Below, one piece after another: positions 1 through 36,013 of a stretch of DNA of 36,013 nt (positions are counted from its first letter, which is position 1; every line of letters begins with the position of its first letter). This stretch comes from a virus. The stretch spans positions 1-36,013 of the IMG/VR virus record IMGVR_UViG_3300042261_000351; one strand, 5' to 3'. Position numbers and translations under genes: made by a program. The notes beneath the pieces were generated by a model. The model did not search any database. It had not been told where the DNA came from and saw nothing but the letters and a program-made list of their open reading frames with translations.

Positions 1-1569
1 CATTTTAGTGAAGCTGATCCACAAGCCTTACTAAAAAAACATATTTATAAAGCTAAATCAAGATATATTGCCACTAGAAAATATGCTATAACTGAAGCAG
101 GAAGATTCCAATTCGGATTATTACCAGACATTGTAAAATATTTAAAAAATCTTAATACGCCATTTCGCATAATATTTTCGGAACAATTTAAAGAACGTTA
201 TGCAAGCTCATATTCATTTTATGATGAACCTTTAAAAGATTTAAAATTTAAATTAAGAGATTATCAAGAAGAAGGTGTTAAAAGCGCATTGAAAAACGGT
301 AATGGATTGCTTATTGAGCCAACTGGCGCAGGCAAGACCTTGATGCAAGCCAGTTTAATTTATAATATTATGAATCATAAACCAGATTCTAAAGTATTAT
401 TAATAACCATGACACATCTAATAAATCAGCTTTATGATGAATTTGTGAATTATGGTATAAATCCTGAAATAATTTCAAAGTGGTCTGGTGATAATGAGCT
501 TAACATATCGTCTAATATTATTATATGTGGTACAAATATCTTATATAGTAAAATTGATAATATACCTCTTGAAATTAAAAAGGTTAAAATTGTATTTTTA
601 ACACTTAAAAAGCAATTAAATGATATAAATTTATCTGATCTTGATAAGGAAATATTACAATCAAAGATGATTCAAGCTGGAAATGAACTTAAAAAACTCG
701 AAGAAAAATTGGAAAATAATAAAAGGATTCACAAATTTTTGGAAAATATAGATTTATTAATTTGTGATGAAGTACATCAATGGAAAAAATCTGGTGAAAT
801 TATAAATGTTTTAAAATATATTACTACAAGAAATCGTTATGGATTTACCGGAACCTTACCGGAAATGATGATTGATCAATGGAATATTATTGGACATTTT
901 GGACCTATAATACACGAATCAAAAAGACAAGAATTAGTGGAAGCCAAGCATATTACTGATGCTGATGTTAGAGTTTTTGTATTAGAATACAAGAACCCAC
1001 CAGATTTAAACAAGAATGATTTAGACGAAGAAGAGGACGAAGAAAAGGGTATAAATTCATTTTATGAAGCCGAATTAGATTTTATACATCATTCTCAATT
1101 TAGAAATAAAATTATAAGAAAAATTGTAAATAATTTATCTAAAAATTCTCTTATTTTGATAGATAGACTTGAACACGGTGATTTATTATATGAATTTTTA
1201 AAAACAACTTTGGAAAATAAACAAGTATTTTATATTAAAGGTGAAGTTGAAGACGAAGAAAGACAAAAAATTCAGCAATTGATGGAAAAGGAAGACAATA
1301 TTGTTTGTATTGCAGTATCTAAGATATTTAGTACTGGTGTAAATATTAAAAATTTACATTATATTATTTTCACATCAGCAGGAAAAGCTAAAATTAAAAA
1401 CATTCAAAGTATCGGAAGAGGTGTAAGACCATTACAAGGCAAGGATAAAGTAGTCATATTTGATATTTCAGATATGTTACATTATTCTCAAAAACATTTA
1501 GAACAAAGGATAAAAATATATGACAATGATAGCATCAAATACCAAATCATTAAAATCAAAGAAACCTAA
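1..1569 (+). CDS. uvsW: UvsW-like ATP-dependent DNA/RNA helicase, 5' partial
   Basis: The reading frame is open from base 1, so the gene begins upstream of the window; 522 codons are visible, close to the roughly 500 residues of T4 UvsW. Superfamily 2 helicase motifs are clear: Walker A PTGAGKT at visible residues 107-113, the DEAD-type box as LICDEVHQW, motif III as GFTGTLPE, and motif VI as QSIGRGVR near the C-terminus. T4 UvsW unwinds R-loops and branched DNA, remodels stalled forks, and shuts off R-loop-primed origin replication in favour of recombination-dependent replication. The 3' end overlaps the late sigma factor gene by 50 bases. An internal TTG at 289 could be mistaken for a start, but the 96 codons upstream, including the DYQEEGV motif just before Walker A, belong to the same protein. 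Confidence 0.93.
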   Translation, partial: HFSEADPQALLKKHIYKAKSRYIATRKYAITEAGRFQFGLLPDIVKYLKNLNTPFRIIFSEQFKERYASSYSFYDEPLKDLKFKLRDYQEEGVKSALKNGNGLLIEPTGAGKTLMQASLIYNIMNHKPDSKVLLITMTHLINQLYDEFVNYGINPEIISKWSGDNELNISSNIIICGTNILYSKIDNIPLEIKKVKIVFLTLKKQLNDINLSDLDKEILQSKMIQAGNELKKLEEKLENNKRIHKFLENIDLLICDEVHQWKKSGEIINVLKYITTRNRYGFTGTLPEMMIDQWNIIGHFGPIIHESKRQELVEAKHITDADVRVFVLEYKNPPDLNKNDLDEEEDEEKGINSFYEAELDFIHHSQFRNKIIRKIVNNLSKNSLILIDRLEHGDLLYEFLKTTLENKQVFYIKGEVEDEERQKIQQLMEKEDNIVCIAVSKIFSTGVNIKNLHYIIFTSAGKAKIKNIQSIGRGVRPLQGKDKVVIFDISDMLHYSQKHLEQRIKIYDNDSIKYQIIKIKET

Positions 1570-2185
1570 TAGATTTTTTAGAAAACGTAATAAAGTAATG
1601 GATTTTGATAAAGAATCGTTTGTGGATCATACACAAGATGTAGATTATCATTTATATGATCAAGATCATTTAGAAAACTTATCTGAAAATGAATTAATCA
1701 CTCCACAAGATGATAATATTGAAGAAGTTGAGCCTCTTGAAATCGTTAAAAAAATAAAAAAGAAGAAAATTAAAGAAGTTAAACAAAAATATTATGTAGA
1801 TAATACTAGATTTGAAGAGCTTATAAAAAAATATTATGAAACTGATATATTTTCTGATGAATTGGCTATGATGTTATATAATATTGCTAATCGAGCATCT
1901 TTTTCTACTAATTTTATAAATTATAGCTTTAAAGATGAGATGATTGGTGAAGGATTATTAAAAGAAATACAAACTTTAAAAGCCAAAAAATTTGATGTAA
2001 CCAAAGGAAAAGCTTTTAATTATTTCAGCACTATTGTATTCAATGCCTTTGTTGGTAAAATAAAAGAAGAACAAAAAGAACACGAATCTTTACGAGATCA
2101 CCAATCTAGAGAATATGATATATTAACCAACGGAATGAAAATAACAACCAACACACACGACGAACATTATGATACCCATATATAA
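1520..2185 (+). CDS. gp55: Late-transcription sigma factor, gp55-like
   Basis: This 221-residue protein carries the conserved gp55 core at about residues 130-190: KDEMIGEGLL, then a spacer ending KAFNYFSTIVFNAFVGKIKEEQKE, which lines up with T4 gp55 KQEMIADGI...[21 protein letters not shown]. gp55 is the small sigma factor that, with the sliding clamp and gp33, directs host RNA polymerase to TATAAATA late promoters. ATG 1520 is preceded by AAAGGA at 1505-1510 with good spacing, so it is preferred over ATG 1598, which has no Shine-Dalgarno. It is about 36 residues longer than T4 gp55, with a basic then acidic N-terminal extension. The C-terminus (ends YDTHI) does not show the T4 clamp-binding tail (DFLYE). 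It overlaps uvsW upstream and gene 47 downstream, suggesting coupled translation. Confidence 0.88.
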   Translation: MTMIASNTKSLKSKKPNRFFRKRNKVMDFDKESFVDHTQDVDYHLYDQDHLENLSENELITPQDDNIEEVEPLEIVKKIKKKKIKEVKQKYYVDNTRFEELIKKYYETDIFSDELAMMLYNIANRASFSTNFINYSFKDEMIGEGLLKEIQTLKAKKFDVTKGKAFNYFSTIVFNAFVGKIKEEQKEHESLRDHQSREYDILTNGMKITTNTHDEHYDTHI

Positions 2186-3248
2186 CCAAAAAGTTGCAAT
2201 TATTTCAGATATTCATTTAGGCATTCACACGAATTCAGAACTTTGGCATAAAATTGTTTTAGATTACGGTGAATGGCTTAAAAAAGAATTGATATCAAAA
2301 AATATTAAAGATATTATTGTATTGGGTGATATTTTTAATGATAGATCAGATATTGGTGTACAAACCTTACATGTAGCTGAATCTTTTTTTAAAATCTTTA
2401 CAGAAGGACTTTACAATTTTAATATTATATTACTTGTAGGTAATCATGATTGTTTTTATCACAATAAATCCGATGTAAACAGTACAAGCATTTTTAAAGG
2501 TTGGAAAAATATAACTGTTATTGATAAATTAGAAACAGTAACTTGGTTTGATAATCAATATACATTTATGCCTTGGGGAATTCCACTTGATACTCTCCCT
2601 TACAACAACGCTGGAATATTTGCACATTTAGATATAAACACATTTAAAGTTAATTCTATTAAAATTTGTGAAAAGGGTGTGGACTCTGATGAATTGTTAA
2701 AAAAGAGTTCATTAATAATAACCGGACACTATCACACTAAACAGGAAAGAATTTATCCAAATGGTAAAATATTATATCTTGGTTGTGTATTTCCTCAAAA
2801 TTGGAATGATGTAAGTGATAAAAAGTATTATCATATTTTAGATTTAAAAACACAAGAGTATAAATCTTTTGAAAATGTAATAAGTCCAAAATATTATAAA
2901 ATTAAATTATCAGATTTATTTATTAAAGAAAAATTACAGGAAACAAAAAGCATTGTAAATGGTAATTTTATTAAAATTATAGTGGACAAACAGATAAATT
3001 ATGAACAATTTGAAAAAATACAAACTGTATTAAATAGTTTACAACCATTGGATTTAAGTAGTGATTTTAATGATGAAACCACTATAAAAACACCAGAAAA
3101 TTATGAAAGTGTTAATATGGAAATATCTACAATGATACCAGAATATATAGAATCGCTTGAAAAAACAGAATTAAAGGATAAAATAATAAGCGAAATGGAT
3201 AGTATTTATAAAACGGCTTTAACCAGAGTAAAGATTGAGAGTAATTAA
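2169..3248 (+). CDS. gp47: Recombination endonuclease subunit gp47 (Mre11/SbcD family)
   Basis: A 359-residue calcineurin-like phosphoesterase. The metal-binding motifs are in order: SDIHLG with D14 and H16, GDIFNDR at 53-59, GNHD at 91-94, and GHYH at 186-189. T4 gp47 is 339 residues. With the ATPase gp46 it resects DNA ends to feed UvsX-mediated recombination and degrades host DNA. The gene overlaps the sigma factor gene by 17 bases. Its TAA overlaps the ATG of the first glycosyltransferase gene (TAATG at 3246-3250). In T4 genes 47 and 46 are neighbours; here gp46 lies about 14 kb away beyond a glycan cassette. Confidence 0.93.
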   Translation: MIPIYNQKVAIISDIHLGIHTNSELWHKIVLDYGEWLKKELISKNIKDIIVLGDIFNDRSDIGVQTLHVAESFFKIFTEGLYNFNIILLVGNHDCFYHNKSDVNSTSIFKGWKNITVIDKLETVTWFDNQYTFMPWGIPLDTLPYNNAGIFAHLDINTFKVNSIKICEKGVDSDELLKKSSLIITGHYHTKQERIYPNGKILYLGCVFPQNWNDVSDKKYYHILDLKTQEYKSFENVISPKYYKIKLSDLFIKEKLQETKSIVNGNFIKIIVDKQINYEQFEKIQTVLNSLQPLDLSSDFNDETTIKTPENYESVNMEISTMIPEYIESLEKTELKDKIISEMDSIYKTALTRVKIESN

Positions 3249-4048
3249 TGAAAGAAAAAATTGGAATTGGTTTAGTAACATATAATTCACCAGAGAGAAT
3301 TGAACAATCTGCATTTACAGTTCCATCAAATGTTGATAGTTTTGTTATTGTCAATGATGGAACACCATATACGCCTAATTGCTATCCTAAGAATGCACAA
3401 GTTATAACTCATTCAAAAAATCTTAGTGTAGGGTGTGCAAAAAATACAGCATTAAGACAACTTTTACAAAACGATTGTACGCATCTTTTTATTATGGAAG
3501 ATGATATTTTAATAAAAAATCAAAACATATTTGATGCATATTTAAATGCTGCTCATATAAGTGGATTATGGCATTTATCATATGGATATCACGGACCTGC
3601 GAACCTAGATCAAAACAAAACGCCAAAACCTAGACAAATCATTGATTATGGTTGTGGTGTTCAAATTGCTTTAAATGCTCATTCAGTTGGTGCTTTTTGC
3701 TACTACCACAAGGGTATAATTAGAAATGTTGGATATATGGACGAGCGGTTTAAAAATGCATGGGAACATGTTGAACACTCATATAGAATTGTAAAAACTG
3801 GGTTATTACCTGCGTATTGGTGGTGGCCTGATATTGCAAATAGTATGGAATATTTACAAGAAATTGGATCAAGTGAAGAACAATCAGTAATTAGAAAAAC
3901 TGACGAATGGAAGAAGAATCTTCAAATTGGCGCACATTTATTTAAACATTTACACGGTTATTCCCCTGTGGAAGTTCCAGATACACCAGTAGAAAAAATA
4001 AAAGAAAATTTAAAATTTATTAAAGAAACATATTCAAGGGAAGTTTAA
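3248..4048 (+). CDS. GT2-like (GT-A fold) glycosyltransferase
   Basis: A 266-residue protein with the layout of a family 2 glycosyltransferase. The start KIGIGLVTYNSPERIEQS resembles the nucleotide-binding beta-alpha opening, followed by VIVNDGT at about 34-38. SKNLSVGCAKNTALR is the usual Gly-Asn segment, and the metal/nucleotide DxD-type motif is FIMEDDIL with E84-D86. A later histidine- and tryptophan-rich segment (AYWWWPD) is likely acceptor-side. No membrane segment or signal peptide is seen, so it should act in the cytoplasm using a nucleotide sugar. It is the first gene of the cassette and shares one base with the end of gene 47. Donor and acceptor cannot be told. Confidence 0.8.
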   Translation: MKEKIGIGLVTYNSPERIEQSAFTVPSNVDSFVIVNDGTPYTPNCYPKNAQVITHSKNLSVGCAKNTALRQLLQNDCTHLFIMEDDILIKNQNIFDAYLNAAHISGLWHLSYGYHGPANLDQNKTPKPRQIIDYGCGVQIALNAHSVGAFCYYHKGIIRNVGYMDERFKNAWEHVEHSYRIVKTGLLPAYWWWPDIANSMEYLQEIGSSEEQSVIRKTDEWKKNLQIGAHLFKHLHGYSPVEVPDTPVEKIKENLKFIKETYSREV

Positions 4049-4830
4049 TGAAAATTGGATTGTTAATACCATCAAGAGAACGTCTAAATCTTAAATTAAC
4101 ATTAATATCATCTATTATTACTACAGTTAATGATATTAATAATGTTAATCTCTATTTCGGTATAGACGATGACGATCCAACTAAAGAAATAGTTGAAAAA
4201 ATAGCAAAAGCAATACCATTTGTAAAAATTATACCAATTCATAATGAAGGCAAATTTATAGGAATTAATAGAATTTGGAATATTTTGGCAGAAAATTGCA
4301 ATGATGAAATCTTTGGTTATATTGGTGATGATATGATTTTCAGAACACCAGATTGGGACGTTGAAATTTTAAAAGAATTTAATAAAGAAACTTGTCCAGA
4401 AGATAAAATAAAAATGGTACATTGTTGGGACGGGTTTCAAGGGGAAAAATTAAGTGTTAACGCATTTACACACAGAAAATATTACGAAATTATGGGTTAT
4501 TTCTGTAGACCAGAATTTTTAATTAATTATAGCGATTCATGGATGCATGAACATTTCAAAGCTTTTAATAGAATTAAATATAGGGCAGATATTTACATTG
4601 AGCATAATCATTTTGTTTTTGGAAAAAGAGAAAAAGATAAAACATCAGAAAGAATGTTGTCAAACAATCATGATAAAATTAGCGATGCATTGTGGTCAGT
4701 ATTAAGGAAAACACAAGCACAAGATATACAAAAATTATCACAATATTTAAATATAATACCAGATTATACAAAAATTGATCCAGTATTATTAAAATTATCC
4801 AGTGGATATGATAAATCATTATATGAATAA
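4048..4830 (+). CDS. GT-A-type glycosyltransferase (putative)
   Basis: A 260-residue cytoplasmic protein. It opens MKIGLLIPSRERL, a typical GT-A start, then has FGIDDDDPT at about 38-45 and YIGDDMIF with D94-D95, the position expected for the DxD metal-binding motif. GKFIGINRIWN at 69-79 is like the Gly/Asn segment of GT2 enzymes. It is translationally coupled to the previous gene by a TAATG overlap at 4046-4050. Sequence similarity to its neighbour is limited to the fold signature, so it probably adds a different sugar. The substrate is unknown. Confidence 0.7.
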   Translation: MKIGLLIPSRERLNLKLTLISSIITTVNDINNVNLYFGIDDDDPTKEIVEKIAKAIPFVKIIPIHNEGKFIGINRIWNILAENCNDEIFGYIGDDMIFRTPDWDVEILKEFNKETCPEDKIKMVHCWDGFQGEKLSVNAFTHRKYYEIMGYFCRPEFLINYSDSWMHEHFKAFNRIKYRADIYIEHNHFVFGKREKDKTSERMLSNNHDKISDALWSVLRKTQAQDIQKLSQYLNIIPDYTKIDPVLLKLSSGYDKSLYE

Positions 4831-4921
4831 CAAACAGATATTAGATTTCAACAATCATTTTTATTTTAAAAGAAAATATCAAAAATATTTAAAATATTGT
4901 AAAAATAATAGGAAAAAATAA
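4823..4921 (+). CDS. Possible 32-residue basic peptide
   Basis: ATG at 4823 overlaps the stop of the preceding gene (ATGAATAA) and the frame runs 32 codons to TAA at 4919-4921, one base before the next ATG. The product starts MNNKQILDF and is rich in Lys, Tyr and Asn, ending KNNRKK. The exact filling of a gap between two coupled genes favours a real coding or coupling ORF. The base composition is so AT-rich that a short open frame by chance is also possible. Its end carries the AGGAAA Shine-Dalgarno of the next gene. Confidence 0.4.
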   Translation: MNNKQILDFNNHFYFKRKYQKYLKYCKNNRKK

Positions 4922-4922
4922 T

Positions 4923-5630
4923 ATGAAAAAAATAGGAATAATACAACCCGGAAGAATTGGTGATATTATTATAATATTACCAGCTATTAAACATCTTAAA
5001 AAAGATGATACTCAAATATTCTGGCCTATATACGAACAATATATTTGGATGTTTACTGATGTAATAGATTATGTTACATTTATACCAGTTAAATATGATG
5101 TATATAATGTTGTAAAAGAGTGTAACAATATATTAAAAAACATATATAAATGTGATGAAATAATTGATACTGCCGCCACCTTTCCCGATAGTACTGCTAC
5201 AAAAGAATATGTTGATAACGGCGATGGATGGAAAGAACCCTTTGATGTTTTTAAATATAAAAAATTAAACATTGACATTGCATGTAAATATGGATTAAAA
5301 AATTGTTTAAATAGAAATTATAAAAAAGAACACGAATTATATACACAATTAGTTAAAAACGAAAAATATGCTGTAGCTTTTTTAAGTTGTTCAAACGGAA
5401 AATACAATGTACAATTTGATGTACAAGACGGTCAATTAATTGAAGTTGAAGAATCATATAATATATTTCATTGGATAGAAATATTAGAAAACGCAAATAC
5501 AATTATTACATTAAATAGCGGTCCATTATGCTTAGTAGAACAACTAAATTTATCAAAACCAAAAAAAATACTTTTTAAAATTCCTAATGGAAAGTTACCA
5601 TTATTACAAACTAAATGGGATATTATATGA
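4923..5630 (+). CDS. GT9-like (ADP-heptosyltransferase-type) glycosyltransferase, short
   Basis: A 235-residue protein opening KKIGIIQPGRIGDIIIILPAI, the N-terminal motif of family 9 GT-B enzymes such as LPS heptosyltransferases (R.GDxxxxLPA). Near the C-terminus, TIITLNSGPLCLVEQLN matches the part of GT9 proteins that contacts the nucleotide (usual form TxDSGxxHLA). It is about 100 residues shorter than typical GT9 enzymes (around 330-350), and the middle is compressed. It could be a minimal catalytic form or a glycan-binding relative. AGGAAA lies upstream. The stop overlaps the next start as ATGA at 5627-5630. Confidence 0.65.
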   Translation: MKKIGIIQPGRIGDIIIILPAIKHLKKDDTQIFWPIYEQYIWMFTDVIDYVTFIPVKYDVYNVVKECNNILKNIYKCDEIIDTAATFPDSTATKEYVDNGDGWKEPFDVFKYKKLNIDIACKYGLKNCLNRNYKKEHELYTQLVKNEKYAVAFLSCSNGKYNVQFDVQDGQLIEVEESYNIFHWIEILENANTIITLNSGPLCLVEQLNLSKPKKILFKIPNGKLPLLQTKWDII

Positions 5631-6406
5631 AAATAGCATTTACAATAATATTAAATGGTAAAATACATTTATTACACAATAATTATTATAAAACTATATT
5701 AGAATATTTTGATTATTGGGTTGTGGTAGAAGGAGCCAGTAAAAACACTGGAAGCACTTCGTGGTGTAAACCAATATCATGTCAACATCAAAATAACGGA
5801 CACTCTGTTGATGGAACAGTCGAATTTTTATATGAATTGAAAGGACAATATAAAAATATAATTCCAATTTTTTCAGAGGGATTGTGGTGCAATAAAGATT
5901 CACAGGTAAATACTGCTATTGCTAGAATCAAAGAAATAACAAAAGAATGTACATTATGGGAAATAGATGCTGACGAGCAATGGAAACCAGAGCAATGGAA
6001 TCACGCAGAATCTATATTAAAAGAAGAAAACGCCAAAACCGGATGTTTTTTATGCAATCATTATGTTGGTAAAAATTTAATCGCTGTAGGAGAATGGGGA
6101 GAAGGAAGAAAACTACCATATAGACGTTTATGGCATTGGAAAGATGAATTCTTTGAAAGCCATGAACCCCCAAGATTATCTGGAGGAAATGGATTAGGCA
6201 TACTAATTCCTATTAAATTTAATCATTATTCATTATATTTTGATAAAGATGTTCAGTTTAAAGAAGAATTCTATAATTATACTGGTTTATATCAAAGATG
6301 GAAAGATTTGCAAAATATGAAAGAATTTCCTCAACATATAAGTAAATTATTAGGTACTGATACACATTGGGGACATACAAATACTTTAATAATAAAAAAG
6401 GAGTAA
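5627..6406 (+). CDS. GT-A-type glycosyltransferase (putative)
   Basis: ATG 5627 is chosen over ATG 5615 because it forms an ATGA overlap with the preceding stop and has GGGA about 6 bases upstream; this gives 259 residues. The start KIAFTIILNGKIHLL is a beta-strand/loop opening, DYWVVVEGAS resembles the GT-A nucleotide pocket, and WEIDADEQW (D114, D116) is a clear DxD motif. An aromatic, histidine-containing segment follows (FNHYSLYFDK). The pattern is like phage and bacterial proteins loosely annotated as GT2 or GT17. No transmembrane segment is seen. The donor sugar is unknown. Confidence 0.62.
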   Translation: MKIAFTIILNGKIHLLHNNYYKTILEYFDYWVVVEGASKNTGSTSWCKPISCQHQNNGHSVDGTVEFLYELKGQYKNIIPIFSEGLWCNKDSQVNTAIARIKEITKECTLWEIDADEQWKPEQWNHAESILKEENAKTGCFLCNHYVGKNLIAVGEWGEGRKLPYRRLWHWKDEFFESHEPPRLSGGNGLGILIPIKFNHYSLYFDKDVQFKEEFYNYTGLYQRWKDLQNMKEFPQHISKLLGTDTHWGHTNTLIIKKE

Positions 6407-6407
6407 A

Positions 6408-7223
6408 ATGAATTTTATAGACGGAAATAATTTTATAGATCATCATATTAAAAACAATATATCTTGTGCCATAGGTAAAATAGGTGTTGTTGAATTAAAA
6501 CTTTTGCATAATTATCAAAATCAAGTTTACACTTCTGATGTAATTGAAGAAGGGCAATTCGTGGCTGGTATATATCCATATTCGAGAGATGAATATAATA
6601 AATTTGCAAAAATATATACAACTTCTTTATTAAATATTGATGCTTTAGCCGTATGGAATACTATTTTAAAAGATTTTGAGATTTCAATTTGTCAACATAT
6701 AAAAGCATATCCAATAAGATTGCAAGATATTGAACCTTATTTTCATATTCCACCTTGGTCTAAATCGTTAGAAAATAAAAAAGTGTTAGTAATAAGTCCA
6801 TTTGCAGAAAGTATTCAAAAACAATATCAAATTAGAGAAAAGATATGGCCCAATGACATACTTCCAAAATTTGATTTAACTGTAATTAAATATCCAAACG
6901 CCAGCACCGTTGATAGTAAAAATCCATTCAAATCTACCATTGATGTTATTGAAATTACTAAACAAAAAATGAAAAATGTTGACTATGATGTTGCATTAAT
7001 AGGCGTTGGTGGTGCATCTATTCCTTTAACAGCTTATGCTAAAACATGTAAAAAAATTGGTATACACATGGGAGGTTCAACACAAATTTTATTTGGAATT
7101 AGAGGAAAAAGATGGGATAATATACCAGAATTTCATAAATTTTTCAACGAATATTGGATACGGCCATCAAAAGACGAAACACCAGAAAAGGTTAATAGAG
7201 TAGAAGGGGGTTGTTATTGGTGA
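6408..7223 (+). CDS. GT-D-fold-like carbohydrate enzyme (putative)
   Basis: A 271-residue protein with a strong GGAG site. Near the N-terminus SCAIGKIGVVEL (20-30) resembles the IGxxG...E element of GT-D-type glycosyltransferases (the DUF1792 group, where a D/E pair binds the metal). The middle has PPWSKSLENKKVLVISPFAESI, and toward the end YDVALIGVGGASIPLTAYAK, then KKIGIHMGGSTQILFGIRGKRW. The last part looks like a nucleotide- or sugar-phosphate-binding Rossmann half. The assignment to a fold is inference; what is seen is a soluble two-part alpha/beta protein inside the glycan cassette. It overlaps the next gene by 4 bases (GTGA). Confidence 0.5.
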   Translation: MNFIDGNNFIDHHIKNNISCAIGKIGVVELKLLHNYQNQVYTSDVIEEGQFVAGIYPYSRDEYNKFAKIYTTSLLNIDALAVWNTILKDFEISICQHIKAYPIRLQDIEPYFHIPPWSKSLENKKVLVISPFAESIQKQYQIREKIWPNDILPKFDLTVIKYPNASTVDSKNPFKSTIDVIEITKQKMKNVDYDVALIGVGGASIPLTAYAKTCKKIGIHMGGSTQILFGIRGKRWDNIPEFHKFFNEYWIRPSKDETPEKVNRVEGGCYW

Positions 7224-8017
7224 ACAAAGTTATTGTCAAATATGATGAATGGGGTAGAATGGGAAATAGAATGTTTCAATATACATTTGGAAAAATTCTA
7301 GCAAACAATAAACAATGCGAATTTTATTGTGATTCTCTTCCTAATTTTCATTTTACGAAATTAGAGAATTCCCCTAAACTTATAACACAGATAAACAACC
7401 CTTTATATATTAAAGAAAAATATGGAAACAATTACGTAAATTATGATGAACTATTGAACCATGATGGCGACATAATTGTAAATTCTTTTTTACAAAAATC
7501 TGAATATTATATACCATATTTGGATAAAATTAGATTATGGTTTAGAATTGGTTTACCATTTGACACACCAGTTAAACTACCAGAAAAAGATGAAGTTGTA
7601 ATGCACATTAGAGAGACAGATTATAAAAACTTAGGAATATTATTAAATATTAATTATTATTCAAATTTAATTTATAATACTAATAAAAAAGTTACAATTG
7701 TAACCGATAATTGTAATTCAGAATTAGTACAAAATTTTAAAAATCGTTGTAATATTTTTAGTAACGAACCTATCAATTCATTTAATACAACATCAACTGA
7801 CAAAAGTATGTTAGATTTTATATATATGTTATATGCAGATACTTTAATATTATCACAATCAACATTTTCGTGGTGGGCAGCTTTTTTAGGTGAACATAGT
7901 GAAATTTATTTTCCTGTTAATTCTACAAATAATAAAGGTATGTGGAAATTAAATCCAAATAAAGACGATATTGATTTATATATACCAAACAAAAATTTTA
8001 TAAAGGTGATTATATGA
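7220..8017 (+). CDS. GT11-like alpha-1,2-fucosyltransferase family protein
   Basis: The GTG at 7220 is preferred as start: it overlaps the previous stop as GTGA, and GAAGGGGG at 7203-7210 sits 9 bases upstream; TTG codons at 7211 and 7217 are alternatives. The 265-residue product shows family 11 motifs: GRMGNRMFQYTFG near the N-terminus (usual GGLGNQLFQYAFG), VVMHIRETDY near residue 128 (usual HIRRGDY, the GDP-fucose-binding segment), and LILSQSTFSWWAAFLGE in the last quarter (usual SNSTFSWWAAWL). GT11 enzymes transfer fucose from GDP-fucose in alpha-1,2 linkage. An epimerase/reductase three genes downstream, of the type that makes GDP-6-deoxyhexoses, fits this. Confidence 0.82.
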   Translation: MNKVIVKYDEWGRMGNRMFQYTFGKILANNKQCEFYCDSLPNFHFTKLENSPKLITQINNPLYIKEKYGNNYVNYDELLNHDGDIIVNSFLQKSEYYIPYLDKIRLWFRIGLPFDTPVKLPEKDEVVMHIRETDYKNLGILLNINYYSNLIYNTNKKVTIVTDNCNSELVQNFKNRCNIFSNEPINSFNTTSTDKSMLDFIYMLYADTLILSQSTFSWWAAFLGEHSEIYFPVNSTNNKGMWKLNPNKDDIDLYIPNKNFIKVII

Positions 8018-8817
8018 ATTTTGTGTTATTTCATATTGGTGAAAATCTTCCATCGCATTTTCCATATTGTGTACAACAAATTCAAAAAACCAACCCGACT
8101 TGTCCTGTTTATATTATTACTAATTTAAATATTGATATAAACGAACCCAATATTAAAATAATTTCTACTAATAGTTTAAATATACCAGATATTGGTAATT
8201 ATTATAAATATGATCCTATGGGACCACTATTTCGTAATGCTATGTTAAGAATATTTTATATAGAATCGTTTATGATTAAATATAATATAGAAGATGTAAT
8301 ACATTTTGATAATGATGTTTTAATTTATGAAAATATATTAGAAATCAAAGAGGAATTAGAAAAAGAAAATTTTTATATTACACCTGCCACAACAATAGAT
8401 TATATTTTTGGATTTAGTTATATAAAAAATTATCAAACACTATCAAAAATAAATATTAAATTATATAATCTTATTATACAAGGCGAAAAAAACTTGGAAA
8501 AAATAATAGGAAGTATGCCACATGAAATGAGATTATTAAATTATGTTGATCAAGAGGAACACAACATAAATTTGTTACCTATATTACCATCTGATAAAAA
8601 TTTTAATAATTTTAAATATTGTTTTGATCCTTCCTCATACGGTCAATATTTAGGGGGCAGAAAACCAGAATACGATAAATATATAGGAAAACAGATTATT
8701 GAAAATAATATAAAAATATTTATAGAAAATAAAATTCCATATGTTTTTATGAACAATAAAAAATATAAGATATTCAATTTACATATACACAATAAAAAAA
8801 TGAAAGACTTTCTATGA
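8014..8817 (+). CDS. GT-A-type glycosyltransferase (GT8/GT32-like, putative)
   Basis: A 267-residue protein. It begins FVLFHIGENLPSHFPYCVQQI, a common opening for GT8/GT32-like enzymes, continues CPVYIITNL, and has VIHFDNDVLIYEN with the DxD motif at D99-D101. LRIFYIESFM just upstream is the helix that usually precedes this motif. The lower half contains YLGGRKPEYD, plausibly acceptor-side. It overlaps both neighbours by 4 bases (ATGA). A lysine- and isoleucine-rich C-terminus ends the protein without a membrane segment. The sugar cannot be assigned. Confidence 0.68.
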   Translation: MNFVLFHIGENLPSHFPYCVQQIQKTNPTCPVYIITNLNIDINEPNIKIISTNSLNIPDIGNYYKYDPMGPLFRNAMLRIFYIESFMIKYNIEDVIHFDNDVLIYENILEIKEELEKENFYITPATTIDYIFGFSYIKNYQTLSKINIKLYNLIIQGEKNLEKIIGSMPHEMRLLNYVDQEEHNINLLPILPSDKNFNNFKYCFDPSSYGQYLGGRKPEYDKYIGKQIIENNIKIFIENKIPYVFMNNKKYKIFNLHIHNKKMKDFL

Positions 8818-9596
8818 ACGATGTGATAATATACCAACCGTGGGGTGGATTAGGCGACAATTTAGGACATTCACCAATACCAGAATTGTGTTTTAATTCG
8901 AATATAAAATGTTATTTAAGCAATCAAAATGCTTATCGTAATCCCGAAATTTATGATTTAATTTGGGGCACAAACCCATATATCAGTGGAACAAGAGACA
9001 GCACAGACATGTCTTGGCTAGATAAATCTATTAATAGACAGTATAATAGAGATTGGAACGAATTAAAAAATATACAATGTAGATACGGATTTGATCCTAC
9101 ACATCATTATCCTCAAATATATTTTAAACCAAATTATATTCCAGAACTAAAAGAAAAAACAGTTATAAATTTGGGTGGATATTCTATATATGCTTATCAA
9201 AACTTTAATAAAGATATCAATCTGGAAAATTATAATAAATGTGTTGAACAATTAATAGAAAAATATAATCTTGATAATTTTGTTCGGTTAACTGACAATA
9301 TAAAATATGCTATTACACCAAACTTGCCAGTAATTAATAATATTACAAACACTTATGAAATACAATCATTAAAACATTATTCAGATATTATGTTTTCTTG
9401 TAAAAATTATATATGTTTTAATTCAGGACCATCTATATTAGCTTGTGCAATTAAAAATAAATATAAAACAAATTCAAATATTTTTGTTTTTAATATTGAA
9501 AAACTAAATCCTCCGACTAATTATCAATGTTATGTTTTTAAAAACGCTACTTATTTAACTATAGACACCAAACGAATATTAGAAAGGGAAGAATAA
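8814..9596 (+). CDS. GT-B / GT9-like glycosyltransferase (putative)
   Basis: A 260-residue protein that starts NDVIIYQPWGGLGDNLGHSP; the GGLGD element at 11-15 is the N-terminal loop of GT9-like and GT-B enzymes. The second half has HYSDIMFSCKNYICFNSGPSILACAI, which matches the nucleotide-contacting NSGP/DSGP region that also occurs in the other GT9-like gene of this cassette (4923-5630). No membrane segment is visible. ATGA overlap with the upstream gene implies coupled translation. It probably transfers a different sugar from the first GT9-like protein, as the two share only these motifs. Confidence 0.6.
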   Translation: MNDVIIYQPWGGLGDNLGHSPIPELCFNSNIKCYLSNQNAYRNPEIYDLIWGTNPYISGTRDSTDMSWLDKSINRQYNRDWNELKNIQCRYGFDPTHHYPQIYFKPNYIPELKEKTVINLGGYSIYAYQNFNKDINLENYNKCVEQLIEKYNLDNFVRLTDNIKYAITPNLPVINNITNTYEIQSLKHYSDIMFSCKNYICFNSGPSILACAIKNKYKTNSNIFVFNIEKLNPPTNYQCYVFKNATYLTIDTKRILEREE

Positions 9597-9597
9597 T

Positions 9598-10587
9598 ATG
9601 AAATTTTTAATTACCGGCATCACAGGATTTACTGGTCCACACTTAGCAAATATCTTATTAAAAGAAGGACACACCGTTTATGGGTTATATAGAAATGAAA
9701 ATTATTTAGATATATCTGATGTATTAAAAGAAAATATTAAAAAGATTAATTTCATTAAATGCGATTTATTAGATAAAGACAATATATACAATATTATTAA
9801 AGAAAATAAATTTGATGGTGTTTTTCATTTAGCCGCCTATACACATCCGTCTAATTCCTTTGATAATCCCGAACTAGTTTTTAATACTAATACTACTGGA
9901 ACTATGGCACTTTGTGAAAGTATTAGAAAATATAGTCCAGATTGCGTTTTAATGTATTGCTCAACAGCAGAAGTTTATGGGATATACCCCGAAAATGTTT
10001 TAATAAAAGAAAATTTTGCATTAAATCCAATAAGTCCATATGCAGTTTCAAAAGCATCTTCCGAACTGTTTGTGGCCGAACGAACAAAGAACAACATGAT
10101 ACAAGGGTTTGTAACCAGAGCGTTTTCACACACAGGACCAAGACGCCGACACAATTATTGCCTTTCGTCTGATGCCATACAAATTGCTAGAATTTTATTA
10201 AACAAACAAGATAAAATAATCAAAGTTGGCAATTTAGCGTCAAAAAGAGCTACAATGCACGTTAATGATGTTGTTCAAACTTATTATGATTTAATGATTA
10301 GAAAAATAAATTACAACATGAATAATGGAGAAGTTTTTAATATTAGTAATGATACACCACATGAAATTGGTTATTATTTAAATATGATGTTAGAAATGTA
10401 TAATTTGATAAATGTTGTAAAACTAGAACCTGACCCTAAATTATTTAGAAAAATTGATTTACCTTTACAAAGAGCAGATTGTACAAAAATTAAAGAATTT
10501 ATGAATTGGAAATTAGCCACCCCAATATCTACAGCATTACATGATTTAGTTGAATATTGGAAAGAATATGAATGGAGAGTAAAATGA
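9598..10587 (+). CDS. NAD(P)-dependent GDP-sugar epimerase/dehydratase/reductase (extended SDR)
   Basis: A 329-residue extended short-chain dehydrogenase. The dinucleotide loop is GITGFTG at 7-13; HLAAYTHPSNSFDNP follows; catalytic Ser/Thr are in YCSTAEVYG (S122-T123), and the YxxxK pair is Y148 and K152 in SPYAVSK. The C-terminal part (GNLASKRATMHVNDVVQTY and DPKLFRKIDLPLQRADCTKI) is closest by eye to GDP-6-deoxy-D-lyxo-4-hexulose reductase (Rmd) and GDP-mannose 4,6-dehydratase (Gmd). It would therefore make a GDP-6-deoxyhexose such as GDP-rhamnose or a GDP-fucose precursor. A strong GGGA-rich site precedes the start. It supplies a donor for the GT11-like enzyme or other transferases of the cassette. 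The exact reaction is uncertain. Confidence 0.85.
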   Translation: MKFLITGITGFTGPHLANILLKEGHTVYGLYRNENYLDISDVLKENIKKINFIKCDLLDKDNIYNIIKENKFDGVFHLAAYTHPSNSFDNPELVFNTNTTGTMALCESIRKYSPDCVLMYCSTAEVYGIYPENVLIKENFALNPISPYAVSKASSELFVAERTKNNMIQGFVTRAFSHTGPRRRHNYCLSSDAIQIARILLNKQDKIIKVGNLASKRATMHVNDVVQTYYDLMIRKINYNMNNGEVFNISNDTPHEIGYYLNMMLEMYNLINVVKLEPDPKLFRKIDLPLQRADCTKIKEFMNWKLATPISTALHDLVEYWKEYEWRVK

Positions 10588-11639
10588 GTGTAAAAGATTG
10601 TGATTCACATAAATTAATGTATCATCCACAAAGTGTAGCAAAATGGTTAAATAATGAACTAGTTCCTCTACACGCTGAAGTTGGTGTTACAAATAGATGT
10701 AACCATAGATGTAAATTTTGCATTTTAGATTGGGTTACACATGGAACAAATGATTTAAATCCAGACATTTACAATAAATGTTTAAAAGATATGGCGGAAA
10801 TGGGTGTTAAATCTGTTTATTATGCAGGCGATGGCGAACAAACTTTACACCCTAATTTACCAGAATTTATAGAAAATGGTAAAAAACTTGGAATGAGTCA
10901 AGCTTTATCCACAAATGGATCATTAATGAAAGATGAAACAGCAGACAAAATAATTCCAAATTTATCTTGGATAAGATTTAGCCTAGACGCAGCAACACCA
11001 GAAACATATAAAAAAATACACGGCGTTAGTGAAAATGAATATAATAAAGTATTAAATAATATAAAATATTGTGTAAGTTTAAAAAATACATATAATCTTC
11101 CTATTGATATTGGAGTTCAAATTATTGCAATGGAAGAAACAATTAATGATATCGAACCATTAGCAATATGGTGTAAAGAAAATAAAGTTGATAATATACA
11201 AATAAAACCAGCACACAACCACCCAAAAAGCTCATATCATACTGGTTTATATAATTTTGTACAACAATCTTTACAAGAAAAATTAGAAAAATTAAACGAT
11301 GATAAATTTACAGTAGTTGTTAGAGTAAAAAGCATGGAAAGATTAACACAAGAAAAAACTTATAGATGTTGTCATGGATTTGATTTTTATATTATTATTG
11401 ATGCAAGAGGAAATATCATACCATGTAGTATATTTTATAATAACGACAAATATATTTATGGAAACTTATATCAAAATGATATTAAAACAATATGGTTGAG
11501 CGAAAATAGAAAAAATATTATTAATAATATCACAGATTTAAAATTTAAAACCTGTAAAGAATATAAATGTAGATTAGATGTATTAAATCGTTATTTAGAT
11601 AGAATAAAATATCCAGAAAAAAATGATGAGTTTATATGA
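10584..11639 (+). CDS. Radical SAM enzyme with C-terminal cysteine (SPASM/twitch-like) region
   Basis: ATG 10584 (ATGA overlap, GGAG upstream) is preferred to ATG 10572, giving 351 residues. The radical SAM cluster motif CNHRCKFC is at C39, C43 and C46. YYAGDGEQ at about 78-85 is the GGE-type SAM-binding strand, and LSTNGSLM and IRFSLDAATPETY are further TIM-barrel hallmarks. After the barrel, cysteines in YRCCHGF, IIPCSIF and KTCKEYKCR suggest an auxiliary iron-sulfur cluster, as in SPASM or twitch proteins. It lies in the middle of the glycan cassette, so sugar dehydration, epimerisation or C-methylation is plausible. It is not QueE: it is much longer and lacks the QueE layout. Confidence 0.85.
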   Translation: MSVKDCDSHKLMYHPQSVAKWLNNELVPLHAEVGVTNRCNHRCKFCILDWVTHGTNDLNPDIYNKCLKDMAEMGVKSVYYAGDGEQTLHPNLPEFIENGKKLGMSQALSTNGSLMKDETADKIIPNLSWIRFSLDAATPETYKKIHGVSENEYNKVLNNIKYCVSLKNTYNLPIDIGVQIIAMEETINDIEPLAIWCKENKVDNIQIKPAHNHPKSSYHTGLYNFVQQSLQEKLEKLNDDKFTVVVRVKSMERLTQEKTYRCCHGFDFYIIIDARGNIIPCSIFYNNDKYIYGNLYQNDIKTIWLSENRKNIINNITDLKFKTCKEYKCRLDVLNRYLDRIKYPEKNDEFI

Positions 11640-12487
11640 CAAATTATATAACAGGAGAAAAATTACAAGAATGCGTTGATCATACTATTGTATTAAAAGG
11701 ACAATTTTATGCAGATGAACAGTTAAAACATACTAATTGTAAATATACATATTTTGAAAAAAATCAAAATATAAATTCATTACCAAATGATATTTTAAAT
11801 GCAAAATCTTTATTCGTTTATACACATATATTAGATTTTTTCTTTTCAAAGATTTATCCCCTTTTAAAAAACCCTTTTGTGTTAGTTACGCACAATTCTG
11901 ATAATGATATAAACGAGCAATATAAATTATATTTAAATGATACTAAAATTATTAAATGGTTTGCACAAAATGTTAACTATAATCACGAAAAATTAAGTTC
12001 TTTGCCTATTGGAATAGCAAACTCACAATGGCCTCATGGAAATTTGAATATATTTGAAAATATTAAAAATACTAAAATAGAAAAAACAAATCTTATATAT
12101 AAAAATTTTGAAATATCTACTAATATAATACACAGAAATTATGTAAATGCTGCTTTATCGAGAAATAATATATATATGAATACTAAAAAACCATATAATC
12201 AATATTTAATAGATATTAATCAGTCATTTTTTAATATATGTCCAAAAGGAAACGGGATTGACACTCACAGAATGTGGGAGAGTTTATATTTAGGTTGTAT
12301 ACCAGTTGTTGATGATTGTATAAATAATCAAAATTTTAAAGATTTGCCAATTTTAATTGTTTCTAATTGGAATGATGTTACAATCGATTATTTAAAAGAT
12401 AATATTTTAAAATATAAAAATATACAATTCAATTATGAAAAATTAAATTTAAATTATTGGAAAAATAGAATACAAAAAGGAGAATAA
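11636..12487 (+). CDS. Exostosin-like (GT47-type) glycosyltransferase
   Basis: A 283-residue protein. The signature in the C-terminal third is SFFNICPKGNGIDTHRMWE followed by LYLGCIPVVDD and LPILIVSNWNDVT, the usual nucleotide-sugar site of exostosin-like GT-B proteins (CPxG...DTxRxWExLxxGxIPVV). Earlier, FVLVTHNSDNDI and LPIGIANSQWPHG also fit this family. It is coupled to the radical SAM gene (ATGA) and ends in its own AAAGGAG, which serves the next gene. The sugar is unknown; the family includes HexNAc, GlcA, galactosyl and other transferases. Confidence 0.75.
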   Translation: MTNYITGEKLQECVDHTIVLKGQFYADEQLKHTNCKYTYFEKNQNINSLPNDILNAKSLFVYTHILDFFFSKIYPLLKNPFVLVTHNSDNDINEQYKLYLNDTKIIKWFAQNVNYNHEKLSSLPIGIANSQWPHGNLNIFENIKNTKIEKTNLIYKNFEISTNIIHRNYVNAALSRNNIYMNTKKPYNQYLIDINQSFFNICPKGNGIDTHRMWESLYLGCIPVVDDCINNQNFKDLPILIVSNWNDVTIDYLKDNILKYKNIQFNYEKLNLNYWKNRIQKGE

Positions 12488-13042
12488 ATGAGTGCATTTG
12501 AAAATGATACATTTATAGGTGAACAAATAACAGAAATTATTAATAGGGTTAAACCAAGCATCATAATAGAAACAGGCACGTTCATGGGAAATACTACAAA
12601 ATTTTTTACAAAATTTAATATACCATTAGTAGGAATAGAAAAAAACGAAGAATTTTATCAAAAAACGTTAGAAACAGTCGGAGTTTGTTCTCATTTTCAA
12701 TTGTTGCACGGTGATAGCCCAACTATATTAGACCAAAACTACGAAGTTTTAAAAAATAAAAAAATATTTGCATATTTAGATGCACATTGGGGGGGTGGAT
12801 ATACTTTAGAAAGAGAACTAGAGTTTATGGTTAAATTATTAATTAAACCAGTTTTGGCTATACATGATTTTTATAACCCAAATCACCCTGAATACGGATT
12901 TGATTGTCATGATGGTCATGCATATACTTATGATTTTTATAAATCTTATTTTGATAGAATTTATAATTCTAATTATAATTATTATTATAATAACAAAGCA
13001 ACAGGAGCAAAACAAGGAATTATTTATTTAGAACCAAAATGA
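12488..13042 (+). CDS. Class I SAM-dependent methyltransferase
   Basis: A 184-residue protein. Motif I is IIIETGTFMGNTTKFF (E28-T36), the acidic end of strand 2 is GIEKNEEF, and FAYLDAHWGGGY corresponds to motif IV. A following AIHDFYNP matches the active-site strand of small phage/bacterial sugar or peptide methyltransferases. It begins after a strong AAAGGAG site, with no gap from the previous gene. In this context O-methylation of a sugar is the simplest role. The tyrosine/asparagine-rich stretch near residues 155-168 is low complexity. Confidence 0.75.
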   Translation: MSAFENDTFIGEQITEIINRVKPSIIIETGTFMGNTTKFFTKFNIPLVGIEKNEEFYQKTLETVGVCSHFQLLHGDSPTILDQNYEVLKNKKIFAYLDAHWGGGYTLERELEFMVKLLIKPVLAIHDFYNPNHPEYGFDCHDGHAYTYDFYKSYFDRIYNSNYNYYYNNKATGAKQGIIYLEPK

Positions 13043-13893
13043 AACCATACGGACTAATTTGTAACGATTCTATTGAATTGGTTGGTCATAGTTTATTTAA
13101 TAATTTTAGATTAGCTTTATATAATTTATTAGAAGAATCTAATTTTATAGATATAAAATCATTAAACGATTTAGAAAATATTACACATTTATTTATTATA
13201 GACGAACATTTTGCTCCAAATGTAAATATATGGAAAAATATAAATTTTCAATCTTATATAAACAACAAAAACATTAGAGTTATAGTATTTAATTTTGAAA
13301 AAATTTTTAATTCATCTTTTCCTTGGAATGTAGATCATCAATTAAATATTCAAAAATTTAATAATTTTTTTCAATTAGTTTCTGATGTAGAAGACTCTAA
13401 AATATTAAAAACTAATATACTTAATAAACAGTATTTATCGAAAAACACAAAATTTAATATACTACCTAAACAAGATAAAATAGATAAAATTTTATTTATA
13501 GGTCAACTTGATGGTATACAATATAAAAATAGGCAAGATATTTTAAATTATTTAATAAACAATGGTTTAAATATTGATATTGTTAAAACTAATAGAAAAT
13601 TATCCTATTTTGATTTTTTGTGTAAAATAAACGAATATAAATATATTTTAAATCCATTAGGTACTGGTAAATTTATAAATTTAAGACATTTTGAAGCTTT
13701 ATATTTTAATACTATACCAATTCAACAAGTTGATGAGCAAATGATACCAGTTAATTTAAATATATTAAATAATTGTATATATTTTACTAATTTAGAAAAT
13801 TTTAAAAACAAAATATCAGATTTTATCTTTAATAATAACAAATATTTTTTAGAAGATTATTTTAAAGATATAAACTTTTTAAATTACTTATGA
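13039..13893 (+). CDS. GT-B glycosyltransferase-like protein (exostosin-related, putative)
   Basis: A 284-residue protein. The best signature is KYILNPLGTGKFINLRHFE followed by ALYFNTIPIQQV, which parallels the nucleotide-sugar loop and helix of the exostosin-like gene two positions upstream. KILFIGQLDGIQYKNRQDIL is the strand and helix that opens the second Rossmann domain of GT-B enzymes. The N-terminal half is poorly conserved. ATGA overlaps join it to both neighbours. A role in glycan assembly follows from motif and context; the sugar is unknown. Confidence 0.58.
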   Translation: MKPYGLICNDSIELVGHSLFNNFRLALYNLLEESNFIDIKSLNDLENITHLFIIDEHFAPNVNIWKNINFQSYINNKNIRVIVFNFEKIFNSSFPWNVDHQLNIQKFNNFFQLVSDVEDSKILKTNILNKQYLSKNTKFNILPKQDKIDKILFIGQLDGIQYKNRQDILNYLINNGLNIDIVKTNRKLSYFDFLCKINEYKYILNPLGTGKFINLRHFEALYFNTIPIQQVDEQMIPVNLNILNNCIYFTNLENFKNKISDFIFNNNKYFLEDYFKDINFLNYL

Positions 13894-14591
13894 ATTTACC
13901 AATAATAACATGTTTAGGTTCTTGTAGACTTCTTCCTGTAGAAAAATATTTTTCACACACTAAATTAAATGAGATTATATCATTTACTCACAATACAAAA
14001 GAAGTTATACAACTATTAAAATTTATTAATAATGAAATAAATATACCAGAAAATATTAATAGATTTTGTTTTAGAACAGGAATATTAAATAAATCTAATA
14101 TCTTATTACACCATCTATATAAAGAAGCAATACAAAATACTAATATTTTTATTATAGAATTGTGTAGTAATAAATGTTACATTAATAATAATTATTATCT
14201 ACATCATTTGGCAGTTGATACTAGATTTGCTGAATATAAAGACACACCAACAGAAATTATAAACACCACTAATATACATTTTTTAGAAGAAGAGGAAATA
14301 GAAGCAGATTTATTATTTTTATTAAAATATTTAAAAAATAAAAAAATTTTAATTATAACGCATTATAATGTATATCACAATAATGAATTGTTAACTACAA
14401 GAAATAATCTTATTAATAGTATAGAAAATATTTGTAAAAAACATCAAATACCCTTATTTAATCCTAGTATCTTATTTCAACAATATAAACAAAACGATAT
14501 CATACAAAATGATTATGGACATTTGACAAATTTAGGAAAAAATATTGCAGGATTACATTTGCGTCAAACAATACTTGAACTTTTTAAATGA
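13890..14591 (+). CDS. SGNH/GSCFA-like hydrolase (putative sugar acyl-esterase)
   Basis: A 233-residue protein, last of the cassette. It opens LPIITCLGSCRLLPVEKYF, where GSCR at 10-13 resembles the GSC/GNC block of GSCFA and capsule-enzyme (WcbI-like) families. It later has IFIIELCSNKC and a C-terminal DYGHLTNLGKNIAG, like the Asp/His block of SGNH hydrolases (DxxHL...G). Such proteins often remove or add acetyl groups on surface glycans. The nucleophile is not certain: Ser 11 is the candidate. The -35 element of the guaC promoter lies inside its 3' end. Confidence 0.45.
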   Translation: MNLPIITCLGSCRLLPVEKYFSHTKLNEIISFTHNTKEVIQLLKFINNEINIPENINRFCFRTGILNKSNILLHHLYKEAIQNTNIFIIELCSNKCYINNNYYLHHLAVDTRFAEYKDTPTEIINTTNIHFLEEEEIEADLLFLLKYLKNKKILIITHYNVYHNNELLTTRNNLINSIENICKKHQIPLFNPSILFQQYKQNDIIQNDYGHLTNLGKNIAGLHLRQTILELFK

Positions 14592-14602
14592 TATGATAGT
14601 AT
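14575..14602 (+). promoter_or_regulatory. Sigma70-type promoter for guaC, leaderless spacing
   Basis: TTGAAC (14575-14580), 16-base spacer ending TGA, then TAGTAT (14597-14602). The ATG at 14610 follows after only 7 bases, so transcription would begin at or just before the start codon. No Shine-Dalgarno is present between the box and ATG. It is one of seven matching elements in the window. Confidence 0.6.
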
Positions 14603-14609
14603 TTTATAC

Positions 14610-15569
14610 ATGAATACAAATATAGAATATCAATTTTCAGACATTTATTTACAACACAAGAAAACCATAGCAGACTCAAGAACAACGGATTGCGATTGTT
14701 CCATCCAATTTGGTAATTTTAAATTTAAAACACCAATAATTCCTGCCAATATGTCCTCTGTTGTAAATAATAAAACTTGTCTTTATTTAGCAAAAAAAGG
14801 ATGGTTTTATATCAATCATCGTTTTGATGGGTTAGATAATATTGATTTTGTAAAGTTTATGCACGATAATAATTGCTTTGCTTCTATTTCTATAGGAGTT
14901 AATCAAGATTCCTATACTTTAATAAGTGATTTAATAGTTAATAAACGTATACCAGAATATGTAACAATTGATATTGCAAATGGTTATTCAAATAAAGCAG
15001 AAGCTATGACCAAATATGTTAAAAAAATGTTACCAGAAACCTTTTTAATTGTTGGAAATTGTGCAACAGCAGAATCAGTTAAAGAAATTGCAGAGTGGGG
15101 AGCAGACGCAATTAAGATCGGGATAGCTAATGGCGGGGTATGCACGACATATAACGCAACAGGGTTTGGCAGACCACAATTCTCTACGGTATTAGATTGC
15201 GCCAGAACATCCAAGGTGCCAATTATATCTGATGGTGGATGTCGAGACATAGGTGACTTCTCAAAAGCCCTTGTAGCAGGTGCAACAATGGTAATGTCAG
15301 GCAGCATGTTTGCTGGATTTGAGGAATCTGGCGGTGATATGGTAGAAATCGAAAATAAGAAATATAAACTATATTACGGGTCTGCCTCTTATAATAATAA
15401 ATTACATCGAAAAAATGTGGAAGGAACCTGTAAATTAATACCATACAAAGGATCAATGGAACCGTTTTTAGACGATATTGAAGACGGTTTGAAATCTGCC
15501 ATAAGTTATGCTGGTGGAACAACCTTAAAAGCTTTTAACAATGTAGATTGGGTAGTAAAACATAAATAA
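14610..15569 (+). CDS. guaC: GMP reductase (IMPDH/GMPR family)
   Basis: A 319-residue TIM-barrel protein. The catalytic loop is IGIANGGVCTTYNATGFGRPQ with C178 and T180; the usual GMPR loop is IGPGSVCTTR..TGVGYPQ. IISDGGCRDIGDFSKAL and MSGSMFAGFEESGG are the phosphate-binding segments shared with GuaC. The lack of an inserted CBS domain favours GMP reductase over IMP dehydrogenase. GMP reductase converts GMP to IMP with NADPH, moving guanine nucleotides toward adenine, which suits an AT-rich genome. The middle of the gene is visibly richer in G and C than its surroundings. It starts with no Shine-Dalgarno, directly under a promoter. Confidence 0.88.
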   Translation: MNTNIEYQFSDIYLQHKKTIADSRTTDCDCSIQFGNFKFKTPIIPANMSSVVNNKTCLYLAKKGWFYINHRFDGLDNIDFVKFMHDNNCFASISIGVNQDSYTLISDLIVNKRIPEYVTIDIANGYSNKAEAMTKYVKKMLPETFLIVGNCATAESVKEIAEWGADAIKIGIANGGVCTTYNATGFGRPQFSTVLDCARTSKVPIISDGGCRDIGDFSKALVAGATMVMSGSMFAGFEESGGDMVEIENKKYKLYYGSASYNNKLHRKNVEGTCKLIPYKGSMEPFLDDIEDGLKSAISYAGGTTLKAFNNVDWVVKHK

Positions 15570-15636
15570 GGAATAAAACGAATATGGATTTTGAAGATTT
15601 AACTTCAGCGTTAGATTTTATTTAGAAAGGTCACAC

Positions 15637-15792
15637 ATGAGTACAGCAGGAAAAGGTTCCAAACAACGTCCTTTAAACAAGAAAATTTTTGATGAAAATT
15701 TTGACAACATTTCAAAAAAAGAAATTATTGACAATTCTTTCAAAACTGTTAAAATAAATGGGAAATATATACAAAGAAAGGTTTATAAATAA
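15637..15792 (+). CDS. Small phage protein, 51 residues, GKGSxxRP motif
   Basis: ATG 15637 has AAAGG 7 bases upstream and opens a 51-codon frame to TAA 15790-15792. The product begins MSTAGKGSKQRPLNKKIF and has an N-terminal GKGS..RP element followed by a Phe/Asp/Asn segment (FDENFDNI). I recognise this arrangement from many small phage proteins of unknown role (GKGSxxRPxxxxxxxFxxNxDxI). The ribosome site and this pattern argue that it is real. Function unknown. Confidence 0.72.
   Translation: MSTAGKGSKQRPLNKKIFDENFDNISKKEIIDNSFKTVKINGKYIQRKVYK
15784..15791 (+). promoter_or_regulatory. Candidate T4-type late promoter (TATAAATA)
   Basis: TATAAATA begins 13 bases before ATG 15797. In T4, late transcription starts about 13 bases downstream of the first T, which here is the start codon. 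It overlaps the last codons of the preceding small gene. In such AT-rich DNA this octamer also occurs by chance, so support is weak. Confidence 0.3.
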
Positions 15793-15796
15793 CAAT

Positions 15797-15937
15797 ATGA
15801 AAAAGCAATTCACATGCCCGTGCTGTAATCTTAAAATTATTAAAAATAATAAAAATACTATATATGATGTTAAAAATATGGAAAGTAAAACTTACTTTAA
15901 ATTTATGAAAAAATTAATGAATGATTATCATAAATAA
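15797..15937 (+). CDS. Small CPCC-motif protein, 46 residues
   Basis: The frame from ATG 15797 runs 46 codons to TAA 15935-15937. It begins MKKQFTCPCCNLKIIKNN; the CPCC group near the N-terminus is like one half of a zinc ribbon, and the remainder is basic. No second cysteine pair is present, so a metal site would need dimerisation or a partner. There is no Shine-Dalgarno; a TATAAATA sits 13 bases upstream. Real but unassigned small protein is my best reading. Confidence 0.5.
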   Translation: MKKQFTCPCCNLKIIKNNKNTIYDVKNMESKTYFKFMKKLMNDYHK

Positions 15938-16058
15938 AAATAATATTAAAATTTATAAATAATAAAATCAAAAGAATTACAAATATTTCAGAAATTGATA
16001 ATTTATATTCTGATTATACAGCAAATTTAAGAATAATGTTAACAAAAGAATAAAATAT
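15938..16058 (+). other. Short non-coding or degenerate gap
   Basis: No ATG-started gene of useful length is seen. The frame starting after the TAA at 15931-15933 stays open to TAA at about 16050-16052 and reads KRITNISEIDNLYSDYTANL in its second half, but it lacks a canonical start. A TATAAATA at 15954-15961 lies 13 bases before an ATC codon of this frame (15967), where an ATG would be expected by analogy with 15797. It may be a decayed or non-AUG small gene, or chance. Confidence 0.3.
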
Positions 16059-16295
16059 ATGAAAACACCAGAAATAACAAAGATAACAACGGATGATGTT
16101 ATTTTCGATAAAATATATCTAAAATTATGGGATAATTTTGGCTATCTTCCCGATCCAGTAAAAGATTCCTTTCGTTCTAGTATTATTGAAAATGCAATGG
16201 AGATTTGTCATGAAACTGGCGATGAAGAAAGTTTTATTGATTTTTGTGTTAAAACAATCAAAGAATGGTTAAAGTTTGATAAACCAAAGGAGTAA
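16059..16295 (+). CDS. Hypothetical protein, 78 residues
   Basis: Not recognised. An acidic, probably helical protein beginning MKTPEITKITTDDVIFDKI and ending KEWLKFDKPKE. It has two cysteines and no zinc pattern. The upstream site is poor (AAAAG about 12 bases away). Its 3' end carries the AAAGGAG ribosome site of the next gene 3 bases further on, so the two are likely cotranslated and lead into thyX. Confidence 0.65.
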   Translation: MKTPEITKITTDDVIFDKIYLKLWDNFGYLPDPVKDSFRSSIIENAMEICHETGDEESFIDFCVKTIKEWLKFDKPKE

Positions 16296-16298
16296 ATA

Positions 16299-16520
16299 AT
16301 GAAAGAATCACAAATCAAACGAAGTCTTCGAATTGTTTTTAATGATGGAACACCACCAAAAGATTTTGATATAGGAAAATATACACAAATATTAAAACCA
16401 TTAAACAAGGTATTATTTCATATAGATAAGTTGAACGACGGTAAATTATTATTAATTGTTGGTATAGATTTTGTTGAAGATTTTACAAAGGTTGATAGAA
16501 TAGAAGTAGTAAGGAATTAA
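16299..16520 (+). CDS. Hypothetical protein, 73 residues
   Basis: Not recognised. A short mixed alpha/beta protein beginning MKESQIKRSLRIVFNDGT, with a hydrophobic strand KLLLIVGIDFV near residues 48-58. A strong AAAGGAG site precedes its ATG. The thyX promoter lies within the last 50 bases of this gene, and the gene ends one base before ATG 16522. Confidence 0.7.
   Translation: MKESQIKRSLRIVFNDGTPPKDFDIGKYTQILKPLNKVLFHIDKLNDGKLLLIVGIDFVEDFTKVDRIEVVRN
16474..16501 (+). promoter_or_regulatory. Sigma70-type promoter for thyX
   Basis: TTGAAG (16474-16479), 16-base spacer ending TGA, TAGAAT (16496-16501). The ATG of thyX is 20 bases further on with AAGGA between, so the mRNA would have a short leader with a ribosome site. 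Same form as the guaC and polymerase promoters. Confidence 0.55.
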
Positions 16521-16521
16521 T

Positions 16522-17247
16522 ATGGACAAAGGACACACAATATTCGTTTTAGATAAGGGTTATGTAAGATTAATAGATTGGTTAGGGGATGATAAAAGAA
16601 TTATTGAAGCAGCAAGGGTATCATATAAATCACCATCTAAAGGAGAAGAACAAGATAAAAAACTGTTGCAATATCTTTGGAAACACCAGCACACAAGCCC
16701 ACTTGAACAATGTAATATTACTTTTAACATCAAATTACCCATATTTGTTATGAGACAATTTGTTAGACATCGAACGTTCAAATTAAACGAACAATCTGCT
16801 CGTTATTCTGAAATGGCAGATGATTTTTATATTCCAACTAATTGGCGCAAACAGGATACCAAGAATAAGCAAGGTAGTGTTGATAATGGTAATTGGAATC
16901 CTATAATTGATTGGGGTGTTGATCATATTACTGCCACAGACGCAACAGAAGAGATTTGTAAAAGTTCTTATATTTTATATAAGAATATGATTGAATATGG
17001 TATCGCTAAAGAAATGGCTCGTATGATTTTACCAGTTAATCTATATACTGAAATTTATGTTAATTGTGATTTACATAATTTATTACATTTTCTTACACTT
17101 CGTTTAGATTCACATGCACAATACGAAATACAGATATATGCAAAAGCAATATACGACATTGCAAAAGAGTTATATCCTGTTACAATAAATGCTTTCGATA
17201 GATATAAGTTTGAAGTAAAAGATAAATTAGAAGAAAAATCATATTGA
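16522..17247 (+). CDS. thyX: Flavin-dependent thymidylate synthase
   Basis: A 241-residue ThyX. The family signature RHRx7S is exact: R82-H83-R84 then S92, in RHRTFKLNEQSARYSE. HQHTSPLEQCNITFNIKLP is the upstream folate/flavin-side segment, and ARMILPVNLYTEIYVNCDLHNLLHFLTLR is the conserved C-terminal dUMP-binding part. ThyX methylates dUMP to dTMP using methylene-tetrahydrofolate, FAD and NADPH. It is a homotetramer in the cytoplasm. T4 uses ThyA instead, so this is a replacement. A promoter and AAGGA site precede it. It pairs functionally with the dNMP kinase at 20400 for dTTP supply. Confidence 0.95.
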   Translation: MDKGHTIFVLDKGYVRLIDWLGDDKRIIEAARVSYKSPSKGEEQDKKLLQYLWKHQHTSPLEQCNITFNIKLPIFVMRQFVRHRTFKLNEQSARYSEMADDFYIPTNWRKQDTKNKQGSVDNGNWNPIIDWGVDHITATDATEEICKSSYILYKNMIEYGIAKEMARMILPVNLYTEIYVNCDLHNLLHFLTLRLDSHAQYEIQIYAKAIYDIAKELYPVTINAFDRYKFEVKDKLEEKSY

Positions 17248-17258
17248 TCAGACACAAC

Positions 17259-17431
17259 ATGAACACAAGAAAACATTTATTAACTTGTCTTATAGATATG
17301 ATGCATGGAATTTTATAGCTACTTGGTGTAACAACGATTGTGATGTACAGGGGAGTGTTCTTAGATCAAAAAAGAAAAATACCAAAAATGGTCAAAAAAT
17401 ACTTACTAGATTACAACAAAGAAAAACATTA
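17259..17431 (+). pseudogene. Probable frameshifted small gene ahead of gp46
   Basis: ATG 17259 opens MNTRKHLLTCLID and then stops at 17316-17318. The frame one base back continues with protein-like sequence: YDAWNFIATWCNNDCDVQG, then RSKKKNTKNGQKILTRLQQ, running in frame into gp46 with no stop. Joined after the Asp codon (17295-17297) the two pieces give a sensible small basic protein of about 60 residues. Without the shift, the second part has only a TTG at 17285 as start and would appear as a 49-residue extension of gp46. I do not recognise the family. A single-base deletion, a sequencing error or a recoding event could explain it. Confidence 0.45.
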
Positions 17432-19552
17432 ATGAAAAATATAAAATTTGAAAAACTTGTAATTCAAAATTTTTTATCCATTGGTAAACCAGTTACTATT
17501 GATTTTACCAAGGGTATCAATATTATTACAGGCGAAAATAAGGATAAACAAGATGAAAATGGTGTCGGAAAAACCAGCATAATAAATGCTCTTTATTTTT
17601 CTTTATTTGGCGAAACATTAAGCACATTAAATAAAGAATATATTGTGAATAATATTGCCAAAAAGAATTGCAAAGTTGATTTATATTTTCAAATAAACCA
17701 AAATGGTATAATTAAAAATTATCACATAGAAAGAGGATTAGCACCATCCTTTTGTAAAATTCGTGTAGATAATAACGAAGATAAAAGCCTTTCAACAATA
17801 CCAGCAACTAATTTATATATTTTAAATCTTATTAATACTACACAACCAGTATTTAAAAATACTATTACAATGAGTATGAATAATACTATTCCTTTCATGG
17901 CTCAAAAGAAAAACGAAAAACGCCAATTTATAGAAGGTATTCTAAGATTGGAAATTTTTACTGCCATGAATAAAGTAGCTAAAGAAAATTTTGACGCTAT
18001 CTTTAAAAATTACGAAACTAATTTAACTTTATTTCAAGAAATAGAAAATAATATAAAAAATTATGAAATAAGAAAATTAGATGATGAACAAAAAAAACAA
18101 CAGATTATTAAAGATTTTGAAAGTAAAATTATTGAAAAAGAAACTCTAATACAAGACATTAAATCTAAACTAATTCAAGTTGATCAAAAGCAAATTAAAA
18201 TAATAGAAGATAAATTACAAAAAATAATAGAAGAAATGTTACTGGTTAATAAAAATTATAACATTGTCATAAATAAACTAGCAGAATTAAACTCTATTCT
18301 GACACTCAATAAACAACAATTGAATGTTGCAGATGATACAATTTTAAAATTAAAAGAAGAATATCAAAAATATCCTATATTTGATTTAAAAATAAAAACA
18401 ATTGATGAATTTTCTAAATTAATAATAGACGAGAATACCTATATAGATAATTTAAAAAATAAAAATATCGAAATACAATATTTAATTAAAGATTTACAAA
18501 AAGAAAATATCACAATAAATTCAATCGGCAACGTATGCAGCAAATGTAAAAGACCGTTTGATATACAAGATATTACAAAAAATAAAGATATTGTGGATAC
18601 TAACAATAAAAATATTATAAAATATGAACAAGAAATTAGAGATAATAATACAAAAATAGCTAATAGTACTTTATTAGTCAAGAAAACAGAAGTTTATATT
18701 AAATTATTACAATTTAAAGAACAAAAAAACACCCTTGAAAAAGAAATACAAAGGATTTCAACAGATTTAGAATCATATAAAAGTGTTTTAAGTGGTACTG
18801 AATCTAACCAGAATCGTCTTAAATTAGAAGAAAAAACTCTTCAACAAGATAAAAATAATATTTTGATAGAATTGGAAGCCTACAAACACAATATCACATT
18901 AATAACAAATTATACAAATGAAATTGATTATTTTAAAAATACGATTAATAATCAAAAAACATCATTGAATCCATTTGATGATTTAATTATGGAGTCTAAG
19001 GTTAAACGCGATTATTTACAAATAAAAATTGACGATTCAAAAGAAAAAATAGCCATATATGATGTAATTAAACACATAGTTTCCGATACAGGATTAAAAC
19101 CTTACATAATTAAAAAAATTATAACAATTTTAAATGATCGTTTGAATTATTATTTAAATATTATGGATAGTAATTGCAAAATTACATTTGATGAATATTT
19201 TGATGACACAATTGTAAATGATCGAGGAATTGAATGTGATTATCAGAATTTTTCTGGTGGTGAAAGAAAACGCATAGATTTAGCCTGTTTATTTGCTTTT
19301 ATGGATACAAGAAGAATACAAGGTGATGTTAGCTTTAATTTGGCCTTTTACGACGAATTATTAGACTCCGCTTTATCTACTAATGGTTCTATAAAGGTTT
19401 TTGACATTTTAAAAGAACGTCTAAATTTATATAACGAATCTAGCTATATAATTACACATCGTAAAGAAAATTTGAAAAACCCCAACATTACTGATATAAT
19501 ATATCTTGAAAAAAGCAATGGAATAACAAAATTAAAAGAAAAACAATCATGA
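17432..19552 (+). CDS. gp46: Recombination endonuclease subunit gp46 (Rad50/SbcC family)
   Basis: From ATG 17432 the product has 706 residues and starts like family members: KNIKFEKLVIQNFLSIGKPV. Walker A is GENKDKQDENGVGKTS (34-49). Long heptad coiled coils flank a zinc hook CSKC near residue 368. The ABC signature NFSGGERKRIDLA is near 605, Walker B AFYDELLDSAL near 638, and the H-loop YIITHRKE near 670. With gp47 it forms the resection nuclease used in recombination-dependent replication. It is longer than T4 gp46 (560), mainly in the coiled coils. The open frame extends 49 codons further upstream from TTG 17285, but that segment looks like a separate gene. The stop overlaps the next ATG (ATGA). 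Confidence 0.92.
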   Translation: MKNIKFEKLVIQNFLSIGKPVTIDFTKGINIITGENKDKQDENGVGKTSIINALYFSLFGETLSTLNKEYIVNNIAKKNCKVDLYFQINQNGIIKNYHIERGLAPSFCKIRVDNNEDKSLSTIPATNLYILNLINTTQPVFKNTITMSMNNTIPFMAQKKNEKRQFIEGILRLEIFTAMNKVAKENFDAIFKNYETNLTLFQEIENNIKNYEIRKLDDEQKKQQIIKDFESKIIEKETLIQDIKSKLIQVDQKQIKIIEDKLQKIIEEMLLVNKNYNIVINKLAELNSILTLNKQQLNVADDTILKLKEEYQKYPIFDLKIKTIDEFSKLIIDENTYIDNLKNKNIEIQYLIKDLQKENITINSIGNVCSKCKRPFDIQDITKNKDIVDTNNKNIIKYEQEIRDNNTKIANSTLLVKKTEVYIKLLQFKEQKNTLEKEIQRISTDLESYKSVLSGTESNQNRLKLEEKTLQQDKNNILIELEAYKHNITLITNYTNEIDYFKNTINNQKTSLNPFDDLIMESKVKRDYLQIKIDDSKEKIAIYDVIKHIVSDTGLKPYIIKKIITILNDRLNYYLNIMDSNCKITFDEYFDDTIVNDRGIECDYQNFSGGERKRIDLACLFAFMDTRRIQGDVSFNLAFYDELLDSALSTNGSIKVFDILKERLNLYNESSYIITHRKENLKNPNITDIIYLEKSNGITKLKEKQS

Positions 19553-19710
19553 AAGCACAAAGATATATATTAAAACCAAAAACTGATAAATTAATTGAAA
19601 TTCCATTAATACCAGAAGAGTTGGAAAAGACACAAAAACAATTTTTAGAAAAATTCAATTCAGACTTTACACCAAAACTGAAAGAAAAAAGAATAAATAG
19701 AAGAAAATAA
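19549..19710 (+). CDS. Small basic protein, 53 residues
   Basis: ATG 19549 overlaps the gp46 stop (ATGA), and the TAA at 19708-19710 overlaps the next ATG (TAATG), so the frame exactly bridges two genes. The product begins MKAQRYILKPKTDKLIEIPL, contains a helical Glu/Lys/Gln segment, and ends KEKRINRRK. The tight coupling on both sides supports a real gene. No family recognised. Confidence 0.75.
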   Translation: MKAQRYILKPKTDKLIEIPLIPEELEKTQKQFLEKFNSDFTPKLKEKRINRRK

Positions 19711-20396
19711 TGTATAAAGACGCCAAATTAGAAGAATTGTACGAAACAGTTCTAAAAAATAAATTAGGAAAAAATGGTTATGATATTTGGGATGATGAAC
19801 CATTAACCGAAATAAAAATTCAATATTTTTTCAACAGATTATTTGAGACAAATTTATTATTAGAACTTTTTTCAGAAGAAGGCGAAACAAATGTCATATA
19901 TGAAAATAAACCAATTAAAGGTGGTTTAGAATTTAAATTAGAAAATATTATTAATGATATTAAATTTTATACAATAATAACACTTTATAAATGTGATTTT
20001 ATTATTAATAAATTAGAATATGATATATTAGACGAGTTAAGAATAAAAGGAGAGGCTAAAGATTTAAATATTTTAAAAAATTATTTAGAAGAAAATAAAA
20101 ATAAATATGTAATTGCTTTTAGATTTGAAGACGAAAATGAATTGAAAAACATAACTGGTCAAATGGCAAATAAAGCATCTACAGTATTTAGTAATGTATA
20201 TAGAAATATTAGATATGTCACACATAAATTAAATTATTTAAATAATATAGCCGCATATTATTGCATGGTGTCTAAAAACGAATTGAAAAGAATAAAATTA
20301 TACAAAGAAATTATGAGAAGAACAACAAAATTTAATAATAGTTACGAAGATTATAATAGTAATAGTGAATATGTTTATTTATATTTTTGGGGATAA
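19710..20396 (+). CDS. Hypothetical protein, 228 residues
   Basis: Not recognised. A mostly helical soluble protein starting MYKDAKLEELYETVLKNKLG. It has an internal charged segment (RIKGEAKDLNILKNYLEENKN), a possible strand YVIAFRFEDENEL, and a tyrosine-rich C-terminus ending YVYLYFWG. No cysteine motif, P-loop or signal peptide is seen. It lies between gp46 plus its small partner and the dNMP kinase, all tightly spaced, so a role in DNA or nucleotide metabolism is possible but only from context. Confidence 0.7.
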   Translation: MYKDAKLEELYETVLKNKLGKNGYDIWDDEPLTEIKIQYFFNRLFETNLLLELFSEEGETNVIYENKPIKGGLEFKLENIINDIKFYTIITLYKCDFIINKLEYDILDELRIKGEAKDLNILKNYLEENKNKYVIAFRFEDENELKNITGQMANKASTVFSNVYRNIRYVTHKLNYLNNIAAYYCMVSKNELKRIKLYKEIMRRTTKFNNSYEDYNSNSEYVYLYFWG

Positions 20397-20399
20397 ATT

Positions 20400-20963
20400 A
20401 TGTTAATATGTGTAACAGGAAAAGCGGGAAGTGGCAAAGATACGATTTGTGATCATTTAGTAAAAAGTGACGGGTTTATTAAAATCGCATTAGCAGATAC
20501 ACTCAAAAGAATCGTTAAAGATGTATTTGCATTAGATGATGAAACAGTATATGATAGAATAAAACGAGAACAACCTTTACCACAATGGAATAATTATTCT
20601 GTTAGAAAATTGTTACAAATAGTTGGAACTGAATTGTTTAGAAATAACATTGATAGGGATATTTGGGTAAAATCCTTATGGTTTAAATTAGATAAATCTA
20701 TTTTAGACAATAAAGAATATTTAAATAAGAATTACTGTATTTCTGATGTAAGATTTCCAAATGAATTAAATTTCTTTAAAGAAAAAGCAGGAATAGACTT
20801 TTATAGTATTAAAGTAATTCGAGATGGGTGTAATGGTGTTGTAGGTGTACAAAATCACGAATCTGAAAAATATGATCTTGAAACAGATGTAACACTTGAA
20901 AATAATGGAACCATAGAAGAATTAAATCAACAAGTTGACGAAATAATGCACCAGTTTTATTAA
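20400..20963 (+). CDS. Deoxynucleoside monophosphate kinase (T4 gp1-like)
   Basis: A 187-residue P-loop kinase. Walker A is GKAGSGKDT at 7-15 in MLICVTGKAGSGKDTICDHL. Then come IALADTLKRIVKDVF, VRKLLQIVGTELFR with DRDIWV, CISDVRFPNELNFF (the substrate-side D-R-F-N motif of this family), and VGVQNHESEKYDL. These match the phage dNMP kinase family, which phosphorylates dGMP, dTMP or modified dCMP to diphosphates. With GuaC and ThyX it forms a nucleotide-supply set. The gene is 3 bases after the previous one; the region just ahead (GGGGATAAATT) gives a modest ribosome site. Confidence 0.9.
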   Translation: MLICVTGKAGSGKDTICDHLVKSDGFIKIALADTLKRIVKDVFALDDETVYDRIKREQPLPQWNNYSVRKLLQIVGTELFRNNIDRDIWVKSLWFKLDKSILDNKEYLNKNYCISDVRFPNELNFFKEKAGIDFYSIKVIRDGCNGVVGVQNHESEKYDLETDVTLENNGTIEELNQQVDEIMHQFY

Positions 20964-20964
20964 A

Positions 20965-21054
20965 ATGATATTTTTAATTATATTTTTAACAGGTATGTTA
21001 TTAGGTGGTGATTATTTGATAAAATATTCAACAACTGTTAATAGTAACATTTAA
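20965..21054 (+). CDS. Possible 29-residue membrane peptide
   Basis: ATG 20965 follows the kinase TAA by one base. The frame runs 29 codons to TAA 21052-21054, just before ATG 21058. MIFLIIFLTGMLLGGDYLIK is a clear single hydrophobic segment followed by a polar tail (YSTTVNSNI). It fills the gap between two genes exactly. Small single-span phage peptides can be holin-like, antiholin or host-takeover factors, but nothing here distinguishes these. Confidence 0.45.
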   Translation: MIFLIIFLTGMLLGGDYLIKYSTTVNSNI

Positions 21055-21057
21055 ATT

Positions 21058-21747
21058 ATGAAAAATATTAAAATAATTTCAGCAACTAAAGAATCTAATT
21101 CTTTCAAGACACTAATATATCCTTTTATTAATTATTATAAAATGGATGCACTTGTAAATAGATCAATATGTGATGGTGACATTATAACAAACAATACTGA
21201 ATCACTTGCCAAAGTTTATAATAAATTTATAAATAAAGATAACGAAAATATAATATTAGTATTCTGCCACGACGATTTATTAATTGAAGATAATGCTATA
21301 ATCGAAAAACTTAATGAAGCTATTAAACATTATGATATTATAGGATTAGCTGGAGTAAAACCACCAATTACAATTAAAGAACCTGCATTGTGGCATTTAA
21401 TGGGAAATAGACAAAATCTTTCAGGTGCAGTTGCACATTTTGATAAAAATTCAGATAATAAACGATTTATGACATCTTTTGGTCCAATCCCTGAAAGAGT
21501 AATTTTACTTGATGGTGTATTTTTAGCAATAAATACTGAAAAAATACTAGAAAAAGATTTGAAATTTGATGAAAATAATCCAGCTAAATTTCATTTTTAT
21601 GATTTACATTTTTGTTTAGATGCTAATAAATTAGGTTTAAAATGTGGAACTTGGCCTATATGGTGTACTCATAAAAGTCATGGACTAGAACAAGTTTCGC
21701 AAGATTGGCTAGAAGGACAAAAATATTTTCTAAATAAATGGAGCTAA
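21058..21747 (+). CDS. GT2-like glycosyltransferase (Glyco_tranf_2_5 type)
   Basis: A 229-residue protein. NENIILVFCHDDLLIEDNAI carries the metal-site acidic pair (CHDD) of this GT-A group. IGLAGVKPP, VILLDGVFLAI and FHFYDLHFCLDANKLGLKC follow in the usual order. The last is the catalytic-side segment, where an aspartate-histidine pattern (DLHF) is typical. It lies well away from the main cassette, after dNMP kinase, showing that carbohydrate genes are scattered as well as clustered. No Shine-Dalgarno is visible; translation is probably coupled to the small ORF 3 bases upstream. Confidence 0.72.
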   Translation: MKNIKIISATKESNSFKTLIYPFINYYKMDALVNRSICDGDIITNNTESLAKVYNKFINKDNENIILVFCHDDLLIEDNAIIEKLNEAIKHYDIIGLAGVKPPITIKEPALWHLMGNRQNLSGAVAHFDKNSDNKRFMTSFGPIPERVILLDGVFLAINTEKILEKDLKFDENNPAKFHFYDLHFCLDANKLGLKCGTWPIWCTHKSHGLEQVSQDWLEGQKYFLNKWS

Positions 21748-21749
21748 TT

Positions 21750-22370
21750 ATGCAAGAGTTTATAACACCTATAACATTTAAAAGAACTACATCATTTATT
21801 GAATATTATGACGAAATGTGTGAAATATTAAAAGAATCACCCTACGTTTTATCTTATTTTAGTCAGCATAATAATGATAATTTAGATAATATTGCATATA
21901 ACGCAGAAGTAGCCGAAAAAATCAAAAAAGATTATAAATTAATTGGAATTTATAATAGATTTACATTAGATAATGATATCTATTTTAAACAAGAAGAAAA
22001 TTATATTAATTATACAATTATTGATAAAAATTCAATAATGGGACAATTTGAAGGTAAATTAATAGATGATAATCTTTTTAAAATTATCTGGATTTGGAAT
22101 AATAAACGTTCTGTTCATGGTTTAATACGAGAAATGTTTTTTAAATATTTCCTTCCTAAATATAAAATTATATTGTCCGATGATACCGTTACACAAAATG
22201 GGAAAATATTTTTTAATAAACTTTTAACAGAATGTTTAACCCTTAATAAAGAATGTGGCATCTATAATTTAACAGATAAAACTTTCACAAAATATACTAA
22301 TTATGACGAATTAATGAAATTTTGGAATATTCAAAATAGTACAAATTATTTATTCTATTTTAAAAATTAA
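21750..22370 (+). CDS. Hypothetical protein, possibly GNAT-like
   Basis: ATG 21750 has GGAG at 21740-21743 and is preferred over ATG 21738, giving 206 residues. The C-terminal half reads RSVHGLIREMFFKYFLPKY followed by ILSDDTVTQNGKIFFNKLL, which is reminiscent of small phage acetyltransferase-like proteins (the pattern SD..QT..G...W). No acetyl-CoA loop is clear, so the link is weak. The gene ends just before a decayed homing endonuclease. Confidence 0.55.
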   Translation: MQEFITPITFKRTTSFIEYYDEMCEILKESPYVLSYFSQHNNDNLDNIAYNAEVAEKIKKDYKLIGIYNRFTLDNDIYFKQEENYINYTIIDKNSIMGQFEGKLIDDNLFKIIWIWNNKRSVHGLIREMFFKYFLPKYKIILSDDTVTQNGKIFFNKLLTECLTLNKECGIYNLTDKTFTKYTNYDELMKFWNIQNSTNYLFYFKN

Positions 22371-22372
22371 AT

Positions 22373-22557
22373 ATGAAAAAAGTGATGGAATTTATAAATA
22401 AAAATGAGTTCTATTATTTAATAGGTTTAATTGCTACAGATGGTATTTTATTGTATCCTAACAACACTATTCTTTTCTAAAAGGTTGTTACGATAAAAGA
22501 AAATCTAAACAATATGAAAAATATAAAGAATATTTTATGAAATATGTTGAAAAGTAA
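22373..22557 (+). pseudogene. Remnant of a LAGLIDADG homing endonuclease
   Basis: ATG 22373 opens 35 codons ending at TAA 22478-22480. EFYYLIGLIATDGILLYPNN is a LAGLIDADG helix (LIGLIATDG) with its usual lead-in. Directly after, in another frame (22477-22557), KGCYDKRKSKQYEKYKEYF ends in a stop and looks like the C-terminal tail of the same kind of enzyme. A full enzyme has well over 100 residues, so most of the interior has been deleted and the frame broken. It sits in the gap before the glycosyltransferase at 22595. Confidence 0.7.
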
Positions 22558-22574
22558 TAAAAATTTGATAAATT
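22547..22574 (+). promoter_or_regulatory. Sigma70-type promoter for the GT-B gene
   Basis: TTGAAA (22547-22552), 16-base spacer ending TGA, TAAATT (22569-22574), then a 20-base leader with AAAGGA before ATG 22595. The -35 lies in the last codons of the homing endonuclease remnant. Confidence 0.5.
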
Positions 22575-22594
22575 AATACAAAGGATTAAATAAT

Positions 22595-23863
22595 ATGGCT
22601 GATAATAAACAATATGCTAACATAAATTATGATATATTTGACATTGGATATCCTTACTGTCCTTATCTACCTTTTGGCGCAAAGCCCATCAGTAAGGCCG
22701 TGGTGTCCAAAACAAACATCCAACCACCCCCACTAGCCCTTCCTGGTTCTGACCTCCCTAGAGCCTTGCAATATGCAGCAGATTATAGTGGATGTGGGTT
22801 TTATAGAACTGGACTTCCTGAATTTTTATTAAATTATAATCAAAAAATGGTCATTAGTACATTAACTGCTATGGTTATTGATCCAAGATTTTATTTGGCT
22901 GGTTATAAAAGTATTTTATTACAAAGACAAGCAACACCTGTTCAAAAAGAATTTGTAAAATTTTTGAAAGTTATGGGTAATGCACTAAATTCTAAAATTA
23001 TTTATGAAGTAGATGATGTCGTATGTTTCGAAGATATTCCTCTTTATAACCGTTGTAGAGGCGCATTCACTGATCCCGAAATAAGAAAAAGTATTGAAGA
23101 AATTGTAAATTTGTGTGGTGAAATGATAGTAGTTTCCGATTATATGAAAGAATATTATAAAAATAAATTTAACATCAAAAATGTTACAACAATTCCAAAT
23201 TATATACCAAAATTTTGGTTTGATAGATTTTATAATGAAGAAAAAATTCTGAAAAATTATCAAGATAATAAAAAACGTCCAAAGATTTTAGTAACTGCAA
23301 GTGGAACTCACCTCGATGTTGCTAATGCTACAAACCAAAAAGATGATTATTCCGTGGTATTACAAAATATTATAAAAACACGTAAAGATTTTCAATGGGT
23401 TTTTATGGGCGGCTTCCCGTTACTGTTAAAGCCACTGATAGATTGTGGTGATATTAAATTTCTACCTTGGGCGCAATTATTAGATTTTCCAAGTGCTATT
23501 AATAATGTTGGAGCACAAGTTACAATGGCTGCATTATTAGACAATCATTTTAACCGTTCAAAAAGTTGGATAAAATTAACTGAATCGTCTCATTTAGGTA
23601 TTCCATTTGTCGGGCAGGATTTAGAACCGTATAAAAGTGCATTTCATAAATTTAATACAAGTGATGAAATGATAGACCAAATTAAAAGTATTGTTATAGA
23701 TGAAGACACTTATATGAAAGATGTAAAGCGTCATAGAGCATTTGGAGATACTTTATGGCTAGATGATAATCTGGAATGTCATCTAGAAAAACTCACACTA
23801 CCATTTGGTGATCAAAAACGTATATCATTATTAAAATTGAATCCAGAACAATTAATTAAATAA
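22595..23863 (+). CDS. GT-B (GT4-like) glycosyltransferase
   Basis: A 422-residue protein. SKIIYEVDDVVCFEDIP and EMIVVSDYMKEYY with TIPNYIP are the N-domain features of GT4-like enzymes. The C-domain has WVFMGGFPLLL, KFLPWAQLLDFPS and RSKSWIKLTESSHLGIPFVG, the nucleotide-sugar site with the glutamate pattern (normally E...GxP). About 100 residues at the N-terminus are proline-rich and unlike GT4. That part is encoded by unusually GC-rich DNA (about 22670-22775), unlike the rest. Such proteins next to phage polymerase genes may glycosylate DNA or virion proteins, but no hydroxymethylase is seen here. It has its own promoter and AAAGGA site, and decayed homing endonucleases on both sides. Confidence 0.75.
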   Translation: MADNKQYANINYDIFDIGYPYCPYLPFGAKPISKAVVSKTNIQPPPLALPGSDLPRALQYAADYSGCGFYRTGLPEFLLNYNQKMVISTLTAMVIDPRFYLAGYKSILLQRQATPVQKEFVKFLKVMGNALNSKIIYEVDDVVCFEDIPLYNRCRGAFTDPEIRKSIEEIVNLCGEMIVVSDYMKEYYKNKFNIKNVTTIPNYIPKFWFDRFYNEEKILKNYQDNKKRPKILVTASGTHLDVANATNQKDDYSVVLQNIIKTRKDFQWVFMGGFPLLLKPLIDCGDIKFLPWAQLLDFPSAINNVGAQVTMAALLDNHFNRSKSWIKLTESSHLGIPFVGQDLEPYKSAFHKFNTSDEMIDQIKSIVIDEDTYMKDVKRHRAFGDTLWLDDNLECHLEKLTLPFGDQKRISLLKLNPEQLIK

Positions 23864-23990
23864 ATGGTGTAGAGTCATTAAAATTTAATTTAAGAAGTTT
23901 ATCTTTTTTTATTCTATTTTCTGATTTTAATAAAGGACGTTGATTACTATAATGAAAGCATTGTTTAGCTTCTGTTATATGTCGTATCTT
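23856..23990 (-). pseudogene. C-terminal remnant of an HNH endonuclease, minus strand
   Basis: Read on the minus strand from 23990 to 23856, a 44-codon open frame without a start contains CFHYSNQRPLLKSENRIKK. This is the characteristic end of HNH homing endonucleases (CFHYxNLQPLWxxENxxK), in which the Asn and Lys residues follow the active site. The DHxxP half is absent. Further upstream on the same strand (to about 24060) another frame is open (RSVLLNEFNKRYDI then stop) and may be a shifted continuation. It is the only convincing minus-strand coding trace in the window. Confidence 0.65.
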
Positions 23991-24092
23991 TTATTAAACT
24001 CATTAAGTAGAACACTCCGCTTGTTTCTTGGTGATTGTAGTCCCAAGATTACTGCTATTTTAATTATTTAGTATATAATACTAGAAAATAAG
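23991..24092. other. Intergenic region before the polymerase promoter
   Basis: No plus-strand gene. A small hairpin TCTTGG/CCAAGA (24026-24031 and 24043-24048, 11-base loop) lacks a following T-run, so it is a poor terminator. An inverted repeat TAGTAT-ATA-ATACTA lies at 24069-24083, 10 bases ahead of the polymerase -35 box, and could be an operator or chance in AT-rich DNA. The minus strand may hold more of the broken HNH gene. Confidence 0.4.
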
Positions 24093-24120
24093 TTGACAAA
24101 TTTTTTAGAAATGATAGGAT
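24093..24120 (+). promoter_or_regulatory. Sigma70-type promoter for DNA polymerase, leaderless spacing
   Basis: Consensus TTGACA (24093-24098), 16-base spacer ending TGA, TAGGAT (24115-24120). ATG 24128 follows after 7 bases, so the predicted transcript starts at about the AUG. An AGGA within the -10 box could act as a ribosome site only if transcription began further upstream. Confidence 0.65.
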
Positions 24121-24127
24121 TAGACAA

Positions 24128-25612
24128 ATGTATAGAAACATAGTATATTCAAACTTCAATAAAGATATCACACTTTGGACATGGGATATTGAAGGAAATA
24201 GGATAACAGAAAAATATCCATTTAAACCTTATTTATATGTTGAAGATGCAAATGGTAAAGATGGTATATCACTTTATAACACACCTTTAAGAAAAGTTGA
24301 ATTTTCCGATAAAAAGGCAAGAGATCATTTCTGTTTATCAAATTTAAAAACTTATGGAAATTTGCCACCTACTCAACAATTTTTAATTGATAAATATCAT
24401 GGACAAAACAAAAAATCAGAATTTTCATTATTTCCTTTAAAAATCTATTCATTAGATATTGAAACTTTTTCAGAGAATGGATTTCCTGACCCTAAAATAG
24501 CCAATGATACAATTACTCTTATAAGTGTTCATAATTCTATTGATAATACCATTCATACGTTTGGTCTAGCTAATGATTATAATACGTCAGATGATAGAGT
24601 TTTTTATAAATGTTTTGAAAACGAGGAGGAATTATTAAAGGCTTTTATAAGATTCTGGCGTAAGGATTTTTGCGATGTTGTAACTGGATGGTTTTGTGAT
24701 GGCTTTGATATACCTTATATTTGTAATAGAATTAATAAAATTTATAATGATCCAGAAGCTTGTAATAAATTATCGCCAACTGGACGAGTTTGGAAACAAG
24801 ATAATGCTAAAAAACGTTTACAAGATTATGAACAATTATGGAACATTGAGGGTATAACTATTTTAGATTATCAGTATGTTTATAAGGTTTTTACAAAGGA
24901 TAAGAGAGAAAGTTATTCATTAAATGCTATTTGCGAAGAAGAATTAGGAACAGGTAAATTAAAATATGATGCTATTTCATTAAGTCATTTAGCTAAACAA
25001 GATTGGCACAAATTTGTGGATTATAATATACAAGATGTACAATTATTGGTACAGCTTGAAGATAAATTAAAGTATTTAAAAATTTGTAGGGAATTGGCAT
25101 ATAATGGTTTAGCACCATTTTCAACGAGTACAAGCACTACCACATTGGTAACTGGTGTAGTTGCACAAAAAGCACTTGAACAAAATAAAATAATACCAAC
25201 TTTTGTGACAAAAGAATTTAAAAAATTTGAAGGTGGATTTGTAAAAGAACCACAAGTAGGTTTACAAAAATCTCTATTATATTATGATGTTGATTCGCTA
25301 TACCCTAATACAATGGTAGCATTGAATATATCACCAGAAACCAAACTAGGTAAAATAGTTAGGAAAGATATAGAAAAAGATGAGTATGATATTATAACAA
25401 CATCTGGTAAAAAATATACATTAAATAAACAAAATTTAGACTATTACCTAAAAAAAGAAAGAGTTTCTATATCAAAATCAGATGTATTATTTACACAAAA
25501 ATTTAGAGGAATCTTTTCAAATATTGTCGAAGAAAATTATAAACAAAGAGTAGAGATAAAAAATAAAATAAAAGAACTAAAAAAAGAATTAAATAGTTTA
25601 AAAAATCCATAA
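24128..25612 (+). CDS. gp43A: DNA polymerase gp43, N-terminal part (exonuclease, palm motif A)
   Basis: A 494-residue family B polymerase fragment. Exo I is SLDIETFSENG with D110 and E112 (T4 D112/E114). Exo II is VVTGWFCDGFDIPY, and Exo III is YNIQDVQLLVQLED. Palm motif A is YDVDSLYPNT with D387 (T4 D408). The protein ends in the fingers helix: RVEIKNKIKELKKELNSLKNP, then TAA. Motifs B and C are in the next gene at 25707, so the polymerase is made as two chains that must associate. The break lies just before motif B, where other T4-like phages are known to have split gp43 genes with homing endonucleases between. A leaderless-type promoter precedes the start. Confidence 0.93.
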   Translation: MYRNIVYSNFNKDITLWTWDIEGNRITEKYPFKPYLYVEDANGKDGISLYNTPLRKVEFSDKKARDHFCLSNLKTYGNLPPTQQFLIDKYHGQNKKSEFSLFPLKIYSLDIETFSENGFPDPKIANDTITLISVHNSIDNTIHTFGLANDYNTSDDRVFYKCFENEEELLKAFIRFWRKDFCDVVTGWFCDGFDIPYICNRINKIYNDPEACNKLSPTGRVWKQDNAKKRLQDYEQLWNIEGITILDYQYVYKVFTKDKRESYSLNAICEEELGTGKLKYDAISLSHLAKQDWHKFVDYNIQDVQLLVQLEDKLKYLKICRELAYNGLAPFSTSTSTTTLVTGVVAQKALEQNKIIPTFVTKEFKKFEGGFVKEPQVGLQKSLLYYDVDSLYPNTMVALNISPETKLGKIVRKDIEKDEYDIITTSGKKYTLNKQNLDYYLKKERVSISKSDVLFTQKFRGIFSNIVEENYKQRVEIKNKIKELKKELNSLKNP

Positions 25613-25706
25613 ATTCTATTACTACAACTGATTATAAAAGAGAGATAGAAAAAATGGATACGATTTAGACCATATAATACCAATTCACTATGGATTTATT
25701 AATAAA
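25613..25706 (+). pseudogene. Remnant of an HNH homing endonuclease between polymerase halves
   Basis: After the TAA of the first polymerase half, the frame opened at 25638 reads NGYDLDHIIPIHYGFINK (25653-25706), the DH..P core of T4-type HNH homing endonucleases (typically YxLDHIxSIxxGFKNNI). It is in frame with the ATG of the second half. A different frame just upstream encodes TTTDYKREIEK, which looks like the segment that normally precedes this core, so one frameshift separates them. Only about 30 codons remain. The enzyme must be dead; what is left is a scar. Confidence 0.7.
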
Positions 25707-26804
25707 ATGGACAACGAACAAAAAATTAAAATTTTAGAAAGACAAATATCACAACTAGACATACAACAGTTTACAAAAAAAATATTTTTAAATAAATTGT
25801 ATGGTTATTTTGCAGAACACCACTCGCCTCTTTATGACATAGACTTAGCCGAGTCTATTACACAGACAGGACGCGAATTAATCAAAAAGGCGTCGAGTAT
25901 AGCTGAAGATTATGTTGAAAACAAACACGGAATAATTACTGATTGTGTTATTGCAAATGATACTGATTCTCTAATTATTACAATTCAACCAATATTAGAT
26001 AAAAATAAGCAACCTTTTTTTGTAGAAAATACAATTAATCCATATGTAACTGATATTGCAACAGAGTTTAACAACATTTTAAATACCGAAATAAAAACTT
26101 GGGCAAAAGACGAATTAAAATCTGAATATTGTACATATAATTTTAAGCGAGAAAGTATATCAAGTTCAGGTATATTTTTAGAAAAAAAGAGATATATACT
26201 TAACGTCATTGAAGACGATGGATTTAAAACTGATAAATTTAAATATACTGGTGTAGAAGTCGTAACAACTAAAACACCTAAAAAAGTTAAACCACTTATT
26301 AAAAATGCTATTCAAACAATTATTAAAAAGAGCGATAAAAAAGAAGTAGACCAAATTATCAAAGATACTTATAAAGTTTATCAAACATTTTCCATTGAAG
26401 ATCAAGCAGTTACCATATCTTTAAACAATTATGAAAAATATTATAATAGAGCTAAAGAATTTAAAGCAGGTAAAGGTACGCCAAATCATGTAAAAGGTGC
26501 TATCTATTATAATTTATTGTTAAAAAAATATAAAATTGATAATAAATACGAATCTTTAAAGAGTGGTGATAAAATTAAAACTTTTTATGTATTACCAAAT
26601 AAATATAATATTGAAAGTATTGCATTTTTAAATAAATTTCCAGAAGAATTTAAAACAGAATTATCCATAGACATTAAGAAAATGTACGAAAAAACCTTAT
26701 TAAATCCTATTAAAAGTGTATTTGATGTAATAGGATGGCAAATTAAAAACCCATCAAACGACGAACAATTAGATTTATTAGAGTTTTTTGGACTTGAAAA
26801 TTGA
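25707..26804 (+). CDS. gp43B: DNA polymerase gp43, C-terminal part (fingers, palm motif C, thumb)
   Basis: A 365-residue polymerase fragment. Its start (MDNEQKIKILERQISQLDIQQ) continues the fingers helix broken in gp43A. Motif B is KKIFLNKLYGYF (24-35), motif C is VIANDTDSLI with D85 and D87, and YTGVEVVTTKTPKKVK is the KxxP/thumb-junction motif. The two halves total 859 residues against 898 in T4 gp43. The C-terminus (NDEQLDLLEFFGLEN) resembles the sliding-clamp-binding tail. No good ribosome site precedes the ATG (GGA at 25692 is distant), so translation may depend on the upstream half. The initiator region derives from the HNH scar. Confidence 0.92.
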   Translation: MDNEQKIKILERQISQLDIQQFTKKIFLNKLYGYFAEHHSPLYDIDLAESITQTGRELIKKASSIAEDYVENKHGIITDCVIANDTDSLIITIQPILDKNKQPFFVENTINPYVTDIATEFNNILNTEIKTWAKDELKSEYCTYNFKRESISSSGIFLEKKRYILNVIEDDGFKTDKFKYTGVEVVTTKTPKKVKPLIKNAIQTIIKKSDKKEVDQIIKDTYKVYQTFSIEDQAVTISLNNYEKYYNRAKEFKAGKGTPNHVKGAIYYNLLLKKYKIDNKYESLKSGDKIKTFYVLPNKYNIESIAFLNKFPEEFKTELSIDIKKMYEKTLLNPIKSVFDVIGWQIKNPSNDEQLDLLEFFGLEN

Positions 26805-26821
26805 AAAATAAATGATAAATT
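26794..26821 (+). promoter_or_regulatory. Sigma70-type promoter after gp43B
   Basis: TTGAAA (26794-26799), 16-base spacer ending TGA, TAAATT (26816-26821), then a 22-base leader containing AAAGGA before ATG 26844. Both boxes are the same as those of the promoter at 22547. It would drive the uvsX region. Confidence 0.5.
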
Positions 26822-26843
26822 ATTAGAAAGGAAACAAAAAATT

Positions 26844-27245
26844 ATGAATGAAAAATATATATTATATACAGATACATTAGGACGTTTATTAATTGGAAAA
26901 GAGCATAGCAGAAAAGAATCTATTATAAGCATTAAAAATCCAGCAATCATCCATGCTATACACAAAGAAGGTGGTGGATTACAAATTACCGTTATCCCAA
27001 TTGTTTTTAGAGAATTTTTAGCCGATAAGGATGAACCTATTATTTTTGATTATACAGAAACATCAATTAATATTGCACAAAATCCTATTTTGGATGCACG
27101 AATTATGGCGCAATATGAACAAATGTATGCACCGTTAAAAGATGTTATTCAAATTCCAAAGGTGCCACAATCAAATCCTGCAAACGCAGCAACATCAAAT
27201 GTTGCTCAAAATAAACCCAATATTATAAAATTATTTGATGAGTGA
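26844..27245 (+). CDS. Conserved-looking hypothetical protein, 133 residues
   Basis: Not recognised by name. The first 90 residues look like a small beta-rich domain: YILYTDTLGRLLIGKEH, then SIKNPAIIHAIHKEGGGLQ, then ITVIPIVFREFL. This is reminiscent of Sm-like strands, though that is only an impression. The C-terminal 40 residues are Pro/Asn/Ala-rich and end NIIKLFDE, an acidic-hydrophobic tail that could be a clamp- or partner-binding peptide. Good AAAGGA site. It lies between gp43 and uvsX, a position where T4-like marine phages often carry a short unnamed protein. Confidence 0.75.
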   Translation: MNEKYILYTDTLGRLLIGKEHSRKESIISIKNPAIIHAIHKEGGGLQITVIPIVFREFLADKDEPIIFDYTETSINIAQNPILDARIMAQYEQMYAPLKDVIQIPKVPQSNPANAATSNVAQNKPNIIKLFDE

Positions 27246-27254
27246 TAGATAAAT

Positions 27255-27401
27255 ATGGGTTGTGATGATTGTCAAAAAAGTAAAACTTTTATTAGCAATT
27301 TACCAGAAAAGGTTGCTAAACAAAAATCAATTAAAACCATTGTCAAAGAAATAAAAGAACAACGAAAACAAGGAAACTATAATGGCAAAACGAAAAAATG
27401 A
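27255..27401 (+). CDS. Small CxxC protein, 48 residues
   Basis: ATG 27255 begins 9 bases after the previous stop and the frame runs to TGA 27399-27401, overlapping uvsX by 20 bases. MGCDDCQKSKTFISNLPEKV has a CxxC pair at residues 3 and 6 and a basic helical C-terminal half. A single CxxC cannot fold as a zinc finger alone. No Shine-Dalgarno is visible. The end of the ORF carries the AAGGAA site of uvsX, so it may aid coupling. Confidence 0.55.
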   Translation: MGCDDCQKSKTFISNLPEKVAKQKSIKTIVKEIKEQRKQGNYNGKTKK

Positions 27402-28506
27402 AGAAGTATTAGAAAATAAAGATGAATCTAAAATATTAGACGATGCTATGTCTGCATTGGAAAAACTTAATCCAGATGCTACAGAATTGAGTGAAGAATC
27501 TTTATCAAATGTAAATGATTGGATTGATACGGGTTGTTATTCTTTAAATGCTATTATATCAGGTTCCGTATATAGGGGTATTCCAGTTGGAAGAATAACA
27601 GGATTAGTAGGATTATCTGGAACAGGTAAAACCCTTATAATGAATAAAATAATGGCTAATGCTATTAAAAAGAAGTATAAGGCGATCTATTTTGATTCAG
27701 AAAACGCATTAGACAAAATGACAGCAGAAAGACTTGGCTGTGATGTTACTCAAATTAAACATTGTCCTGTCGAATTAATAGAAGATTGCAAGAGTCAAAT
27801 TATAACATTTTTGACAAAATTAATAGAAGCGGGGCTAAAACGTAAGGTTGCTATATTTATTGATTCTTTAGGAAATTTAGTTACACGTAAAGAAATTGAA
27901 GATTCTTTAGAAAATAAGTCGGCAACTGATATGGGTTCTAAAGCTAAACTGCTAGGAAGCTTAATCAGGCAAGCTACCGGGCGAGTTGCTAAGGCCGAAG
28001 TACCTATGGTATTTTCTAATCATATTTACGAAATCCCCACTCAAATGTACCCAACTTTGGTTAAAACACAATCAGGTGGATTAAAAACAAACTATCTACC
28101 TTCCGTGTTGTTACAACTTTCCACAACTACTGAGAAAATAGAAGACGAAAGCGATCCAACTTCTGCTCTTTCAGAAAAGGTTTCTGGTGTAAATCTAAGA
28201 GCAATGACCACCAAAAATCGGTTTGCTCCACCTTTTATCGAAACAACAATGAAATTAAATTATAAGACAGGTCTTAGCCGCTATATTGGACTACTAAATA
28301 TGGCAAAAGCTTATGGAATGATTGAAAAAGACGGTCATGCCTATGCAATGGAAGGAACAAAAATTGGTTATGCTTCATCATTTGAAGATAATGCAGAATT
28401 TTGGGAAAACGGACCACTTTCAAAATTAGACGAATTAATCAAAAAAGATTTAACATATTCCAATGAGAATTTACAATTGCTGAAAAACGAAGCAGAAAAA
28501 ATATAA
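27382..28506 (+). CDS. uvsX: UvsX recombinase (RecA family)
   Basis: A 374-residue RecA-like protein (T4 UvsX 391). Walker A is GLSGTGKT at 77-84, following GIPVGRITGLV. Walker B is KVAIFIDSLGNL near residue 155. GSLIRQATGRVAK and PMVFSNHIYEIP are the L1/strand region, and AMTTKNRFAPPF follows. UvsX forms filaments on gp32-covered ssDNA and catalyses strand invasion, which starts recombination-dependent replication. The N-terminal 45 residues are acidic and helical. AAGGAA precedes the ATG. The last codons are part of a 20-base tandem duplication. Confidence 0.95.
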   Translation: MAKRKNEEVLENKDESKILDDAMSALEKLNPDATELSEESLSNVNDWIDTGCYSLNAIISGSVYRGIPVGRITGLVGLSGTGKTLIMNKIMANAIKKKYKAIYFDSENALDKMTAERLGCDVTQIKHCPVELIEDCKSQIITFLTKLIEAGLKRKVAIFIDSLGNLVTRKEIEDSLENKSATDMGSKAKLLGSLIRQATGRVAKAEVPMVFSNHIYEIPTQMYPTLVKTQSGGLKTNYLPSVLLQLSTTTEKIEDESDPTSALSEKVSGVNLRAMTTKNRFAPPFIETTMKLNYKTGLSRYIGLLNMAKAYGMIEKDGHAYAMEGTKIGYASSFEDNAEFWENGPLSKLDELIKKDLTYSNENLQLLKNEAEKI

Positions 28507-28534
28507 CAATTGCTGAAAAAATATAACAATTGCT
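28495..28534 (+). repeat. Exact 20-bp tandem duplication at the uvsX stop
   Basis: GAAAAAATATAACAATTGCT occurs at 28495-28514 and again at 28515-28534. The first copy holds the last two sense codons and the TAA of uvsX. An older partial copy CAATTGCTGAAAAA is present inside the gene at about 28474-28487. The second copy creates the TTGCTT used as -35 of the gene 41 promoter. Confidence 0.85.
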
Positions 28535-28557
28535 TTATATTTCAAATCTGATACCAT
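28530..28557 (+). promoter_or_regulatory. Promoter for gene 41, leaderless spacing
   Basis: TTGCTT (28530-28535), 16-base spacer ending TGA, TACCAT (28552-28557). ATG 28564 follows after 6 bases and no Shine-Dalgarno exists. TTGCTTTA also resembles a T4 MotA box, but the distance to the -10 (14 bases) is longer than the usual T4 middle-promoter spacing of about 12. Confidence 0.5.
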
Positions 28558-28563
28558 ATACAC

Positions 28564-29925
28564 ATGGCAAAAATAGATAAAAAGTTTTTCGAGTACATTA
28601 TATGTTATAATGCTATTAATGATCTACAATATTTAAGTTCTATTGTAGATCATTTTAATTCAAAATATTTTGACAACGAAGATGTTAGAACAGTTTTAAC
28701 TATTGTTGTCGAATTTTTTAATAAACATCACAAAAAGCCTAATTTAACTGAAATTAAAATTTTATTAACAGATGAAACACAATTAAATCATTTTAAAAAC
28801 ATTTTACAAATATTTAAAACAGTAGATAAAGAGTATACAGAAGAAGCCCTATATGAAAATACTGAACAATTTTTAAGAGAACGTGCAGTATTTTATGCTT
28901 TATTAGACACTACTGATTTTATTAACAAAACAGAAAAAATTGACACAAGTGATATTTTAGACAAGTTTAATCAAGCTTGTACTATTTCTCTAGTAGATGA
29001 TATAGGATTTGATTATTTTGAAAATATTGATAAACATTGTGAAAATTTGAAAAAACCTAACAATGTCATTCCTATCGGCTGGAAATGGTTAGATGAACGT
29101 ATAGGTGGAGGAGTTTCAGCAGAAGGTAAAAGTTTATACGTATTTACAGGGTTTACAAATGTTGGAAAATCAATATTTCTTGGTAATATAGCTATAAACT
29201 TAATAAAACAAAATAAAATAGTATTATTAGTTAGTTTAGAAATGTCAGAAGACATGTACGCGAAACGCATTAGTAGTACTATATCACAATTACCTTATTC
29301 TTCTATACATCAACACGTAGATGAACTTAAAGCTGATATTATTCAATTTAAAAACCAGCACAATTCTAAATTAATTATTAAAGAATTTCCAACCAAAGGT
29401 ATAACAGTAAATCATTTAAATAGTTTTATATCTAAATTAATTAAGAAAGGTATTAAACCAGACGTATTAATTGTTGATTATTTAAATCTATTTAAAGGAA
29501 GTAAAAAGAATGCTGGCCTATACGATGAAGTGAAAGATATAGCAGAACAACTACGTGCAACTACTTATAAATTTAATATGCCTTGTATAAGTGCGTCACA
29601 GTTAGGAAGAAGTGCAGCAGGAGTTTCAGAACCCGGTATGGAAAAGACCTCTGAATCCATTGGGTTATCATTTACAGCAGACGTACAATGTTCAATTTGG
29701 AGTGAAGAAGGTGATAAACAGGCTGGCATTATTCATATGGGAATACAAAAGAATCGGTTTGGTGTAAATTATGGATATACAACCCTACGAATTAAATATG
29801 ACACCCTAACCCTAGAAGAAATGCCACAATTTACAAGTTTGTCTAATAATGATTTAAAATCATCAGATGACGCCTTAAACGATTTAAATAAAAAGTTCAG
29901 TAATGGTGATCCTGCACCATTTTAA
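28564..29925 (+). CDS. gp41: Replicative DNA helicase gp41 (DnaB family)
   Basis: A 453-residue DnaB-like helicase (T4 gp41 475). The N-terminal 150 residues are helical, as in gp41. Walker A is GFTNVGKS near 197-204, followed by VLLVSLEMSEDMYAKRIS (motif 1a). Walker B is VLIVDYLNLFKGS near 300. ISASQLGRSAAG is the H3/Gln sensor, and FTADVQCSIWSEEGDK with IQKNRFGVNYG is the arginine-finger region. It is a hexameric 5'-3' helicase at the fork that also activates the primase. The start lacks a ribosome site but lies under a promoter at leaderless distance. Confidence 0.94.
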   Translation: MAKIDKKFFEYIICYNAINDLQYLSSIVDHFNSKYFDNEDVRTVLTIVVEFFNKHHKKPNLTEIKILLTDETQLNHFKNILQIFKTVDKEYTEEALYENTEQFLRERAVFYALLDTTDFINKTEKIDTSDILDKFNQACTISLVDDIGFDYFENIDKHCENLKKPNNVIPIGWKWLDERIGGGVSAEGKSLYVFTGFTNVGKSIFLGNIAINLIKQNKIVLLVSLEMSEDMYAKRISSTISQLPYSSIHQHVDELKADIIQFKNQHNSKLIIKEFPTKGITVNHLNSFISKLIKKGIKPDVLIVDYLNLFKGSKKNAGLYDEVKDIAEQLRATTYKFNMPCISASQLGRSAAGVSEPGMEKTSESIGLSFTADVQCSIWSEEGDKQAGIIHMGIQKNRFGVNYGYTTLRIKYDTLTLEEMPQFTSLSNNDLKSSDDALNDLNKKFSNGDPAPF

Positions 29926-29947
29926 CACTTGAAAAATAATATATTAT

Positions 29948-29955
29948 TATAAATA
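29948..29955 (+). promoter_or_regulatory. Candidate T4-type late promoter (TATAAATA)
   Basis: TATAAATA begins 14 bases before ATG 29962; T4-type late initiation would start one base before the ATG. There is no Shine-Dalgarno. The surrounding DNA is almost pure A/T, so chance occurrence is quite possible. Confidence 0.3.
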
Positions 29956-29961
29956 ATTTAT

Positions 29962-30321
29962 ATGCAAAATGATAATGCTATAAAACCTTTTATGAAGTCA
30001 AATCCAGTTACACTTTTAAGTGAACAGGAATTTGAAACAAATTTAATAAAATTTGGAAGTTTTTTACATCTTATTAATAATAAAAATATAAATCCTACGT
30101 TTGTTTTTATTAATTTAATAAAAGATGATAAACTCCAAGAATTATTTATGAAAATAACTGGTTGTAATAGTCTTATGGAAATGCTACAAAAAATCTTGAT
30201 AATACATCCAAATTTGATAAAATCTAAAATGATAAAAGTACAATGTACAAAAATAATAAAAAATAAAAAACGTAAACAAGAATTAAAAAATGCTAACAGA
30301 AATTCAAAAATCAATTTATAA
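29962..30321 (+). CDS. Hypothetical protein, 119 residues
   Basis: Not recognised. MQNDNAIKPFMKSNPVTLLS starts a helical protein with a very basic C-terminus (KIIKNKKRKQELKNANRNSK), suggesting nucleic-acid binding. In T4, genes 33 and 59 lie just before gene 32. This ORF and the next occupy that place, and its size is near that of gp33 (112), but I see no convincing sequence match. It overlaps the next gene by 32 bases. Confidence 0.6.
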   Translation: MQNDNAIKPFMKSNPVTLLSEQEFETNLIKFGSFLHLINNKNINPTFVFINLIKDDKLQELFMKITGCNSLMEMLQKILIIHPNLIKSKMIKVQCTKIIKNKKRKQELKNANRNSKINL

Positions 30322-30967
30322 TACACATTTGGCAACAAGTCGGCAAAATCAAAATAAACCTTTTACAATTAGAAAGGATTTTGAAAATTTTGAAACTCAA
30401 AAACCAGAAGAATATTCATATCTTCTTAAAATAGAACAACTTATAAAAAGTTGTAATTTAAATTTAAAGGTTTATTTTAAATCTCCATACACAATTTACA
30501 AAGACACTCCGTATTTTGATTTACAATTTTATACTACACAAAAAGCTATTAAGTGTTACACAATTTATATAAGATTAATGCAAAATAAATTACCAGATGA
30601 TAAAGATCAATTAGAATTTATAAAAGACTCTTTAGTTTTTATAAAAGATTTTTGTATCGAAAAAAATATATTTTTAAGAGATTATTTTAATTTTAAAATT
30701 GGAGAGACACCTGCATGGGCATTACATTTAATAACATATAAAATTTCTATTTATTTATTAATAGGTTTGGAATTATTAAATTTTAATATCCGTCAATTTT
30801 TTTCTGAATTATGTCCAGATGATCGTGAAATGTATTTAGGAGATATTGATAAATTATATCCAAAATATAAACAAAATATTTTAAATTCAAAAATGGCAAA
30901 ACCATTAATATTGAAAGGAATTAATAAGATTGAGGGATTGATAGCACACCACAATTTGCCCTTTTAA
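30290..30967 (+). CDS. Hypothetical protein upstream of gene 32; positional candidate helicase loader
   Basis: A 225-residue protein starting MLTEIQKSIYNTHLATSRQ, then KPFTIRKDFENFE, with a central YFDLQFYTTQKAIKCYTIYI and a helical C-terminal half. Size and position immediately ahead of gene 32 match T4 gp59 (217 residues), the gp41 loader, but sequence resemblance is not visible. It appears to belong to a group of proteins found beside gene 32 in T4-like environmental phages. A soluble role in the replisome is likely from context only. No Shine-Dalgarno; coupling to the previous gene is probable. Confidence 0.65.
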   Translation: MLTEIQKSIYNTHLATSRQNQNKPFTIRKDFENFETQKPEEYSYLLKIEQLIKSCNLNLKVYFKSPYTIYKDTPYFDLQFYTTQKAIKCYTIYIRLMQNKLPDDKDQLEFIKDSLVFIKDFCIEKNIFLRDYFNFKIGETPAWALHLITYKISIYLLIGLELLNFNIRQFFSELCPDDREMYLGDIDKLYPKYKQNILNSKMAKPLILKGINKIEGLIAHHNLPF

Positions 30968-30971
30968 TCTC

Positions 30972-30999
30972 TTGACTTATTAGAAGGAAATGGTACTAT
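30972..30999 (+). promoter_or_regulatory. Sigma70-type promoter for gene 32
   Basis: TTGACT (30972-30977), 16-base spacer ending TGG, TACTAT (30994-30999). It lies in the gap after the 225-residue gene and 61 bases before ATG 31061, leaving a leader of about 55 bases. Confidence 0.65.
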
Positions 31000-31060
31000 A
31001 GTAAGTACAAAGTAAATAATAAATAAAACAAAAACAAATAATAAAATAAAGGAAAAAAAT
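31000..31060 (+). promoter_or_regulatory. A-rich, G-poor gene 32 leader; possible autoregulatory operator
   Basis: From about 31011 to the AAAGGA ribosome site at 31048-31053 the leader is nearly all A with some T and C and no G (AATAATAAATAAAACAAAAA and similar). It should be unstructured. T4 gp32 represses its own translation by binding cooperatively to an unstructured leader that includes the ribosome site. The composition here fits such a site. No upstream pseudoknot was identified by eye. Confidence 0.45.
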
Positions 31061-31951
31061 ATGATAAACTATGATGAAATATTAAATAAAATTGTAAAGT
31101 CAAAAGACAAAGTAAACGAAGATAATAGCAAGTTTATAATTAAAACAGATACTATTGGTAATGTTATTACTGGTAGATTTCTTCCAAATTTAAAGGATAT
31201 AAATCCAGAAACAGGCGAAATTCCTAGTGAAATTTCTGTTTATTTCCACTTTATCAAGTCCAAGATAGACAATTCTACAATTTTTGTAAATTGTTTAAAT
31301 ACTAATGGAAAGAGTTGTCCTGTTTGTTCAAAGAGTATAGCACTATGGCGAAGTAATGATCCTAATGAAAAGGAAAAGTCAAAAGGCATTCGTCGTCAAC
31401 ATAGTTTTATTACAAATTTTTATGTAATAAACGATCAAAAGAAACCAGAAAACAATGGCAAAGTTATGCTTTTGAAATATGGAAAGCAAATTGACATGAA
31501 GGTAAAGGCTGCTACAGAAGGCGACTTAGCCAAGTTTTATGGCACTAGAATTTATCGTCTCGATCAAGAAGGTTGTACTTTCATGATTAAGCCTGAAAAG
31601 AATTCAGAATCTAAGGAATCATGGGTTACATATACCAACTCAACTTTCCTACCCGCTTGTGGAATTGATGGTATAACACCAGACAAGATCAAGGAAATCA
31701 TGGAAAATGTATTAGCTATTAAACCTATGTACAATAAGTTTAAAACTGTTGATGAATTAAACGATATAATGAACAAGCATTATTTTATTAATGATATTCA
31801 ACACGAATCTAAAACAATTGTAGAGAATTTAACTAATACTACAGTTACAAAAACCTCAACAACAGTTGCCCCAAAGGCCGAAACAACCAAAGCATCTGTA
31901 GAAACCATTGATGAATCAGAGTTAGACAAGATGATTGCGGAATTGGGTTAA
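31061..31951 (+). CDS. gp32: Single-stranded DNA-binding protein gp32
   Basis: A 296-residue protein (T4 gp32 301). The zinc site is nearly superimposable on T4 H64/C77/C87/C90: here H63, C78, C86 and C89 in VYFHF...VNCLNTNGKSCPVCS. FITNFYVINDQKKPENNGKV and LLKYGKQIDMKV are OB-fold core strands. The C-terminus is a Thr/Ser/Ala linker followed by an acidic tail (ETIDESELDKMIAELG), the partner-binding domain. It coats ssDNA and coordinates gp41, polymerase and UvsX. Codon choice (AAG, CGT) is a little richer in G/C than its neighbours, as expected for an abundant protein. Confidence 0.94.
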   Translation: MINYDEILNKIVKSKDKVNEDNSKFIIKTDTIGNVITGRFLPNLKDINPETGEIPSEISVYFHFIKSKIDNSTIFVNCLNTNGKSCPVCSKSIALWRSNDPNEKEKSKGIRRQHSFITNFYVINDQKKPENNGKVMLLKYGKQIDMKVKAATEGDLAKFYGTRIYRLDQEGCTFMIKPEKNSESKESWVTYTNSTFLPACGIDGITPDKIKEIMENVLAIKPMYNKFKTVDELNDIMNKHYFINDIQHESKTIVENLTNTTVTKTSTTVAPKAETTKASVETIDESELDKMIAELG

Positions 31952-31953
31952 TC

Positions 31954-32514
31954 ATGGAAAACAAGGATGATATACTAGATTTGTTGGCATTAGCTGGTTC
32001 TGTCGCACAACAAGTTAATCGGTCTAATGCCAATATAATAGAAAAGGAACGATCAATTCCTTCTATTAATCCAAATCAGCTTATAGTAGGACTGTCTAAA
32101 AAAATAAACAGTCCTACTATTTTGCCCGTACAATCATCAGGAATAGTAGATTCTTCCACAATTAATCTTGAAAATGTTAAAATGGCACCCTTAATCCCTT
32201 TGGATGAAGTTTTAACACCAGAAATGAAGAAAAAAGGATTAAAACTTGATGATTTGCCCACACTAACAGGAGGAAGTTATCAAGTAATTCCTCCTCCACT
32301 TTCTAAGATTAATAATGAAAAAACGTTAAATCCAATACAAAATATAAATTCAAATCAAATAGAATTTGAATTTGTTACAAAATTAACTGGACCAAAATAT
32401 ACCAATCAAATGGATTATTTTGAAGATAAGTTTCAAGAAATCGAGATTAAATTAGCGGCAATTAATACAAAATTAGATTTGATTCTCAACAAAAGCAAGA
32501 GAAAAGGAATATGA
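31954..32514 (+). CDS. Hypothetical protein with C-terminal coiled coil, 186 residues
   Basis: Not recognised. MENKDDILDLLALAGSVAQQ is a helical start, the middle is Pro/Ser/Asn-rich and probably disordered (GGSYQVIPPPLSKIN), and the last 45 residues form a heptad helix (FEDKFQEIEIKLAAINTKLD) ending in a basic tail KSKRKGI. It starts 2 bases after the gp32 stop without a ribosome site. A strong hairpin followed by T4 lies within the first 60 codons, so translation and transcription may be linked here. It overlaps the next gene by 4 bases (ATGA). Confidence 0.65.
   Translation: MENKDDILDLLALAGSVAQQVNRSNANIIEKERSIPSINPNQLIVGLSKKINSPTILPVQSSGIVDSSTINLENVKMAPLIPLDEVLTPEMKKKGLKLDDLPTLTGGSYQVIPPPLSKINNEKTLNPIQNINSNQIEFEFVTKLTGPKYTNQMDYFEDKFQEIEIKLAAINTKLDLILNKSKRKGI
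32083..32124 (+). terminator. 13-bp perfect hairpin with T-run inside a coding gene
   Basis: ATAGTAGGACTGT (32083-32095) and ACAGTCCTACTAT (32108-32120) are exact inverted repeats around a 12-base A-rich loop, followed by TTTT (the T at 32120 plus TTT at 32121-32123). The shape is that of an intrinsic terminator about 130 bases after the gp32 stop. It would limit readthrough from the gene 32 transcript while being translated as part of the next protein. Confidence 0.6.
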
Positions 32515-32756
32515 AAGAAAAGATTATAAAATTTGAATCTGATTTTGATGACGTTAAAAAACTTGCACCTAGTCCATTAAAGAACTCTAAAAAGAATATT
32601 GAAGTTATGAAACCTAATGATATAATAGATTTCGAAAAAAGAATAGAAAAATTGGAAAAAAAAGTAGATTTAATTGAAAATTTATTGAATAGATTATCGA
32701 AAAATGTTAAAAATTTAAATATTAGATCGTTAATTAACCCCCTAACCAAAAAATAA
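32511..32756 (+). CDS. Small coiled-coil protein, 81 residues
   Basis: Begins MKEKIIKFESDFDDVKKLAP, followed by a Lys-rich linker and a clear coiled-coil stretch FEKRIEKLEKKVDLIENLLN (about residues 41-60) and a basic end. AAAGG lies just upstream and the start overlaps the previous stop as ATGA. It sits directly before the putative clamp gene. T4 gp33 also binds the clamp and is small, but no gp33 signature is visible. The coiled coil of the previous gene might pair with this one. Confidence 0.65.
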   Translation: MKEKIIKFESDFDDVKKLAPSPLKNSKKNIEVMKPNDIIDFEKRIEKLEKKVDLIENLLNRLSKNVKNLNIRSLINPLTKK

Positions 32757-32759
32757 ACA

Positions 32760-33497
32760 ATGCAAATTATTGTAAACAAAAAACTTATTTTATCAAAGTT
32801 TTTAAATCCAATCAGCAAATTTACTGATCAAATTATTTTAAATCTTACTAAAGATTCTATAGATAGTATATCTTATTCAACTCATGATATGCAATCTGTA
32901 ATTCTTTATACTAAATTAAATGTAAAAACTGATATTACTGAAGATAATTTAAAATTAAATATTGGAAGCATTAAAAAGTTAATTAATGCGTTTAATTGTA
33001 TTAATGAAGATATTATTGCATTAAATATTGCTAATAATAGCATTAGTTACAATTCATCTACTACTAACTTCAAGTATCATTTAAAAGAAGATGGCACAAT
33101 TGAACGTCCTCCTGTTAGTATTGAAAAAATTCAACAGATAAAATTTGATACACAATTTTCTATTAATTCTGATAAAATAGATGAAATTTTAAAAGCATCT
33201 ACATTTAGTATAGATTCAAATAAATTTTACTTTTATATGAAAGATAATATTTTATTTGGAGATTTAACAGATAAAACCATTGCCAACTTAGATAGTATAA
33301 CCATACAAATTACAGACAAAATTGGTGGTGAACCATTAGCAGATCAGGTTCCTATAAAATTAGACATATTTAAAATCATAAGTAGTATTCGAACTGATAA
33401 TCTCACAATAAAAATAAATAAAAAAGGTGTAATAATGTTTGAAATCAAGGAAAATGATTATATACTACAATATATAACAAGTGCATTAATAAAATAA
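32760..33497 (+). CDS. gp45: DNA polymerase sliding clamp, gp45-like (probable)
   Basis: A 245-residue protein (T4 gp45 228) with the repeated beta-alpha-beta pattern of processivity clamps. The first half has SKFTDQIILNLTKDSIDSI and LKLNIGSIKKLINAFNCI; the second repeats this with FSINSDKIDEILKASTFSI and KLDIFKIISSI. The C-terminus DYILQYITSALIK parallels the T4 end NYVVALEADS. T4-type clamps are trimers that hold gp43 and, with gp55/gp33, activate late transcription. In T4, gene 45 lies next to 46 and the loader genes 44/62; here it follows gene 32, and no loader genes are in the window. The 3-base gap and absence of Shine-Dalgarno suggest coupling. Confidence 0.7.
   Translation: MQIIVNKKLILSKFLNPISKFTDQIILNLTKDSIDSISYSTHDMQSVILYTKLNVKTDITEDNLKLNIGSIKKLINAFNCINEDIIALNIANNSISYNSSTTNFKYHLKEDGTIERPPVSIEKIQQIKFDTQFSINSDKIDEILKASTFSIDSNKFYFYMKDNILFGDLTDKTIANLDSITIQITDKIGGEPLADQVPIKLDIFKIISSIRTDNLTIKINKKGVIMFEIKENDYILQYITSALIK
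33439..33466 (+). promoter_or_regulatory. Weak sigma70-type promoter candidate
   Basis: TTGAAA (33439-33444), 16-base spacer, TATACT (33461-33466), within the end of the clamp gene and 41 bases before ATG 33508. It has the same spacing as the others but lacks the TGR just before the -10. Confidence 0.3.
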
Positions 33498-33507
33498 GGA
33501 AATTAAT

Positions 33508-33795
33508 ATGTTAACTAAAGAAGAAATCATATGCGGAACCAAAGAGGAATTATTAGAATATTTTTCAAAAACCTATAATCTAATTGAACTTGATAATATA
33601 GAGCAAGCAAATAAAAATTTGCCAACTGTATGTTATAGTAATCTCCCAATTGGGAATATAGAAAAACAACTAAAGAAAATTCACGAAGGATTTGGTGGTA
33701 TATTCTTTATTAAAAATGTTGTAGAATTTATAGACAAAAATCCTGTAATATCAACAGAAATTGTAAAAATTTGGGTTTTTATAAGAAACCCTTAA
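33508..33795 (+). CDS. Hypothetical protein, 95 residues
   Basis: Not recognised. The first half is acidic and helical (MLTKEEIICGTKEELLEYFS); the second half contains LPIGNIEKQLKKIHEGFGG and IFFIKNVVEFIDKNP, which has some look of the Walker B side of an AAA+ protein but no acidic pair. AAGGAA precedes the ATG. The codons for the last residues (WVFIRNP) overlap a small hairpin. Confidence 0.6.
   Translation: MLTKEEIICGTKEELLEYFSKTYNLIELDNIEQANKNLPTVCYSNLPIGNIEKQLKKIHEGFGGIFFIKNVVEFIDKNPVISTEIVKIWVFIRNP
33773..33791 (+). terminator. Short hairpin at gene end, weak terminator candidate
   Basis: GGGTTT (33773-33778), 7-base loop, AAACCC (33786-33791), overlapping the last codons of the 95-residue gene. 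Only TT follows, so termination would be weak; it could instead protect the mRNA end. Confidence 0.25.
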
Positions 33796-33833
33796 CTGAA
33801 ACATAAACAACAAACAAAAAGAAAGGAAAAAAC

Positions 33834-33959
33834 ATGAAGAACAAGAAAACAGCAAAGACACGTAAAACACGTAAGCTGGTAAAGCGATACAACATTAGAA
33901 ATTCTTTGGGACGTTTTACAAAGAATTATAATCGTGATAGTTTTGGACGCTTTGCATAA
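33834..33959 (+). CDS. Very basic 41-residue peptide with GRF repeats
   Basis: A strong GAAAGGA site precedes ATG 33834; the frame ends at TAA 33957-33959. The peptide starts MKNKKTAKTRKTRKLVKRYN and its second half repeats a motif: SLGRFTKNYNRDSFGRFA. About 40% of residues are Lys or Arg. Codon use (AAG, CGT, CTG) is unlike the A-ending codons of neighbours and suggests high expression. Probable nucleic-acid-binding or ribosome/RNA-polymerase-binding peptide; no family recognised. Confidence 0.8.
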   Translation: MKNKKTAKTRKTRKLVKRYNIRNSLGRFTKNYNRDSFGRFA

Positions 33960-33980
33960 CAACTAACAAAAAGGAATAAT

Positions 33981-34310
33981 ATGAGTGTTAATAAGCCAAC
34001 AACATGTGGTTATTTCATGAAAAGAATGCAAGAAAGCGGTTATAAAGTAGAAAAGATATTTGATGGATATTCTACTATTGATCCACGTACATGGACGGTA
34101 GTGATTGATCCAGGAGTAGCTTCTGTACTCGTAACTTGCTATATCAACCGTAGCGAAATTGGTGATAACTATTTCGAATTTTATGACGGTGGACAATTCT
34201 TACCAAATATAAAAATTAAAACACAATCTATTGATGTATTAATTGAAACTTTGGTGAAATATGGAATCAATCATAAAAATACAAATTTCGAAAAAATTAT
34301 GAGTACTTAA
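33981..34310 (+). CDS. Hypothetical protein, 109 residues
   Basis: Not recognised. MSVNKPTTCGYFMKRMQESGY begins a compact alpha/beta protein. DPRTWTVVIDPGVASVLVTCY and GDNYFEFYDGGQFLP look like a beta sheet with turn residues, and the end is helical. AAAAGGAATAAT gives a good ribosome site. The first two thirds are less AT-rich than usual for this window. It follows the basic peptide by 21 bases and probably shares its transcript. Confidence 0.75.
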   Translation: MSVNKPTTCGYFMKRMQESGYKVEKIFDGYSTIDPRTWTVVIDPGVASVLVTCYINRSEIGDNYFEFYDGGQFLPNIKIKTQSIDVLIETLVKYGINHKNTNFEKIMST

Positions 34311-34333
34311 TACAAAAAAGAATAAATAATTAT

Positions 34334-34419
34334 GGAGCAGGAGTTATGAAAATGACAACGAGAAAAAAGAAAAGTAATAAAGAAAAAGAAATAACTAATA
34401 CTTCTATAACTCCTGCTCC
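34334..34419 (+). promoter_or_regulatory. 14-bp inverted repeat sequestering a ribosome site and start codon
   Basis: GGAGCAGGAGTTAT (34334-34347) is the exact reverse complement of ATAACTCCTGCTCC (34406-34419). The left arm contains the Shine-Dalgarno bases and the first two bases of ATG 34346; a G-U pair would add the G. The loop is 58 bases and lies inside the coding region. If formed in RNA, the stem would block initiation of the 116-residue gene. Confidence 0.65.
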
Positions 34420-34696
34420 TTCTGACTCTTCTCTGTCTGATACAGATTTAAAAAATTTTAATGAATTTGTTAAAAAACTAGATATTAAATCTAACAAAAC
34501 AAATGAAAGTTCTATAGAACAACTGGCTAATATTTTAAAAGAATACACAAATTGTTATCTATTAATAGGTTATAACTTGGATAAACAAGCTATAGTTGTA
34601 TCTTATACCGATAGTGTGCAAGATAATAATGCATTAACTGAATTATTAAGACAAGTATTTTTTAATACGGTTAATGGCGAAGACGATAGCGAATAA
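34346..34696 (+). CDS. Hypothetical protein, 116 residues, start in a hairpin
   Basis: Not recognised. MKMTTRKKKSNKEKEI is a basic N-terminus, followed by a Ser/Thr/Pro linker (TSITPAPSDSSLSDTD) and a folded-looking C-terminal part with YTNCYLLIGYNLDKQAIVVS and ALTELLRQVFF. The protein ends acidic (NGEDDSE). GGAG/GAG elements at 34334-34343 provide the ribosome site, but they are paired with codons 21-25 by the inverted repeat. ATG 34332 is only a 5-codon frame. It is the last gene before the putative late promoter at 34729. Confidence 0.7.
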   Translation: MKMTTRKKKSNKEKEITNTSITPAPSDSSLSDTDLKNFNEFVKKLDIKSNKTNESSIEQLANILKEYTNCYLLIGYNLDKQAIVVSYTDSVQDNNALTELLRQVFFNTVNGEDDSE

Positions 34697-34728
34697 TATT
34701 TATATTATCCTGATTTTTTGCTTTTTAA

Positions 34729-34736
34729 TATAAATA
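34729..34736 (+). promoter_or_regulatory. T4-type late promoter (TATAAATA)
   Basis: Exact TATAAATA beginning 13 bases before ATG 34742, at the head of the structural genes and in an intergenic gap. With the T4 late start position, transcription would begin at the A of the AUG. gp55 for such promoters is encoded in this window at 1520. Confidence 0.5.
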
Positions 34737-34741
34737 TTTAT

Positions 34742-35584
34742 ATGATTACAAATAGTATTGAAAAGATTAATAAAAAATATGACGAAAAAGAACCAGAACT
34801 TAGTATAACAGAATATACGGCTGCTATACCTCCAAGTAATGATGACACCATAAATTCGTCAAATAAAGAATTGCAACTTACTAAAAAGTTACAAGATAGT
34901 AAAACTATAGATTTAAATACTATTTCAGACACCATAAGTATTATAAACGAAGAAATACCACAAAAGGCCATAATAGATCAACGCGCCTCTGTTAGATTAA
35001 ACGCTCATATACACCCTCAAATTGACGAATCTTTGCAAAATTTAGATTCTTTTAAACCAACATCGGAATATACTGCGGCAGCTTATTTAGGCTATACACC
35101 CGATAAACAATCTCTAAAATTACAAGAATGGGGAACCTTAGAGAAATATATTAGAAAAAATATTAAAAGAAAATTAAATTCATCAGTATTGAACGAATTA
35201 GAAAAAAGTTATGTCACTTTAAATAAAAATATGAAATCTAATGTATCAACTGAAGTTTTTAAAGAAAGAAAAAGCAGTACATCAGAATTACTTTTTGCCC
35301 CCGGATATCATATCGAAGGAGATAGCAATTTCTATGATTATCATATAAGAGGTGCAATATTACCATCTAATTTAGTAACAAATTTAAAAAATAATCTTAA
35401 CCATGTTATCAATCAAATAGATTATTTAGCACCTGTTAATCCCAACATTACCATAGATAACGAGACTTATAATGTTGATATAGAAAAAACCAAAGTAAAT
35501 ATTAATATGCGTAATGAAACAAATACTATCACACATTCTTCAACAAATAATACTATTTTAACACCACAAAAGGATAATAAATAA
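34742..35584 (+). CDS. Probable virion/baseplate-associated protein, 280 residues
   Basis: ATG 34742 is preferred to TTG 34718, which lies upstream of the late promoter box. The 280-residue protein starts MITNSIEKINKKYDEKEPEL and is Ser/Thr/Asn-rich at both ends. The central part carries HPQIDESLQNLDSFKPTSEY, AAYLGYTPDKQSLKLQEWG and LLFAPGYHIEGDSNFYDYHI, then RGAILPSNL. Not recognised, but the composition (Asn, Thr, Ser, few Cys) and its TAATG coupling to a gp5-like gene suggest a baseplate or tail role. No ribosome site is seen, so leaderless initiation is possible. Confidence 0.65.
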   Translation: MITNSIEKINKKYDEKEPELSITEYTAAIPPSNDDTINSSNKELQLTKKLQDSKTIDLNTISDTISIINEEIPQKAIIDQRASVRLNAHIHPQIDESLQNLDSFKPTSEYTAAAYLGYTPDKQSLKLQEWGTLEKYIRKNIKRKLNSSVLNELEKSYVTLNKNMKSNVSTEVFKERKSSTSELLFAPGYHIEGDSNFYDYHIRGAILPSNLVTNLKNNLNHVINQIDYLAPVNPNITIDNETYNVDIEKTKVNINMRNETNTITHSSTNNTILTPQKDNK

Positions 35585-36013
35585 TGAACAATTCTGATTT
35601 TAGAATATTTTTAGGTATTTGTATCCAAAATAATGATCCAGAAATGCGTGGGCGTATTAAAGTTTTTATACCACATTTATCACCAAATGTCACAAAACTA
35701 AACGAAAATGTTGATAAATTTTTTACTTTTATTGGAAAAGAAAGCAATAATGACATAACTTCAGTATTAGAGGAATTAAAGGGAATACTTCCGTGGGCTG
35801 AATATGCGGGGCCAATAATGGGGGGTAATGCATCAGGTAGATATAATGCAACCACAAAAATAGAAACCACATCAGATTCAAATTCATGGGATATTGATAG
35901 ACAAACAGAAGGATTTAGACCTGCACAAAATTATGTCGGTTCACAAGCGTATAATGATGCTTTTACACAAAATAATTCAAATAAAAATTTATTTGTAAAT
36001 CAATATAGTTACC
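35584..36013 (+). CDS. gp5: gp5-like baseplate hub protein, 3' partial
   Basis: ATG 35584 overlaps the preceding TAA and the frame stays open to the window end (143 codons). FRIFLGICIQNNDPEMRGRI followed by KVFIPHLSP is the OB-fold opening of gp5/VgrG-type hub proteins (normally GxVxxxxDPxxxGRVxVxxP). LPWAEYAGPIMGG at about 60-72 is the next OB strand pair seen in the marine T4-like hub proteins. gp5 forms the spike at the tail tip and in T4 carries a lysozyme domain; whether one follows here cannot be seen. Confidence 0.8.
   Translation, partial: MNNSDFRIFLGICIQNNDPEMRGRIKVFIPHLSPNVTKLNENVDKFFTFIGKESNNDITSVLEELKGILPWAEYAGPIMGGNASGRYNATTKIETTSDSNSWDIDRQTEGFRPAQNYVGSQAYNDAFTQNNSNKNLFVNQYSY

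Follow-up and report, generated by a model that had tools for sequence, protein, structure and literature searches.

The window, a stretch of viral DNA of 36,013 nucleotides, comes from a large uncultured group of T4-like phages and shares with its relatives the T4 core order uvsW-gp55-gp47-(cassette)-gp46-gtB-gp43-uvsX-gp41-gp32-gp45. A related record, G001, also carries gp17, gp18, gp20, gp21 and gp23. The 11-kb block of sugar genes that a sequence-only reading had placed between gp47 and gp46 is present as 14 ORFs (Table 1), although guaC, small ORFs and thyX also intervene before gp46; gp55 is a further neighbour by library match. The tight packing claimed for the block was confirmed, as 14 of the 15 junctions from gp47 through guaC overlap or leave a gap of at most 18 bp, the exception being 92 bp between c02 and c03. 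The two flanking genes proved to be usual neighbours, as had been stated, since 51 of 80 related gp47 loci have them side by side and cyanophage Syn33 has a single small gene between them. The GC content of the cassette (25.2%) is nearly that of the rest of the window (26.6%), and thus no foreign composition signature was detected. A scan of positions 2000 to 17500 returned 154 promoter-like sites against a shuffled expectation of 137.6 (sd 13.4) and one terminator-like site, on the minus strand; with counts this near expectation, the scan shows nothing. A chance or annotation artefact is ruled out by the gene order common to distant phages; 12 of the 14 window genes recur together in record G025, with c09 and c10 placed elsewhere in the order.

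Table 1. Features of the cassette and its flanks in the window, with the matches on which each identity rests.
Feature	Identity	Position	Strand	Evidence
gp47	SbcD-like recombination nuclease subunit, left flank	2169..3248	+	phrog_100 2.9e-53; alignment of 13 clade gp47
cassette	c01 to c14	3248-14591	+	14 same-strand ORFs filling the interval
c01	leader glycosyltransferase, GT-A fold, conserved EDD motif	3248..4048	+	phrog_2456 5.6e-27
c02	GT2-like glycosyltransferase	4048..4830	+	phrog_14945 2.8e-29; Glycos_transf_2 0.0023, under cut-off
c03	GT9/GT-B-like on motif impression alone	4923..5630	+	no library match; no PDB relative
c04	GT2-like glycosyltransferase (weak)	5615..6406	+	Glycos_transf_2 0.0018, under cut-off
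c05	GT-D-like glycosyltransferase	6408..7223	+	PF22882 3e-06, 27.2 bits vs cut-off 27
c06	GT11 (fucosyltransferase-type) glycosyltransferase	7211..8017	+	PF01531 4.7e-07, over cut-off; phrog_2644 6.7e-16
c07	DND motif, recurrent cassette family	8014..8817	+	no named library match; DUF at 0.047
c08	GT-B-like on motif impression alone	8814..9596	+	phrog_23374 (unknown function, short) 0.0007; no PDB relative
c09	GDP-hexose/heptose 4,6-dehydratase-reductase family enzyme	9598..10587	+	PF16363 (GDP_Man_Dehyd) 8.6e-62
c10	radical SAM/SPASM enzyme	10572..11639	+	PF04055 6.1e-18; PF13186 3.4e-07
c11	GT47/RXYLT1-like glycosyltransferase	11636..12487	+	PF24785 (RXYLT1_C) 1.2e-06, over cut-off; PF03016 5e-07, under cut-off
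c12	CmcI/rhamnosyl-O-methyltransferase-like methyltransferase (weak)	12488..13042	+	PF04989 0.00088, under cut-off
c13	GT-B-like C-terminal half by impression	13039..13893	+	no library match
c14	TviD-related, possibly SGNH O-acetyltransferase/esterase	13890..14591	+	NF011727 (TviD) 2.3e-16, far under equivalog cut-off
gp46	SbcC-like, right flank of hotspot	17285..19552	+	51% to gp46 of G001
gtB	conserved GT-B/GT4-type glycosyltransferase	22595..23863	+	phrog_7162 7.8e-20

Glycan assembly, the function first assigned to the block, is well supported by its gene families. Of the 14 genes, all of which had been read as recognisable or probable carbohydrate genes, ten match sugar-enzyme or linked families, but c03, c07, c08 and c13 match no named family and gave only weak, unrelated matches in PDB profile searches. 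The claim of at least five glycosyltransferase fold types held for GT-A and GT11 and, just above the cut-off, for the GT-D-like c05, whereas GT9 (c03, c08) is a motif impression only. Among the other enzymes that had been named, the GDP-6-deoxyhexose enzyme (c09) and the radical SAM enzyme (c10) have strong matches, and the methyltransferase (c12) and esterase-like protein (c14) fall under their cut-offs. The best PDB matches of c09 were a GDP-heptose 4,6-dehydratase (2.8e-46) and a GDP-6-deoxy-lyxo-4-hexulose reductase (3.5e-41); the 'fucose or rhamnose' of the earlier reading would stand only for a putative GDP-6-deoxy sugar, as judged from c09 together with c06, the latter listed with a TTG start codon, and the complete oligosaccharide proposed there would be a putative product. 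Homologues of window genes were detected in other cassettes for c03 (32-47%), c10 (67% identical, in G025), c13 (49%, in L233) and c07 (15 of 175 loci compared, repeats included). For c14, whose best TviD stretch spans residues 100-214, there was no homologue in the 175 loci compared.

The same kinds of enzymes were found in 11 other gp47-gp46 intervals, where a Pfam tally of 141 proteins (of 148 ORFs listed, leaving out a 64-aa ORF of L100 and the six G001 ORFs after gene 7) gave GT2 14, epimerase 9, Methyltransf_24 9, GDP_Man_Dehyd 8, GT25 7, RXYLT1 6, NTP_transferase 5 and CmcI 5. The lack of a flippase, polymerase or initiating membrane transferase, noted from the start, agrees with hydropathy for the window and for the other cassettes scanned. 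By this measure the 14 window genes have no predicted membrane segments at all, and no polytopic membrane protein (at least four predicted segments) was found among 264 site-A ORFs or 76 site-B ORFs (sites defined below); the 264 come from 23 intervals, some incomplete, with the non-sugar ORFs of G001 and the near-duplicate pair L181/L182 among them. Neither a Gtr-type module (GtrA flippase plus membrane glucosyltransferase) in these two ORF sets nor Wzx, Wzy or an initiating membrane transferase was detected by hydropathy, and the latter three are absent among the 25 families listed for the 141 proteins, beyond which lie 54 further families.

The leader c01 is the first or second gene in most clade cassettes. 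Its AlphaFold model (pLDDT 93.4) gave Z scores of 16-18 to many GT-A enzymes, with fold matches tied among those acting on protein, lipid and polysaccharide. By tblastn, 477 of the 513 isolate records matched by c01 were Mycobacterium phages, which we take to be of the F1 cluster; c01 of L226 matched just one isolate, and no cyanophage records were among the matches of two c01 proteins. c01 resembles the glycosyltransferases of mycobacteriophages weakly, at 27-28% identity with E values of about 1e-7 to 3e-6, Klebsiella and Serratia jumbo phages score better, and hhalign of c01 against Che8 gp109, one of three Che8 glycosyltransferase genes, gave a probability of 6.9%. In the F1 mycobacteriophages Che8 and Rita, the cited portion of one report describes glycans covalently bound to the major capsid proteins (PMC11256854). 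The core gene gtB (model pLDDT 87.7; best Foldseek matches to GT4 enzymes of the BshA/MshA/TarM type) directly follows gp46 in 45 of the 51 loci with a visible next ORF, while other ORFs intervene in the window; it is a candidate for a constant partner of the cassette. No host was found: searching bacterial and archaeal genomes with gtB returned 14 loci of mixed phyla at 22-40% identity, and a single-sequence search with gp47 gave no close relatives.

A single insertion peculiar to the window phage is ruled out, as related phages have cassettes too, and these lie at two alternative sites. At site A, gp47 and gp46 are parted, where they do not abut, by an insert that is usually led by c01: 24 of the remaining 29 gp47 loci have c01 as the first or second gene past gp47, and four of the other five end at gp47. 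At site B, c01-led cassettes lie beside a divergent phoH. Of 80 loci in a scan for c01, 40 had gp47 within the two ORFs preceding c01, and 35 of the other 40 had phoH within the available stretch; L279 precedes gp46 and is probably a site A cut off, and L231, L232, L283 and L292 show no phoH in their stretch. The 25 records with both gp47 and c01 comprised 15 with site A, 10 with site B and none with both, where both members of two pairs with identical intervals (G001/G002 and G003/G009) are counted among the 15; phoH adjoins c01 divergently in all 10 site-B records. A single place for c01 was found in 27 of 30 records hand-picked mostly by length, some because they were known to hold c01, and the three without it are G005 and G014, in both of which the contig stops at gp46, and G020, whose cassette lacks c01. 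Among records selected for a site-B cassette, gp47 and gp46 abut in 4/4 that were checked, and among those selected for abutting gp47 and gp46, c01 is at site B in 6/6. Thus, beyond the initial reading, the analysis reveals an exchangeable cassette with two alternative sites and one copy per genome in the tested records.

Insert size ranges from 0 to about 24 kb. c01 is missing from two cassettes (G020 and G028), in eight loci the insert is a lone divergent c01-like gene, and G011 has no insert and lies inside a cassette-bearing gp47 group. The gp47 tree has 89 rows, six of them without a state and one (L173) a 124-aa fragment, with one each of G001/G002 and G003/G009; it omits L129, L149, L166 and L170, four of the 80 loci that repeat records already present. 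Head genes follow 3' of site B in the same direction, with gp15, gp20, gp21 and gp23 all found in three of eight stretches and at least one of them in seven of eight; the genes directly after the site are not virion genes alone, as a clamp-loader-like protein and a helicase occur among them.

The cassette moves independently of the core, and its replacement takes place as a block, across lineages as well as sites. Records G013 and G021 are 95% identical in gp47 and gp46, with flanking DNA at 92.2% and 90.4% identity, yet have only 2 of 13 cassette genes in common; DNA homology ends 57 bp into c01 and returns 4 bp before gp46, with no DNA match between. This pair shows conserved flanks with block replacement of their contents, as in serotype-type loci. 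By contrast, G013 and G039, which carry their cassettes at different sites, have 13 of 14 genes in common in the same order despite 44% identity in gp47 and 41% in gp46, and the 12 genes common to the window and G025 are at 43-67%, with gp47 at 42% and gp46 at 33%. Simple vertical descent of cassette and core together is ruled out, as gp47 identity and shared fraction gave a Spearman coefficient of 0.28 (253 pairs, 23 records); in the same comparison, mean sharing was 0.263 within a site vs 0.269 across sites. One each of G001/G002 and G003/G009 was used, G001 was represented by its seven ORFs before guaC only, and minus-strand ORFs were removed from the first-mapped site-A cassettes. The cassette is not always more alike than the core, median cassette identity being at least 5 points above that of gp47 in 11 of 65 pairs sharing at least three genes. 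Homologous recombination may be the route of exchange, and selection may favour glycan diversity.

We regard it as an evenly balanced proposition that these cassettes form an exchangeable locus whose soluble enzymes assemble a glycan particular to the strain, using a cytoplasmic acceptor that is most likely a virion protein. Block exchange of sugar-gene sets among phages suggests strain-specific sugars, perhaps coating the phages' own particles. The window cassette would be one allele of a glycan locus in a clade of large T4-like phages, in which the near-constant c01 heads a variable complement of soluble glycosyltransferases, methyltransferases and GDP-sugar enzymes, joined in the window by a TviD-like protein; one such cassette is present per genome in the tested records, at site A or site B, and is replaced as a block whose limits, in the clearest pair, are in the 5' end of c01 and just before gp46. 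In the infected cell the enzymes would assemble a partly 6-deoxy, methylated glycan stepwise, with one or more virion proteins as the most likely acceptor; c01 and the core-encoded gtB may carry out an early, conserved transfer, with the type-specific part then added by the variable genes. Somewhat more tentatively, the phages may fall into 'glycotypes', with exactly one c01-led cassette per genome at one of two docking sites and the sugar type of the particle switched by whole-cassette exchange between lineages and sites, while c01 and gtB would provide the constant attachment step, as a phage counterpart of capsular or O-antigen switching. Block exchange makes the question of function testable, as phages sharing a cassette but not a core should show the same glycan type. 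If virions are the target, the sugar coat would vary independently of the tail fibres, with a bearing on adsorption, particle stability and immune recognition. Counting against virions as the target, the site-A cassette is joined to gp55-gp47-gp46, which are early/middle genes by analogy to T4. The T4 late-promoter consensus was found upstream of 0/26 site-B and 2/32 site-A leaders vs 33/1190 control ORFs, a null result.

We favour a virion acceptor over the host surface, modification of which is the main rival. The enzymes would in that case remodel a host surface glycan (e.g., LPS core, through cytoplasmic, lipid-linked acceptors), thereby excluding rival phages or stopping re-adsorption of progeny, and their diversity would track host surface types. 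This interpretation is given for pelagimyophage glycosyltransferase islands in the sections cited of PMC7029224, and the early-type gene neighbourhood at site A, the TviD-like c14 and families common to LPS loci (GT25, NTP_transferase, epimerases) are consistent with it. However, no flippase, polymerase, GtrA-like or initiating membrane transferase is predicted in the scanned cassettes, so that the host-surface route would rest wholly on a host lipid-linked acceptor, and head genes come after site B; we consider this alternative unlikely, if still a serious one.

Decoration of DNA, an option raised in the sequence-only reading, was weakened by searches for base-modifying enzymes, and it is decidedly improbable that the cassette glycosylates phage DNA bases against restriction, with its exchange reflecting an arms race with nucleases. 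DNA metabolism genes do surround site A, phage enzymes known to build DNA glycans are mentioned in the cited part of PMC12619734 (citing Pyle 2024), and pentose-modified phage DNA is reported in that of PMC12838424. Against this, PF00303 (thymidylate synthase/dCMP hydroxymethylase) was found in 0/38 clade records (mostly fragments, the longest 248 kb) by a search that was positive in G019 and in 9/14 control genomes; the C5-methylase family PF00145 was found in 0/17 records, as was Tet/JBP PF12851, for which the controls gave no match either, and the methyltransferase families of the 141-protein tally are not C5-methylases. Still less probable is that the cassettes are selfish or filler 'stuffer' DNA for headful packaging, carried without function, an idea that Sullivan 2010 raises, in the text cited, for the LPS clusters that cyanophages carry near hli03 or phoH (PMC3037559) and with which the wide range of insert size would agree. 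All 14 frames are open and tightly packed, genes are common to distant phages in the same order, and the block exchange of intact cassettes across phages and sites, with one in each record, speaks against the filler idea.

In bacterial O-antigen and capsule loci, variable glycan genes lie between conserved flanks and are switched as blocks by recombination in those flanks. The present loci differ in that they are carried by phages, between recombination-nuclease genes, with no predicted membrane export machinery and with two alternative sites. Moraphages, too, are large phages from aquatic habitats that carry T4-type genes, and four of their core orthologous groups have a glycosyltransferase annotation; a cassette, site or exchange is not among the features described in the cited part of that report (PMC12619734). 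The host recognition cluster (HRC) of pelagimyophages is a hypervariable island with glycosyltransferases and radical SAM gene cassettes, but is described in the sections cited as lying between VrlC and gp14 and having tail fibres (PMC7029224), whereas the window cassette lies elsewhere and has no recognised tail fibre gene. Che8 has three annotated glycosyltransferase genes, in contrast to an exchangeable cassette of 5-20 genes here, and the homology is weak. Reports of large clusters of sugar genes in T4-like phages go back to 2010 or earlier, and the passages cited leave their function open between working genes and packaging filler (PMC3037559). The cyanophage clusters of P-SSM2, S-SSM7 and S-SM2 described there are likewise large LPS-type sugar sets, some near phoH, and a multi-gene cluster of this type in a T4-like genome was found in the present clade as well. 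The cyanophage clusters are placed by that text near hli03 and/or phoH and tRNAs, whereas the present cassettes lie between gp47 and gp46 or at phoH, are led by c01, occur once per record and are exchanged across sites.

The source record, a T4-like phage of 36 kb with a GC content of ~26%, was found to carry uvsW, gp55, gp47, the fourteen cassette ORFs (c01 to c14), guaC, small ORFs, thyX and gp46 in this order, followed by an ORF that we read as a dNMP kinase, a glycosyltransferase gene, a small protein, the conserved glycosyltransferase gene gtB, gp43, uvsX, gp41, gp32 and gp45. The cassette ORFs formed a single block on one strand, and the junctions from gp47 to guaC were overlapping or no more than 18 bp apart, with the sole exception of a 92-bp gap after c02.

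Features located in the window
Feature	Position	Strand	Description
c01-c14	3248-14591		cassette between gp47 and gp46
guaC	14610-15569		GMP reductase directly after the cassette; above the NCBIfam cut-off for PRK05458
glycosyltransferase	21058-22370		PF13712 (2e-14), beyond the cassette and ahead of gtB; interval also holds a protein that weakly matches acetyltransferases
gtB	22595-23863	+	GT-B/GT4-type glycosyltransferase
gp43	24128-26804		DNA polymerase; two ORFs in different frames

Glycosyltransferases were identified by library match at c01, c02, c04 (weakly), c05, c06 and c11. The c09 protein belonged to the GDP-sugar 4,6-dehydratase/reductase family, with a GDP-heptose 4,6-dehydratase and a GDP-6-deoxy-hexulose reductase as its top two PDB relatives. 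The c10 protein was a radical SAM/SPASM enzyme, c12 weakly resembled CmcI-like methyltransferases, and c14 was related to TviD in part of its length. Library and PDB profile searches gave no named family for c03, c07, c08 and c13. It is reasonable to suppose that c09 may make a GDP-6-deoxy sugar and that the GT11 enzyme c06 would transfer it. Comparison of a predicted model of c01 with known structures revealed a fold common to many kinds of GT-A enzymes. The adjoining guaC, whose product converts GMP to IMP and may supply the A/T-rich DNA of this 26% GC phage, was present at the equivalent position in related records G001 and G002; part-matches to it were detected near gp23 in G038 and, twice, beyond the cassette of G025.

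The window cassette is the occupant of a hotspot and not a one-off insertion. Relatives were gathered by UvsX search (close ones at 71% UvsX, many at ~46-57%) and their gp47-gp46 intervals compared. An insert of 3.5-15 kb was found in 13 of the 14 clade intervals, G011 being the one without, and a c01 homologue was gene 1 or 2 in 12 of these 13, two record pairs with an identical interval included. Among 141 proteins of the other intervals, the commonest Pfam assignments (79 families in total, 25 listed) were glycosyltransferases, nucleotide-sugar enzymes and methyltransferases. A gp47 profile search returned at least 80 loci, with gp47 and gp46 abutting in 51, an insert with gp46 visible in 14 and gp46 not found in the stretch in 15. 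Among the gp47 loci listed, c01 was first or second in 24 of 29 non-abutting cases, and four of the remaining five ended at gp47; a single divergent c01-like gene made up the whole insert in eight. Mapped onto a gp47 tree (89 rows), the abutting state had to change no fewer than three times along starred branches.

The eight single-gene inserts (loci L135, L140, L141, L148, L150, L161, L164 and L169) fell in one well-supported gp47 group, in which the c01-like glycosyltransferase (110 bits in L135) was all that lay between gp47 and gp46. Locus L101, on the 30-kb contig of G011, had gp47 and gp46 abutting and was placed inside the cassette-bearing gp47 group. The longest interval seen, ~24 kb in G025 (L217/L218), held 12 of the 14 window cassette genes and others.

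A second site was found beside a divergent phoH. Among the best 80 of 93 loci from a c01 protein search, c01 followed gp47 in 40, and a divergent phoH lay in the stretch in 35 of the other 40, where c01 usually headed a variable cassette if the contig continued. Downstream of the second site, a block that includes clamp-loader-like and helicase genes preceded codirectional head genes; gp15, gp20, gp21 and gp23 were all present in three of eight such stretches and at least one of them in seven. By whole-record search, c01 was detected in 27 of 30 records, in one place each, with a tandem pair in three (G004, G006 and G033). When records with both c01 and gp47 were compared (n = 25), 15 had c01 within ~1.1 kb after gp47, and 10 had it divergent, 12-19 kb off on the opposite side of gp47, with phoH adjoining in all 10, six of which were examined for it in a further check. 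Both sites were occupied in none of these 25 records, which are contigs and mostly incomplete. All six records picked for abutting gp47/gp46 carried c01 at the second site, and gp47 and gp46 abutted in all four checked records picked for a second-site cassette. In some cassettes the c01-type domain was inside longer proteins of 478-502 aa (L317 187-1695 flipped, L200 and L208).

Cassette content was found to be exchanged as a block. Records G013 and G021 were 95.8% identical in gp47, 95% in gp46, and 92% and 90% in the DNA on the two sides of the cassette; homology ended 57 bp into c01 and restarted 4 bp ahead of gp46, the DNA in between showing no match, and 2 of 13 cassette genes were common (at 34-44%). 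Records G013 and G039, with cassettes at different sites and only 44% (gp47) and 41% (gp46) identity, had 13 of 14 cassette genes in common in the same order (median 70%), their DNA being alignable from 7 bp into c01 onwards. The window had three cassette genes in common with G001 by BLAST (gp47 66%) and 12 of 14, at 43-67%, with G025 (gp47 42%, gp46 33%), in which c09 and c10 occupied different places in the gene order. Ten pairs with gp47 more than 82% identical had one to seven genes in common. Over 253 pairs of 23 cassettes, gene sharing correlated only weakly with gp47 identity (Spearman 0.28) and was equal within and across sites. The left limit of exchange in the compared pairs was the start of c01.

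The sequence-only reading had noted no flippase, polymerase or initiating transferase, and none was seen when both sites were scanned for membrane proteins: by hydropathy, 0 of 264 ORFs at the gp47-gp46 site and 0 of 76 at the phoH site had four or more predicted membrane segments. Since no polytopic membrane protein was predicted at either site, glycan synthesis is probably cytoplasmic. Glycosylation of phage DNA by known routes requires a modified base; PF00303 members were detected in 0 of 38 clade records (17 + 21), C5-methylases in 0 of 17 and, in a search run without a positive control, Tet/JBP enzymes in 0 of 17. This leaves two candidate acceptors, a protein of the virion or a lipid-linked glycan of the host. 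We favour a virion protein on four grounds, all of them indirect: synthesis seems cytoplasmic, head genes come after the phoH site, glycosylated capsids are reported in F1 mycobacteriophages (PMC11256854), and Mycobacterium phages made up 477 of the 513 isolate records matched by c01, although Klebsiella/Serratia jumbo phages scored higher. Counting against a virion acceptor are the early-type neighbours at the gp47-gp46 site, the lack of a late-promoter signal, the weak profile match of c01 to Che8 gp109, and the GT-A fold predicted for c01, which is common to many enzyme kinds.

Phage sugar clusters themselves are known: LPS clusters close to hli03 or phoH have been described in cyanophages (PMC3037559), and glycosyltransferases in the hypervariable island of pelagimyophages (PMC7029224). 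The term 'glycosyl' was absent from the Far-T4 paper (PMC4360716), and no description of c01-led cassettes, the gp47-gp46 site or exchange between two sites was found in the open-access literature searched. No close isolate relative was found, gp47 being at most ~29% identical among the best matches listed.

Outside the cassette, gtB encoded a GT4-like GT-B enzyme as judged by a predicted model and structure comparison. Among the gp47 matches listed, 51 loci showed an ORF following gp46, and in 45 of these that ORF was gtB, as it was in all four second-site records checked; gtB may be a constant partner of the cassette. Among isolates, matches to gtB were found in 4 of 50,697 records, at 23-26%. 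The PF13712 glycosyltransferase before gtB was conserved in G001. When the single 852-aa polymerase of G001 was aligned to the window, residues 1-489 matched frame 2 and residues 501-851 frame 3, with ~145 bp between, and the split of gp43 may represent a natural split gene, a small insertion or an assembly error.

Follow-up and report, generated by a model that had tools for sequence, protein, structure and literature searches.

How a replicative DNA polymerase comes to be encoded in two genes, and whether the two products still make up one enzyme, is the question raised by a virus record from IMG/VR of 36,013 bases (26% G+C), which was analysed over its full length and is referred to here as the window. 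Besides a family B DNA polymerase (PolB), it contains a set of T4-type replication genes, i.e., those for a helicase, a late sigma factor, gp47/gp46-like nucleases, ThyX, UvsX, a DnaB-type helicase and a gp32-like protein. The virus belongs to a distant T4-like lineage. The replication genes are broken up by a glycosyltransferase-like run, a GDP-mannose dehydratase-like gene and a radical SAM/SPASM gene (3248-14591 and 21058-23863), and a homologue of IMP dehydrogenase and GMP reductase lies at 14610-15569 (PF00478, 1.3e-56; phrog_9582, 1e-87).

The polymerase is encoded by two open reading frames of 494 and 365 codons with 94 bases between them, correct to the base as the initial annotation had given them. 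Pfam searches and motif alignments also confirmed that the exonuclease and motif A reside in the first gene and motifs B and C and the thumb in the second. The features of the two genes are as follows.

24128-25612, + strand: N-terminal half of PolB (494 aa) with N-terminal and exonuclease domains, palm motif A and first finger helix (PF03104, 1.1e-21; PF00136 positions 12-145; 70% identity to the unsplit polymerase of locus L161)
24455-24466, + strand: exo I motif DIET (alignment with relatives)
25022-25036, + strand: exo III motif YNIQD (alignment with relatives)
25286-25306, + strand: palm motif A, DVDSLYP (alignment with relatives)
25707-26804, + strand: C-terminal half of PolB (365 aa) with second finger helix, motif B, palm motif C and thumb (PF00136 positions 146-452)
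25779-25805, + strand: motif B region, KIFLNKLYG
25959-25970, + strand: motif C, DTDS

The PF00136 profile is shared out cleanly between the two products, the first of which contributes the PF03104 exonuclease in addition. All signatures of a T4-type family B enzyme were found, namely exonuclease and polymerase domains with DIET, YxxxD, DxxSLYP, Kx3NxxYG and DTD, the motifs being retained as DIET (exo I), YNIQDV (exo III), DVDSLYPNT (motif A), KKIFLNKLYG (motif B), DTDS (motif C) and KKRY in the thumb. In exo II the usual Asn is replaced by Phe, and this Asn is absent from the closest relatives too. The open frame that includes the second half matches phrog_262 (7e-71) and phrog_1918 (2.5e-66), the latter a DNA polymerase family of 382 positions. 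Judged by these matches, the two frames represent a single T4-type family B polymerase that is split in two genes. The fact that phrog_1918, annotated as DNA polymerase in PHROGs, covers the C-terminal half nearly from end to end suggests that C-terminal polymerase halves have already been catalogued there.

The position of the break was located on an AlphaFold2 model of the unsplit polymerase of the relative L161 (mean pLDDT 89, pTM 0.82), a protein whose best PDB profile match is 1clq (1.1e-111) and whose top Foldseek matches in the PDB are to RB69 gp43. The finger helices of this model comprise residues 462-490 and 492-522, and the split maps between residues 489 and 501. The initial annotation had placed the break within a helix of the fingers, just before motif B. 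Its location in the fingers and ahead of motif B was borne out, but in the model it falls not inside a helix but at the hairpin turn between the two. The split polymerase genes of phages 44RR and henriette 12B8 are broken in the same fingertip. The fingers are the part of the polymerase that holds the incoming nucleotides.

To collect related loci containing both parts of the polymerase, viral contigs were scanned, UvsX and alignments of the two halves serving as queries. The viral-contig scan with the C-terminal half as a single protein gave no matches, the relatives being recovered via the neighbouring UvsX, and distant blastn searches against GenBank phages gave none either. Altogether 145 distinct loci were compared, among them the window and five GenBank phages, and the polymerase runs continuously through the fingertip in all but two, the exceptions being the window and Vibrio phage henriette 12B8; six further loci were flagged at this site merely owing to in-frame overlap of match segments. 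Aligned with unsplit T4-like polymerases, as the initial annotation had suggested, both halves proved collinear with single genes, uninterrupted at the fingertip, in about 140 distinct viral contigs, which rules out a chance pair of open reading frames. The closest relatives, L161 (70 and 60% identity for the N- and C-terminal half, respectively), L082 (61 and 59%) and L083 (61 and 54%), have a short coil at the break site and lack the insert, and no HNH sequence was detected inside the polymerase gene of any of the approximately 140 related viral loci. Since the relatives are continuous without an insert, the 94-base stretch is best read as an insertion in the lineage of the window, and on this comparison of sequences the split is derived rather than ancestral. 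Within this lineage it was seen in one contig only; a scan of the viral contigs for the DNA of the gap itself, with the length of the A runs left variable, did not find a second copy. The initial annotation's statement that the split has become fixed therefore goes beyond what a single contig establishes.

Two other kinds of irregularity were noted among the related polymerase genes. Locus L066 (1140-2690) carries roughly 160 additional in-frame residues at motif C (DTDS), where polymerase inteins are usually found. In L065 (1130-1142) and L053 (2737-2780), small frame changes, which may be assembly errors, interrupt the polymerase frame in the N-terminal half.

Selective constraint was assessed at 126 alignment columns conserved in at least 93% of the relatives. 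Departures at these columns amount to seven in the N-terminal and four in the C-terminal half of the window's polymerase, as compared with ten and eight in L161 and nine and three in L082. When identity to six outgroups was determined, the window did not fall below L161 in any of the six comparisons for the C-terminal half and in five of the six for the N-terminal half. By these measures neither half appears more diverged than its unsplit relatives, and relaxed constraint is not apparent, a result which is supportive rather than conclusive because most of the divergence may predate the split.

Translated in two frames, the 94-base gap itself yields about 37 residues that belong to the HNH core of phage homing endonucleases. 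The features of this stretch are:

25600-25605, + strand: run of six A, where homology switches frame from the N-terminal half to the remnant (junction or slip)
25600-25653, + strand: 5' part of the HNH endonuclease remnant, KKSINSITTTDYKREIEK, in frame -1 relative to the N-terminal half, overlapping its last codons and stop, and collinear with the HNH domain of CP21_075
25610-25612, + strand: stop codon of the N-terminal half, within remnant-derived or junction sequence
25649-25654, + strand: run of six A, where a second frame switch occurs, within the remnant (decay of the endonuclease's reading frame)
25650-25709, + strand: HNH core of the remnant, KNGYDLDHIIPIHYGFINKM, whose frame continues open into the C-terminal half, its last codon being the ATG of that half

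The pattern Y-x-LDHI..I..GF.N, typical of the HNH core, is present. When KKSINSITTTDYKREIEK and KNGYDLDHIIPIHYGFINKM are joined, they form a collinear match of 37 residues to an HNH reading frame located between pieces of the tail-sheath gene in Campylobacter phage CP21, and in Acinetobacter phage Acj61 and Providencia phage PSTRCR_121 the HNH reading frames located between genes 18 and 19 align with the core as well. A tblastn search of the whole phage collection with the peptide yielded E-values of 0.2 or worse, as the peptide is so short. A profile built from 25 viral HNH reading frames, by comparison, picked out the scar with an E-value of 2e-10 (next best 0.22) when the window was searched as an unaltered six-frame translation, and against the same profile the frame-joined peptide scored 44 bits versus 12.9 for the best of 2000 shuffles. 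The 25 reading frames had been fetched with an alignment containing the window's own peptide, and the search was therefore repeated with a profile from four GenBank HNH proteins only. The scar was again recovered first (1.5e-6, next 0.5), although these four proteins had themselves first been found by matching the scar peptide. Independent libraries are in weak agreement (phrog_5104, 5.7e-4; phrog_6050, an HNH endonuclease family, 6.1e-3; Pfam HNH_4, 0.037, below its cutoff). Absent are the endonuclease's N-terminal region and the latter half of its HNH motif (PPEIIG..NLQ.IPW..N..K), the remnant stopping at GFINKM. With these parts missing and an internal frame change, it cannot be active.

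By its sequence, the gap thus contains the remnant of an HNH homing endonuclease gene that is no longer complete. The initial annotation had proposed that a mobile gene between the halves had decayed to a scar, and this is supported by the HNH core fragment in the gap and by the relatives that cover the site without an insert. The start codon of the C-terminal half was probably supplied by the remnant. A search for an intact endonuclease at the fingertip site of a relative found none, and for this reason we infer the order of events; none of the HNH reading frames fetched by the profile lies beside a polymerase gene. Homing endonucleases do occur at the polymerase locus in relatives: in L200, an HNH-like reading frame (3158-3913, - strand; HMM E-value 1.3e-5) is situated directly upstream of an unsplit polymerase gene and on the opposite strand.

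The second gene begins without a Shine-Dalgarno site. The initial annotation was right in this respect, but the observation is nothing special in the window, where Shine-Dalgarno pairing is weak or lacking at about 40% of the gene starts (~41% with pairing weaker than -3 kcal/mol). The region around the start is as open as that of other genes, folding with -1.3 kcal/mol, compared with a median of -1.5 kcal/mol for genes and -4.0 kcal/mol for other ATGs. The suggestion that expression of the second half relies on reinitiation is not favoured over initiation independent of a Shine-Dalgarno site, as many genes here start without one; ribosomes may reinitiate once they have stopped at the end of the first half, but they need not do so. 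One structural feature was predicted near that stop:

25596-25670, + strand: weakly supported candidate RNA hairpin around the stop codon of the N-terminal half (z -2.39; 4 of 200 shuffles fold as well)

Taking these results together, we consider it likely that insertion of an HNH endonuclease gene at the fingertip and its later deletion gave rise to a two-gene, two-chain polymerase. In such a history, the gene for an HNH-family homing endonuclease would have inserted into the loop at the fingertip and would then have been mostly deleted, leaving about 110 bp which, together with a further frame slip, parted the polymerase into two genes. The first gene would now stop within the junction, and the ATG of the second would be the end of the remnant, leading straight into polymerase sequence. 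The chains would be produced as separate polypeptides, translation of the second most likely starting in the ordinary way at its unstructured, A/T-rich start; by analogy with phage 25, contacts in the palm and between the paired finger helices most likely hold them together as a functional replicative polymerase. Three points count against this explanation, namely the occurrence of the split in one contig, the start of the second gene without a Shine-Dalgarno site and the negative search for an intact endonuclease at this site in relatives.

The first two points also lend themselves to the view that the C-terminal half is a decaying pseudogene and that the virus replicates via another polymerase or not at all. 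We give this very little credit, because the half forms a clean frame of 365 codons with all motifs retained and without acceleration relative to unsplit relatives, and no polymerase of another family was noticed in the window, which is an incomplete contig. A different doubt concerns the sequence itself. Both frame changes lie at A6 runs and the three frames join collinearly, as would be expected if the virus encoded one continuous protein with an in-frame, HNH-derived fingertip insert and both breaks were sequencing or assembly errors. We regard this as very unlikely: the apparently intact reading frames of the window contain 154 A or T runs of at least six, and two errors within 50 bases with none noticed elsewhere would be improbable. 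Moreover, the first frame change coincides with the junction of polymerase and endonuclease sequence, where an error is unnecessary, and since the relatives lack the insert, the insertion is real under either reading. Another version, in which the gap is native fingertip sequence masked by two homopolymer errors, was first entertained because the fingertip of RB69 is long and the frames join; it was rejected, the approximately 140 relatives having a short fingertip without such sequence.

It may also be asked whether the two genes are reunited during expression. T4 gene 60 is translated with ribosomal bypassing. In T4, that gene is the insertion site of the mobA endonuclease (PMC2988022). A comparable mechanism, with ribosomes skipping part of the gap to yield one fused polymerase, could draw on the CCA preceding the stop of the first half (CCA-TAA), on a second CCA in the frame of the C-terminal half at 25680 and on the predicted hairpin. 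Chance alone is quite likely to place an in-frame CCA in a stretch of about 30 codons, however, the hairpin is weak and long, the C-terminal half starts at an ATG of its own with open surroundings, and the split gp43 of phages 44RR and 25 needs no bypass, all of which makes this mechanism very unlikely. Only slightly more credible, and still very unlikely, is that the scar is reused as a recoding signal, a hop from CCA to CCA or a double slip at the A6 runs providing some full-length polymerase beside the two chains. Spliced elements are known as well: gene 43 contains group I introns in phages 25 and JSE (PMC2993671), an intron is annotated in Acinetobacter phage AC4, and the MIJ3 polymerase has a split intein (PMC6892783). 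That the gap is a minimal group I intron or marks a split intein, so that a continuous mRNA or protein results, is nevertheless exceedingly improbable: 94 bases are too short for a group I intron, an Rfam scan of the gap found no relevant family, and intein sequence is present neither at the end of the N-terminal half nor at the start of the C-terminal half, where the products end and start as plain polymerase coil. A single Rfam match at 25821 on the opposite strand was discarded as chance.

Insertion followed by deletion, our preferred explanation, can be set beside several known systems. The precedent invoked by the initial annotation, split gp43 genes in T4-like phages, is real: gene 43 is split in Aeromonas phages 25 and 44RR, and in phage 25 the two gp43 chains co-purify and polymerase activity is present (PMC2988022). 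Whether an endonuclease or the untranslated spacer caused the split could not be decided in that review (PMC2988022). According to its record, Aeromonas phage 44RR2.8t resembles the window in that the split lies at the fingertip, one gene carries the exonuclease and motif A and the other motifs B and C, and a short untranslated spacer without an endonuclease gene separates 43A and 43B. Its spacer, however, comprises 49 bases that include a GC-rich hairpin as well as a strong ribosome site, whereas the 94 bases of the window retain an HNH core and lack a ribosome site. As the two lineages are only distantly related, the splits are probably independent. In phage 25, the two-gene gp43 is likewise tied to a homing endonuclease, but seg43 is of the Seg type and still present, while that of the window is of the HNH type and persists only as a fragment (PMC2988022). 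Vibrio phage henriette 12B8 (L003, 264-3544) also has its polymerase split into two reading frames at the same fingertip; it differs by a complete 208-aa reading frame between the halves, weakly HNH-like and annotated as hypothetical. The window would thus represent a third phage lineage with a fingertip break, probably independent of 44RR/25 and of henriette 12B8, which marks the fingertip as a site where a replicative polymerase tolerates cutting.

An insertion with a comparable outcome is known from phage Aeh1, where mobE splits nrdA and an essential enzyme is made as two working chains (PMC2988022), although there another gene is affected and the endonuclease is intact. The proteins whose HNH core matches the scar peptide, CP21_075, Acj61p177 and that of PSTRCR_121, are encoded beside or inside tail-sheath genes as complete reading frames of 208-388 aa, in contrast to the approximately 37 residues kept in the inactive scar. 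The HNH core in the spacer supports a route from insertion via deletion to a two-chain enzyme that may have become fixed, while the origin of the 44RR spacer was left open by the review, and the split polymerase offers a ready test case for the assembly of two polymerase chains. Two-piece phage polymerases were already known; what is new here is a spacer that still shows its endonuclease origin, and this in a distant lineage.
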